The notes below the pieces were generated by a model, which saw only the letters and a program-made list of their open reading frames with translations, was not told where the DNA came from and did no database searches. Position numbers and translations under genes: made by a program. A stretch of DNA of 64,000 bases. Source: Terebella lapidaria (lineage: Eukaryota > Annelida > Polychaeta > Terebellida > Terebellidae). Location: the NCBI GenBank assembly GCA_949152475.1, contig OX424564.1, positions 5,580,001 through 5,644,000 on the forward strand, read 5' to 3'. Of the stretch, positions 1 to 64,000 are shown one piece after another (positions within the stretch are counted from its first letter, which is position 1; every line of letters starts with the position of its first letter).

Positions 1-90
1 TTCAGCTTCCCGGGGCCCGATTCGTCGGTTCCCGGGAACCGTTACTACTCCAGTAGTACGTCGAGTTTTTCACCCAGTCCTTCGGGCACG

Positions 91-2300
91 GTGTCTAACT
101 CTCACCCTGTTCCTCTGAGCTCCGTTCAGTTGTTGTCTCCGGGGGCCAATAACCGGAAGATCAACTCTGGCGTCTCGGTTTGTGAACGGCTAGTGGGCGG
201 TGTACCGGTTACTGCGGTTTCCGGGGTCCGTGTTACTGCCTGGGGTTGTGGCTCTGGTTTGCCTTCTCTGTCCTTGGTTGCTTCGGCTTCCAGGGCTCCA
301 GGGTGGGATTCCGGACCACGGGGCTCGGCTCCTGTCGCCTGTGCTTCAGGCTCAGGTCGCCCTGCTAAGCCTGGGAACCATGTGTGGGTTCCCGGGAACC
401 GGCTACCGGGTCCCGGGTCCCGGTTCCCGGTTCCCGGGAGCCCTTGTGGGGCTGCCAGGGCCCAGGTACTGGTTCCCGTAAGCCGTGCCCCCAAGCCCTT
501 TGGTGTCACACGACCAGGTGTCGGTGTTGGTCGGTACCCACTGTCTCCTAGGGTGATTGTTAGACAGCCGGTGCTCCGGCCCGGGTTTAAAGCTCGGGGT
601 ACTGCTTCTTCATCTTTGTCGAAGAAATCAGTTTCCTTTGTGCTTAAACCTTCTTTCTTTCCGCAGGTGGCGGAGGATTTTGAGCAAGGCGGGGTGTCCA
701 TTTCTCCCAACCGCGTTCTTCCTTTGGCGTCCACCTCGGCTCCTACCCAGAGCTCAGCTTCGGCTCCCTCCCAGGGTCCGTCCTCGGTGCCAGCAGCCGT
801 TAAGTCTCCGGTTTCTAGGGTGTCGGTTGCGTCCACCGTTTACCATTCAGTGGTAGAGGACTCTCCAGCTCCTGTCGTGAACAACTTCCTGTCGAAGGAT
901 GAGTTCAGGGTGGAGATGAACTCGATGCGCCAGGATTTTTTGGGTAGGCTGGAAGCACTCTTCGCTCAGCAAGGCCCTAAGGTCCCGGCTGTCCAGCGTC
1001 TCCCGGTGTCTCAGCCGTCGCAGCCTTCTCCTGCGCCATCTGTCTCTGCCTCAGAGGATGTACCTTTCGTTGCGGAGCAGGATGTGATCGTTCCACTGTC
1101 AGATCCCATTCCTGGCTCTTCCGGTCTGGTTGTGCCTAAGAGGCCTAGGGATGATGACGTTTCGTCGGTGGCAGAGGATGACGAGTCCAACAATCCGTTT
1201 AAGCCCACGTGGCCGGAGAAGTTGGATTTTGTCAGGCGCCTGACAGGTGACGATTGGCCTCACGATCAGGCTTCTACTTCTCCGCCGCCAGCGAAGAGGG
1301 CTCGATCGTTCACGGAGCGGGAGCTTAAACAGCCTCGGGTGCCCCGAGATGCGCTACGTTTTCCTTTGGCTCCGGGTGTAAGGAACACTCTTTCTGGGAA
1401 ACCGGCCGAGTGCGCCAAGCGTGGTCGCTTCCCTGTGGGATCCTACCTGCCGCGTCCTAAGGTCCAGGACTTCTACTCGTCCTCCGTCTTGGAGTTGGAT
1501 CCGGCCAAGTTGCAGGAGCAGGATATCCTTTCGGCCCCGAAGTCAGTGACTTTGCCCTGGTCGCAGATTGTGGATCTGCAGTCTGCTGTACGTCTGGGCG
1601 TTGCCGTGGATTCTGCCATGGATTGGCTGACTCTGGCAATCTCCAAGTCGTTGGAGGCCTGTCATGATCAGGTCCTGAACAATGAACGTCTCGATCGGGC
1701 GGATTTGGCTCAGGCTCTGCACGGAACCATAGGCTTAGTTCAGTCCGTCGGGAAGGCAGTTGCGGATAAGGTGGCCGTGGACTCGCACCTGTGGTGGAAC
1801 TCCGAGTTGTGGAGGCGGGATGCCGTGTTAAGTAAGCTCCTGTTCAAGGTTTCGGATCAGATGACCTCTCGTTTGAGGCTTCACCCAGTTCTGCCCGAGG
1901 AGGGTCCAGCGTCGCCTTTCCTGTTCCCGGAGGGTATTCACGAGGAACTCGAGTCCCTAAGGTCACGCCAGGAGGAGCGCGAGAGGGCCAAGGCTACCTC
2001 GGAGGCATCTGTGGCCCAGTCCCAAGCTTTGGAGCGCTGGACAAAGATGCTGGCCCAGCAGCAGCAGCGGAAGCGCTCTCAGCCCCAGCAGCCTCAGCAA
2101 CCGGTGGCTGGTACGTCTGGTAAGGGCAGGGGCAAGGCCGTTGACCTGCCCTTTCGTAGGGCCTCTGCCGGCACCCAGCGAGGAGGGCGCTCTGGACGAG
2201 GAGCCCGCGGCCGCGGCAAGTCGTCAAGCCCATCCAAGTCCGCAGGGGTGAAGAAAACAGGTATGTTCCTCGCTCTCTCTTCCGGCCCCTCAACGGGGGG
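91..2300 (+). CDS. DIRS-a Gag-like region (ORF1)
   Basis: Long, low-complexity Ser/Pro/Gly-rich protein region with no match I recognise outside DIRS ORF1 (Gag-like) proteins. The first third is built on imperfect CCCGGG/TTCCCGGG repeats (around 390-475) that read as Pro-Gly-rich sequence. The middle has a conserved-looking helical section (about 1450-1950) and the end is rich in Gln and Arg/Gly, as expected for a nucleic-acid-binding tail. DIRS-b and DIRS-c carry an N-terminal cysteine motif that is not visible here. Coordinates bracket the region and are not a gene model. Function is by position and family only. Confidence 0.6.
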
Positions 2301-2449
2301 TCGAGTGTCCAGGTCAGCTAGGCTCCGTCAGTATTATAACTACAGACGAACCTGTCGGCGCGCGACTAAGTGGTTTCTGGCCTCGTTGGCAGGAACTAGG
2401 AGCCAGTCCCTGGATAGTCTCGACACTGCGTCGGGGGTTCGGGCTCAAG

Positions 2450-4140
2450 TTTGTGAAGTTTCCACCTTTGACGCTCGCTCCAAGGGTTTTTTCTCTTCCG
2501 CACGATGCCGAGAGGCGTCAGGCGTTGTTAGACGAAATTTCGGCCATGATCGAAAAACGAGCGGTAGAACTGGTTTCGGATCACTCCCCCGGGTTTTACA
2601 GCATTCTTTTCGTCGTCCCCAAAGCGTCAGGGGGTTGGAGGCCGGTGATCGATTTGTCGGCTCTCAATCGCTTCCTTCACATCCCGACCTTCACCATGGA
2701 GACTCCCGAAGTGGTGAGGGCGGCCATGCCTCTCAATGCGTGGGTGGTTACCATCGATCTCAAGGATGCGTACTTCCACGTGCCCATGAGGCGGTCCATC
2801 CGGAAGTATCTCAGGTTTTTCTTTCGCGGGCAGGTTTGGCAGTTTCGCGCTTTGCCTTTCGGCCTGTCAACCGCCCCGTGGATTTTCACCATGTGCGTCC
2901 GGGAACTGCAGGTCCTGGCCCATCGCAATGGCATCGTCCTGTTTCAGTACCTGGACGATTGGCTGATCCGTCACCAGTGTCCGCGGACTCTGGTGCGACA
3001 GGCTCAGTGGGTGGTGGATCTGTGCCATTCCATGGGCTTCAAGATCAACCCCAAAAAGTCAGACTTATCTCCTCGGCAAGACTTCGTCTTTCTGGGCTAT
3101 CGATTTCGGACTATCTCCGGATCTGTTATCCCAACCGAGGAGCGTCACTTAAAGTTATCCGAGCAATCCCGAGGGTTTCTGGATCATGTTCCGCAACCAG
3201 CCTCCAGGTGGCAGTCTCTCATCGGTTCCCTAGCCGCTACGGAAAAAATGATTCCGATGGGTCGCCTGCACATGCGCTCTCTTCAGCATCAGCTTCATGC
3301 GAATTGGTCGCAAGCAACTGGGGACATGGCACAGTTAGTGCCGGTGTCCGACCAGGTGGTTCGGGACTTGCGCTGGTGGTTGGACCCGGTAAATTTCTAC
3401 CATGGGTCTCCGTTCCGGCAGCCGCCTCCCTCCAGGCATCTGTTTACGGACGCCAGTTTGGAGGGTTGGGGAGCCCATTGGGATTCGAACGAGGTCTCGG
3501 GTCTGTGGTCTCCGTCTCAGCGGGACGACCATATCAATGTTTGGAGATGAGGGCCGTCTTCCTCGCCTTACAGCACTGGGAACGCCACTTTTGCGGGCAC
3601 GTCGTGTTGTTGGCGACGGACAATTCCACCGTCGTGGCGTATGTCAACAAGCAAGGCGGTACGAAGTCTGTTACTCTTTGCCAGTTGACCGTGGATCTGT
3701 TGCTCTGGTGTCACGAGCGTCAGATCCTTCTCCGTGCACGTCACATTCCGGGGCACATGAATGTGCTAGCCGATCGGTTGTCGCGCCGGGGTCAGATCCA
3801 GCCCACGGAGTGGTCTCTATCCCCAGGGGTTTTTCGTGCAATCTGCGACCTTTGGGGCACGCCCATGATCGATCTGTTTGCCACGAGGTGGAACGCCAAG
3901 TTGCCCTTGTTCATCTCCCCGATCCCGGACGAGCAGGCCTTGGAGGTCGATGCCTTGTCAGCGGACTGGGGGGAGATGTTCCTATATGCTTATCCTCCAG
4001 CGGTGTTGATGGAGAAGGTTCTGGCCAAATTCAAGTCACATCAAGCCAGGATGGTTCTCATTGCTCCGCTGCTCCCTCAGAAGCCTTGGTTTCCGGACCT
4101 TCTGGAACTGTTAGCGGACAGCCCGGTGCCGTTGCCGGAC
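2450..4140 (+). CDS. DIRS-a reverse transcriptase and RNase H region
   Basis: Reverse transcriptase fingers/palm motifs are clear: VIDLSALNRF, TIDLKDAYFHVP, ALPFGLSTAPWIF and the catalytic QYLDDWL. RNase H follows with FTDASLEGWGAH, ATDNSTVVAYVNKQGG and ARHIPGHMNVLADRLSR. The next stretch, with IDLFATRWN and AYPPA, is the segment DIRS-group polymerases carry between RNase H and the recombinase. In the DIRS cycle this enzyme copies the element RNA into DNA. Coordinates bracket the domains and not a single frame. Confidence 0.88.
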
Positions 4141-4194
4141 CGTCACGATCTGCTCAAGCAGCCCCGGTCCGACGTCTTTCATCAAGCTCCAGCC

Positions 4195-5276
4195 ACGCTG
4201 AGACTTCACGCATGGCTCTTGTCGAGCGACGTTTCCGAAAGAAGGGCTTTTCTAGGGAGGTGTCAGCGAGGATCGCCCGAACAAATCGACGATCTTCTTT
4301 GGCAGTGTATGAATCCAAATGGACTAGATTCTGTGCTTGGTGTCGTGGCCGGAAGATTAGTCCGTTCAGGGTCACTGCTCCTTTGATTTCCGAGTTCCTG
4401 CTCGAGAAGTTCAATGAGGGTTTGGCCCCTTCGACTCTCGCAGGTTACAGGACTGCCATTGCTAAAACCATTAAGCCTAAATCGGGAGTGGATTTTGGTC
4501 AAGATCCCAGTCTTTCTGCGTTGTTGAATAGCTTTGCTATCGAGAGACCTAAAACGAGGAATCCCGTGCCGTCTTGGGATCTATCGCTCGTTCTAAATTG
4601 TTTACTCTCAGAACCCTTTGAGCCGTTGGAGCGAGCGTCTTTGAAGTTCTTAACGTTAAAGACTGTCTTCCTCTCGGCCCTCGCTTCGGGGAAGAGACGT
4701 AGTGAGCTCCATGCTCTCGACTTTTCCAAAGTGCAGTGGAAGGAGGATGGCTCTGCTGTTAGGCTTCGAGTCATCCCCTCCTTTTTGGCTAAGACTCAGT
4801 TAGCTCAGACCCCGTCTATGTCCTTTAGCATCCCGTCCCTTACCTCTTCGTTGGGGCCGGGCTTGGAGGAAGACGCGAAATTGTGTCCCGTTAGAGCCCT
4901 TCGCATCTACGTGCGCCGCACGAAGGAGCTTCATGTGGGGAAACGTCTCTTGTTCGTTGCCTTTAAGAAGAATTTCCAGAAAGATATTCGAGCAGCAACG
5001 ATCTCTTCCTGGGTCAAAAAGTGTGTTCTTTTCTGCTACGAGAAATCCCAAACACAAACGTCGGGCTCCTTCCGTGTGAAAGCGCATGATGTGCGGGCTT
5101 TAGCGTCGTCACTCGCTTTCATGAATAATGTTGCATTGTCCGATGTCATGCAGGCCTGTTCGTGGGCCTCTAACAATACCTTTGTTTCCTTCTACTGCAG
5201 GGAACTGACGTGGCAGGATGAGGACGGCTACCACCTAGGACCCGTGGTGGCCGCGCAGAGTACGGTCCGTCTGTAA
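4195..5276 (+). CDS. DIRS-a tyrosine recombinase
   Basis: C-terminal recombinase of the DIRS type. An N-terminal SAM-like DNA-binding region (around SLAVYESKWTRFCAW) is followed by a catalytic domain. The family residues are present: the first Arg in ASGKRRSELHALD, the H-x-x-R box in KAHDVRALASS, and the Tyr in FVSFYCREL. It would join the circular DNA intermediate to the target. It ends about 390 bp before the internal complementary region. The family is clear; activity cannot be judged from sequence. Confidence 0.87.
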
Positions 5277-6068
5277 ATATGCAGCACTTGTACATACACA
5301 CTTCGACGGTCGGACAGGTCGTCTCAAAGGTCGATTTGTCCCTCTTTTTTGGTGGAGGAAATTTTACGTTGTCCCGCCGCCAGCAAGACAACTGCGGGGG
5401 AACCTTCTCGACGACTCCACTCTCTTACCCAGGTAATATTCTGTGGTAGTTTATGAATTTACTCGCACGCGCTAATAAACCTCCGGGCTAATTACTCGTC
5501 CGGGTTAAAACACCTAACTTGTAAATACTGGCGCGTGGGGGCTTCTTTCTGTTAATTAAAAAAACCATAAATTCTCTAAACTCAGAAATACTTCGTTCTA
5601 TGCCTCAATGATGTTTCCTTGGGGGTTTGGGTTAGCCCTCCTCCTGTGGTTATTCTGAGATAACCCAAGAGTGTTTATTATAGAGGTCAAAGTGTGGACA
5701 TAAATAGGAAGTTTTAACCTGTTAAAACCAGTATTTAATACACACTTACCTCTATAATAAACACGATTATTCTCCCTCCCGCCTCCTCAGCCTAACTTCT
5801 GGGGGACAAAGTAATGGCGGTTCCGGGGGAACAGTTTCGTCAAGAAACATTTCTCAGAGACCACTGCGGCAGTCAGGTTTCGTCAAGAAACCTTTATGAA
5901 TGACTGCTGTCTGAGGGGCATAGAACGACCAGTTTAAGAGAGTTTGCCATTAAAAAATTTAATGGCATTATTACCCTCTTTTTTGAAAGCCAGGTAAGAT
6001 TACCCAAGAGTGTTTATTATAGAGGTAAGTGTGTAATAAATACTGGTTTTAACAGGTTAAAACTTCCT
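5277..6068 (+). repeat. DIRS-a right terminal region with internal complementary region
   Basis: Non-coding 3' end. GTGTTTATTATAGAGGT occurs near 5667 and again near 6012, and its complement lies near 5748, so the two outer copies can each pair with the inner one. The stretch ending AACTTCCT (about 6041-6068) is complementary to about 5709-5735. This is the DIRS layout in which an internal complementary region matches both outer ends and is thought to template circle closure. The same arrangement recurs in DIRS-b and DIRS-c. Confidence 0.8.
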
Positions 6069-7280
6069 GTTAAATAGGTTTCTGTAAGTTATATACTTTT
6101 TGTAGGAAGGGTCGGATTTTGATTTTCCAATACAATGTTTGTATAACTTGATGCAATTTGTGGCCGAATGAGATAATGCAGGTGTCATCCACGGAACCCT
6201 GATGATCTTGTTTTTTGCAATAGTAATGGTTTTCATGGGAGCATTGATATTTATTATGTTGTTTAACACATTCACAAATTTGTCACATGCCTCTTCAGGA
6301 CCCAAAGCACCCAGTGAATTTTCCCAATTTATTTCATCCAAATCAGATCGTATTTTTCCTAATTGCGCGTCTGTCATTTTTCTATGTTCAAATGTGAGTG
6401 GTTTACATGGTTCTGAATGTTTTTGGGGATAATTCACTGAACAAAATACAGGAAAATGATCGGATATATCGTGAGCTAATATTGCAGATTGCAATGCCTG
6501 TTTGTGATCAAATTTAACATAGATATTGTCAATCAGCGTTGCTGTGCTATGAGTAATGCGCGTAGGTTTCGTTATTGTAGGAATAAAGCCATCTGCGAAC
6601 ATTGAGTCAATTAACTGTGAGGTTTGTTTATGGCTTCTCAGCTTCAATAAATCGAAATTTTGGTCTGTACCAATGATTACGCTTTTTATGGTTGCGCAGT
6701 TTCGTAAGTACGTCATCAAATCGTTGGACAGACAAGTTAGGGTCGCTATTAGGAACTCTGTATATTTCTCCGATCACAGTCTTAGGACGAAACAAATCAA
6801 ACTCAATAAACACCGTCTCAAATTCCCCTTCAATAAAGACACTAAGGTCCTCTCTGATTTTAAAATCAATGGTATTTTTAACATATATCGCGACTCCACC
6901 TCTGGGTATTTGAGACCTGTGTTTGGAGATAAGTGAAAATCCAGGTATATTAGCTAATTGTATATTTTTGTCATGCAAGAAAGTTTCACATAATAGTATG
7001 CAGTCAAGAAAAATGTTATTGTGCTCAAGTTTAGCTCGAATTTCTTGCAGGGATGTTAATTTTGACGAGATACTTTGAATATTTAGATGCAATACTTTCA
7101 GTTGGGTGTTCTTTGAATTTGGCGTGAGTTGTGCAATCAAGCCATCTATATCAAGATAATCACTGTCATTAATGACTGATGTGATTATATGTTCTTCATC
7201 ATTCTCTGAATTTGACCCAGTCAGGCACGATAGTAAATTGTGCATATTATCAAGGCTATTGAAACTGTCACCCTCCATTA
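6069..7280 (-). mobile_element. LINE (non-LTR retrotransposon), endonuclease part, cut by DIRS-a
   Basis: On the minus strand this reads as an apurinic/apyrimidinic-type endonuclease of a Jockey/CR1-like LINE. Motifs in order are LHLNIQSISSK, LLCETFLHD, GGVAIYVKN, GEIYRVPNSD, GTDQNFDLLK, TATLIDNIYVK and ISDHFPVF. A linker follows (VPWMTPALSHSATNCIKLYK). The reading shifts frame once near 6690, between the YRVPNSD and GTDQNFD motifs, so this copy is dead. The region that should lead into the reverse transcriptase stops at about 6069, where DIRS-a begins; the remainder would lie left of the window. A candidate start Met is at 7278. Confidence 0.85.
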
Positions 7281-8616
7281 TGAATTGGGTGTTTGATGGA
7301 ACTTTTCCTCACAGCTCCAACGTCCCGACGGGCAGAGAACCGCAACCACCAACACAAGACCGTGGACACCATGACGATCGGGCGAGAGGGCACAGTGGTA
7401 TATACCAGACACATCGACCTGTATGAAATGAATGACATGGGCAATGATGTTGACATTAAACGTGTGATTGAATTAAATATTTGACATACAGTTGTGCTCA
7501 CGAATATGTAGGTGACAAACGAATTCAGCGTAAACATGGTGCATAAATATATAAGATCAGCCCCCCATATCCCTCCCCTATACCCACTGACAGTTTAAAT
7601 GTGAGATTGTTATTACTGGCTGTAAACAAACAAGTTATATACAGAAAAGCAACGAATTATTTACATGGATTGACAGTATCCACAATATAAGTTTGCCATG
7701 AAGTACTAACACATAATGATATTGTGATGTAATAAAATATTACTGCTCTTAATATCACTGCTATTTATATATTATATATTTGTCATAATATATAAATAAA
7801 AGTATATATGTAATACATATGTACTATGACTGTCAGCGGAACACATCCTCATCCACTTAATCGATTCAATTTGAGTTTTACATCAGGCCCCAATTTGAAA
7901 AGTACTGATTTCTGACTGTGAAAGCATCTTGCTATTCATTCGTTGGTTTCCTCCATATTCCCTGCACATGATCTTTGTAAGTATTTGGTGCAAGGAGGCA
8001 TGTCATTTTCTCTTTTCAAGAAAGATGGTCCAAAATTATCCCCAACAGTGGTCAATGGCGATACGAAATAGCTGACAGGAGATTGATGCCTATTAAAAAC
8101 TGAAGCCTGTAAATCATGCTTGAATGTCCAGCTGATGAAATGAGATGTCTGGCTCAGTGTTTCGAGCTTGTCATACTGATATGTAAGACTTCTAGTTTGG
8201 TCAGGAGACCTTGGTCTGGTGCAGTGTTTTTGTGAAGTCATGGTGAAGGACATCGTATGACTAACCGTTGTCGGGTAGATCCATCCAAGTATGAGAAAGA
8301 GCCATGTCATGCAGGACTCAGCAGGGGCAGTTCATGCTGTGCATCACAGAACAGGTTGTTGTCCATCATGTGGGCTATCAGTTGGTCCTTCCATCAGCGA
8401 GTGTATGATGTTTCCTGGAACTACGGTCAGGCTGATGGGGTGGTTGATTTCGACTCTTTCTTATCACCTCTGTTGTGTATAGCAGTGATCAAAACTTCCT
8501 TCCATGGAGTCGACACCTGGCTTTCTGTCTGTGGTTTCATGAACACGATTGATAGTACTTAAGTGATGGAAACTGACTGCTATCTCTGTGAGCAATCGGA
8601 GGATGTAACCCGTCAT
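7281..8616. other. intergenic, no gene recognised
   Basis: AT-rich, with TATATA-type low complexity near 7740-7810. A 124-residue minus-strand open frame at 7936-8310, ending in MPPCTKYLQRSCAGNMEETNE-like sequence, could be a terminal exon of a gene that includes the minisatellite to its right. It has no recognisable domain and I do not call it. Confidence 0.4.
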
Positions 8617-11332
8617 GGCTTGCTAATTTGGTTGTGTTCAGTTGGCGGAGTTTCTGGCTTGCTAATTTGGTTGTGTTCAGTTGGCGGAGTTTCTGGCTTG
8701 CTAATTTGGTTGTGTTCAGTTGGCGGAGTTTCTGGCTTGCTAATTTGGTGCTGTTCAGTTGGCGGAGTTTCTGGCTTGCTAATTTGGTGCTGTTCAGTTG
8801 GCGGAGTTTCTGGCTTGCTAATTTGGTTGTGTTCAGTTGGCGGAGTTTCTGGCTTGCTAATTTGGTGCTGTTCAGTTGGCGGAGTTTCTGGCTTGCTAAT
8901 TTGGTTGTGTTCAGTTGGCGGAGTTTCTGGCTTGCTAATTTGGTTGTGTTCAGTTGGCGGAGTTTCTGGCTTGCTAATTTGGTTGTGTTCAGTTGGCGGA
9001 GTTTCTGGCTTGCTAATTTGGTGCTGTTCAGTTGGCGGAGTTTCTGGCTTGCTAATTTGGTGCTGTTTCTGGCTTGCTAATTTGGTTGTGTTCAGTTGGC
9101 GGAGTTTCTGGCTTGCTAATTTGGTGCTGTTCAGTTGGCGGAGTTTCTGGCTTGCTAATTTGGTTGTGTTCAGTTGGCGGAGTTTCTGGCTTGCTAATTT
9201 GGTTGTGTTCAGTTGGCGGAGTTTCTGGCTTGCTAATTTGGTTGTGTTCAGTTGGCGGAGTTTCTGGCTTGCTAATTTGGTGCTGTTCAGTTGGCGGAGT
9301 TTCTGGCTTGATAATTTGGTGCTGTTCAGTTGGCGGAGTTTCTGGCTTGCTAATTTGGTTGTGTTCAGTTGGCGGAGTTTCTGGCTTGCTAATTTGGTTG
9401 TGTTCAGTTGGCGGAGTTTCTGCTTGCTAATTTGGTTGTGTTCAGTTGGCGGAGTTTCTGGCTTGCTAATTTGGTTGTGTTCAGTTGGCGGAGTTTCTGG
9501 CTTGCTAATTTGGTTGTGTTCAGTTGGCGGAGTTTCTGGCTTGCTAATTTGGTGCTGTTCAGTTGGCGGAGTTTCTGGCTTGCTAATTTGGTTGTGTTCA
9601 GTTGGCGGAGTTTCTGGCTCGCTAATTTGGTTGTGTTCAGTTGGCGGAGTTTCTGGCTTGCTAATTTGGTGGTGGTCAGTTGGCGGAGTTTCTGGCTTGC
9701 TAATTTGGTTGTGTTCAGTTGGCGGAGTTTCTGGCTCGCTAATTTGGTTGTGTTCAGTTGGCGGAGTTTCTGGCTTGCTAATTTGGTGCTGTTCAGTTGG
9801 CGGAGTTTCTGGCTTGCTAATTTGGTGCTGTTCAGTTGGCGGAGTTTCTGGCTTGCTAATTTGGTGGTGGTCAGTTGGCGGAGTTTCTGGCTCGCTAATT
9901 TGGTGCTGTTCAGTTGGCGGAGTTTCTGGCTTGCTAATTTGGTTGTGTTCAGTTGGCGGAGTTTCTGGCTTGCTAATTTGGTTGTGTTCAGTTGGCGGAG
10001 TTTCTGGCTCGCTAATTTGGTTGTGTTCAGTTGGCGGAGTTTCTGGCTTGCTAATTTGGTTGTGTTCAGTTGGCGGAGTTTCTGGCTTGCTAATTTGGTG
10101 CTGTTCAGTTGGCGGAGTTTCTGGCTCGCTAATTTGGTTGTGTTCAGTTGGCGGAGTTTCTGGCTCGCTAATTTGGTGGTGGTCAGTTGGCGGAGTTTCT
10201 GGCTTGCTAATTTGGTTGTGTTCAGTTGGCGGAGTTTCTGGCTTCCTAATTTGGTTGTGTTCAGTTGGCGGAGTTTCTGGCTCGCTAATTTGGTGCTGTT
10301 CAGTTGGCGGAGTTTCTGGCTTGCTAATTTGGTGCTGTTCAGTTGGCGGAGTTTCTGGCTTGCTAATTTGGTTGTGTTCAGTTGGCGGAGTTTCTGGCTT
10401 GCTAATTTGGTGCTGTTCAGTTGGCGGAGTTTCTGGCTTGCTAATTTGGTTGTGTTCAGTTGGCGGAGTTTCTGGCTTGCTAATTTGGTTGTGTTCAGTT
10501 GGCGGAGTTTCTGGCTTGCTAATTTGGTTGTGTTCAGTTGGCGGAGTTTCTGGCTTGCTAATTTGGTGGTGGTCAGTTGGCGGAGTTTCTGGCTTGCTAA
10601 TTTGGTGGTGTTCAGTTGGCGGAGTTTCTGGCTTGCTAATTTGGTTGTGTTCAGTTGGCGGAGTTTCTGGCTTGCTAATTTGGTTGTGTTCAGTTGGCGG
10701 AGTTTCTGGCTTGCTAATTTGGTGGTGGTCAGTTGGCGGAGTTTCTGGCTTGCTAATTTGGTGGTGTTCAGTTGGCGGAGTTTCTGGCTTGCTAATTTGC
10801 TTGTGTTCAGTTGGCGGAGTTTCTGGCTTGCTAATTTGGTGCTGTTCAGTTGGCGGAGTTTCTGGCTTGCTAATTTGGTTGTGTTCAGTTGGCGGAGTTT
10901 CTGGCTTGCTAATTTGGTTGTGTTCAGTTGGCGGAGTTTCTGGCTTGCTAATTTGGTTGTGTTCAGTTGGCGGAGTTTCTGGCTTGCTAATTTGGTGGTG
11001 TTCAGTTGGCGGAGTTTCTGGCTTGCTAATTTGGTTGTGTTCAGTTGGCGGAGATTCTGGCTTGCTAATTTGGTTGTGTTCAGTTGGCGGAGTTTCTGGC
11101 TTGCTAATTTGGTGCTGTTCAGTTGGCGGAGTTTCTGGCTTGCTAATTTGGTGCTGTTCAGTTGGCGGAGTTTCTGGCTTGCTAATTTGGTTGTGTTCAG
11201 TTGGCGGAGTTTCTGGCTTGCTAATTTGGTTGTGTTCAGTTGGCGGAGTTTCTGGCTTGCTAATTTGGTTGTGTTCAGTTGGCGGAGTTTCTGGCTTGCT
11301 AATTTGGTGGTGGTCAGTTAGCGGAGTTTCTC
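8617..11332. repeat. 39-bp minisatellite, about 70 tandem copies
   Basis: Unit starts GGCTTGCTAATTTGGTTGTG and continues TTCAGTTGGCGGAGTTTCT. Because 39 is divisible by 3 and the unit has few stops, long frames are open on both strands. On the minus strand it reads as 13-residue repeats, roughly ISKPETPPTEHNQ, from a Met at 11390 to a stop at 8613. Recurrent variants change only a few positions: TTGTGTTC, TGCTGTTC, TGGTGGTC and TGGTGTTC in one segment, and CTTGC or CTCGC in another. In the minus reading they give EHN, EQH, DHH or EHH, and K or E. Two length changes, near 9067 (a short unit) and 9421 (one base missing), shift and restore the minus frame. Coding use is possible but unproven. 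Confidence 0.95.
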
Positions 11333-12166
11333 CTTCAAGTTCTCCTTGAATGAAATTCATACTTGACAGCAAGGTTTTCCAATGGTGCATGTCTCATGAG
11401 TTCTCCCAGCTTCTCATTGGTGAAGACGCTGCAGGAGTCAATCTCCACTTGTCAAGTCAATCTTGTGACAATGTATTGTCTGGTAGTTGCAGATATGTTC
11501 CCTAATGGAGATATTTTGTGCGTATACTTACATGTATTATGGATCACAGGGATAATCATGTAATACAGTAGCTATAGGGCATCAGAGGGAGATAGGCCAA
11601 TCAGGTGGCATACCGTTTATACTGAGTAGATGTAAGCATGAGCCAGTGATTACATTACATCCTTGATTACAATAAACCCAAAAGATTATATTCTTCGTAC
11701 TGTTACTACTGTAGGCCTTATGTGCTATTTATTATACTGAAGGTAAGGTCACACTAGGTCTGCTAAATCTATTTTCTGGAAAAAAATCTGAAACCTTGTG
11801 ACGGATTTTTAGCAAACACAATGCGATGTAGAAACTGCGACCTGCAAGGTATAACTGCGACCTGTGAGCTAACGTTACAAACTGCTACTTGTGTACTCCA
11901 AATTGTAAGTTGAATATTTGGTATAGACCTATACATTTTCCATGGTTTACTTTGGAATAAGTCATAAATAAGATCATTTAATATTGTGCCAGGCACAATC
12001 AGACAATGTCGGAGGTCGCAGTTTCTAGCCCGCAGGTCGTGCCAGGGATCCCATACAAATGGCTGGAGTATTTTAAAGTGAAACAGACCATAATCTCTTT
12101 GATTGAAATGCCAATGGTACTATCATAGGTTCATAAACAAAATTTATGGTAACTCGTGCAAATATA
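11333..12166. other. intergenic, no gene recognised
   Basis: No recognisable gene. On the minus strand at about 11455-11345 a short open stretch (EIDSCSVFTNEKLGELMRHA, then PLENLAVKYEF) looks exon-like and ends at a plausible splice donor, CAAGTATGA. It lies just upstream of the minus-strand minisatellite frame, so it might be an exon of the same unknown gene. An imperfect inverted repeat built on AAACTGCGACCT lies at 11830-12035. Confidence 0.35.
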
Positions 12167-12275
12167 CTGGCTCGTTACTGACACCTGGTGAATGGATTTG
12201 GAACTCGTGACTGCCTCGTTCCTGACACCTGGTGAATGGATTTGGAGCGTGCGATTGGCTCGCTACTGACACCTG
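12167..12275. repeat. 44-bp tandem repeat, about 2.5 copies
   Basis: The segment CTCGTTACTGACACCTGGTG, followed by AATGGATTTGGA, starts at about 12167, 12211 and 12255, each 44 bp apart with small differences. No coding content is evident. Confidence 0.8.
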
Positions 12276-13120
12276 TTGGGCATAACTTGAATCTTACCCA
12301 AAGATTGTCCAATCAGAGCGCTGCATTTCCCTGCGGCGTCCATGATCATCGAAATAGACGAAAACAGCAAAATTCGCCTTGACTCGATATTGAAATTGCA
12401 CGATCTGTCGCCTTGCAATATAGGGGACACATATAACGAAGAAAAAGTATGGGAGCATATGTAGGATAAAGTGTGCGAATGTCTCCTGTCTGGCAGCCAA
12501 AGCGACACGCAGCGCCTTGGCTGCCTGCTGTCAGTGCAACAGTATCTCACTTCTCACGCTCAGCCCTGGCCTGGGCCTGGCCATGCATGCTGCATGCTCA
12601 GTCAGGCATTTGTCATTAGATAACCAGTAGATCTAACTCTGAGTTATTTATTACTGTTCAGGGCTAGCCTATTTAGTATTTAGATTCTAGATCTACCATG
12701 AAATTCGATGTTTCCAGAGTTAATCTCATGATTTTGCCTTGCACAATGAAACGTTCTCCTTTACTGGGTTGCGCATGCGCAGTCACGTTTTACAAGCGTT
12801 GCAACTGATTTAAACCGCACCAACGAATGTGTGTTTCCCCATTTGTGTGACTTGTGCATGCGTGGTTGAGTTGCATCTGCGTGCACGAGACACAAGTTTG
12901 TTTACGCAATTAACATGCGCATCGGACCTATGGGAACAGGGTAAAATATAATTTTTGCGCAGTGAATCTAGGCCGGGTCAGGAGGCAAAAACACACACGT
13001 AGATGTTTGAATCGTGGAAATCCGTCAGATAAAACTGGAGTTATGACCTCAAAAGTAGTTTCCAAGATGGCTGGACATCGCTAGAAGCTATTCTAGTGTG
13101 AAAATAGAAACTGAATAGCT
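12276..13120. other. intergenic, no gene recognised
   Basis: Mixed-composition DNA with a short repetitive GCCTGGGCCTGGCC/GCATGC patch near 12565-12600. No convincing exon, RNA gene or element end was seen. Confidence 0.4.
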
Positions 13121-13684
13121 CAATGTATGCTCTAAATAGAGTGAAACATATTTTACAGCGTAAACATTTGCTCACCTTGTACTATTCCCTAATATTTCCA
13201 TATCTTGATTACGGTATAACTCTATGGGGCGCAACGCATTCCACCTACATTAATAAGTTAGCTATTATACAAAAAAGAGCTGTACGAATAATCTGTGGGG
13301 CAAAGTACAATGAGCATACGAATCACTTGTTTAAGGGATTAGGAATATTAAAGCTAACTGATATGTATAAATTACAGATTGCAAAATACATGTACAGTAT
13401 AAAAACGAATAACATACCCACTCCTTTGATTGACTTAATTGTAACTAATTCAGGCGTTCACCATCACAATACTAGAAACATACACAACCCTCATATTAAT
13501 AATAGATGAACTACTATGGCTGCCAATACATTAAGACATAAAGGTCCGGATTTATGGTACACAATTCCAGAATTAATACGTAAAAAAAAGTCAATAAAAT
13601 CATTCAGTAATTCATATAAACATCATCTGATCAAAGGATATTAGATCAACCGAATAAATTTATCGTATCGTATCGTATCGTATT
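13110..13684 (+). mobile_element. 5'-truncated LINE copy, reverse transcriptase C-terminus and 3' tail
   Basis: An open stretch at 13123-13509 encodes the C-terminal end of a non-LTR retrotransposon ORF2, with the typical block YYSLIFPYLDYGITLWGAT and then INKLAIIQKRAVRIICGAKY. The 3' end finishes with AATAAATTTATCGT and about four CGTAT units (13663-13684), the microsatellite tail typical of Jockey/CR1-like LINEs. The copy begins abruptly at about 13110, consistent with 5' truncation during target-primed reverse transcription. It may belong to the same family as the endonuclease fragment at 6.07-7.28 kb, but the two do not overlap, so this cannot be tested here. Confidence 0.85.
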
Positions 13685-14060
13685 CAGCTTCGTTTGCAGT
13701 TACCCGGTTCCGGATAGAACTGTGGAGGGCCGCGTCATGTTTTCAGTTGGCAAGTGACATCTCGTATATTAATGAGGGGAAAATGGTAATTGTTCTCAGT
13801 ATTCGCCTTTATATTTTGATATTATGGTTTGAAACTCATACCTTTATGCATCTTGAACCAAAATACAAGTAATAATTTTGAAGTATGGATAAAATATGCA
13901 TGTTTTTCAGATGAAAATTGACCTCATATAGTCTGATAGTACGACAATCTCGTGAACTTTATTCAAATCTCGCGCGGTTTGCTCATTCAATGGGAGGCAA
14001 TGCACAACGTTTCATTGTGCCTTGCTCGGGCCCCCACTTGTGTTCATTTACCACCATGTG
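13685..14060. other. intergenic, nothing recognised
   Basis: Short stretch between the LINE tail and the TIR transposon. No feature identified. Confidence 0.4.
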
Positions 14061-14164
14061 TACCGTAAAACTTCTAATAGACGCCCGGGCGTCTATTGAT
14101 TTCAGTTACACGGTAAACCCGGCGTCTATTAGAACCCAGCGTTTATTAGAACCCGGCGCTTATT

Positions 14165-15880
14165 AAGGCATTTCAGCAGAAATGCCTTTATGGTTTTGTC
14201 AAAATTTTTGTTTTTCTTTTTTTTTTTTTTTTTTTTTTCTTTTTTTTTTTTTCTTTTTTTTTTTTTTTTCTTTTTTTTTCACTTTTTGGTTTCCGCACGA
14301 TAACTTCAGTTTGCATCGGCGTATCTTTGCCAAATTTTCACCGGTGGTCAGAAATGTTGTGTGGAAGAAGCCTATTGTTTTTGAGCCGGCTCCGGGGTCC
14401 GTGAGGTCCATGAGGATGAAATTCATGTTTTTGTTTTCCGCACGATAACTCAAAAAGTATTATGGCAATGACCGTAAAACTTTGCACGGAGGTTCATATG
14501 TCACCAGGGAAGAAGCCTATTGATTTTGAGGCCGATCCGTCAAACGACCTTTGACCTAGGGCTCGAAATAATTTTTGGTGAGTCATCCTTGAGGCTCTCA
14601 GGCATATCTCGGAAACGGTGCGTCGTAGAGCGAAACAGACGTTATTTTCGGACTCATCATCCTAGACAAACATGTCTAAGGGGTATTATGGATGACCTTT
14701 GACCTTGACCTTAAATTTTTTCGCTGAGTCGGCATTTTTCGTCTTCATCGATATCTCTGAAACGATGCGTCGTAGAGCGAATGGACGTTATTTTCGGTCT
14801 CGTCATCCTAGACAAACATGTCTAAGGGGTATTATGGATGACCTTTGACCTTGACCTTAAATTTTTTTGCTGAGTCGGCATTTTTCGTTTTCATCGATAT
14901 CTCTGAAACGGTGCGTCGTAGAGCGAACGGACTTTATTTTCGGACTCGTCGCCCTAAACAAACATGTCTTAAGGGTATTAGGGTATTAGGGATGACCTTT
15001 GACCTTGACCTTAAATTTTTTCGCTGAGTCGGCATTTTTCGTTTTCATCGATATCTCGGAAGCGGTGCGTCGTAGAGCGAAACGAACATTATTTTCGGAC
15101 TCGTCGCCCTAGACAAACATGTCTAAGAGGTATTATGGATGACTTTTGACCTTGACCTAAAATTTTTTCGCTGAGTCGGCATTTTTCGTTTTCGTCGATA
15201 TCTCGGAAACGGTGCGTCGTAGAGCGAAACGGACGTTATTTTCGGACTCGTCGCCCTAGACAAACATGTCTTAAGGGTATTATGGATGACCTTTGACCTT
15301 GACCTTAAATTTTTTCCCTGAGTCGGCATTTTTCGTTTTCGTCGATGTCTCGGAAATGGTACGTCGTACAGCGAAACGGATGTTATTTTTGGACTCGTCG
15401 CCCCAGACAAACATGTATATAGGGTATTATGGATGACCTTTGACCTTGACCTTCAATTTTTTTGCTGAGTCGGCATTTTTCGTTTTCGTCGATATCTCGG
15501 AAACGGTGCGTCGTAGAGCGAAACGGACGTTATTTTCAGACTCGTCGCCCTAGACAAACATTTCTTAGGGGTATTATGGATGACCTTTGACCTTGACTTT
15601 AAATTTTTTCGCTGAGTCGGCATTTTTCGTTTTCGTCGATATCTCGGAAATGGTGTGTCGTAGAGCGAAACGGATGTTATTTTCGGACTCGTCGCCCTAG
15701 ACAAACATGTACATAGGGTATGATGAATGACCTTTGACCTTGACCTTAAATTTTTTCGCTGAGTCGGCATTTTTCGTTTCCGTCGATATCTCGGAAACGG
15801 TCTCATTGGGAACTTATCATGTCAGCATTTTGTTTTTTTCATGCTTCACCCTGAAATGCCTCCAAGGCCTTTAGGCCTTG
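14165..15880 (+). mobile_element. family C: Helentron-like non-autonomous element with central tandem repeats
   Basis: The 5' end is a perfect hairpin, AAGGCATTTC-AGCA-GAAATGCCTT (14165-14188). The 3' side has CTGAAATGCCT (about 15851-15861), the inverted match of the 5' terminus, followed at once by a terminal hairpin AAGGCCT-TT-AGGCCTT (15864-15879). Between them lie a poly-T tract (14213-14280) and about nine 146-bp tandem units. A 5' inverted repeat, a central tandem array, a subterminal 3' inverted repeat and a 3' stem-loop are the plan described for DINE-1/HINE elements and bivalve pearl elements, which are non-autonomous Helentrons. No Rep-helicase is present. Class assignment is inference. 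Confidence 0.65.
14540..15800 (+). repeat. 146-bp tandem array with TGACCTTTGACCTTGACC motif
   Basis: About nine units, recognised by GATGACCTTTGACCTTGACC recurring near 14691, 14837, 14991, 15145, 15291, 15434, 15582 and 15727, with a more diverged first unit. Each unit continues CGCTGAGTCGGCATTTTTCG and GTCGATATCTCGGAAACGG. TGACCTTTGACCT is the complement of AGGTCAAAGGTCA, a perfect DR1 nuclear-receptor site. Spacing is about 146 bp, with one unit longer because AGGGTATT is repeated. Confidence 0.9.
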
Positions 15881-16277
15881 ACGTCTAGTTGATTTCAGTC
15901 GCTGTCTGGGCCCGGTGTTTATTGGAATCGGCGAGGCCTGTGTTACGATATGAGGAAGCGGACGACAGTTTAGATTTTAAAAGCTGGAATTTCCCGACTG
16001 GGATGCATTGACGTTGATCTAGTATCTGTTCGTTCTACAGCAGGTGCAGCGATGTATTTTATTTTTGTTTCTATGGCATCAATAACTAAGAAATATTTCT
16101 TCCCCACCAGGCCCAGGGGCCTATACTAGTATCTATACGTTGCTATGTTACACAATGTACGTAGACCCGGCGTCTATTAGAACCCGGCGTCTATTAATTT
16201 CAGTATACCTGAACCCCCGGCGTCTATTAGAACCCGGTGTTATTAGGAACCCGGCGTATATTAGTAGTTTTACGGTA

Positions 16278-17186
16278 TCTAAATTACACATTTAGGTAAT
16301 TGTTGGGAGTACATGTTCAATAGTGGAAAATTCTGTTTCTCCATGATAATCAAGGATAATGATGAGTTTATCAGTGGCACAAATGATAATCACAGATAAA
16401 AAGAACAAATGATGTGTCATAGCAACATTTTTCCATCATAACCAATTGTCATTCCAGGTCTGAACTACTAGTATAGGAAATCAGCTGGGAATGAAATTGC
16501 CTAGATTCCAAATCGAGCAACTAGAGCAAGTGAACCAAGCAACAAATCCTAGGTCTAGGATGAGGTTGTTGATACTGTTACTGGTTCTGCCATACTATAG
16601 TTTCAGTGCCACCTTGTCTTGTCTGTTACGTGTTGGAACTCTATTCGAGTATATTACACGGGAACTTAGGAACAGTTCTGTGCACATCGTCTTCGAGACT
16701 TAGTCAAAAGTGTAACACTGTACATACTGGTGTAGTTCTGTGAAATCGAGAACTGCTGTAGCAGTTCCTGAGTGGAAATCGAGCGTGCCCAATGTGTTAT
16801 ACTTTGGAGCACATGTAGGTTACAGTAGGCAATTTTAATCACAAATAAGCATGGCCAAGTCATAATGTACCGGTTAAGGCACATCATGCTATATTTACGT
16901 CAGCAAATATTTACCATTGAAGTGATATTGGCAGAAAAACTATTCGTTCCGAAACAACTACAAATATGCCTGTGCTCTCAGAAAAGTAGGTTACAGAACA
17001 AACTATGATTGATTAGATGGATAAATCATTAAAATCAAGCATATGACAGCACTAGCTGCCGCTTTTGTTTTGTTATGTGCGCTACTCAAGTTACCTCTGG
17101 TCTGACCTAGTTTACGCTCGACTGGCACGAACAATATACGAGTAAGCTGGAATCGCATTACACCTAGGGATACAAGGCACCGAGAA
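16278..17186. other. intergenic, no gene recognised
   Basis: No recognisable exon, RNA gene or transposon end. Short open frames lack domain character. Confidence 0.4.
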
Positions 17187-17650
17187 TCAGTCAGGAACAG
17201 ATACAAATTTGGTAATTGTTATGAATTACCAAAATATGACATTTTAACATCGTTTAGAAATTACACAAAAAGGAAATGGCAAATATACATGACCATTTTG
17301 TGATATTTTAACAATTACCTCTTTTGGTATCTTCAGTCCAATTTTCTTGTTCGGATGCCTGCTGTGAATTGCATGCTGTGTACGGATTGCTACAAATCTA
17401 TTGAGAGTACACCACATGATGTAAGCTCTCTTTTGTCAAGTTTGTAGCAATCCGTACACAGCATGCAATTCACAGCAGGCATCTGAACAAGAAAGTAAGA
17501 CTGGAGTTACCAAAAGAGGTAATTGTTAAAATATCACAAAATGGTCATGTATATTTGCCATTTCCTTTTTGTGTAATTTCTAAACGATGTTGAAATGTCA
17601 TATTTTGGTAATTCATAACAATTACCAAATTTGTATCTGTTCCTGACTGA
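17187..17650. repeat. long near-perfect palindrome (foldback element)
   Basis: The left arm 17187-17397 begins TCAGTCAGGAACAGATACAA and ends ACGGATTGCTACAAA. The right arm 17441-17650 is its complement with only scattered differences. The arms are about 210 bp and the spacer about 43 bp, which itself has a weak GAGAG/CTCTC stem. There is no coding capacity. The outer flanks show no clear target duplication. It is either a foldback transposon or a recent inverted duplication. Confidence 0.9.
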
Positions 17651-18349
17651 GAATGGCGGTACGCCGGTAATGTCAACAAACTCAAACTATCTCCAGCAGA
17701 AACTCACAACGAAATCTATGAGAACATGTTTGGGCATACAAGTGCAGATATATGTTTATTTTATACATCACCAATCTAAACTACTACATGCTCCTTTTCG
17801 ATCCTTTGGATCGTTCTGGATAGAAATTCGCGTACTGAAAGCAAGGCACGATCGTCTGCCTGCATGACTCGAGCGCTCCTTTTGCCGCCAAAACCGCCGC
17901 GCATATGCGCGCGCAGCTGCGCAGAAGCTTCACTTTTCTGTCCACCGCCATTTTTGCTTGGCAGCTTTGGATTTTGGTTCCCGGTGAATTCGTAGAATTT
18001 AGTCTGCAAACTAGACTTTTGCGATATATTCTTACGGAATTTCGCCTGCCACGTTCATAGACATCGTTTTGTGTCTATTTGGATAAGTATCGGTCGATAG
18101 TTTGTTACTTGCTAGATCGTCAGCGATTTGTATAGCCAGTTCACCCTATTATCGTCCATCCGTCGTACTTGATAGTGTACTTGTTGTTTACATCTATCAA
18201 TAGTTCTACGTTAATTTTCTACTGTATATATTGTGTATACGTATACTGTAGTTTATATATTCGTAGTCCTCTTAGGGTTCTTTTTTCAGCGCGGTCTCAG
18301 GTTTGCATATTTTGCCCGCCCTGTTACTGTGTGTGGTTAGTTCCCTTGT

Positions 18350-20456
18350 GTGATCATGACTTCACAATCCTCCCTTGGTACCGGTGCCATGGACGAACGT
18401 CCATGCCCGAAGTGTCTGGTCAATACCCTCCGAGGAGGGGAGAAACACAGTTTGTGTTTCGACTGTTTAGACCATGGCCCGGTATCTATGGAGGATTTGA
18501 GGTGTGATCTGTGTCGTTTCTGGCGTCCCTCTTCCTTCGTGCAGGCGACTGCAAAGTATTCCGAAGCCTCGTTGGCTCGTCGGGATGCTTTGAGGCTTGC
18601 GGAAGCTTCGGCTCCGCAAGTCCGCCAGTCGCCCATGGAGGTGGAGACTCCGCCTGTGACGGCACAGATTGCGTCCGGTGTTAGCCAGCCCCTGGGGCTA
18701 ACACAGGACATGGTCAACGCGGCTGTGCAATCTTTCTTTGCACAGTCGTTATCGTCCCTTCAGGGTCCCCTCCTGCCGGGTCTCTCTTCCCTGCTTGGAC
18801 AGGGAGTCCCGGCCGGTTCTTCGGCTGCCCCTTCGTCGCAGGGAGAGCTTGCTCCCCCTGCTGGCAAGAAGTCGAAATCTTCTAAGAAGAAGGTTTCACT
18901 TCTTGCCAAGGCGAAAGCAGCCAAGGAACCGCACTCCACCTTCGTCGTCCCTCAGTCGGGGCCGATCGAGGTGGAGGGGTCCGTCGTCTCTTCCCCGGGG
19001 CCTTCCAAGAAGAGGAAGCGTGCTTCCTCTAAGCGCCGTGGTGCTGAGACCACATCGATTTTCGATGTGGCTCAGGCTTCGTCCGACCTCTCGGTGGGTG
19101 ACGATCAGGCTTCGGGCTTCGATCGGCGGAGCATCTTGGATGGCTCATTCGGGTCCTCGGTCTCGAGGTTCGAGGGGGGAGAGTTCCCTTTTGTTTGGGG
19201 GTGAGGCTCTCGATCGTTCGTGCGATCGGGAGTCTTCACTTGGCGGTCGTGCTCCTGGTCCTCGATCAGGGCACGATCGGGCGGGTGGTGCTGGGGTCGT
19301 TCCTCAGGGCCACTCAAGTCCTGTGTACGCGGATGTAAGTCGCCGGACGGGCGCGATCGCTGAGCAGGCATTCCCTCGCCCGTCCTTTGATGTACCCTTG
19401 GGGTCATCGAGGTCTTCGATCGGACCTGTGAGGTCCAACGATCGGGGGGGTCGAGTGGAAGCTGATCAGGAGTCGTCCTCCTCGGAGGATGAGACTTCCG
19501 ATCAGGCCGGGAGTTCTAACTTCCGGTGGGCTTTGGAGTCGGTTGCAAGGCGTATGGACTTGCCGATCGATGCTCCAGGGCCCTCACGGGGAACCGGTAG
19601 GTTCGCGTCGGCGCCAGTTCGTCGGCCGATCCGGCTCCCTGTGGCTCCCGCGTTGGTCAAGTCCTTCGACAAGATCAACAAGGGAGTTACGGCTAAGAAG
19701 GATGTGGCTCGTACGGAGTCGACATTCCCGACTAGCCGTGTTCGACCTGAGTCGATCGACACCTATCGGACTGTAGAGTCCGAGGGTGGACATCAGACTT
19801 CCGTCCCGGTCGAAGACCCTAACCTTCACCTGCTTTCCCGGAAGCAGGGTACGGTCTGGTCAGCTTATGTGAAAAAGGCTCGCCTTTCTCACTGGCAGAC
19901 GCTGTCTCATCAATTGATGGGGCAGCTCTCGTTGACAGATCACCTGACCACCTTGGTTCAGGAGTTTGTGGACGAGGCGGATCTGGAGGAGGGGAGTCGC
20001 GCCAACATACATGCAGCACTCGGCGTCTTGGCCGGAGTGGTCCATGCTGCTGAGCGTGACAGTGCGCACCTGGGCGCACAATTGGATCTCACCATGCGTG
20101 ATGCCGATCTCCGTCTGCTTGACGTGTCCGCTACGGACGTCGCTGAGCTACGTGGGAGGCCGCTGTTCTCAGGCTATACCTACGCCAACCTCTCTCGATC
20201 GGATATTTCCGTCATGCGGGAACATCTCCGGGATGAGGCTATGGCCAAGGCTTTGCTTGGGAAGTCGGCGGGGTCTGGGACAGGCAAGAAGACCAAGGGT
20301 CAGAAGCCTGCCCAACCTCAGGCACCACATGCACCCGCTTCTACGCAGCCGCCCTTTCGTGGGGCGCAGCCTCCCCCTCCCCAGGGGGATGGCAAGCGCG
20401 GAGGCAAAGGGGGTGGACGCTTCAAGGGCAAAGGGAAAGCTTCTGGTAAGAAGTGA
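18350..20456 (+). CDS. DIRS-b Gag-like region (ORF1)
   Basis: The N-terminus carries three Cys pairs, CPKC, CFDC and CDLC, within about the first 65 residues, which suggests a small zinc-binding module. Lys/Ser-rich and acidic linkers follow. A helical-looking block (TVWSAYVKKARLSHW, then NIHAALGVLAGVVHAAERD) and a Gly/Lys-rich basic tail come after, consistent with nucleic-acid binding. DIRS-c has the same N-terminal cysteine layout. Assignment rests on position upstream of RT and similarity of plan between the elements. Coordinates bracket the region. Confidence 0.6.
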
Positions 20457-20599
20457 CTTGTTGCGGGAAAGCGTAGGCTCTGTGGAAGGTTCAGTTCTAT
20501 CGGAATTCGATCTTCCACAACCTGGTCCAGTCGGGGGACGCCTGGCTCAGTTCGTCCAGAACTGGAGCGATCTGGCGTCGTCAGACAATTCAGTCGTGG

Positions 20600-23500
20600 C
20601 ATGGGTGAAGTTCGGTCTCACCTTCAGATGGGAGGCTGGAAAACCACCGATCAGACCCAAAGCGTGGTTCTTCCCTGTGCCCGGCGATCGGGAAAAGTTT
20701 CAGCTTCTGCAGCACGAGGTGCAGCAGTTGCTAGAGAAACGTGCGATCGAGGTGGTCAAGGACGAGAGAGGATTCTATTCTCTCATCTTCCTAGTGCCGA
20801 AAAAGACAGGCGGGTGGCGTCCCGTTTTCGATCTGTCAAACCTCAACAAATTCCTGATCATACCCAGGTTCAAGATGGAGTCGGCGCTTTCCGTCCAGAA
20901 AGCTCTGTCCAAGGGGAAGTGGGCAGTCAGTATCGACGTCAAGGACGCGTACTTACATGTGCCAATACACCCAGCCGATCGGCGATACCTCAAGTTCGCC
21001 TTCGAAGGTTCGGTGTATCAGTTCAGGGTACTTCCTTTTGGAGTAGCCACCGCCCCTTACGTGTTCACCCGTATCGTAAGGACGATGGCAGCCAGGTTTC
21101 GATCGGTTGGAATTCAATTCCACCATTATATCGACGATTGGTTAATCATAGCCGACTCCCCGTCTCAGGCTATAGAGCAATCCGGGTTCGTCCTCAGGTT
21201 GGCGACCAGCCTCGGCTGGATCCCCAATTGGGCGAAGTCTCATCTGTCCCCGACACAGAGGTTCGAGTATGTCGGGGTAGATTACGATCTAGAGCGAGGA
21301 GTAGCTCTTCCTCCGCGGAAGAGAGTTCTCAAGGCGATTGCGGCGATGGAGGTCGCGCTGACGCAGTCGTCGATCACAGCTCGACAGTTTCTGTCCATCA
21401 TCGGTCTGTTGGCGTCGATGGAGAAACAGGTGCCGTTCGGCAGGTGCTTCCTCAGACCCATTCAATGGTGTCTAGCGTTGCAATGGCGGATCCTCACCGA
21501 TCGACTAGACCAAGTCGTATCGGTGGACGATCGTGCTCGGGAAGCAATGCATTGGTGGCGGGACCATCGGAATCTTTTCCGAGGGATGCCACTCGCGGAG
21601 TATCTGCCCGATCGGACCTTCTTCACCGATGCGTCAGAATTGGCTTGGGGAGCTCATATGGACGAGCACGAACTCTCTGCTGTGTGGAACACGAGCGAGA
21701 GGGCGTTGCACATCAATGTCCTAGAGCTGCGAGCGGTGAGACGTGCGTTCGAGATCTGGGGGCCTCAGAGTTCCCCAGGGACGAAGTGGTTGGTCTTCAC
21801 AGACAACAGCACAGTAGTGGCGCACATAAACAAACAAGGTGGAACTCGGTCGAGTCAGCTTTGTTTGGAGGCCGAGTGTCTGATCAGGTTTGCCTTCAAG
21901 TACCGTCTGTTTATCAGGGCGAGGCACCTGCCGGGTCACAGGAATGTCCTAGCGGACGCTCTGTCGAGACCGGACAAGATCATAGGCACGGAGTGGAGTC
22001 TGCATCCGGGGGTGTTTCGGCGCGTTTGTCAGGCGTTCGGGACACCGAACATAGACCTGTTCGCAACCTCTCGGAATCACAAGCTCCCGGTCTACTTCTC
22101 ACCTCTGCCAGAGAGCGAGGCACTGGCTGTGGACGCGATGTCTCAGTCGTGGGACGGGATGTTCGGGTATGCGTACCCGCCAACTCGGTTCCTAACAGAA
22201 GTGCTGCACAAAGTAGCCAGGTGGGCGACGATCAGGCTTCGGGCTTCGATCGGCGGAGCCAGGTTTCGATCGGTTGGAATTCAATTCCACCATTATATCG
22301 ACGATTGGTTAATCATAGCCGACTCCCCGTCTCAGGCTATAGAGCAATCCGGGTTCGTCCTCAGGTTGGCGACCAGCCTCGGCTGGATCCCCAATTGGGC
22401 GAAGTCTCATCTGTCCCCGACACAGAGGTTCGAGTATGTCGGGGTAGATTACGATCTAGAGCGAGGAGTAGCTCTTCCTCCGCGGAAGAGAGTTCTCAAG
22501 GCGATTGCGGCGATGGAGGTCGCGCTGACGCAGTCGTCGATCACAGCTCGACAGTTTCTGTCCATCATCGGTCTGTTGGCGTCGATGGAGAAACAGGTGC
22601 CGTTCGGCAGGTGCTTCCTCAGACCCATTCAATGGTGTCTAGCGTTGCAATGGCGGATCCTCACCGATCGACTAGACCAAGTCGTATCGGTGGACGATCG
22701 TGCTCGGGAAGCAATGCATTGGTGGCGGGACCATCGGAATCTTTTCCGAGGGATGCCACTCGCGGAGTATCTGCCCGATCGGACCTTCTTCACCGATGCG
22801 TCAGAATTGGCTTGGGGAGCTCATATGGACGAGCACGAACTCTCTGCTGTGTGGAACACGAGCGAGAGGGCGTTGCACATCAATGTCCTAGAGCTGCGAG
22901 CGGTGAGACGTGCGTTCGAGATCTGGGGGCCTCAGAGTTCCCCAGGGACGAAGTGGTTGGTCTTCACAGACAACAGCACAGTAGTGGCGCACATAAACAA
23001 ACAAGGTGGAACTCGGTCGAGTCAGCTTTGTTTGGAGGCCGAGTGTCTGATCAGGTTTGCCTTCAAGTACCGTCTGTTTATCAGGGCGAGGCACCTGCCG
23101 GGTCACAGGAATGTCCTAGCAGACGCTCTGTCGAGACCGGACAAGATCATAGGCACGGAGTGGAGTCTGCATCCGGGGGTGTTTCGGCGCGTTTGTCAGG
23201 CGTTCGGGACACCGAACATAGACCTGTTCGCAACCTCTCGGAATCACAAGCTCCCGGTCTACTTCTCACCTCTGCCAGAGAGCGAGGCACTGGCTGTGGA
23301 CGCGATGTCTCAGTCGTGGGACGGGATGTTCGGGTATGCGTACCCGCCAACTCGGTTCCTAACAGAAGTGCTGCACAAAGTAGCCAGGTCTCAGTGCGAG
23401 ATTCTGTTGGTGGCGCCATGCTGGCCGATGCAGGCGTGGTTCCCCCTGCTACTGTCCCTCCTGATCGATGTACCACGGGTTCTCCCGATCGAGGACAGGT

Positions 23501-23600
23501 TGCTGAAGCAACCGGGGCGGGATATATTTCACGATTCCGTCCACGTGCTCAAATTACACGTCTGGAGGCTATCGAGCGATCCTTCCAGGAGGCAGGATTT
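20600..23600 (+). CDS. DIRS-b reverse transcriptase and RNase H region
   Basis: RT motifs are VFDLSNLNKF, SIDVKDAYLHVP, VLPFGVATAPYVF and the catalytic HYIDDWL. RNase H motifs are FTDASELAWGAH, FTDNSTVVAHINKQGG and ARHLPGHRNVLADALSR, followed by IDLFATSRNHKLP. Part of this region is present twice as a direct repeat, which is why it is longer than in DIRS-a and DIRS-c. Coordinates bracket the domains. Confidence 0.85.
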
Positions 23601-24629
23601 TCTCAGCAGGTGTCCGTACATCTCGCGAGAAAGAATAGGAGATCCTCCTCTAAAACGTATGAGGCTAAATGGAGAGTATTCGTACGTTGGTGTAACGGAA
23701 GGCGCATTGATCCGCTCTCTGCCCCTCTGAATGCAGTGCTAGACTTTCTCTGCTATCTCTTTGATAGGCTTAGTTTGAAGCCTACTACGATCGAGGGATA
23801 CAGGTCCATGCTGGGCCCTGTATTCCGTGCTAGGGGGATCGATTTAACTAATAATCGTATCCTTGCTGATCTCTTGGCGTCCTTTAGGACGCAAAGGCCA
23901 CGTGGAGTTCCTACTCTACCGGATTGGGACATGGCTTTTGTGCTATATTGTCTTACTAAAGCACCTTGGGAGCCTCTCAAGGAAGTTTCCTTGCAGAGGT
24001 TAACTCTTAAGACTTTCTTGCTAGTTATGCTAGCAAGTGGTCGAAGACGCTCAGATGTCGCGGCGATCGACGTATCGCGAGTCGCATTTGGCGCGGATGG
24101 GTCCGTTTCCTTATACCCAGTACGTGATTTTATGCCTAAAACACGTGCTGCAGTTGAGGGCGGGAAAGAGTTCTCCCCTATCGTAATTCCGTCACTGGGC
24201 GGTTACGTAGGACGGAATGAGCCGGACGCTCTATTGTGTCCGGTAAGAGCGCTGAAAATCTACATCGATCGTACCAGATCGATCAGGAAAGATCGCAAGC
24301 GATTATTTATTTCCTATCAGCCTAACAGGGCTACGGATATCTCCACAGCTACACTATCCCGATGGGTGAAGGTTGTAGTGAGGACTGTCTATGCGGAATC
24401 AGGTGCTGACGATCGAGTCACTTACAAAATATCGTCCCACCAAATCCGACACATCTCGATGTCTTTGGCGGCCAGGTCGAATATTCCGTTGGAATATATC
24501 GTGAGGGCTGGAATGTGGACTAATTCTACGACATTCATCGGGTTCTATCTGTCCAATGCTGCCGAACTTCAGGACCAGTCGTCCAGATTTAGACTGGGTC
24601 CGCTGGTCGTAGCGCAAGCTGTTGTTTGA
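23600..24629 (+). CDS. DIRS-b tyrosine recombinase
   Basis: N-terminal SAM-like part (SSSKTYEAKWRVFVRWC), then the catalytic domain with the Arg of ASGRRRSDVAAID, the H-x-x-R of SSHQIRHISMS and the Tyr of FIGFYLSNAAE. It ends about 300 bp before the internal complementary region. It is as long as the recombinases of DIRS-a and DIRS-c. Confidence 0.86.
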
Positions 24630-24929
24630 ACCAGCTGGACAGAAAAGTCTTGGTTTTAACGTGCACGTGTATATAAGCAACACTTTGTGTTTGTGTTTGA
24701 GTTCTTTATGATTACGGTCTCAAGTAGAGTTCCGTTTTCCACCGATGGGTGAAGAAGAAATTCGTGCATGTCGGAGGCAAGCGATCGCACCGCTAGGTGA
24801 GTATCTTTATTATATTACTAAAGATATATCGAAAATGTAGCATTTTAGCGATTCGCTTGAAATCAAGACTATCGTCTGTTTTCATGACTCTCTAGCACCT
24901 ATGCTCCACCGCCTATCCTTTGATTCTAA

Positions 24930-25309
24930 GGAGCATGTAGTAGTTTAGATTGGTGATGTATAAAATAAACTTCCCAAATTTTAATTGTAAATTTGCCGTT
25001 TATTGTTATTACTCACCTCTAAACTACTACAGTAAAGGCCCTCCCATCCATCCCCGCCAGTTGTGTGCTAGGGGCTTCCTTTTGTCGTTTTTTGGACAGA
25101 AAAGTGAAGCTTCTGCGCAGCTGCGCGCGCATATGCGCGGCGGTTTTGGCGGCAAAAGGAGCGCTCGAGTCATGCAGGCAGACGATCGTGCCTTGCTTTC
25201 AGTACGCGAATTTCTATCCAGAACGATCCAAAGGATCGAAAAGGAGCATGTAGTAGTTTAGAGGTGAGTAATAACAATAAACGGCAAATTTACAATTAAA
25301 ATTTGGGAA
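24930..25309 (+). repeat. DIRS-b right terminal region with internal complementary region
   Basis: From left to right: complement of the left terminus (24930-24970), complement of the outer right terminus (about 24971-25034), a short unique stretch, complement of left positions 17790-17942 (25092-25260), then the outer right end. The internal region therefore equals the complement of the element's two ends joined head to tail, the DIRS-1 arrangement. Confidence 0.88.
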
Positions 25310-25623
25310 ATTTTTAATTAGTTTTCGTCGGTCAGAAATTTATGGCAAAATCCATAACTTTCCGCCAGTATCACTTTGATTCTACATGTAAGCCTAAAGG
25401 AGAATTTTTATCTGACCGGTGTAGCCTTTACCAGACCAAAGAAATTTTTTCAATTATCAATCATGGTAAACTGCACACGGTGGGAAAAGAAAATGTTTTT
25501 TACCCACCAGGTCCAACTTTGCAACCCCTGCTGACTGCTGTGGTGTCACCTTCCAAACAAAGTCTGCCAAAATTCAAATGAAGTGGCTTATTAGCGTAAA
25601 TCTGTTCTATCTGATCAGCCCTG
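25310..25623. other. short intergenic stretch with an unassigned open frame
   Basis: Lies between DIRS-b and the hAT target site. It contains a 79-codon plus-strand frame (25342-25581) that starts MAKSITFRQYHF and ends SPSKQSLPKFK. It has a coding-like composition but no domain I recognise; it could be an exon of a diverged transposon or chance. Confidence 0.3.
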
Positions 25624-25947
25624 CCTATTGCCAGTGTTTTTGCTGGGGGTTAAAAGGGTCAGGACAACTGTCCTGAAGAGTTTGAAAATTTCAGGACACT
25701 CAATAGAAGTTCAGGACAGTAAGGCCACCAGAGGTGGCCGCCCTAGCGGTCTGGGGGTTGGGGGGGCGCCGTAAGCCCCCCTGAAAAAATTTTCAAATAC
25801 CTTCTCTGAGAGCCATTTTAGGCCACTCTAAAGACATAATTAGTGGAATTTCTTCTTTGAGAATGTGTCATTAATTTCTCAATATTACCATTTCTGAGTA
25901 AAAACACTGATGTTCAATGTTGTGTTGTTGAATATGAGTTAACTTAA

Positions 25948-27023
25948 AGGGTATATATCACGGAAATTGGAAATTGGTTTTCGTTGTGTACGTGAAAGCA
26001 CTATTTGAACCGAACAGAATGGTTTCTACAGCATATTGATATCATGATTCCTTCCAAAGTTATGACACTTTAAACATGTACATATTTACTGAATCTGACA
26101 ACAGAGTCTGACAGCTAATTAATATGCAAATGAGATGTATGACGTCATTGACAGACTGTTTTTTAATTAGGCATTTTTAAATGGAATAATGAGACCGTTT
26201 GTATCCATATTTGTTCACCAAAACCCATTTTTTATGCCTTTTAGTTAGAATAATCAGAGATTTCAAGGAATTCGCGGTTGCCATGGCTACCATTGGTCTG
26301 GCTGGGCCCTTAGCAACCATGGTTGCTAAGGTCAATATCTAATTAAAAACAAGATATACATGTGTGAAACCATTTCAGACAATAGAGTAATGACAATATA
26401 TTGAGGAATATATCATCAAAATGTCTGAACACAACCCTTAGCAACCAATACAGGCTTGGGAAACCAGTAGTAATGGTACCATTCATTTGTAATGGCTCTA
26501 AATGTTGGTGATTTCTCAGGGCTGTATCGGTTGCTAAGTTGTGTTTTTGATGTATTTGTTGATCAATTCCACAAAATATAGTCACCACCCTGTTATCTAA
26601 ATTGGTTTGATACTTTCATATCATGTTTTAACTTGAATACCAGCCTTAGCAACCTGGTTGCTAAGGGCCAAATCAGCCCATTGGTTGCCATGACAACCAA
26701 AATTTATATACACTCACTGATTATTCCTACTAAACGTTATATCTGATGAGTTTCGGTGACCAAATATGAGCTTAAATGCCTAATTGTGACACGTTAAATC
26801 GCCTAATTAAAAAGCAAGCTGTCAATGATGTCACACATCTTATTTGCATATTAATTAGCCGACAGATTTTTCAAGACTGTCTGGAGAAATTTGCCGGATT
26901 TTCAATATTAAAATAGCTATAACTTTTTAACAAATCGAGATATCAACATTCTGTAAAGACTTCTACTCAGCTCAACGAGTGGCTTCAAATAAGCTGATGT
27001 CATATTTTCGTGATATATACCCT
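25948..27023. mobile_element. TTAA-flanked foldback MITE
   Basis: TTAA is duplicated at 25944-25947 and 27024-27027. The ends are AGGGTATATATCACG on the left and its complement on the right. Much of each half is complementary: ATTAATATGCAAAT on the left pairs with ATTTGCATATTAAT-type sequence on the right, and TTAGCAACC/GGTTGCTAA segments lie near the middle. The element is therefore a long imperfect palindrome of about 1.08 kb with no protein. TTAA targeting suggests mobilisation by a piggyBac-type transposase. It lies inside the hAT element. Confidence 0.8.
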
Positions 27024-27085
27024 TTAACTTGCATTACCACACCAGAAACAAACTATTGAAGCATTTGAAACACAAACGGTTTTAT

Positions 27086-27440
27086 TTATTTTCCGAACAT
27101 AACTCGCGGTTTGGCCTGTTTCCAGACCTTGATTGCTGCACAAAAGTCAAACTTCTCTTTGCTTTTGCCCTCCAGTTTTAGCCTCATGAGCATGTCCAAT
27201 GTCTCTGGCAAAAGTTTGTTTCTCAGTGGAGATAGCAGCTGAGTCTGGGTGCTGAAACCCCGCTCACACCCTGCTGTATGGACGGGGCATGTGAGTGCCA
27301 AGTGCACAAGCTTCTCTAGGTTCGGAAACTCTCCTTTATGGTAGGCGATGATTTGTTGCCAGAGTGATACCAGAGACGTCTTGGCAACGAAATACTCTCG
27401 TGCAGCAGTTGTGCGGCTGGTGCCAGCAGGGAAATGCTGT
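27086..27440 (-). pseudogene. hAT transposase C-terminal (dimerisation) fragment
   Basis: The minus-strand reading runs from about QHFPAGTSRTTAAREYFVAK through IIAYHKGEFPNLEKLVHLAL, then TCPVHTAGCERGFSTQ and NKLLPETLDMLMRLKLEG, to a stop at 27086. The block with CERGFST and LRNKL, followed by LDMLMRL, is the hAT-type C-terminal dimerisation region as seen in animal ZNF862-like and other hAT-derived proteins. The catalytic core and zinc-finger parts are absent, so this is a relic within the 25632-27779 element and not a host gene. Confidence 0.8.
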
Positions 27441-27787
27441 TTTTAGATACTCGTGACGTCATGGCTCGTTGCTTAACCAATCAGGAAAGCCGACTCAGTG
27501 GCGTTCGGTAGGGGCCGAATTTCCGCGAAAATGCACGATGATAACCGAAGCCGAATGGAACTATCCAATCAAATCATTCGTACTGTCACGAAATGTGAAC
27601 AAGATGTCAGCCCCCAGGATTTCAATTCTCGAGAGAGTGAACGTTTACTATCAATAAATTTGGGTTGTTGAATATTTATTACGATAAATTTTACATAGAT
27701 TTTGATCGGACACATGTCCTGCCAGTTGAAAATATCGTCAGACACTTGTTAAAATGACCGACCCTCATCAAAAACGCTGCCTATTGC

Positions 27788-27969
27788 ATACACTGCACTA
27801 CTATTTTTGTTGCTTGTGTAATTTGTCGCCTATTGGTATCTGTGTTGATCTAAATCTGGAAACATAGCCAAATTTCTTCTCCCACAAGGAGGATTCATCG
27901 TGGTAATACACTAGATATTAGTGTAAACGGACAGTGCAGTCTTCATTTGTCGCTCCGCAGCCCTCCAAA
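27788..27969 (+). other. upstream region and 5' UTR of the HP1BP3-like gene
   Basis: Short AT-rich stretch between the hAT target duplication and the start codon. No TATA box is obvious at a fixed distance. The hAT insertion ends under 200 bp from the start codon, so it probably lies in or beside the promoter or a 5' intron. Confidence 0.4.
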
Positions 27970-30900
27970 ATGATGCCTCCGAAGAAGTCTAAGGCTGCGC
28001 GCAAGGCTGTGGACGAGGTTCCGAAGAATGACGAGGATGCCAAGAAAGACAACGACGGAGACCAGAAGGAGGTCAATATATTCCGAGTGCAGGTCGTAGA
28101 AGGCAAGAGGGCCAGGAGTGTGCCAGCCGGCGAGTCAGGACTCAATCAGTGGTCAGTAATGCTTTCATTTTGATTTGATGATAAATAATGTTATATACGA
28201 GCTGTTGTGCTTTTCTCTCCTATGTACTTGATGTAGATCAGTATTCCTGTGATTTGAAACACTGCCTTCTCTAATATTTGTGTTATGCTGCAGGCTCAAG
28301 GACAACATCGAGGAGAAAGAAGGTCACAACGTGGTTGCCATGGACGCGTACGAGAACTACGTCAGCTCGTGTGTGTCTCAGGGGTCGTTTGCCGTATCGC
28401 AGTATGAGTTCTTTAGGGTTGGTATTTATACATTTATCCATTGCCATACCGATGCTTTTGGGTAACCTTATCTTGATATATCATCTGATAGGTACAGGTT
28501 TTAACTGTTTTAGTGGTGAGTATGTAATAACTAGTTCTGTTGGTCTTGTTTGAGGATGGATATCTAGTGTCATTGTGGCTGAACAATGATATACTTGTAA
28601 TCCTGAGCTAGCTTAAGCAATCTCTGATCCTATGTTTGTCCAAAAGGCTCTGAAGAAGGAATTCCCAAAGGGCTCATCTATCAAGGAATCCTCATCCTAC
28701 TTCGCGCTGATCCGGGTCAAGAAAGCCAAAAAAGACGATGGAGAGTCCAAAAAGAAAGCCAAGACTGGTCCCAAGATCAGCATGAAGGAAGTGGTCACTA
28801 CGGTGATACATAACATGGGCAACCCTGTATCCTTTCAAAAGTACCAAGTACTCCTACAGTACGTTGCTGTATTTTGCATGTCAGTAAGAAAATGATTGTG
28901 ATGTCTCCTGGTCAGCTTTCCAACCATAGCCTTTATTTTGCTACCTCCAAACTGGACGTTTGCAAAATAATAAGCATTTTCAGAGGAAATTCACAATCCC
29001 ACGTTTCCTAAAACACGAATACCCATGAGTTGAGAGGACAATAAATTAATTTTGATGTCAGTGTCTTACCATACATTTGTTGTGTTGACCCTAACTGTGC
29101 TGCCAGAAGCGTGGTTTGATGTTCAACACCCTGAAGACCCACGTGGCGGCCCAGTGCCCGGCTCTACAGCTGGACAAAAGGCCAAAGTTCCTTCTCGCTT
29201 ACCTCGAGAGATGTGTGCGATTCGGCTCAATGGAACTAGTGAGTACATGTAGAAAATCAGGCTTGGGACTCAATCAGCATTACTGATGTGTAAATATTTT
29301 GTTAACATCGCCTTCTCCTACAAGTAGAGGCCCATTTTCACCATTTCCAAGATGGGCTATTGGGCTATGATATCTGTGGCAAGAACTGACCTCATTGACA
29401 TTGTGTATTAAGAAACCATAGTGTTCTTGTATGTTTTGCTCATAAAAAGTTTGCTGATACTGTTCTTGTATGTTTTTCTCATAAAAAGTTTGCTGATACA
29501 ATATTGTTTCCAATGTACAGGTGAGGGGTATCGGGCGCTGCGGCTTGTACCGACTGCCGGGACCTGCTGACGAGGAGGAGGAGGAGCAGGAGGAAGAGGA
29601 TACCAAGAAAAAACCCAAAGAGAACGGAGAGGTCAACGACGAGGGAGACGACAAGGTACCCTGTATTCCTGGTAGAGAGTAGAACCCTGACTGAACCCGC
29701 ATCCCAAACAGTTTCGTGTTTACCGCTGGAATTAATGCAGTTCCAATGCATGCTTTTATAAGTGTATAACCTGAACTAAGAACGTTAGTATGTGACTTCT
29801 CTCTTGTAGGAGGGTGTCACTCAGTTGTTCAGCTCAATGAGCGTTGATAATGTTTGTGTCATTTTGCAGAAAGAAGAAGAAGAAAAGAAAGAAGATGAAG
29901 ATGACAAAGAAGGAGGAACATCTAAAGATGAAGAAAAAGAAGAATCCAAAGAAACCAAGAAAAAAGGCAAAGGCAAAGCCAAAGATGGCAAGAAGAAGAA
30001 GAAGAAAGGTTTGTCGTAATTTGCATGAATGGTTCGACTGGAGAAAGTTAACACCTGGAAATTTGTCTCGGATTCGGGCATGAAAAAATATAGAATGGGG
30101 TGGAAACTTGAAACAAGTTTGTCGTAAATCTGGATACTAACATTGGAGCATGACTGACTTTACCATGCCTGCTCTGTGTCCCCCCGACAGCCGCCACATC
30201 CAAGCAGTACCGGTCGTTTGTGATGCACAGTGACCCCCAGCGTGTGGAGGACGCCTTCTCCCTCGCTATGACGTACATGGTCGAGCCGAAGGAAGCCTCC
30301 GTGCAGAAGGTCCGCAAGTACCTGGAGGACTATTACATTGATGAGGTGGACATCGAGAGGTGAGGAGACAGATCAGATGGTAACTCGTTGTTCAGGTGCA
30401 CAGGCTGGCATCATTCAACTTTTCACTCGTAGGAGACTAAATTAAATTTTAAATTAACACTTGGACCTTTTCATTGAACTAGTGGACTAATGTGTTCCCG
30501 CAAAAATCTTGTATTTTGTTCAGAGCTGGATGCATTACATGATTTAAAAGGCCATATAGGACAGTCTTTTGTGGTAGGATTACTTGAAAGGTGGTCCCAG
30601 AAACAGATTGCTGTTATCGTTTAGCCAGGTTTCTTCACGATGTGTTTCACAATGTGTCTGTTGTCAGTCTGCGTGAGTGTCTGGAGAGTGGCAATGAGAA
30701 AGGTTACTGGGAACTTGTCCACGGCCAGGGAATAACAGGACGATACAGGCTACTGATGGACGAATTTGACCCCACCGCAGGTAATCAGCTGGGCCTTACT
30801 GGGGCTTGATGGTACACTAAGCTGTTTCCAGAACTTATGTTTGAACTGCCAGCTATTCGCAGTGCTTCAAGAGCATAGGAGTGTTGTCTTGGGCATTACA

Positions 30901-32422
30901 AATATTGATCAGTTGGCAAAAAATGTCCCGATGTAGCAGTAATTGATGGAGTGTGTTGCTGTAGCGTTGTGTGTGTTGTTTTCAGACGATGACTTGACAG
31001 GTCAAATAATGAATGCTCTTGTGGCCTGTACGGAGCCGAAGCAATGTTCGGCTGCACTACTTAAGGCGTATCTGATTGAGTACCACCCAGAGTTCAAGAT
31101 TGCGGAGAAGCCTCACCTCTTCAAAAGGGCTCTGGAGCGAGGTCTTAGCAAGAAAGTTATTCTGTAAGTGTGCAGAACTTCCTTGTAATGTTGTATTCTC
31201 GCACTCTACTACGTGCCTGCCATTATGAGTATAAAGCCGGGAAAAACCCGTTTCGCACTCAAATATGAGTGGCGGCTGTATGCTTCTTTAATTGTAACGT
31301 TTTCTTAGAAATGAAGGAAATGTTCGAGATGGGTTTATCTCAGCATGAGTCTCAGAATCTGGACTGAGCCTTTAGGCATATCATGTTCACAAATTAAGTA
31401 GAATCAGTAAACTTAACTATATATATTTTCCAGAAAAATAAACAAGTGCTAAGCTTCTCTTTGTTTGTCAAGTATAGCTGTTATCTAACCTGTTCCTCCT
31501 CAGCCGTCTGTCTGGTATCGGAGCGAGTGGATCCTTCCAGCTCTACGACCCATTCACGCCGACGCCGCTGATCCTGAAGGGTGAGGACACGGAGTCTGAT
31601 TACGAGTCCGAGTCTGAGGGGCCGGGGAGAGTCCGGCCAAGCTGGAAGGTTGCCGATGACGAAGGTCAGGGCTATGGACAATTCCATATCTCCACCTTTC
31701 AGGATGCCTACAAACCACGGCCCAGCAAGCGCCGCGGACACGGACGTGAGGCCTCTACAGGGATCAAGGATGAACCAGCGGCCAATAAAGTGTCTAAGCT
31801 AAGTCGGTTCCGAGCTACCAGTGCTCGAACTGGTCGTGGGAAGAAGAAAGTGAAGCACGCCAGTTCTGAAGACGAAGCACCTCAACGTAAACGGTCGACG
31901 AAGTCAACTGGACGCATGTCGCCACGGAAACAAAAAAGGAAGAGTTATGCAGTGGTGGATAGCAGTAGCAGCAGCAGCCACAGTGAGGATGAGGATTCTG
32001 GGGACGAAGCTCCACCTCCGCCTAAACGTGCAAGACCTCCGCCAACCGCACGCAAGCAACTCGTCAAAAAAGACAAAACGCCTGCCAAGAAGAAGCCCAC
32101 GCCTGCTAAGAAAGGCAAGGTGCGGACGGCACCACCGGCTCCCGAGTCGAGTTCCGATGAGGACGAGGGATCTGGTGATGAGGCAACACCGCCAGCTAAA
32201 CCCGCAGGGAAAGGTGGGAAAACTCCCAGACGGAAAACTGGTAAGGAGACTCCTCGTAGTCAGGGCAGACAAACCCAACAGAAGTCAGCCCGAGGCATGT
32301 ACACTGAAGCCTCCACTGACGAGGATGAATTTGATGACGAGGATGCTCCACCCCCGAAAAAGTCACCCAGCAAAACTCCTGTCAAGAGCGGGAAAAAAGG
32401 CAGGAAAGGACGAAGAAAGTGA
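27970..32422 (+). CDS. HP1BP3: HP1BP3-like linker-histone-domain protein, 10 coding exons
   Basis: Exons read as 27970-28151, 28294-28417, 28647-28826, 29107-29238, 29521-29655, 29870-30008, 30191-30359, 30668-30780, 30986-31163 and 31504-32422; all introns are GT-AG and the sum is 2271 nt, 756 residues plus stop. The start ATG (AAAATGATG) follows a strong -3 A. Three H15 (linker histone H1/H5 globular) domains lie at about 140-220, 300-391 and 393-478, ending LVRGIGRCGLYRL, LVHGQGITGRYRLL and LSGIGASGSFQL. VEPKEASVQKVRKYLEDYY and CTEPKQCSAALLKAYL match human HP1BP3 repeats 2 and 3 as I recall them. Residues 220-297 form an acidic/Lys linker; 480-756 is a basic tail with Ser/Asp/Glu patches. 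HP1BP3 is a nuclear protein that binds HP1 and nucleosomes and helps compact chromatin. Residues 57-120 (NQWLKDNIEEKEGHN, then EFFRALKKEFPKG) resemble an RFX-like winged helix, an extra domain not in human HP1BP3. Total length exceeds the human protein (553). Confidence 0.9.
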
Positions 32423-34613
32423 GGATGAAAAAAGTGAGGAAATGAAGAGCGGTTGTTGTTGCTCTTTTGCCAGTACACAAACTGTAAATTTGGGAATATA
32501 TCTCAAATATCCCCAAGTTAAATATCAAAATATTGAATATAGTTTACTTGCGTAACTCGGAAAACAGTACATCTAGTTCGTAAAGAGGTCCATATCATTG
32601 CTTTGTGTATTTTTCATCCGCAGTGTTTCATGTGCAATCGATGGTGCATTTTGTTAATATACATTTTTGTTAATATACTTCAAAAGATGTGTGAACTGTA
32701 AACTGTACATTTTTGAGAAATTCAGAAAAAATTTATCCGACAAAAATATATAGTGCTGTTTTGGTTTTGTGTTTATGCTCACTATGGCAGCACTGTAACT
32801 CATCATCAAGATTTTTGAGTATGATTGTTAATGATTTGGAAAGCAAAAATATTTCAAAAATTACTGAAGATGTGTATCATTACATAATAGTTTCGTTACT
32901 TGTTTGCCAAATTCTGTGGGAAGATTGTTTCCGTATGAATATTGTTTGTTTTATATATATCGCTGAATCATTGAAAAATATACTATTAAGAGCTTATCAC
33001 CTATCAGGTGGAAATCTGCAATGTCCGAGTGTTGCGACACGCAGATTTCCTGATCAATATTGTTGATGTTTGCTGTTTTCTTGCAGCACTGTGAAACATG
33101 CAGACAAATCTTGGTTATTGAAATCATGGAATCTTCATATACAAGTTGAATATATATTTTGAGGAAAATCTATAGCTATACATTACTGGGAGATATTTTC
33201 CCTTCTGCCGTTGAACTAAGGATTTGTGTCGGTACATTTGTCATGCGTATGTACCATGGCAAAGCGATTGTAGAGTTTGCTTCTTTACTGTTGTGACGTT
33301 GGCTGTATCTATACTAATGCATTATTTTTGCTGTTTTAAAACACTAGCATTGTATGAAATTTTATCTGTACAATTTTGAGGTATACATGTAGAACTGTAA
33401 CTGATATTTTGACTTCATTGATAGCAGAAACCCAAAAGCATTGGATTCCTCTCGATAAGTAGTCCACAGGTACATGATAGACATGTATACGTATTGCTGC
33501 TGCTTCAAGTTGCATTAAAAGAAGTCGCAACTTCAAGCAAGAGACTGTACTGGCTCTGCCTTCGAGGTGGGTTGTCCTATTGTCACAAAGCCTGTCAGCA
33601 GAACAAACAAGCTTTCTTATATTGAGATAAATGTGCATCATATTGGTTCCATTACAACAAGCCAGGCATTGAGGCTTTTATTTCAACAATACACGATTTA
33701 TACATGATATATGGTATTACTGATTCATCATAGTCCTGTTATGTACTGCTATGTCTCTTGAGGTTTTGCTGTGGTGTCGATGTTCTAGTTTTAGTTCTTT
33801 GCTGAGTAGCCTGATGGCGCTGTGTTTTGTATTTGATCAGTGTGATTGTTGCTTTGCTTCTCGACAGTAGTTATATAACCGTACAATGTATCCTGTACAG
33901 AAAGTTCCTGAGCGGAGGTTTATTGCTTATCGGCCCATGTCGCACATTGTGTTCTTTTGTACAGAACAATCATGCCTGTAGTATTATTAATACACATACC
34001 AGCATGGTCGAGTGGTCTCCTGCCCTCTATATATAAATTTAAGAGATGCCAGCGACAAGGTCTTTAGTGGTTTCTGTTAAAAAGCCTGCTATCTGCTGTC
34101 GCAGTACCCTTATGTCAGTTGTAACTCAAAGAGTTCAATATAAGTGAGATACCCCAGAACCTCTAAAATTGTGACATACATGAACGACGAGTATATACTC
34201 AATGAGGGAAATGGCCTTTCAGCATCGTCAGTCACCGGTTTTCGGGGAGTCGGTCGTCTTAATAATGTTCATTTATATATCGCTAGTTCAACAATGTGGC
34301 TGGCCGCTGGAAGCGCTTCGTCTTACCCACATTGAACTATTTGGTTAGAACCTGTAGCATGTCTTCTGGTGGATGAATGGATTCAAGCCACTTACACTGC
34401 CATGTGTGTCCGGAAAAATTGGTTTGTATCCATGGTAACGTGGATATTTTACGACTGTCCCTGGATCTTAACAGATGTTGTTTGTGACTGTATACGTATG
34501 ACTTTTTTTGAAATGTGTATATCATATACTTTAAGAAGAATATCTGTACATTTTGATTTGTGAATAACTCTATATTGTAGAATGTAGACAATAAATATTA
34601 TACTGTGTTTGGT
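32423..34613 (+). other. 3' UTR of the HP1BP3-like gene
   Basis: About 2.2 kb of AT-rich sequence after the TGA at 32420-32422, with no exon-like frame and no recognised repeat, ending at an AATAAA and a run of A. The length assumes a single 3' UTR with no earlier poly(A) site. Confidence 0.6.
34590..34595 (+). terminator. polyadenylation signal AATAAA (HP1BP3-like gene)
   Basis: AATAAA about 20 bases before an A-run near 34616. It is the best candidate signal downstream of the HP1BP3-like stop codon. Confidence 0.6.
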
Positions 34614-34619
34614 ATAAAA

Positions 34620-35109
34620 AAAAGGGTTTTTCTTTCGTGCGTATCCTGGTACTTAAGTTCAAATTATGCCTAAAGCAGAATCTGAATTTTCACAAAAGAT
34701 GTTGAAGGGTGCGAATTCAAGTTCCAAGAGGTAGTCTGGTGTCGGAAGTCAAAATGTGTCGGGATTATCATCGGTTATCCATGAAAAAGCTCTTTTGCCA
34801 GATGTCTGTTTATACATATTATTCCAAAGTTGCGGAGGCGCTGCTGGTATGGGACGATGAACCATTTTGGGGGTCCTCGGTGTGATCAATTATGGGCGAG
34901 ATAGTTAACATACAAATGTAAAGGGCTATAATCATAGACAAATGATGACTATGCATGGATGCAATTACAGTTTTGTCTCCAGAAGATCAATTCAAATTAT
35001 AGGACAAACGTAATTTTCAAACTCGAAGTGTATTGAAGTCAAATTCGAGGTAACCATGAGATCCGCCGAATGTGACTTCCTTGTATGACCACAATACAAA
35101 CATATGTTA
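34620..35109. other. intergenic, nothing recognised
   Basis: No exon, RNA gene or element end seen between the poly(A) site and the first family A repeat. Confidence 0.4.
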
Positions 35110-35157
35110 AGTTACCGGACCTTTGGTCGAATTACCTATTGTCATGGCATCCGTCCA
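35110..35157 (+). repeat. family A, 5' end fragment interrupted by a second hairpin element
   Basis: A degenerate family A 5' hairpin (AGTTACCGGACC...GAATTACC) and the start of the CATGGCATCCGTCC box, after which family B sequence begins. Confidence 0.6.
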
Positions 35158-35464
35158 CATTTTTAGCTCCGCTATGCCGAATAGAATGGCAGCGTAGCTT
35201 TAGCGATGCTGTGTTGTCCGGTGTTTGTCTGTCTGTCCGTCGTGGTTTTTCTGGTGATTTTCGCATTATTTTCAAACTGGCGGCCAATTTCGACGAAAAA
35301 CGCATGAGTTTTGGACTTTGTAATATTCAAACGTCTTATTCTCTGAGACTGCTTGTTGGAATCTTTGACCTTTTGAATCTTTTCGCATGTTGATAATGCG
35401 GATAGTCCTCACAAACTGATCTTTTTAGAATTCTGAGTTTCTCCTTCATTTTTTACTAGAAAAT
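35158..35464 (+). repeat. family B: hairpin-headed repeat
   Basis: Starts TTTAGCTCCGCTATGCC and, after a short loop, GGCAGCGTAGCT, an imperfect hairpin. It is followed by GTGTTGTCCGGTGTTTGTC and TGTCTGTCCGTCG, which mirrors the CGTCCGTCCG box behind the family A hairpin. It is flanked on both sides by family A sequence, so it appears inserted there. The 3' boundary is approximate. Confidence 0.45.
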
Positions 35465-35469
35465 TATTA

Positions 35470-36420
35470 GGTTACCGGACCTTTGGTCCGATAACCTATT
35501 GGCATGGCGTTGCGTCCGTCGTCCGTCCGTCCGGCGTTAACATTTTTATCTTTAAAGTTGACCATCAAATCTTTCTGAAATTTTGCACAAAAATGCCTAA
35601 AAATATTTTGAGAAGGAGGTATTTTTTTGTTTTTTGATTTTCGCATTTTTTTCAAAATGGCCGTTTTTGTCGAAAAACACTCAATTTTGGACTTTGATGG
35701 CCATTTTCTCAAAAACTGTCTGATCAGTTTTGAGTTTTTGGTTTCAAAAGATTCCCCTCATATACCTCTGTGATATGTATAAGTTTGGTTGCCCTAAATT
35801 CGCCGGTTTCCGTGTGGCGGCCATTTTGAATTTTTGGCGGGTAGAAAATTTTCGGCACTTTTTTCCTTCATAATGGGAGCTGTCCGGACTGTACTCATAG
35901 AACGCTTGAAGAAAGAGCTTAGAAATTGGCACTTTCAAATGGGAAGTCATATATGGCGACTTGTGTGGTGACCTTGAATTTGACCTTGGATGACCTTGAA
36001 AGGTCAAAACTTGCCCAGATTTGCCCAGAAAAAAAACTTGCCCAGAAAAATGCCCAGATTTGCCTCTATAGATGAAATGCTTGCAGATAGAGCTCATGTT
36101 TGCATTATGAACATATAGGAAGACATATACTAGTATGGCACAACTAATGATGACCTGGAACTTGACGTCAGATGACCTTGAGTGCCAAATGTCTGACTTG
36201 GAATGTGTAAATTGACCTGAACGGCCTAAACGATTCCATCCAACTTATAGAATATCAAATGTAATGGTAACATCGAAGTTCATACGGATGACCTTGATTG
36301 GTAAATCCCAAGGTCATATGTTTACACTGCGAACCTTGATTGATAAAAGGTCTGTTACCTGCCAATGCTGCCATGGCCAAACCAAAATTATCCGGTAACC
36401 TATCTTAGCCTTTGGGCAAA
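35470..36420 (+). mobile_element. family A element, complete short copy
   Basis: The 5' hairpin GGTTACCGGACC-TTT-GGTCCGATAACC (35470-35496) is followed by TTGGCATGGCGTTGCGTCCG and a CGTCCGTCCGTCC box. The 3' end has CCGGTAACC, the inverted match of the 5' terminus, then TTAGCCTTTGGGCAAA, a weak hairpin, and T-rich sequence. The interior holds GTTGCCCT...GCCGG and CAAAATGGC modules repeated in other copies. It has no long tandem array and no protein. Confidence 0.7.
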
Positions 36421-36426
36421 TTTTTA

Positions 36427-37681
36427 GGTTACCGGACCTATGGTCCGATAACCATTTGGCATGGCGTTGCGTCCGGCGTCCGGCGTCCGGCGTCGGCGTC
36501 GGCGTTCACATTTTTATCTTTTTTGTTTACAGACCAATCTTTCCGAAATTTTGCACAAAAATGCACAAAAATAATTCAAGAAGGAGGTATTTTTTAGTTT
36601 TTTGATTTTCACAATATTTTCAAAATGGCGGCCGTTTTCGTCGAAAATCGGCCAATTTTGGACTTTGGCGGCCATTTTCTCAAAATCTGTTCAGTAACTT
36701 TTTTTCTTTTTTTGCACAAGGATGCCTTATTATGTCCTTCATAATGTGTATAAATTTCGTTGCCCTTGATTCGATGGTCTGCGTGTGGCGGCCATTTTGA
36801 ATTTGTCGTTTTCGTCGAAAATCGGTCAATTTTGGGCTTTGGCGGCCATTTTCTCAAAATCTGTTCAGTAACTTTTTTTTTATTGATGCATAACACCCTC
36901 ATATGTACCCCTGTGACATGTATAAATTTCGTTGCCCTTGAATCGCTCGAAGTGGGCCATTTTGGGCCCAAACTCGGCCCAAATGGGACTTTCCCATGTT
37001 AAATTCTCCTATGCTTTATAATGGGACACATTAAAGCTTAATATCTCACTTAATATTGAGATTAGAGACTAGGAATGAATTGTGGACATATAGGAAATGA
37101 TATATGCTAAATATTCTCGTGACCTTGAATTTGACCTTTGACCTCATTTTCAAGGTCACAGGACAAAATGACTAATATCTCGCTTATTATCGACTTTACA
37201 GCTTAGGAATCAATTGTGAACATATAGGAAATGATATATGCTGAATATTCTAGTGACCATGAATTTGACCTTTGACCTCATTTTCAAGGTCAACAGGACA
37301 AAATGGCTAATATCTTGCTTATTATCGACTTTACAGCATAGGAATCAATTGTGAACATATAGGAAATGATATATTCTGAATATTTTAATGATATTGAATT
37401 TGACATTTGACCTAAATTTCAAGGTCAGTCATTTTATTTTCAAAGTCAGATTACAAAATGGCTTATATCTCGCTTATTATCAAATTTACAGCTTAGGGGT
37501 CCATAGTGAACATATAGGAAATGATGTATGCTGAATAGTTTGGTGATCTAGAATTTAACCTTTGATCCCATTTTCACGGTTAGAGATATGGCGATTTCAG
37601 TGGTCACCTTGAATTTGACCTTCAAATTTCTCGGCTTAACTCTGTATATTTTTCCGGTAACCTTTCTAGCCCATTGGGCTA
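36427..37681 (+). mobile_element. family A element with a short tandem array
   Basis: 5' hairpin at 36427-36453, GTCCGGCGTCCGGCGTC box, then CAAAATGGCGGCC modules in two copies (about 36622 and 36783). About four 135-bp tandem units follow (37090-37580), marked by AATATCTCGCTTATTATCGA and TTTGACCTTTGACCTCA. The 3' end is CCGGTAACC (37654-37662), then the hairpin TAGCCC-ATT-GGGCTA (37667-37681) and a T-run. It lies 6 bp after the previous copy, so the two are in tandem. Confidence 0.75.
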
Positions 37682-40600
37682 ATTTTTTTAACTTTTTAAT
37701 CAACAACCACCATTTTTGTATTCAATCCTCTAAAACGACACTCAGACAAATCTTGAATTTGAAACTCTTATATTTGGCTTACAATGACATTGAAACCTAA
37801 AATCGGCCATTAAGTTGAAGAATTCTTGGACTTTGTCAATTACTATTGCCCGGCAACTTATTTTAGCCCTCAGGCTAATTTTTTTTTTCAAAATCTGTTC
37901 AGAGAATTTTTTTTCTAAAATCATGCATAATATTTACTTTGTGTGGTGACCTTGAATTTGATCTTCGATGACATTTTTCCAAATTTGCACTTTCTATTTT
38001 CTCAAAAATTATATGATCAGTTGTTAGATTTGTGAATTGGGATACTTGATACTTGATTGGATTAATTGGAAAATATAGCGCCCTAAAATTCCCCATAAGG
38101 TCCGATACGTAAGCCATAAAGGCCCAAAATGGCATGATGTGCATAAGTTGGCCACTGGGACCAAAACAGTTGTACATTTACCTCAGATTTGTAATCGAAT
38201 CATATAGGGAGTCTCATTTGGAGCACCTCCTGGCGACTTTGAACTTAACCTACAATGGCATTGAGTGGGAGATATCAAGGTCACATTTGGCATGAACTAT
38301 GTAAACCGGCTTCTGCACACAAGATACCTAGAGATAAATCTTATATTGGGGCAAATAGGGAGTCATATATGGTGGATCTGTTGATGACCTTGAACTTGAC
38401 CTTCAGTATTACAGTTCCATAATATGTCTGCCGGTAAGCTACAACACTCTTGGTGATATGTTTATCTTTGAATTTTACAGTCTAATCTTTCTAAAAATTC
38501 GCATAAAAAATGCCTAAAATATTTCAAGGGGAAAGTATTTATTAGTTTTTTGTTTTAGTAATTTTTTCAAAATAGCGCTCATTTTCGACGAAAAATGCTC
38601 AATTTTGGTTGCCTTTGTTATGTGTGTAAGTTTTGTTGCCCTTGAATCGCCGGTCTGCGTGTGGTGGCCATTTTGATTTTTTGACGGGTCGGCGACAAAA
38701 AAAATCGTCCCAGATCTAGTCACCGTTGGTTTTGAGCCATATTCAGCAAAAGGAAAAAAAATGGGACCATTGAAAAATGTTTGGACTTGGAAGTTTCATA
38801 GTGAGAGCTGTATGGAGTACTCTAGAACACATCCAAAGGGGGAATCCTATATTGCGATTTCATAGGTGACCTTGAATTTGACCTTCAATGACCTTGAAAG
38901 GTCAAAAAGGCATTTGTTGTTGATAAACGATGATTTTTGGACTTTGGCAGCAATTTTCTCAAAATTTATTTAAAAACTTTTTCTCTAATTCATTAATAAG
39001 GCTTCCCATAATATACCTCTGTGATGTGTATACGTTTCATTGTACTTGATCTCGGTCGGTATGTATTTTTATTTTCGTACGAGTCGGCAATGAAGTCATT
39101 TATGGCGATTTGTGTGATGACGTTGGATTTGATCTTCAATAAACTTGAAAGGACAAAACGGCTATTTTTCGTCGACAAAAGCCCTTGTTTAGACATTTGT
39201 GGCCAGTCAAAACATGCTAATTGAGGTCCTTCACAGTATGTATGAAGAAGGAGTAACTTGAATCGATACGAGGGCTCAAATGGCCGAAACATATCTGATA
39301 TGCACAAATTGCCGTATCATGCGAAAATGCTTGTACACAGGGCTTAGGCTTGTATCATAGTCATACATGGTGTATCTTCTGGTGACCTTGGTATTTACCT
39401 CAGACGACCTTGGAGGCTAAATCTCAAAGTCACGGTGACCTGAAATGTGTAAATTAGCCTCTACAGACAAAATGCTTGTAAATAGAGCTTATGTTTGTAT
39501 TATGAACATATAGGAAGTCATATATAACACCGCTTTTGTAAGCTTGAAGTTGAGCCCACGACTTTGAAGGTTAAATCTCAATATCAGCCTGACCCGAACT
39601 GTGTATAGAAATGCTATGGTCAAAATGCTTGTAGATGGAGCTTTTGGTGACATTGAATTTGATCTCAGATGATCAAGTGTACTAAATCTCTGAAGTGAAA
39701 TGTGTTAGTTTGTCTCTGGGGCTCAAACGCTTGCGCCTAGATCCTAGGATTGTGCTTAGAGAAGTCATATATATGGCACTTCTTTTCGTGATCTGGAACT
39801 TAACCTCAGACCACATTGAAAGGTCACGCCTAGCTTGACATGTGCAAATTGGCCTCTACAGACAAATACTTGTAGATAGAACTTATGTTTTGTGTTATAT
39901 ACATAAAGCAGCACATCCAAATTGACCTAAAGGCGACATTGAAGTTCATTAAGATGACCTTGATTGGTGAATCTCAAAGTCATATGTCACCTGCAATGCT
40001 TAACACCAAAATTTTCCGGTAAAATATCTCAGCCCTTAGGCTAATATTTTTAGTTGTAAATTTACGATTGTTCTCAAAATGGTTTTCGTAAAAAAAACCC
40101 GGCCATTTTGGACTTTGGCGGCCATATAACCTTGGGACGAGTATAAGTTTCGTTGCCCGTGATTTGCCGGTCTGTGCATGGCGGCCAAAAAATGGGATTT
40201 GGTTCGTAATCAAGTCACCATTTGTTTTGAGTCATATCCAGCAGAGATTATCATACACGTTTCCATTTATAATGGGAGCTGTATTGAGTAAACTTTTTTT
40301 AGGCTTTCGCGATCATGTTCTCGAAACCTGTTCAGTACCCTGTTCATGTGTCGTGTTTTGCAGCCCTTGCATCGCTGGTACGCATGGTGGACATTTCGAT
40401 TTTTCAACAGATTGGCAGATATGTGTCGTGTTTTGCAGCCCTTGCATCGCTGGTACGCATGGTGGACATTTTTGATCTGATTTTTCAACAGATTGGCAAA
40501 CAAAATCAAACCACCATAGAAATGTTTTGAGTTATTTCCAGCGAAAAAAAAATCGTCATTGGAACATTCATTTTATTTTCCTGAGAATGGATCAGTCAAG

Positions 40601-41460
40601 TCCTCTGTCATTTCCACAAGTTCAAGTCTTTGCCTTTCCTTGACCTTGACCAGAATCATAGGTTTTTGGGGCGATAAAATTGGTGTTATTGCCACAAGTT
40701 GTAGTATACCGGATCCGGTATTTTTTTTCGGCCCAAATCGCTTTATTATCCATTTTGGGCCATTTCTAGACAAAAAAAATTTTTCCCCCCTTGAAAAAAA
40801 TTTTGGACTGAAAATGTTCGGTACTTTTTTCCTTCATAATGGGAGCTGCCAGAACTGTACTCCTAGAACGCCTGAAGATAAAGCTTAGAAATTGGCACTT
40901 TCAAATGGGAAGTCATATACGGCAACTTGTGTGGTGACCTTGAATTTGACCTTGGATGACCTTGAAAGGTCAAAACAGCCATTTTTAGGTCGAAAAATGC
41001 CCAAATTTGCATTTTTGCAGATTTTCTGTCTTTTCTCGAAAACTGTCTGATCAGTTTTGAGATTAAAGAATCCCCTTATGTACCTTTATGATGTGTATAA
41101 GTTTTGTTGCCCTTGAATCACCATGTGGCGGCCATTTTGAATTTTTGACGGGTCGGCGGAAAAATCGCATCACTAATTTACTATCCATTTTGGGTCATTT
41201 CTAGGCAAAATAAAAAGTTCACCCTTTGAAAAAATGTTGGACTGAAATGTGTAAATTTTGTCTAAAGACAAAATACTTGTAAATAGACTTTGTCTTTGTA
41301 TTTTTAACATATACAAGGTTATATGCTGCACACTTGATGGGGACATTGAAGTTCACGAAGATGACCTCGAATGGTTGATCTGAATGTCATATCTCACCTG
41401 TCGTGCTTCAACCAAAATTGTCGGGTAACCTATCTTAACCCTTGGGCAATTTTTTTGTCG
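37682..41460 (+). repeat. cluster of family A fragments
   Basis: Repeated partial copies in plus orientation. 3' ends with GGCTAA-type hairpins lie near 37850-37885 and 40012-40050, and one with CGGGTAACCTATCTTAACCC lies near 41423-41452. Interior modules (GGCCATTTTGAATTTTTG, GTGACCTTGAATTTGACCTT, GACAAAATGCTTGTA) recur throughout. A near-perfect 66-bp direct repeat, starting GTGTCGTGTTTTGCAGCCCT, occurs at about 40347 and 40422. No gene is recognised. Confidence 0.65.
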
Positions 41461-41763
41461 ACAACTTGTAACCATATTGTTCATTCATTCGAATCACCAA
41501 GCTTCTCCGTAATAGTTTCATGCAGATTATTAAAACGAGAAAATTGGGGATTACAGAAACTGCCCTTGCAGAATGCAGATTGAGTACATGAGCCGAAGAA
41601 ATACAAATACCCTCTCAACCTATAACTCGTGTCCAGGGTAGAATCAAAATATTCCATGAAGTCTGGAGACACAACAGCTGTACGGTCATAGCATCGATCA
41701 TCATGATTTAGGGCTATTACCTAACTCAAGCCAAGACGTTTACACCTTTAGCTTCGAAAGTGT
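41461..41763. other. intergenic downstream of the GT14 gene
   Basis: No feature recognised between the family A cluster and the GT14 polyadenylation signal. Confidence 0.4.
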
Positions 41764-41769
41764 TTTATT
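41764..41769 (-). terminator. polyadenylation signal (GT14 gene, minus strand)
   Basis: TTTATT on the plus strand is AATAAA on the minus strand, about 35 bases beyond the stop codon of the GT14-like gene. Confidence 0.65.
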
Positions 41770-41803
41770 GTTCATAATACTATAAAATTACATAAACATT
41801 TTA

Positions 41804-44296
41804 TCAATATTCATGTCCAAACATTTCCAGACATTTTCTAAAAATGTGTCGGTATTTTTGCTTGTCCAAGCTCACGAATAGTGCAGGATATTTCAATAAG
41901 TCCCCAGTTGCAGGGAAGAGACATTGTCCATCCGTATCCTCGCAGACGTCTGGTGGCTCATAGATTGGCCTCCATCCTTTGATGGCGGTATGATTACTGT
42001 CCTCGGTCGGATCCGAGTTTCGGAATCCTAAAAAGTAAAATAAAATTATTTGTTTATAATGAAATTCGACATGCGATATTCTGGTATTTTTTTTTGGGGG
42101 GGGGGGGGGGGGGGGAAGAATGGGGTGGTTTTCATCACCTGCAGCCATGTAGCCAACACTTCATATCGACGAAAAAGCCTTCCACACATCAAATTTACGA
42201 TTCTGTTATGTATGATAGAACCAAAGTCTGTTATGCGCCCACAATACTGGCCAACATTTCTTTACAATTGTGGCTAAATTACTATGAAAATGGCATTTGT
42301 AATAGACCATGAATCTTGTTGTGTTATGCCCCTATTCCACGCCGACCAAGAATCTCACGAATCGCTACGAATTGATAATTTTTGGGATTCGTAGTTGAAT
42401 CGTAATCAGTTCGTGAAGTTCTTAACTGATTCGTATTTATTCGTAGTTCGTTCTTGCAATTCTTGAGCGATCGGGAATTCGTGGCCAAAGTTTTGAGCTG
42501 TTCAAAATTTTGGCCACGAACTCCCGATTCCAAAATATCGTAGTTAATTCGTAACCAATTCGTAGTTCATTCTTGGGCTTCGTAGGTCATTCGTAGGTAT
42601 TCTTAAATAATTCGTGAATTGTGAATTCGTGGCTAGACCACGAATTGGATACGAATACTCACGATTCCCACGCAAACACATCTTAAATTTTTCCTAAAGT
42701 TCTTGCAGTATTCGTGATCGATTCTTTTAAATCGGAGTTGATTCTTGGCAGTATTTTCCGTTACTCCAGCAGAATCCCATGAATAGTCGTAATGCTATCG
42801 TACCCGTGTCGTAACAGAATCGTAGAGCGTCATGATTTGGACAAGAAATTTGCGAAATTCCACGATTCCTCGCGAATCCTAAAACTTATCAATTCGGGGC
42901 GATACGTGGGATTCGTGGTCGGTGTGGAATAGGAGCATTACCTGTACCCGGGTCCAGGAGGTATCGGATTGTCTGTCGGGACAGCAGAGAGAAAGACAAT
43001 TGAGCTGGAGGAGTCCGTATCTGCAGTGACGTCACTAACTCTGGGGTCAGCTTATCGATTCCCATGATCGTTCTACAACGGTATCAAACGACTTATGTTA
43101 GTCCAAGTACAAGTGCTGGCAAAACTCACCTGTAAAAACATACAATGTGACGCGAATAAAAACATACATTGCTCTCATGCTACGAGTGAAAATACATTAT
43201 CAAATGAATTCATTTTGTATGGGTTTTTCGTGTGCAAATATTAGGCTCACCCATCAGCCTTCTCCAGAAGATTTGTTCGATTCTGTGCCCGAATGAATCT
43301 GATCAGTTGTAAGTTTGATTTGATAGGGAGTAATTCCCTATCTAAACCTATTGTCAGTTGATATTTCCAAGAATTTCCTTTGGATAAATTGATCTCCGAG
43401 TACTTCATGTTTCCCGCTGCTTGATCAAACATCGCCATTTCAACATTTTCTTGAAAACAACGGCCCATAGTCTCCAAGGCGACGCGCATGGACGCCGGGG
43501 CTGACTGCTCAACCAACACACAGTAGGTATTCTGGGGCCGGTAGACAGCACGGAAAAACCTCTCGAAGCGACCAGTATCGTTCCCACTGTGTATAACGTA
43601 GGCAAGTGGGAAGTCTGTTTCCTCCTGCGATTGGGTCTCTGTCACGTAAGGTCGTTCATACTCGGCCGAAACACAATCCTTGTAGATGCAGATGTAATCC
43701 AGGTCTGATTTTTGTGTGTTCTTACTTAGAAAATCCTCGACTGTCGCCAGTGCCGCATGCGTCATGTTGTTTTCGAGAAAAGACGGACACATCCCCAATT
43801 GATCACGGTATGGCTCAGCGAATCTGGAACTTCTCTCTCCTGTCCCAAAGATACAAATTGCACCAGTTATCGTGTGTTATCTCTATATGGGAAACTCAGA
43901 ATCGCCTGAATAGGAGAAAAATGACGTGAAACATCATAAAATCTGATACAATATAACATAATAACTTATTGATAATTCCATACCGTTGATCCTGGTGACG
44001 AGGTTGAGGTCGAGCCTCTCCTCGGAGTTGGCGTAAATCAAAGACACACCAAAGATCGCGAGAACCAAGTAGATGGCCATGATACAGACGGCCTTTCTGC
44101 GGGAGTCCGGGGCTCCAGGCTCAATCCCGGGGCTCGAGACCGATCCAGACTCACTCGAGGGCCAGTTCCTGGAGCCAGACTCCACACAGAAGCTGTTATT
44201 GGGGCCAGGGGACGTGACACAACGGCGGGTGTCGTAAGCGTGCCACAGGCGCTGTCCGAGGGACTTCAACATCGTGGGCTTCGCGTTGTGGCTCAT
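41804..44296 (-). CDS. GT14 family (core-2 beta-1,6-GlcNAc-transferase-like) Golgi glycosyltransferase
   Basis: Four coding exons on the minus strand: 44296-43984, 43839-43251, 43072-42942 and 42027-41804. All introns are GT-AG and phases match; the sum is 1257 nt, 418 residues plus stop, close to the roughly 430 of GCNT enzymes. It is a type II membrane protein: a 68-residue N-terminal tail, a membrane anchor at about 69-89 (CIMAIYLVLAIFGVSLIYA), then the lumenal domain. GT14 signatures are FPLAYVIHSGNDTGRFERFF, RAVYRPQNTYCVLVE, WKYQLTIGLDRELLPIKSN, and near the C-terminus GQCLFPATGDLLKYPALFVS. GCNT enzymes add beta-1,6-GlcNAc to O-glycan cores or poly-LacNAc. The copy is divergent: CGTDFPIKSN of vertebrate enzymes is LDRELLPIKSN here, and the region of the usual catalytic Glu is shortened, with only PTED as a candidate. 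Exact acceptor specificity is unknown. A 611-bp MITE abuts the third splice donor. Confidence 0.82.
42327..42937. mobile_element. 611-bp MITE with TTA target duplication in a GT14 intron
   Basis: Inverted ends TGCCCCTATTCCACGCCGAC (left) and TGCTCCTATTCCACACCGAC (complement of right), with TTA at 42324-42326 and 42938-42940. A three-base TWA target fits PIF/Harbinger-type transposition. The interior is a patchwork of diverged GAATTCGTAG/AATCGTAG repeats in both orientations. It lies in the last intron of the GT14 gene and its right TTA forms part of the splice donor. Confidence 0.78.
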
Positions 44297-46209
44297 ACTT
44301 ACACGTATTTCGAGTTGTATGTAGTGTTTATGGAAATTGTATCAAATTGCCACCGAAATGTAGTTTGAGGTGTTGATATCTTTCATATTTGGATTGACAG
44401 TTGTTGTTTGATCAGATATATCGGATTCGACAGTAGACTTTGGTGTTTTGGCATCTTCTCTCAATTTCATGAGGTACTTGTAAGCCCTGTATATAGAGCA
44501 TTGAAGACGCATGTGATTAGGTTATCAACGGAATTATCTACGGATTCCCTGGGCATGTCCAATTGTTTCTTGCCTCCAGATTACTTCCTCCATTTGAATC
44601 TGCCTATGAATTTTCTCCAGACGAACACTAATCCGATACAAATCACGAAAAACATTGTCAAAGCGTGTCCATGTGATCAGCTAGCGCTTGTTAAATGAAC
44701 ATTTTGTTTCGGTATTATCAGGTATGATACTGAGCTTCTATATAAATCTGCTCTGTACAGTGGAGATTATGTACGCATAAGCAAGTATAAAGGCATCAAG
44801 TACATATTAAATTATAAAGATGGATTTCGATAGCGTTTTGAATGTATGCCACAGAGCAGGGGGAGGAGGAGGCGTAGTTATACTGTGATACAGTCACTGT
44901 GCCTGTATTCTGTGTAGGAAGCCTATTGTTTCGTTCTGAATGGACGCCTCGTTCCGAACAGCTGTTTCTGGGGGCATACATATGTACGTAGGCATTTAAC
45001 TGAACGATACTGTCTGTTTTATTCGTACATTACGACTTGGGAGTGAAGCGAATCAAATCAAGCTCATGTGGATACAAAGAGAAAAATTAAGATGAACAAG
45101 TAACGCAAATGAATGATCTGAATAGTCAGCCATGAAAAGAGCGAATGAATTACATAGGAAAGCACACATACATGAGCCTCTACCATGTTATGTTATTACA
45201 TGATATACAAATTATCGCTGTTTGTATATGTGCACTGTACATTTTTACGTCTTTCAGCAGTACTACTTGTACCGGGTTTGTTTCAACACGTGGCGTCACT
45301 TTCTAACATATGCCAAGGGCCAAATTGCGAACAAATGCATTATCAAACTGGTAGACGCGGTAACAAAAGCTTTGCCATGCAGTACCGTGTGTTTTCATAT
45401 CTGATTTATGGGTCACATATTGCTTTGTGCCAGAGGGATCATGTGCATGATAAAAACATTTCGAAAATTCTAGAAACAGATGATAGAAAATGATAGAAAC
45501 AGAAATAATTGAACGATGTATATTGATGTTGTAAGGTTTGGGCCAATCATTGAGATCATTTAAATATATATTTACATGAAATATCCGTATAAATAAATAC
45601 ACGAAAAAAATTCACCCAGTTTCAATTTGAATATGGTAAAATGTTAACGAGTATATGAACTTTCACAGTGACTTTGGGAGAATGTTGAAAGGTTTGATTT
45701 GATTTGGTTGGAGATGAATACATGCAAATTGTAATTTCAGTCAGACTCAGATGATAAGTATTAAGAAAATAGTGTATTTCAGAATGAATATAGGAAGACG
45801 AATATATTTCCTCTGCGAAATTGGCTTAAGTGTATCACTACAAGTGTTTTCCTTTGATTTAAAAAGGTTTCGTTCTCAGGAAAGTATAGTTTCACATTCA
45901 TACAATTTCCCCCTTTTGTAATAGTCGTCCTAATTAATAATAATTTAATTAAAAAACGATAACACTTTTAGAACTCGATCGGCAAAAGCACACAGTACGA
46001 GACACTGTAAGTCAAAAACATTCCAGGTTGTTACTATTCCAAGTTTTCCCGATTGTCACTTGATTTTCCGAATGTTTATTTATTGCTTCACCTAAAATCA
46101 TCAAAATGTTCTGTCTCCATTTTTCCCCTTCAAATTGTGCTCTTAGTCGCTGAAAAAACACTTGCTCGCCGACATTGCTCGACCTTCTGAAAAAAGGATA
46201 ACTGCACAT
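44297..46209. other. upstream of the GT14 gene, no further gene recognised
   Basis: Contains the presumed promoter and 5' UTR of the minus-strand GT14 gene, but no clear TATA box or initiator could be chosen. The rest (44.7-46.2 kb) shows no exon, RNA gene or element end. Confidence 0.4.
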
Positions 46210-46747
46210 TTATATAAAAAAAATAATTCAAGAGGGAGATATCATTCTTTGTCGATTTCGCTTTCAGAAGAAAGGCAGATATTTCCGATGAAAAAACGGT
46301 TTATTTTCGATTTCGACGGTCATTTTCTCAGCATTTTTTCCGAAACCTTTTTTTTAAAAATTGCACAAGTATGATACTATAGATCTCATGTATGGTGTAT
46401 AGAAATTGAATCCCTTGAATCATAGGAAAGTTGGAAATATATTCAGTAATTTATCTCCATTTCCACAGATGTGCATGACAGTTTGGACTGTTCATCTTGT
46501 GTACAGACAGGATGTTTTGAATTTGTGGAACGGCTCGAAGTTTAGTTCCAAATGGCCGAAGATGGCATGTAATGCACAAATTGGCCCTTGGAAACAAAAC
46601 ACTTGCTGATACAACTTGAATGTAAGTCATATGAGCATATGGAAAATGACAATCTTTTGATGACTTTGTACTTGCCCTTGTGACCTTGCGCAATATCAAG
46701 TTCACACCCAAACTGAGACGTGTAAATTCACACCTGCATACAAAAAA
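46210..46747 (+). repeat. family A fragment, plus orientation
   Basis: Matches family A interior: AATAATTCAAGAGGGAGATAT near 46222, CATTTTCTCAGCATTTTTTC and TTGCACAAGTATGAT. It ends where the inverted full copy begins at 46748, so the two copies face each other. Confidence 0.6.
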
Positions 46748-48927
46748 TTAGCCCAAGGGCTAAGGAAGGTTACCGGACAATAATGTTAGATATTAGCCAT
46801 TTTGTCCGTGACTTTGAAAGAAAGGTCAATGGTCAATTCAAGACCACAAGAATATTCAGCACATATCATTTCTAGTATGTCCACAATTGATTCTGTAAAT
46901 CAATTGATTCTGTAAAGCTGTAAAGTAGATAATTAGTGATATATTAGCCATTATGTACTCTGACTGTGACAATTAGGTCAAAGGTCAAGTTCAAGGTCAT
47001 GAGAATATTCAGCATATATCATTCCTCTATGTTCGCAATTGATTCCTAAGCTGTAAAGTCGATTATAAGTGAGATATTATCCATTTTGTGCTCTAACCTA
47101 GAAAATAAGGTCAAAGGTCAAGTTCAAAATCATAAGAATATCCAGCATATATCATTTCCTACTGTTCACTATGGATTCCTAAGCTGTAAAGTCGACAATA
47201 AGTGAGATAATAAGAGCATTTTGTGCTCTGACGTTGAAAATAAGGTCAAAGGTTAAGTTCAAGGTTTCCTATATATCCACGAGCGATTCCTAGGCTGTAC
47301 AATCGTTAAAAAGTGAAATATTAGCCATTTTTGGCTTTGACCTTGAATATGAGGTCAAAGGTCAAATTCAGGTTCATGACAATATTCAGTATATATCATT
47401 TGCTATATGTGCACAATTGATTCCTAAGCTGTAAAGTCGATAATGAGCGAAGATATTCGATATTTTGTGCTGTGACCTTGAAAATAAGGTCGAAGGTTAA
47501 ATTCAAGGTCATGAAAATATTCAGCATATATCTTTTCTTATATGTGCACAGCTGCTTTCTAAGCTGTAAGGTCGATAATAAACGAGATATTAGCCATTTC
47601 GTGCTTTGATCTTGAAAATGAGATCCAAGGTCAAATTCAAGGTCATGACAATATTCAGCATATATCATTTCCTATATGTGCACAATTGATTCCTAAGCTG
47701 TAAAGTTGATAATAAGCGAGATATTACCCATTTTGTGCTCTGACCTTGATAATGAGGTCAAAGGTCAAATTCAAGGTCACGAGAATATTCAGGATATATC
47801 ATTTCCTATATGTGCACAGTTGATTGCTAAGCTGTTAGGTCGATACTAAGCGAGATATTAGACATTTTGTACTTTGACCTTGAAAATGATGTCCAAGGTC
47901 GAATTCAAGGTTATGAATAACAACATATATCATTTCCTATGTGTGCACAATGGGTTTCTAAGCTGTAGAGTCGATAATAAGCGAGATATTACCCATTTTG
48001 TGGTCTGACCTTGAAAATACGGTCATATGTCAAATTCAAGGTCATGAGAATAATCAGATATATCATTTCCTATACATGCTCAATTGATTGCAAAGCTGTA
48101 AGGTCGAAAATGAACGTAATATTAGCCATTTTGTCCTGTGATGGTGAAAATTAGGTCAAAGGTCAAATTCAAGGTCACGATAATATTCAGCATATATCGT
48201 TCACTATATGTTGACAATTGATTCCTAAGCTGTAAATTCGATAATAAGCGAGATATTAGCCATTTTGTCCTGTGACATTGAAAATGAGGTCAAATTCAAG
48301 GTCATGACAACATTCAGAATATATCTTTCTTATATGTCCATAATTGATTCCTAAGCTGTAATGTTGATAATAAGCGAAATATAAGCCATTTTGTGCTCTG
48401 ACCTTGAAACTGAGGTCAGAGGTCAAATTCAAGGTCAGGAGAAGGTCAAGGTCAGGAGGTTCAGCATATCATATTCTATATGTCCACAATTGATTCCTAG
48501 TCTCTAATCTCAATATTAAGTGAGCTAATAGGCAATATTAGGACCCATTATAAAACATAGGAGAATTTAACATGGGAAAGTCCCATTTGGGCCGAGTTTG
48601 GGCCAAATATGGCCCACTTCGAGCGATTCAAGGAAAACGGAATTCATACAAATCACAGGGGTAAATATAAGGAGTGATATGCATCAATAAGAAAAAAAGT
48701 TACTGAACACATTTTGAGAAAGCGGCCATCAAAGTCCAAAATTGGCCATTTTGAAATAAATTGCGAAAATCAAAAAACTAAAAATACCTCCTTCTAGAAA
48801 TATTTGTAGGCATTTTTGTGCAAATTTTCAGAAAATTTCGGCCGTAAACAAAAAGAACAAATGTGAACGGACGGACGCCGGACGCAACGCCATGCCAATA
48901 GGTTATCGGACCAAAGGTTCGGTAACC
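46748..48927 (-). mobile_element. family A element with a 13-unit tandem array, minus orientation
   Basis: Read on the minus strand: 5' hairpin (48927-48901), GTCCGGCGTCCGTCC box, GGCCATTTTG modules, then the long tandem array, the subterminal inverted repeat (complement GGTTACCGG at 46768-46776) and the 3' hairpin TTAGCCC-AA-GGGCTAA (46748-46763). It is 2180 bp long, the longest family A copy here, and matches 36427-37681 end to end except for extra tandem units. It has no protein, so it is non-autonomous. Confidence 0.75.
46800..48480 (-). repeat. about 134-bp tandem array with AGGTCA motifs, about 13 units
   Basis: On the plus strand, forms of GAGGTCAAAGGTCAAATTCA followed by AGGTCA occur near 46822, 46974, 47107, 47242, 47351, 47486, 47620, 47754, 47888, 48019, 48152, 48286 and 48412. 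Most spacing is 131-135 bp and one interval is about 109. Each unit also has TCATTTCCTATATGTGCACA and GCTGTAAAGTCGATAATAAG. Several units contain the perfect direct repeat AGGTCAAAGGTCA. Confidence 0.88.
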
Positions 48928-49790
48928 TAAAAACGACTGCAGACAGGTACTAAGAATGTATTATGAGTCACATCTGACACATCGTTTGGTGACCTTGAAG
49001 TTGACCTCAGATGTTCTCGACTGGTGATCCAAAGATTACATCCCAACTGCAATGTGTAAATTGAACACTACATACGAAACAGCCGCAGATATAGTAAGAC
49101 TGTATTATGAGCATATAGAAAGTCACATCGTTTGGTGACCTTGAAGTTGACCTCAGATGATCTTGAGTGGTGATCCAAAGATTACACCCACATGTGTAAA
49201 TTGAACTCCACTGTACATACGACATGACCCAGATAAATCATGAGAATGTATTATGAGCATATATAGGAAGTTGACCTCAATGATCTTCAGGGGGTAAATC
49301 TCAAGATGGAGTTCAACTTGAAATATGTGAAAAGGCCTTTGCGGATAGTTCTTAACGTACTCCGCTACAAAGAGTGAGGTAACGAAGAGTCAAAATTTAA
49401 AAGTCATTTCTTGAATATTATCTCTTCAAATTGACAAATTATATCGAGTAGCTGATCAGCATCCTAAAACTGAAAAGAAAATAGGGGATCACCGTGCTCG
49501 TTTCTTCGACATATTCGATCAAAATCACACACATTTACCTAAAATGGCATAAATTATGGCATTCTTTCATATTCACATCTTGCATCGTGTTTTCCATGCG
49601 AACGGATACGGTGACCCTCTATTTTCTTTTCAGTTTTAGGATGCTGAACAGTTACTCGATGAAATATATCATTTTGAAGCTCTAGATCATGTTGATCCAG
49701 TTATTTCATTTTAAAAACTCATTGACCCCCTCCCCTCACTGTCTGGAGCGGACTACCTTAAGACTGTATTATGAGATTATCAACACACGA
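48928..49790 (+). repeat. family A fragments, plus orientation
   Basis: Two tandem copies of a module with GTATTATGAGTCACAT, TTTGGTGACCTTGAAGTTGA and CCTCAGATG near 48957 and 49090, then a third partial copy, which is split by a TTAA MITE at 49356-49757. Confidence 0.6.
49356..49757. mobile_element. TTAA-flanked MITE inserted in a family A fragment
   Basis: TTAA at 49352-49355 and 49758-49761. Inverted ends are CGTACTCCGCTACAAAGAGTGAG-type on the left and GGTAGTCCGCTCCAGACAGTGAG-type (complement) on the right. An internal inverted repeat with AGCATCCTAAAACTGAAAAG pairs about 49458-49485 with about 49616-49645. Removing it leaves GGATAGTTCTTAAGACTGTA, which matches the uninterrupted family A module at about 49087-49110. 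The TTAA target suggests a piggyBac-type transposase. Confidence 0.78.
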
Positions 49791-50720
49791 TAGCTCATTT
49801 TACTATCATGGATGAATGAAATATACGTGTGCTCATCATTTGGACGTCTTTCTCCGGGCTCTCTCTATTTAGGTTTTCCTGCCAACATGTTTCTTCGCAA
49901 ACAATCGCAACCCAGAGAGAACCCGCTTCAACTAAAACCAACCCGTGGTCCTGCAGGTTATGAACGAAAAGTAGTACGTGCGAAATAAACATCATTCATC
50001 TTTCGAATGACACATGAATGTGTTTGTGCACGTACACTTTGTAGTTTTCGCTAAGAATACAATATGTACACACGCATTTGACCATTGCAATTGTCATACG
50101 CCTACAATATATATGGATACATTTATGATATCGGAATGTTTATGTCTATTTATTTTTGGCAATTTGATATGAAGTAGATATCAGCGAGAAATGAGGCCTG
50201 GACGAGAGGGGATATATATTCGGACCATGTTGTGTTTATTTGGGTCAGTAGATCTTATCAAAGGTTCGTTGTAATCTGTGCGACAATACACGTTTCACTC
50301 ACAGTGACTTGCAGGAAACACACGCGTAGATACTCACAGTGCACCATATGCACTAGTTTTGACCTCTCTTGACGATTACCTCGTATGGAGAGAGGATATA
50401 CATGTTTAGGCAGACAACTTGGACTTTGTCATGGACTTGTTTTATTGTGTAATATATCACTCTACACTTACAATAACATATCGCCTGGACATGGTAGGTC
50501 GCTGTGTTATAACACATATATTTACAACATTTATTTCGATTCAGATGTACTCTTTTAACGCCGTTTTCACGAAGTGTATCTATATTTCAGATTGGGATGG
50601 CGTTCAAATCACAGTAAACTTGGCTTGGACATCATATAGTCTAGAAAATTCAAAATATATATAGATGAATTGATTATACATCCACAAGGCCTCTGTGCTT
50701 TCTAGTGCTACAGGATCGGG
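49791..50720 (+). other. upstream region of the SOCS-box gene
   Basis: No exon recognised. A plausible splice acceptor (CTTTCTAGTGCTACAG at 50698-50713) just before the start codon allows an upstream 5' exon here. No promoter motif could be chosen with confidence. Confidence 0.4.
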
Positions 50721-51629
50721 ATGGAGCATCACAAATCAAGCTTGTCGTGGAATAAAGTTTGTGTTTATAAAATGCACGATCCTGATCAATGTGTATCTAC
50801 TTGGTTTTCGGATAATCACAAGCCCTTCTGTAAACATAAACTGTCGGATAAACAACAAGAAGTTTCCGTGGAACCAGCTGAAGAAGTTGAGACCTACTCC
50901 TCACTGAAACACGACAACTCCGTGTTCCTCCGGACGTTGAACTGTGATGGGTCTCTGGAGGGGTTGATACGTCGTGACGTCAATACACGTATGTCTAGTG
51001 CCTATGGAATACAGGTTCCTACGTTTGATGTGATGGTCTTCAATGGCGAGAGCCTGTCGTTTAAGAGGTCGTTCACGACTCCTATCCATCCCGTCGTCAC
51101 ATTTCACCCAATGATCCCGAGTTTTATGATAGTTTCCAGCTATCCCATGAATGCACGTGGCATCAGGCTACAATCTTATGACGTCACTTCCGGGTCCATG
51201 CTTTGGTCACGTGCTTACAGCGAAGTAGACGCGGATTGGAATTCTGTGATGGATATAACCTTCGATCGCAAAGGATACCGTGTTATAATCTGCGTGAAGG
51301 AGGAGACACACAATCGAACTCAGTACCTGACGAGGTTTTTCGTGGTAGATCTCGTCTCTCAATCAGTGATCCAGAAGTCTAAGGCCTGTCTACTAAGAGT
51401 CTGTCACGAGGAATGCGCGATCAACGTCCGACTGAAACTGTCGCCCTGTGATGGACTCGTGTTCTTGCTCTCACTGCTGGGTGAAATCTCTCACAAGCTT
51501 CCAGAAGAGAGAAGTCTCAAGGAATTAGCTAGGAAGACTATTCTACGGTCTGTCAATTATCCGGCCACAGGGGCTATCTCTCGCCTCGACATCCCCCACA
51601 GCTTGAAGCTGTTTTTAGCCTTTGAATAA
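50721..51629 (+). CDS. SOCS-box protein with beta-propeller-like body
   Basis: Single open frame of 302 residues. An in-frame TAG upstream supports ATG 50721 unless a 5' exon joins at the acceptor at 50713. The C-terminal 38 residues look like a SOCS box: SLKELARKTI fits the Elongin B/C box (S-L-x3-A/C-x3-I), and ISRLDIPHSLKLFL fits the Cullin-5 box (LPxP replaced by LDIP). Such proteins are substrate receptors of Cullin-RING ubiquitin ligases. The body has beta-rich, WD-like stretches (LQSYDVTSGSMLWSRAY, VMDITFDRKGYRVIICV, FFVVDLVSQSVIQ), which I read as a degenerate propeller, but no repeat is textbook. No signal peptide or membrane segment, so it is probably cytosolic or nuclear. AATAAA follows 31 bases after the stop. 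I do not recognise an orthologue or the substrate. Confidence 0.65.
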   Translation: MEHHKSSLSWNKVCVYKMHDPDQCVSTWFSDNHKPFCKHKLSDKQQEVSVEPAEEVETYSSLKHDNSVFLRTLNCDGSLEGLIRRDVNTRMSSAYGIQVPTFDVMVFNGESLSFKRSFTTPIHPVVTFHPMIPSFMIVSSYPMNARGIRLQSYDVTSGSMLWSRAYSEVDADWNSVMDITFDRKGYRVIICVKEETHNRTQYLTRFFVVDLVSQSVIQKSKACLLRVCHEECAINVRLKLSPCDGLVFLLSLLGEISHKLPEERSLKELARKTILRSVNYPATGAISRLDIPHSLKLFLAFE

Positions 51630-51659
51630 CAGGTACATCCCCCAGAAGATCGAACCAAA

Positions 51660-51665
51660 AATAAA
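51660..51665 (+). terminator. polyadenylation signal AATAAA (SOCS-box gene)
   Basis: AATAAA 31 bases after the stop codon ending at 51629, on the same strand. Confidence 0.65.
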
Positions 51666-51884
51666 GGCATTTCTTTAGTAGAACGTGTCGTATCTGCCAT
51701 AGATAGGCCTACTAGATTTTTCTGTACGAAGATGCATACATGAACCCATCCATATTTTGTCCGTTGTTTTCGTAAATATTTAGATTACATGTCAGTCTAA
51801 ACTAGCACAACATGTAATGTATGCATGTTTGTGTACATAATTTATACACGTGTTTGCAGGATTCCATTGGAGCCATTGCTAATG

Positions 51885-54003
51885 TCAGTAACCCGGATGT
51901 TGTAATTCCATGTAATACCATTGGCTGGTGTCAAGTCCAGCCAGCGTATTATTTGTTGTCAGGCCATCACGTGACTCGTAGCGCGTGGCGGAGTTGAAGA
52001 CGCAGTTGTTGTCTGCAGGGCTGGCGCTTGGGCGATAATTGGTGGAGAAACAATCATCTCGGGCTGAGCACTGAATGAAACACTCAATTTTGCTGTCGGC
52101 ATGTAGGCTGGCAATGGGACTCTGCACGAAATACTTCTGTGACTCAACGATACCTTGAAAGTACCTCACTGCAAAACAAAACAGATATGGACAACCGTAA
52201 ATTACACCATTAATAAAAGAAGATACATCGATGACGTCGATTTATTTCAAATTGGTTCAAATTTAGTTCATAGTAATATAGGGCCTTTATAGGCCTAATA
52301 TTAACGAGTTAAACAGTTACATGCGCTACAACGAACAGGGCCTACCCTCCATTTCTGGTCACTTAGTGACATGAATATGTTTCTATATACGAGGGTTGTC
52401 CGGCCATGTCACCTCAAAAAAAACGTGTCTCGATCATGGAACTAATGACAGACAATTAAGTGTGTAGCCCTGGTAGTTACGTTACGGGAGTAATGACCGC
52501 AAAAATTAGGTCGTCTGGATTCTCATCGAATTGTCTACACAGCATGTTTTCTTCCGACCAGTATATATGAGTTTTGTATACAAAGACACAGACTCCATAT
52601 ATCAGAGTTGTTTATCAATACAGCACTGCCGCTCGGTGATTTACAGATGCTATGACCTTTGTTTGCAAAAAGATACATAGTTTAATGTGATTGATTGTAC
52701 GTAACAACGGAACGACTAACAATAGACCAGGGTTCCGGGAGTAGAGGGCCCGGTAACACAAGTCTAGGACGGTACATAGGGCGAGATTTAACGATATCGA
52801 TCTTCTAAGGCAGTGAGCATAACACAATAGTGTTGTAAATTGTGTGGTTTTTGTTTCCTCCGATTCATTTATCTGGTGCTGATAGAGATGTGATAGAGAT
52901 CTATACTATGGTAGTAACAACGTCAGGTACCTTGACATGTGATACCTCACACGATATCAAAATATTCCCAAAGCGAACAATATGAGAGCTGAATGAATGA
53001 ATTTTGAAGTGATAATGATCTACCGATACTAGTTTAATTCCTATATACACATGCATTTTAGAATAGAATCTCATTACGCAAAATAAGCCCAGGCCTACTT
53101 TCCATCCATGTCGAGCATGGCTTAGCGACACTTCAAGGAAATATATTCACAACTATCTTCACCTTTGTGAAATAATTCAAAAACTAAGCCCTAGTCCCAT
53201 ATAAGCAAGAAACAACACGGCATTCCCGGATCAACAAGGTCCAAGATCAAGGATGATCCGAGGAGATTTAGGGTGGACGGTTCTCGGCAGCAACAGATTG
53301 TTAGATCTTTAAGCACAAAGAGCGCTTAATCAAAAAGTAAGAGGTCTGCACGAAACCCTTCATCCTTACACCAGCGATCCATGCCTTTCGTGGTGGCGAA
53401 CTACATCTTGTACGCTGTCGAGGAATTTATCTCATGCACTGCATATACAGCTCCGGGACATGTCAATTCCTATCCCACTTGTTTTTAGTGTTTACAACCG
53501 TTACAGACCTTGGACCTGTTCTTCGTACATTGACTTTCAGTTCCTCTCTGAAACTGTCATATACCACCACTGCGTACCACGACCTACCTTCAGAGGAGAC
53601 CGAGGACGGTTTCTCGCACACAATCCCGTTGATGCGGTCGTTAGGATTGAAGAGACACGGTACGTCAAACCACAACCCGGAGGAGTACTTCCTTGTAGAG
53701 CCACAGTGTTCACCTCCAAACGGTTCATGGTTGTTCGGCTCACCTGGGAACGATATATTGTGGTATCAACATTAACGTGTGATCATTTCGAGCAGAATGC
53801 AAGCTGTTCATTGTCTACAGGAGAACGCGCAACATAACCGCCCTGTGGTTCCATGTTTTGGAAGTCAATCGAGAAGATTAAATATCACCTGATTGGGCGT
53901 TCCAAGCTGTATAAACCACGGGCGAGCTGTCGATCCAGACGAAGTTTCCCTCCTGTAGGGTGTCACTCAGTCCTATGTAACTCTCTTCCGCCGTCTGTCC
54001 CAT
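51885..54003 (-). CDS. C-type lectin and PAN domain protein, last three exons (5' part not found)
   Basis: Minus-strand exons 54003-53889, 53743-53588 and 52168-51885, with GT-AG junctions. Both introns between them are phase 1, the usual phase for shuffled extracellular domains. The first two encode the second half of a C-type lectin domain: YIGLSDTLQEGNFVWIDSS, AWNAQSGEPNNHEPFGGEHC and GLWFDVPC...GIVCEKP. GEPNNH carries the EPN motif associated with Ca2+-dependent mannose-type sugar binding; the WND motif is WFD, so one usual Ca2+ ligand differs. The third exon is a PAN/apple-like domain with Cys at IECFIQCSA, RDDCFST and NNCVF, ending HPGY then stop. No membrane segment follows, suggesting a secreted protein, perhaps in pattern recognition. 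The exon for the first half of the lectin domain and any signal peptide must lie upstream (beyond 54.0 kb), and I could not find them. Confidence 0.78.
52169..53587 (-). other. intron of the lectin/PAN gene
   Basis: The long intron between the lectin and PAN exons. No exon, RNA gene or element end was recognised in it. Confidence 0.5.
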
Positions 54004-54789
54004 CTGTTGATATTATATAATTTGTTTTTGTTAAAATCAGCACAAAATTATCAACTAGGACGCAACGCTTGTGATACTTGAGAATTTTATTAATGTTGTA
54101 AAGTAAGGTATTGTCTCTTTCTTCAAATTTCGTGACACACGATATTTGTTTCTATATGTGGTTCTCGTTTTTGGAGAATAACCCAGTGACACGGAATTGA
54201 AAAAGTGAGATCACAATTCAGGAGGACACTGCATATGCTAAAAGCATAGCCCTGTTTGTTGTTGTATCGAAACACGCGATAAGGCGACGTCGATCGAAAA
54301 GCACAATAAGGTATACTATTTTACATACTTCATCTGGATGTCAAATGACAATTTTCCGGCACCTACTTCAGGGATATAATATATTACCCCGAAGCCTCAT
54401 CGTTGAATTTCTATGTCCGAACATAATTTGATACATTTGCTCGATTTGTGGCTACAATTCAATGAATGTGTCTTCATCTGCATAGTATCCATTTCATCCC
54501 CTGGGTAAAAATATGGTAAACATTCGATTTTTCTCAAACTCTCGACATCCATTTTGACTGAAATTCAACATTAGTGTAGATTGTCAACTCCAAGTTTCTG
54601 AATTCGGTAGTTTAGATTTTCCATTCAAATGTGTGGTGAGCGTATGACTTGCCTACTACATCTACATGTACACGTATTGTGTGTGCCACAATAAATGATT
54701 TTGTTTGTTTTCATGTACTTTATAACTTTATTGACAATCTTTTAATCGATATAAATAACTTGAAAAAGCCATTTCTATATGGATGAACT
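54004..54789. other. intron or upstream DNA of the lectin/PAN gene
   Basis: AT-rich; the missing 5' lectin exon was looked for on the minus strand and not found here. Confidence 0.4.
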
Positions 54790-54799
54790 GATCGACTGT

Positions 54800-54993
54800 T
54801 GAACCCACAAATGTTAAAACGCCCACAAATGTGAAAACCCACAAATGTGAAAACAAATTTTGTAAATCACCCACAAATGTGAAAATATCATTACCCACAA
54901 ATGTGAAAAAAAATCCACCCACAAATGTGAAAAAAAAATTTAACCACAAATGTGAAAACGGTTTTTGTCATTTGCCCACAAATGTGAAAATCA
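54800..54993. repeat. left array of CCCACAAATGTGAAAA motifs
   Basis: About eight copies of the core CCCACAAATGTGAAAA at irregular spacing of 16-35 bp; spacers are A/T-rich. CACAAATGTG is close to self-complementary. Confidence 0.9.
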
Positions 54994-55354
54994 AACACAG
55001 CATTATTGTCCTATACATTACCTCCATAATACTACACGGGTAACTCCTAACAGCCTACTTAAATTAGGCTCCCCCATAGAGAAACCTCTCATATGGGGAA
55101 GAATAAAGAATGACCCCTCCCTTGCTGCCACCAGGGGCAGCACCGTAGCCACTTCCTCCATTCCCAATTCTCCTATTGAAGGAAGCAGACCTACTTATGC
55201 CTACTCTATATTTCTGTTTAATTTTATTGCTTGGATCGTTCCACCTCTGTGGAAACTCGGCAGGAAAGGACTCTTAGTCGTTAGGGGTGTCCTTTTTAAC
55301 ACGTTGACGGTAGTCCACGCCCAGGTTTTCCTGTTTGAGTGAGCTGAGCTGACC

Positions 55355-58260
55355 ATGCCCACGCGTGTGTGTGGCCGGTGCCACGTGTTCTTACCAGCGT
55401 GGGAGGTCCACGACTTCTGTTGGCGGTGTGTGGATTCGTTCTGCATCGACGATTTTCCTTGCGACAAGTGCGAATCTCGTTCACCAGAAGACTGGTCAAC
55501 CGTGTATGGGGCGTTGAGGGATTTACTTCACCTCCGTTCACGTCCCTCCCCACCTGATGTTGACTGCTCTCGGTCCGCCCGGGTGCATTGTCTCGCCGCC
55601 ATCCGTCGCTTCGACACTGAGTCGGCTCGGCTTAATTTAGCTTTACAATCCCCAGTGAGTGTAGACGCCCTGTCCCTCTTAGACTCACAGGAATTTTGTC
55701 ATAATTTTGATTGTAATGTCATGTTTGTCCCTCTCTCTCCCTCACCTGTGTGTGCGGCTCTGGCCCCGTCAGGTGTGGTGGGTGATGTGGTGGGCCGCTC
55801 TCTGCTTTCGGCATTGCGCCCTCAGCTTTTGAGTGTTCGGAGTCTGTTAGATTTTCCAGCTAGCCTGGTTAATCGTTTTCTCTCCATTCACTCCGAGCAT
55901 CGTGTCCGAGTCCATGCCTTGCGTGGGTGCTCGGAGCCCGGGTCCCAGGAACACTCCGTCCGTTCCCACGCTCTCATCTGTCACGCTCATGTCAGATGAC
56001 GGTGCTCGGCTCCCGGGTCCCGGTCGGGACCCGGGTCCCGGTGGGATTACGGCTCCGGGTTCCGAGTCACTGTCAGCTATACAGCTACACGTTGGTGCTC
56101 GGGTCCCGGGCCTCGCTCGGGGCCCGGGTTCCGACGGGAACCCGGGTTCCGATAGGAACACGACTCTCGTTAAGGTATCAGATGCTGATAGACCATGCTT
56201 GCGTCTTCCTCGGCATTCTGCTACCAGCTCAGGCTTGTCCCTCGATACCACGGCGTTGCTTCTATGCCCACCTCGGGCATTAGTAACTTACGCTAGTGGT
56301 TTGGTCGAGTTAGAAACAGGGCTAGTTCGGCTCCCGGCCCCTGTCGCGGCCCGGGACCCGGGTTCCCATCGGATCCCAGGATCCGACCAGCCTCCGTTTT
56401 CTATTCGGACTAATGGCTTCAATGCTAGCAGTGAGTGCTCGCCTCATCTTTCACCGCATCTGACTGCCTCAGGGCGCGATGTTTCAGTGAAAGTGGGGGG
56501 GGGGGAGGAGGTTATGACGATATGTCTAATTCTCACTCTCTCTTCCAGTCGATATCCCAGCGCAGCAGGCCTTCCCCGCCGCCGATCCAGCGGATAGCCT
56601 CGCCACCAGACAGCTCCCTCGGGATGCCCTCTACGGACCCTGCCACAGCGGGTCGCTCTTTAGCGACGTCCGGGCCTTCGGGCCAGACTGTGGGTTGCTC
56701 TTTAGCGACATCCGGGCCTTCGGGCCAACCTCTCACGACTGTCTTCGCGGGCCGCTCTTCAGCGGAGTCCGGGCCTTCGGGCCACCCTTCGGCAGTGCGT
56801 GTGTCTGGCCGCCCTTCAGCGGAGTCCGTTATGTTACCTTCACCTGCCTCCTCCGCGCCTCAGGATTTTCGGCAGTTGGAACTAGACATCTCCTCTCGCA
56901 TGTCGGCACAAATGCAAGCGATGTTCTCGCAGCTCTCGACTCAGGTGCAGCACAGCCTCCTCCAGTGTCGTCCCCCGACTGCTCCTCCTCCTGGATTCTT
57001 GCCTCTCGCAGGCCGTGCGAGCGAGGCCACCTGTGGACTATCCACGCCTCTGCAGCGGACATAGTCCCTACAGTCACCAGGCCTCTTACCCCCGGACCAG
57101 CTCTTAGCCACTCCGGCTCAGGTTGTCGGCCCTACTCCAGGATCTTCCCGTGGAGTCACCCCGGCTCAGGTGCTCCAGGTGCTGCCCTCTTCCGGCTTTG
57201 TTCCCTCGGCTTCACGGAAGCGTCGCTGTCCCGACCCGGAATCCGACTCAGAAGAAGAGGACGAAGAAGAGGATATGGACTCCGCGTCCATACATCCTTC
57301 CCTGGTAGACGAACGTGGCTCCTCTCAGGATCTCCAGTTCCAGGAGAAGTTGGTTCTCACGCGTGCGTGTCTCGGTTCCCAGTTTCCGCCAGAGCCTCCG
57401 ACGGAAACCTCCTCGTCAGTGGAACCAGTTTCTTGTGGCCAGCCAGTACCGCCATCAAGTTCACGCCAGCAACTGCCTCTCAGCCGCAGCGTACGCAAGG
57501 CGTTCGAGGTTCGTCGCCAAGCCTCCATCAAGGCCAAGGGAGACAAGATAAAGAAACCCAAGCTCTCCTCTTCATACTTGCCTTCCCACAAGGACTTCAC
57601 GGAGAAGCCGTCGGAGCCTTCCAAGAAGACTCTTCAGTATATGTCGGCCCCCTCGAAGATCTCGGTGACCCCTGCCCAGGTAGCAGATGTTCAACAGTCG
57701 ATTCGTTCAGCTGTTCTCATCGACTCCACCCAGAACTGGCTTTTAGCCGCCGCGCGGGATCTCCTCGAGAACCTGGCCCAGCAAGCCTCTGCTGGACCCG
57801 TGCTGGATTTCTGTCCATCCCGGGCTTGTCTATCCGGGACCGCCTACACCAGCTCTCTTACGGTGCGTTCACCATGGAGCAGTGGCGACGGGACGCCTTC
57901 CTCAAGTCCCTGACTTTCAAGCCGTCCCTGGATTTGAAATCCCGACTACGTTCCGCCCCCATGCTGCTGTCCTGCGCACAGGAGGCGCTCACGGACCAGG
58001 CCGCCAACTCCCTGTTCCACGGAGAGGACGGTGCTCTTTCAGCCGAGGAACGGCAAGTGTCGGACCGCGTCCAGTCGGCCAATGCCCAGCTGGTCTCCGA
58101 ACTGCTTGCCAAGCAGAAGGCTTGGAAGCCACGGCCGCAGCCACAGACCGCTTCTTCTTCAAAGCCCAAGAAACAGAGGAAGAAGCAGCCCTTTTCAGGA
58201 GCCCCTGCCTCTACAACCAAGCGTGGTGGTCGCCACTCCGGGTCCAGCCGCCGCGGCAAG
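55355..58260 (+). CDS. DIRS-c Gag-like region (ORF1)
   Basis: The N-terminus has three Cys pairs, CGRC, CWRC and CDKC, within about 45 residues, the same plan as DIRS-b. Then come GC-rich CCCGGGT/GGGACCCGG clusters (55930-56160 and 56340-56390) and a Ser/Gly-rich section with repeated SGPSGQ/SGPSGH. A Lys/Ser-rich part precedes RT. The region is divided among several reading frames in this copy, and coordinates only bracket it. Function is by position and by likeness to DIRS-b. Confidence 0.55.
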
Positions 58261-59990
58261 TCTAAGGGCGGAGCAGATCCGCGGACTCCGGGTTTCTACA
58301 GTATCGTGTTCGTGGTTCCAAAGAGTTCCGGCGGTTGTCGCCCAGTTATAGACTTGTCGCCTCTGAATCCGTTCATGCAGACTCCAAAGTTCGTTATGGA
58401 GATGCCCGAGTTCATTCGGTTAGTGCTTCCAGAGAATGCATGGGCGATCTCGCTGGATCTGAAGGATGCCTTCTTCCACATTCCGATACACTCAGCCTCG
58501 CGAAAGTATCTGAGGTTCGCTTTCCGGGGTCGTGTGTGGCAGTTCTGTGCTCTACCATTCGGCCTGTCACCTTCTCCTTGGATATTCACCATGGTGGTGA
58601 GGGAGGTCCAGAGCCTGGCCCACCAGCGGGGATTGTTCCTTCATCAATACCTCGACGACTGGCTCCTACGCAATCAGTCTCAGGACACGTTGTTGGAGCA
58701 CCGCGATTGGTTGATCAATACGTGTCAGACAATGGGCCTAGTGATCAATTTCGAGAAATCAGAGCTCGTTCCATCTCGAGATTTCGTGTTCCTGGGCTAC
58801 AGGTTTGTGACCACGTCAGGCATGGTCTTCCCACCTCAGGACAGAATTTCCAAATTGCGCCCTATTCTAACCTCCTTCCTGGCTCATCCGTGTCAGTCTC
58901 TGCTAGGCCTGTTGGCGGCAACGGAGAAGCTGGTACCTTTGGGCCGCTTACATATGCGAGAACTGCAGCATTGCCTGAGTTTGGGTTGGTGTCAAGCTAC
59001 AGACCCCGACTCTACAATGGTAATGTTGTCTCCAGCGGCTCGCGAGTGCGTGCAGTGGTGGATTCAAATCAGAAACCTGTCACAAGGTTCTCCCTTCCGT
59101 CTGCCGCTGCCATCCAAGCATCTGTTTACGGATGCCAGCACGGAGGGCTGGGGCGCCCACTTGGACTTCCAAGAGATTTCGGGCTTGTGGAGCGACCATT
59201 ATTTGTCTTGGCACATCAATGCTCTCGAGTTGGAAGCTGTATCTAGGGCCCTGGCCAATTGGGTATCCGAGTTAGCAGGACACTCAGTTTTGGTTGCCAC
59301 GGACAACTCAACGGTCGAGGCCTACATCAACAAGCAAGGAGGCACTCGTTCCTTGACACTCAGTCGTCAGGTGTCGGCCTTGCTACGGTGATGCAACGCC
59401 CAATCGATTATGCTCCGTGCCCGTCACATTCCCGGCCATCTCAATGTCTTGGCGGACATGCTGTCTCGGCGGGGTCAGGTACAGCCTACCGAATGGACCT
59501 TGTCTCCAGCGGTCTTTCGACAGTTATGTACCCTTTGGGATCGACCTCATGTGGACCTGTTTGCCACTCGTTGGAACAACAGGCTCCCCACCTTTGTGTC
59601 GCCAATCTCAGACCCCCTGGCTTGGGGTGTGGATGCTCTGTCTATGGACTGGGAGGGCCTGTATGCATATGCTTACCCCCCAGCCATTCTGATTCCGCAA
59701 GTGATTGCCAAGGTTCGAGCACAACAATGTCGGATCCTGCTTATTGCGCCTCTACAACCCGAGAAGTCGTGGTTCCCAGAGCTTCTAGATCTCCTTGTCG
59801 ATGTTCCGAGGCCGTTGCCTCTGCGAGGAGATCTACTGAGGCAGCCACGGTCTCCGGTGTTTCACCAGAACACACGCCAGCTGGCCCTTCACGCGTGGAT
59901 GTTGTCCAGCGATCCTTCCGCGCAAAGGGATTTTCTGAGGAAGTGTCCTCTCGGCTTGCACGACCAAATAGAAGGTCTTCTTTTGCCGCG
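58260..59990 (+). CDS. DIRS-c reverse transcriptase and RNase H region
   Basis: RT motifs are VIDLSPLNPFMQ, SLDLKDAFFHIPIH, ALPFGLSPSPWIF and the catalytic QYLDDWLL. RNase H motifs are FTDASTEGWGAHLD, ATDNSTVEAYINKQGG and ARHIPGHLNVLADMLSRRG, with VDLFATRWNNRLP behind them. Clear likeness to DIRS-a in every block. Coordinates bracket the domains. Confidence 0.87.
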
Positions 59991-61239
59991 ACAAGGTGTG
60001 GACTACGGGACCGATCATGCCTTGACTTTATTGCTCAAGAACTTCGAGGTAGATCGTCCCGTGGCGCGAAACCCCACTCCTGCGTGGGACTTGTCGTTGG
60101 TCTTGAACCGTCTGGCATCAGCCCCATTCGAGCCCTTGGCTTCGGCGCCCCTCAAGTTAGTCACTTGGAAAACGGTTTTTCTCCTTGCCCTAGCCTCTGG
60201 CAGGCATCGAGGTGAGATCCATGCTTTGGATGCGTCTAAGATTAGCTGGAAGGAGAACTATGCTCAGGTCAGACTGGGCGTTCTCCCGTCTTTTCTCTCG
60301 AAAACCCAGTTCTCTACGGCCCCTCCATTGGCGATTGTGATCCCTGCTCTCGATGCCTCTCTTGGCACGGACTTGGAGAGTGACGCGAAGCTCTGTCCCG
60401 TACGTGCGTTGCGCTTTTACCTTGACAAGACCAAGGGTTTTCGACAAGGCAAAAAGGGATTGTGATCCCTGCTCTCGATGCCTCTCTTGGCACGGACTTG
60501 GTCTCTACGGCCCCTCCATTGGCGATTGTGATCCCTGCTCTCGATGCCTCTCTTGGCACGGACTTGGAGAGTGACGCGAAGCTCTGTCCCGTACGTGCGT
60601 TGCGCTTTTACCTTGACAAGACCAAGGGTTTTCGACAAGGCAAAAAGGGATTGTGATCCCTGCTCTCGATGCCTCTCTTGGCACGGACTTGGAGAGTGAC
60701 GCGAAGCTCTGTCCCGTACGTGCGTTGCGCTTTTACCTTGACAAGACCAAGGGTTTTCGACAAGGCAAAAAGGGATTGTGATCCCTGCTCTCGATGCCTC
60801 TCTTGGCACGGACTTGGAGAGTGACGCGAAGCTCTGTCCCGTACGTGCGTTGCGCTTTTACCTTGACAAGACCAAGGGTTTTCGACAAGGCAAAAAGCTT
60901 CTTTTCGTCTCTTATCTGAAAAGCTTCAAGAACGATATTCGCTCCCCGACTATCTCTTCTTGGATTAAGAAATGCATTCGACTCTGTTACGATCTCGGCG
61001 ATCAGCCGACTGATTGTTCTTTTCAGGTACGGGCGCATGACGTACGGGCCATGGCTGCGTCATTGGCTTATATTGGTAATACACCACTATCTCAGGTTAT
61101 GAGTGCATGTTCTTGGTCTTGCCATAACACGTTTACTTCTCATTATCTCAGAGACATAGCCTGGACGTCTGAGGACGGGTTGCACCTGGGTTCGATCGTC
61201 GCCAGCCAGCACGTCATCCTCGGTCGCACATCAAGCTAA
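59990..61239 (+). CDS. DIRS-c tyrosine recombinase region
   Basis: Catalytic-domain motifs are the Arg of ASGRHRGEIHALD, the H-x-x-R of RAHDVRAMAAS and the Tyr of TSHYLRDIAWT. The region is longer than in DIRS-a because a stretch of roughly 120-190 bp is repeated in tandem about four times. Coordinates bracket the region. Confidence 0.84.
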
Positions 61240-61740
61240 TTGAGGATTTTGGTTTCCTTTTTGCTCCACTGTGAGCTTTTGTTATTCCGTTATGCTGTCA
61301 AAAACTGAAAAACTATATAAAAAAAAAAAACCAACGAAAACCACACAAAAACATCAAGGATTGTTCGGACCATGTGTCGCTTCAGTTGATCCGGATGGAT
61401 TCCTTAGTTCTGTGGATATTAGTGCAAAGGATTATGAACTTTATATACTCAGTTGGTTATATTGTTCAGGGAAGATTCCCACATTCTCCTAATTTAAGTA
61501 CCATTGTTACCTTGGACTTGGATTGATTTGACTCTTACACGCACGGCGTGAGTGGATACCATGGAATGGAAATTCAAGTCTGGTGGAAGTGAAGAGGATT
61601 CAGAGCTGAAGCTTTCTTCACAAGGTATGTTGCACTAATATTTATATATTTATATATATATATAATGAAAGAATGATACTATCCGGGTAGACTTCTAGGG
61701 ACGGGTTCAAATCCCACCTCCAATGTCTATTCTGAATTTT

Positions 61741-62087
61741 ACCCGTGTAGTATTATGGAGGTAATGTATAGGACAATAATTCGTCGTTTTAAAGGTTGAA
61801 ACTAGTATTATTTACTACACTTACCTCCATAATACTACGAAAGTGCCCACCCAACCTACCCCGTTTCCTTTGTACTCGTCCCTGAGACAAGGAATTGGGA
61901 ATGGAGGAAGTGGCTACGGTGCTGCCCCTGGTGGCAGCAAGGGAGGGGTCATTCTTTATTCTTCCCCATATGAGAGGTTTCTCTATGGGGGAGCCTAATT
62001 TAAGTAGGCTGTTAGGAGTTACCCGTGTAGTATTATGGAGGTAAGTATAGTAAATAATACTAGTTTTAACCTTTAAAACGACGAATT
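61741..62087 (+). repeat. DIRS-c right terminal region with internal complementary region
   Basis: The block 61741-61779 is the complement of 55005-55042. 61780-61851 is the complement of 62017-62087. 61893-62035 is the complement of the left end from about 55025 onward. The outer right end therefore extends beyond the shared inverted repeat, as in DIRS-1. Confidence 0.9.
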
Positions 62088-62298
62088 AGGTTCCACATGA
62101 GGAATGTCTTTTATTGTTATGTCTTTTTACGGAACCTTGTTCTGATAACCCATTGCATGGCATTGCGTCCTTCATCCGTCGTCGTCCGTCATACGTCTTA
62201 CATTTTAATTTTTTTCTCGAATTTACGGTCGAATCTTTTCGAAATTTGTGCTAAAATGCCTAAGAATACAGGGAAGCACTTTTCTGAAAGATTTTTTG

Positions 62299-62410
62299 GG
62301 CTACCGGACCTTTGGTCCGATAACCTATTGGCATCGCGTTGCGTCCGTCGTCCATCCATCCGTCGTCCATCGCCCGTAAACAATTTTATCTTTAAATTTT
62401 TGTAACGAAT
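62299..62410 (+). repeat. family A 5' end fragment
   Basis: Hairpin GGCTACCGGACC-TTT-GGTCCGATAACC (62299-62325), then ATTGGCATCGCGTTGCGTCC, a CGTCCATCCATCCGTCG box and AACAATTTTATCTTTAAA, as in the copy at 35470. Sequence is lost after about 62400. It lies inside the palindromic transposon. Confidence 0.7.
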
Positions 62411-62593
62411 GTGACTTCGTTAAGTAGCAACCAGGTTAGTACCGTCATAGCATGGTTAGTAGACAAACATCACATCACATATCACACATCATGTAATGAA
62501 TAATAATAGTAATGTTGCCGTTACGTGAGGCCCGAGAACCATGGGAGGGGTCCCCGGAACCACAACGCTTGGGCGTGTTGTTCGTCCGGTTTT

Positions 62594-63330
62594 GTTGATC
62601 CTTGGGCATCCTGAGCCCATTTCCTCGAAAAATAATTCTACTTCCGGTTTGGTGTCATTTGACACCACAGGTGTAATCTGATACCAAACCACACCTAGTG
62701 TATTGCCAATTAGCCCTACGGGTTCGAAAATAATGTCCTTTTTGCTCTACGATCAATATTTACTGAGATATGGAGGTTTTTATGGAAAAGTGGGTGATAA
62801 TAGGGGAAAGTGTAAATTTTTGGCCTTCAAACACACCAAAACGGCCTAATAACTGATCCTTGGGCATCCTGAGCCCATTTCCTTGAAAAATATTTCTACT
62901 TCCGGTTTGGTGTAATTTGACATCACAGGTGTAATTTGATACCAAACCACGCCTAGTATATTGCCAATTAGCCCTATGGGTTCGAAAATAATGTCCTTTT
63001 TGCTCTACGATCAATCTTTACTGAGATATGAAGGTTTTTATGGAAAAGTGAGTGATAATAGGGGAAAGTGTAAATTTTTGGCCTTCAAACACACCAAAAC
63101 GGCCTAATAACTGATCCTTGGGCATCCTGAGCCCATTTCCTTGAAAAATATTTCTACTTCCGGTTTGGTGTAATTTGACATCACAGGTGTAATTTGATAC
63201 CAAACCACGCCTAGTATATTGCCAATTAGCCCTATGGGTTCGAAAATCATGTCCTTTTTGCTCTACGATCAATATTTACTGAGATATGAAGGTTTTTATG
63301 GAAAAATGATGATAATAGGGTAAAGTATTA
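62594..63330. repeat. 258-bp tandem repeat, nearly three copies
   Basis: GATCCTTGGGCATCCTGAGC recurs near 62597, 62855 and 63113, exactly 258 bp apart, with CTTCCGGTTTGGTGTAATTT, CCACGCCTAGTATATTGCCA and GGAAAGTGTAAATTTTTGGC in each unit. The second and third copies are nearly identical, while the first has more changes. Minus-strand frames of about 84 codons repeat with it and are a consequence of the repeat. Confidence 0.9.
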
Positions 63331-63410
63331 ATTGTGTAATAGGTTTTCAGAACAAATGTCGGTAACCTAAAAACATTCCTCATGTTGAAGCTAATGTTGT
63401 GTCAGATTTT

Positions 63411-63650
63411 CACATTTGTGGGCAATTGACAAAAATCGTTTTCACATTTGTGGTTGATTTTTTTTTTCACATTTGTGGGTGAAGTTTTTTTCACATTTGT
63501 GGGTGAAGATTTTCACATTTGTGGGTAGTTGACAAAAAACGTTTTCACATTTGTGGTTGATTTTTTTACATTTGTGGGTGATTTACAAAATTTGTTTTCA
63601 CATTTGTGGGTTTTCACATTTGTGGGCGTTTTAACATTTGTGGGTTCAAC
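63411..63650. repeat. right array of CCCACAAATGTGAAAA motifs (inverted)
   Basis: About nine copies of TTTTCACATTTGTGGG, the complement of the motif in the left array, in the same order and with matching spacers (for example ACAAAATTTGTTTTCACA at about 63584). Confidence 0.9.
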
Positions 63651-63658
63651 AATCGACC

Positions 63659-64000
63659 CTTTCATCTTATAATAGATTGCTGACGAATAAATCAAAGCGT
63701 ACAAAGAATGGATGTTTCGAAAACTTGAGCAATTATTCATTCGCTCTGTTCATAGCACATTAAAATTGAAATTTTACACGAACCCATTGAAACGCATACT
63801 CTTAAGCAAGTTGATTTATCATGATTAGTGATCCAGGAGCTGAATTTGAAATGATGGAAGATGACATAATCATGACTGAGTGAATCTCCGTGGTTCATTG
63901 TTGATGCAGAAATCGAATTGAGCTAGTAACGGATTGGAAATATATGACAGATGGGGCAAATTTAAGCATCCATTACAAACTATATACAAAAGCGGGATAA
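63659..64000. other. window end, nothing recognised
   Basis: AT-rich sequence with no exon, RNA gene or repeat end seen. Confidence 0.4.

Follow-up and report, generated by a model that had tools for sequence, protein, structure and literature searches.

Family A repeats of Terebella lapidaria as probable HINEs, with an autonomous Helentron carrying matching ends in the same genome

Family A repeats are almost certainly HINEs, that is, non-autonomous Helentrons copied by rolling-circle transposition and mobilised by an autonomous, roughly 19-kb Helentron of the host genome. Helentrons are rolling-circle transposons with a Rep/helicase that carries an endonuclease tail. To judge from the sequences, full-length Rep-encoding elements most likely moved the family A passengers. 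The repeats were recognized in a 64-kb window, meaning the whole stretch of DNA that was analysed. An initial annotation of this window had treated family A as mobile, with coding relatives unlike DDE elements; the relatives encode Rep and an endonuclease, and the sequences suggest that the family has moved.

Family A in the window

The initial annotation described a hairpin/tandem/hairpin family around a GT14 gene, and this description holds. The window contains three complete copies (A1, A2, and A3), one decayed 5' end, and three relic 3' ends, and an exon between copies encodes a Core-2/I-branching (GT14-type) domain (PF02485, E 1.6e-6). The features are listed by position.

35110..35150, plus strand: decayed family A 5' end, AGTTACCGGACC TTT GGTCGAATTACC
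35469..36426, plus strand: HINE copy A1 (5' hairpin, GTCC-type microsatellite, right module)
35470..35496, plus strand: A1 5' hairpin, subTIR and complementary inverted repeat
36392..36425, plus strand: A1 3' subTIR CCGGTAACC, imperfect palindrome, T-run
36426..37686, plus strand: HINE copy A2
36427..36453, plus strand: A2 5' hairpin
36469..36505, plus strand: A2 left-module microsatellite (GCGTCCG)
37024..37582, plus strand: A2 tandem units, about 4 of ~135 bp (TRF count 2.9)
37654..37689, plus strand: A2 3' subTIR CCGGTAACC, palindrome TAGCCC-ATT-GGGCTA, T-run
37850..37888, plus strand: relic family A 3' end
40016..40052, plus strand: relic family A 3' end
41421..41456, plus strand: relic family A 3' end
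46743..48928, minus strand: HINE copy A3
46742..46776, minus strand: A3 3' subTIR (46768-46776), palindrome, T-run, read on the minus strand
46901..48432, minus strand: A3 tandem array, 11.7 units of ~134 bp (TRF)
48901..48927, minus strand: A3 5' hairpin, one mismatch to the pattern

At least four 5' hairpins had been claimed between 35110 and 49351; three are full (35470-35496, 36427-36453, and 48901-48927), and the fourth, at 35110, is decayed. The several matching 3' ends amount to six in this range (three complete and three relic), and both orientations are present, with A1 and A2 on the plus strand and A3 on the minus strand. The difference in tandem unit number, given as about 4 versus 13, is real at its lower value (about 4; TRF 2.9), but the larger array has 11.7 units by TRF. 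The 3' end of A1 joins A2 head-to-tail via TTTTTA. With up to two mismatches, GGTTACCGGACC occurs 18 times in the window, compared to a mean of 2.85 and a maximum of 9 in 100 shuffles. The window was also said to hold no coding partner, and in tblastn with two query pieces (Rep and endonuclease) no homology to either was found in it (best E 0.19); like HINEs, the window copies lack this coding capacity.

Other repeats were seen in the window. A further family A 5' hairpin (one mismatch) lies at 62299-62325, outside 35110-49351, and about 270 bases past it a 258-bp unit is repeated 2.9 times in an array (62596-63333). A MITE-like element of about 600 bp, read by eye at 42329-42941 near the GT14-type exon, has ends that are inverted over about 26 bases (ATGCCCCTATTCCACGCCGACCA...). 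A uniform array of 39-bp units occupies 8616-11331 (about 70 units over two TRF rows, 11.4 + 58.2 copies), and tandemly duplicated stretches of 191 and 125 bp, matching at 100%, lie at 60311-60897.

Family A ends across the genome

HINEs are recognized by subterminal palindromic inverted repeats, a 3' palindrome, and insertion in T-runs with no target duplication, and their published plan also has a left microsatellite and a central array (available text of PMC4067079 and PMC7492417). In family A, a 5' subTIR near the terminus is paired with a complementary inverted repeat, and the 3' subTIR TCCGGTAACC is followed by an AGCCC/GGGCT palindrome. The genome-wide count and border alignment that the initial annotation had proposed gave 11,501 exact 5' hairpins (5,889 + 5,612) and 7,404 exact 3' ends (3,826 + 3,578) in the 762-Mb host genome, with sharp borders; reversed-pattern controls for the two ends had 0 matches genome-wide. 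TTTTTA followed by GGTTACCGGACC-N3-GGTCCGATAACC is present in the window copies and in 8/8 genome 5' loci read, and 3 to 8 Ts (median 5) follow GGGCTAAT in 30/30 genome 3' loci read, these loci being the first ones listed on one contig and no random sample.

The 5' border falls at the T-run before GGTTACC. With a query that included 199 bases of flank, 30 of the 39 long non-self rows start exactly at base 200 and 36 start within 195-202, the other three starting at 180, 214, and 262 (72 rows, the rest being short pieces; 40 of 7,707 candidates scored). At the 3' border, 29 of 32 non-self rows stop at base 884 and three at 885, 887, and 890, and none of the 32 runs to the query end at 901 (40 of 662 candidates scored). 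In each of the 23 3' ends read from autonomous copies, CCGGTAACCTTT[CG]TAGCCCTTGGGCTA[AT]TTTT precedes differing flanks.

In 31 other places, the left module (about 900 bp) is 96-99% identical to that of the autonomous element, and by coordinate comparison no listed Rep of this clade lies within 25 kb of these long rows. They are taken for HINEs; at one of them (C1:1686936), a listed family A 3' end follows 1.5 kb on. The identity above 95% that links HINEs to a partner is reached by these 31 rows, but not by the window copies, which are 77-94% identical to the autonomous 5' module by segment. Because of this divergence, the immediate parent of the window copies may be an older subfamily.

The autonomous Helentron partner

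A search for a coding element with family A ends, also proposed in the initial annotation, found nine colinear Rep/endonuclease copies elsewhere in the genome (on C12, C14, C17 (two), C2 (two), C16, C5, and C4). Each of the nine, 19.1-22.1 kb long, runs from a family A left module through an internal block, Rep, and endonuclease to a family A 3' end. Seven are 19.1-19.2 kb, one C17 copy is 20.7 kb, and the C16 copy is 22.1 kb. The internal block begins within the family A tandem unit of about 133 bp (identity printed as 100%), and 2.5 kb above this start an upstream walk reached the family A hairpin, microsatellite, and left module. Across the nine copies, Rep is 98-100% and endonuclease 99% identical. 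Landmark offsets are nearly equal in seven, where the 5' end and the start of Rep are 11.57-11.63 kb apart; the spacing differs in one C17 copy, and in the C16 copy an insertion splits Rep into two places separated by 2.9 kb. Eight of the nine have an intact 5' hairpin, which the C17 copy at 27211650-27230739 lacks. Copies on C4, C5, and C2 (13 Mb) have a 2,517-aa open frame, with equal length at Rep and endonuclease.

The predicted protein has the parts of a Helentron. The Rep (HUH) domain is represented by Helitron_like_N (PF14214, E 9.1e-30) and by GSPHIH, read by eye, which we take to be the HUH motif of Rep. An AP-type endonuclease is fused C-terminally (Exo_endo_phos, PF03372, E 8.6e-6 and 9.9e-6, above the cut-off in L070 and L081). 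PIF1 helicase was found in five sister copies (C9, C2:57 Mb, C14:35 Mb, C15:23 Mb, and C16:2.3 Mb), in frames with the same printed length as the Rep frame, which places the helicase in the same protein by way of the sister copies; for the nine full copies themselves, no helicase was among the 150 scored places.

Rep domains are plentiful in the host genome (150 of 234 candidates scored). In one Rep group the endonuclease is terminal and a family A 3' end lies 2.5 to 3.6 kb beyond. Among 107 Rep rows, some of them pieces of one copy, 70 are 65-100% identical to the Rep of the family A partner and 37 only 34-46% identical to it. This split indicates, at the level of sequence identity, that the partner's Rep belongs to a clade of its own, many members of which are broken.

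Insertion sites and clustering

At least four Ts plus A end the left flank in all eight copies with an intact hairpin. The C5 copy sits inside another HINE, and its joined flanks restore an uninterrupted HINE, T-run length aside, with no duplication beyond Ts at this empty site. Target duplications, which the initial annotation had named as evidence against its reading, were likewise not seen beyond Ts in the flanks read. Insertion is thus T-rich and without target duplication, as in HINEs, duplication having been tested at one clean site. By eye, the C4 copy, in a HINE similar to the host of the C5 copy, has about 15-20 host bases missing between two T-runs, and the left and right flanks of the C14 copy do not match each other; therefore, some sites are unclean.

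Two autonomous copies on C17 (C17:27211650 and C17:27275595) have a common right flank and differing left flanks, which suggests local duplication or rearrangement. The left flanks of the C4 and C5 copies are nearly identical. Because of these shared flanks, not all nine copies need be independent insertions.

Family A sequence forms the 3' flank in 9 of 23 autonomous copies. In four downstream segments of the 30 HINE 3' loci, 39 of 41 family A matches, which are not independent, point in the same direction, and another 5' hairpin lies within 80 bases past the 3' end in 1 of the 30. Family A is not enriched beside HINE 3' ends (10/30 adjacent versus 10-11/30 at 500-1300 bases); this indicates regional clustering and counts against special self-targeting. 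The T-run asymmetry is modest, with 38 T-runs versus 20 A-runs in four reference pieces, compared with 163 versus 131 over the window as a whole. The swarm near the GT14-type gene is consistent with copies that cluster regionally and tend to point the same way.

Proposed mechanism and alternative explanations

By analogy with the known family, the partner probably transposes by a rolling circle. Rep would nick at the 5' end of the element, the helicase would then unwind it, copying would stop once the 3' palindrome is reached, and its product, a strand or circle, would join a nicked T-run. The Helentron Rep/helicase/endonuclease would act in trans on HINEs with matching ends. Because HINEs carry T-runs, these could receive later copies, mostly in the same direction, and so build up a nested swarm. 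We regard the chances as evenly balanced that a complete, recently moving autonomous Helentron itself has the satellite-like array found in its HINEs, that this Helentron is the direct ancestor of both the passengers and their tandem repeats, and that the T-runs it spread serve as landing sites for later copies, giving same-direction swarms and head-to-tail joints.

The initial annotation noted that family C shares the plan but differs in sequence, and proposed a shared mobilising enzyme acting on structure more than sequence. The first observation stands for what is presumably family C, an element at about 14,150-15,890 of the window with the plan of family A in other letters. It contains a 147-bp tandem array, with GGCATTTCAGCAGAAATGCC on its 5' side and GAAATGCC followed by AAGGCC/GGCCTT on its 3' side. 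Presumed family C has 3,379 exact 3' ends genome-wide (reversed control 0), and this abundance under a common plan speaks for one enzyme that mobilises both families through hairpin structure. The common plan does fit a shared mechanism, being the one published for HINEs and Helentrons, but a single enzyme reading structure over sequence is unsupported. For family A it is needless, because the family's own partner shares the letters of both ends and the tandem units; recognition by matching sequence would suffice. Any of the other Rep groups (the 37 of 107 rows at 34-46% identity) could serve family C, and we consider the single enzyme unlikely. Many of these groups have long open frames, and the one at C8:33.5 Mb also carries an endonuclease tail; in 3 kb on its 3' side, short of the border, there are no family A or C end motifs. 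Separately, a presumed family C copy lies nested within a Helentron of family A (L083, about 2099-4504).

It is more improbable still that the Rep-encoding copies are unrelated Helentrons merely beside or inside family A copies. Family A copies do cluster, as the 3' flanks of autonomous copies illustrate, and the C9 copy, which was read first, has no 5' hairpin since it is truncated. Against this, nine copies keep one order from left module to 3' end, with the near-equal offsets noted above in seven, and the internal block is unbroken from the tandem unit into the interior. Two readings of the C9 locus were discarded. At C9:36.04-36.06 Mb, an element without a family A 5' end was considered; other copies continue upstream, and the absence is a truncation. 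Tandem units 3' of the C9 copy were considered to belong to the element; what follows the 3' end differs among 23 copies, and in nine it is family A.

The least credible alternative is that family A consists of MITEs moved by a DDE transposase: short inverted repeats do lie near both ends (GGTTACCGGA / TCCGGTAACC), and the bivalve element Pearl was originally called a MITE (available text of PMC7492417), but the 3' inverted repeat of family A is subterminal, the insertions read are flanked by T-runs only (with no further duplication at the C5 empty site), terminal inverted repeats with target duplication were not found in the flanks read, and the coding copies with family A ends encode Rep and endonuclease.

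Comparison with known systems

Family A, as a set of HINEs with a Helentron, belongs to a known kind of element, and the complete partner is the added result. Canonical Helitrons also have Rep/helicase, a 3' hairpin, and no target duplication. They differ in their ends, which are TC...CTAG between A and T (available text of PMC7992393), whereas those of family A are TTTTA-GGTTACC... / ...GGGCTAATTTT in T-runs; neither a 5'-TC, a CTAG-type 3' end, nor an A/T site was found at the family A ends read.

The closest description is Cg_HINE of Crassostrea gigas, which in the available text of PMC7492417 has, like family A, a 5' subTIR with a complementary inverted repeat, a GTCC-type microsatellite, a central satellite-like array, a 3' subTIR, a palindrome, and T-run insertion without duplication; this is a likeness in plan. 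According to the same text, its authors could link their HINEs to none of ten autonomous elements from Repbase, whereas family A has a partner. The oyster study PMC7992393, in its available text, has no autonomous elements in its Helitron-like set. Satellite-carrying HINEs are widespread among oyster genomes, and the available text of the two oyster studies (PMC7492417; PMC7992393) indicates that both missed the mobiliser. We found no report of an autonomous partner of satellite-carrying oyster HINEs in the literature outside subscription papers and Repbase, as far as the available text extends. Among the matches listed for the motif letters in literature text, none is on transposons by title.

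Partners were previously known for DINE-1 and some other HINEs (available text of PMC4067079). DINE-1/HINE and the autonomous Helentrons in that text resemble the present system in having Rep/helicase with a C-terminal endonuclease, palindromic subTIRs, a 3' palindrome, insertion between Ts, and partners more than 95% identical. In contrast to that system as described there, the autonomous element here is about 19 kb long and has tandem units in its own left part. One element thus unites both ends, the tandem units, and the enzyme, in near-identical copies in one genome, and because of this the origin and spread of such arrays become directly testable.
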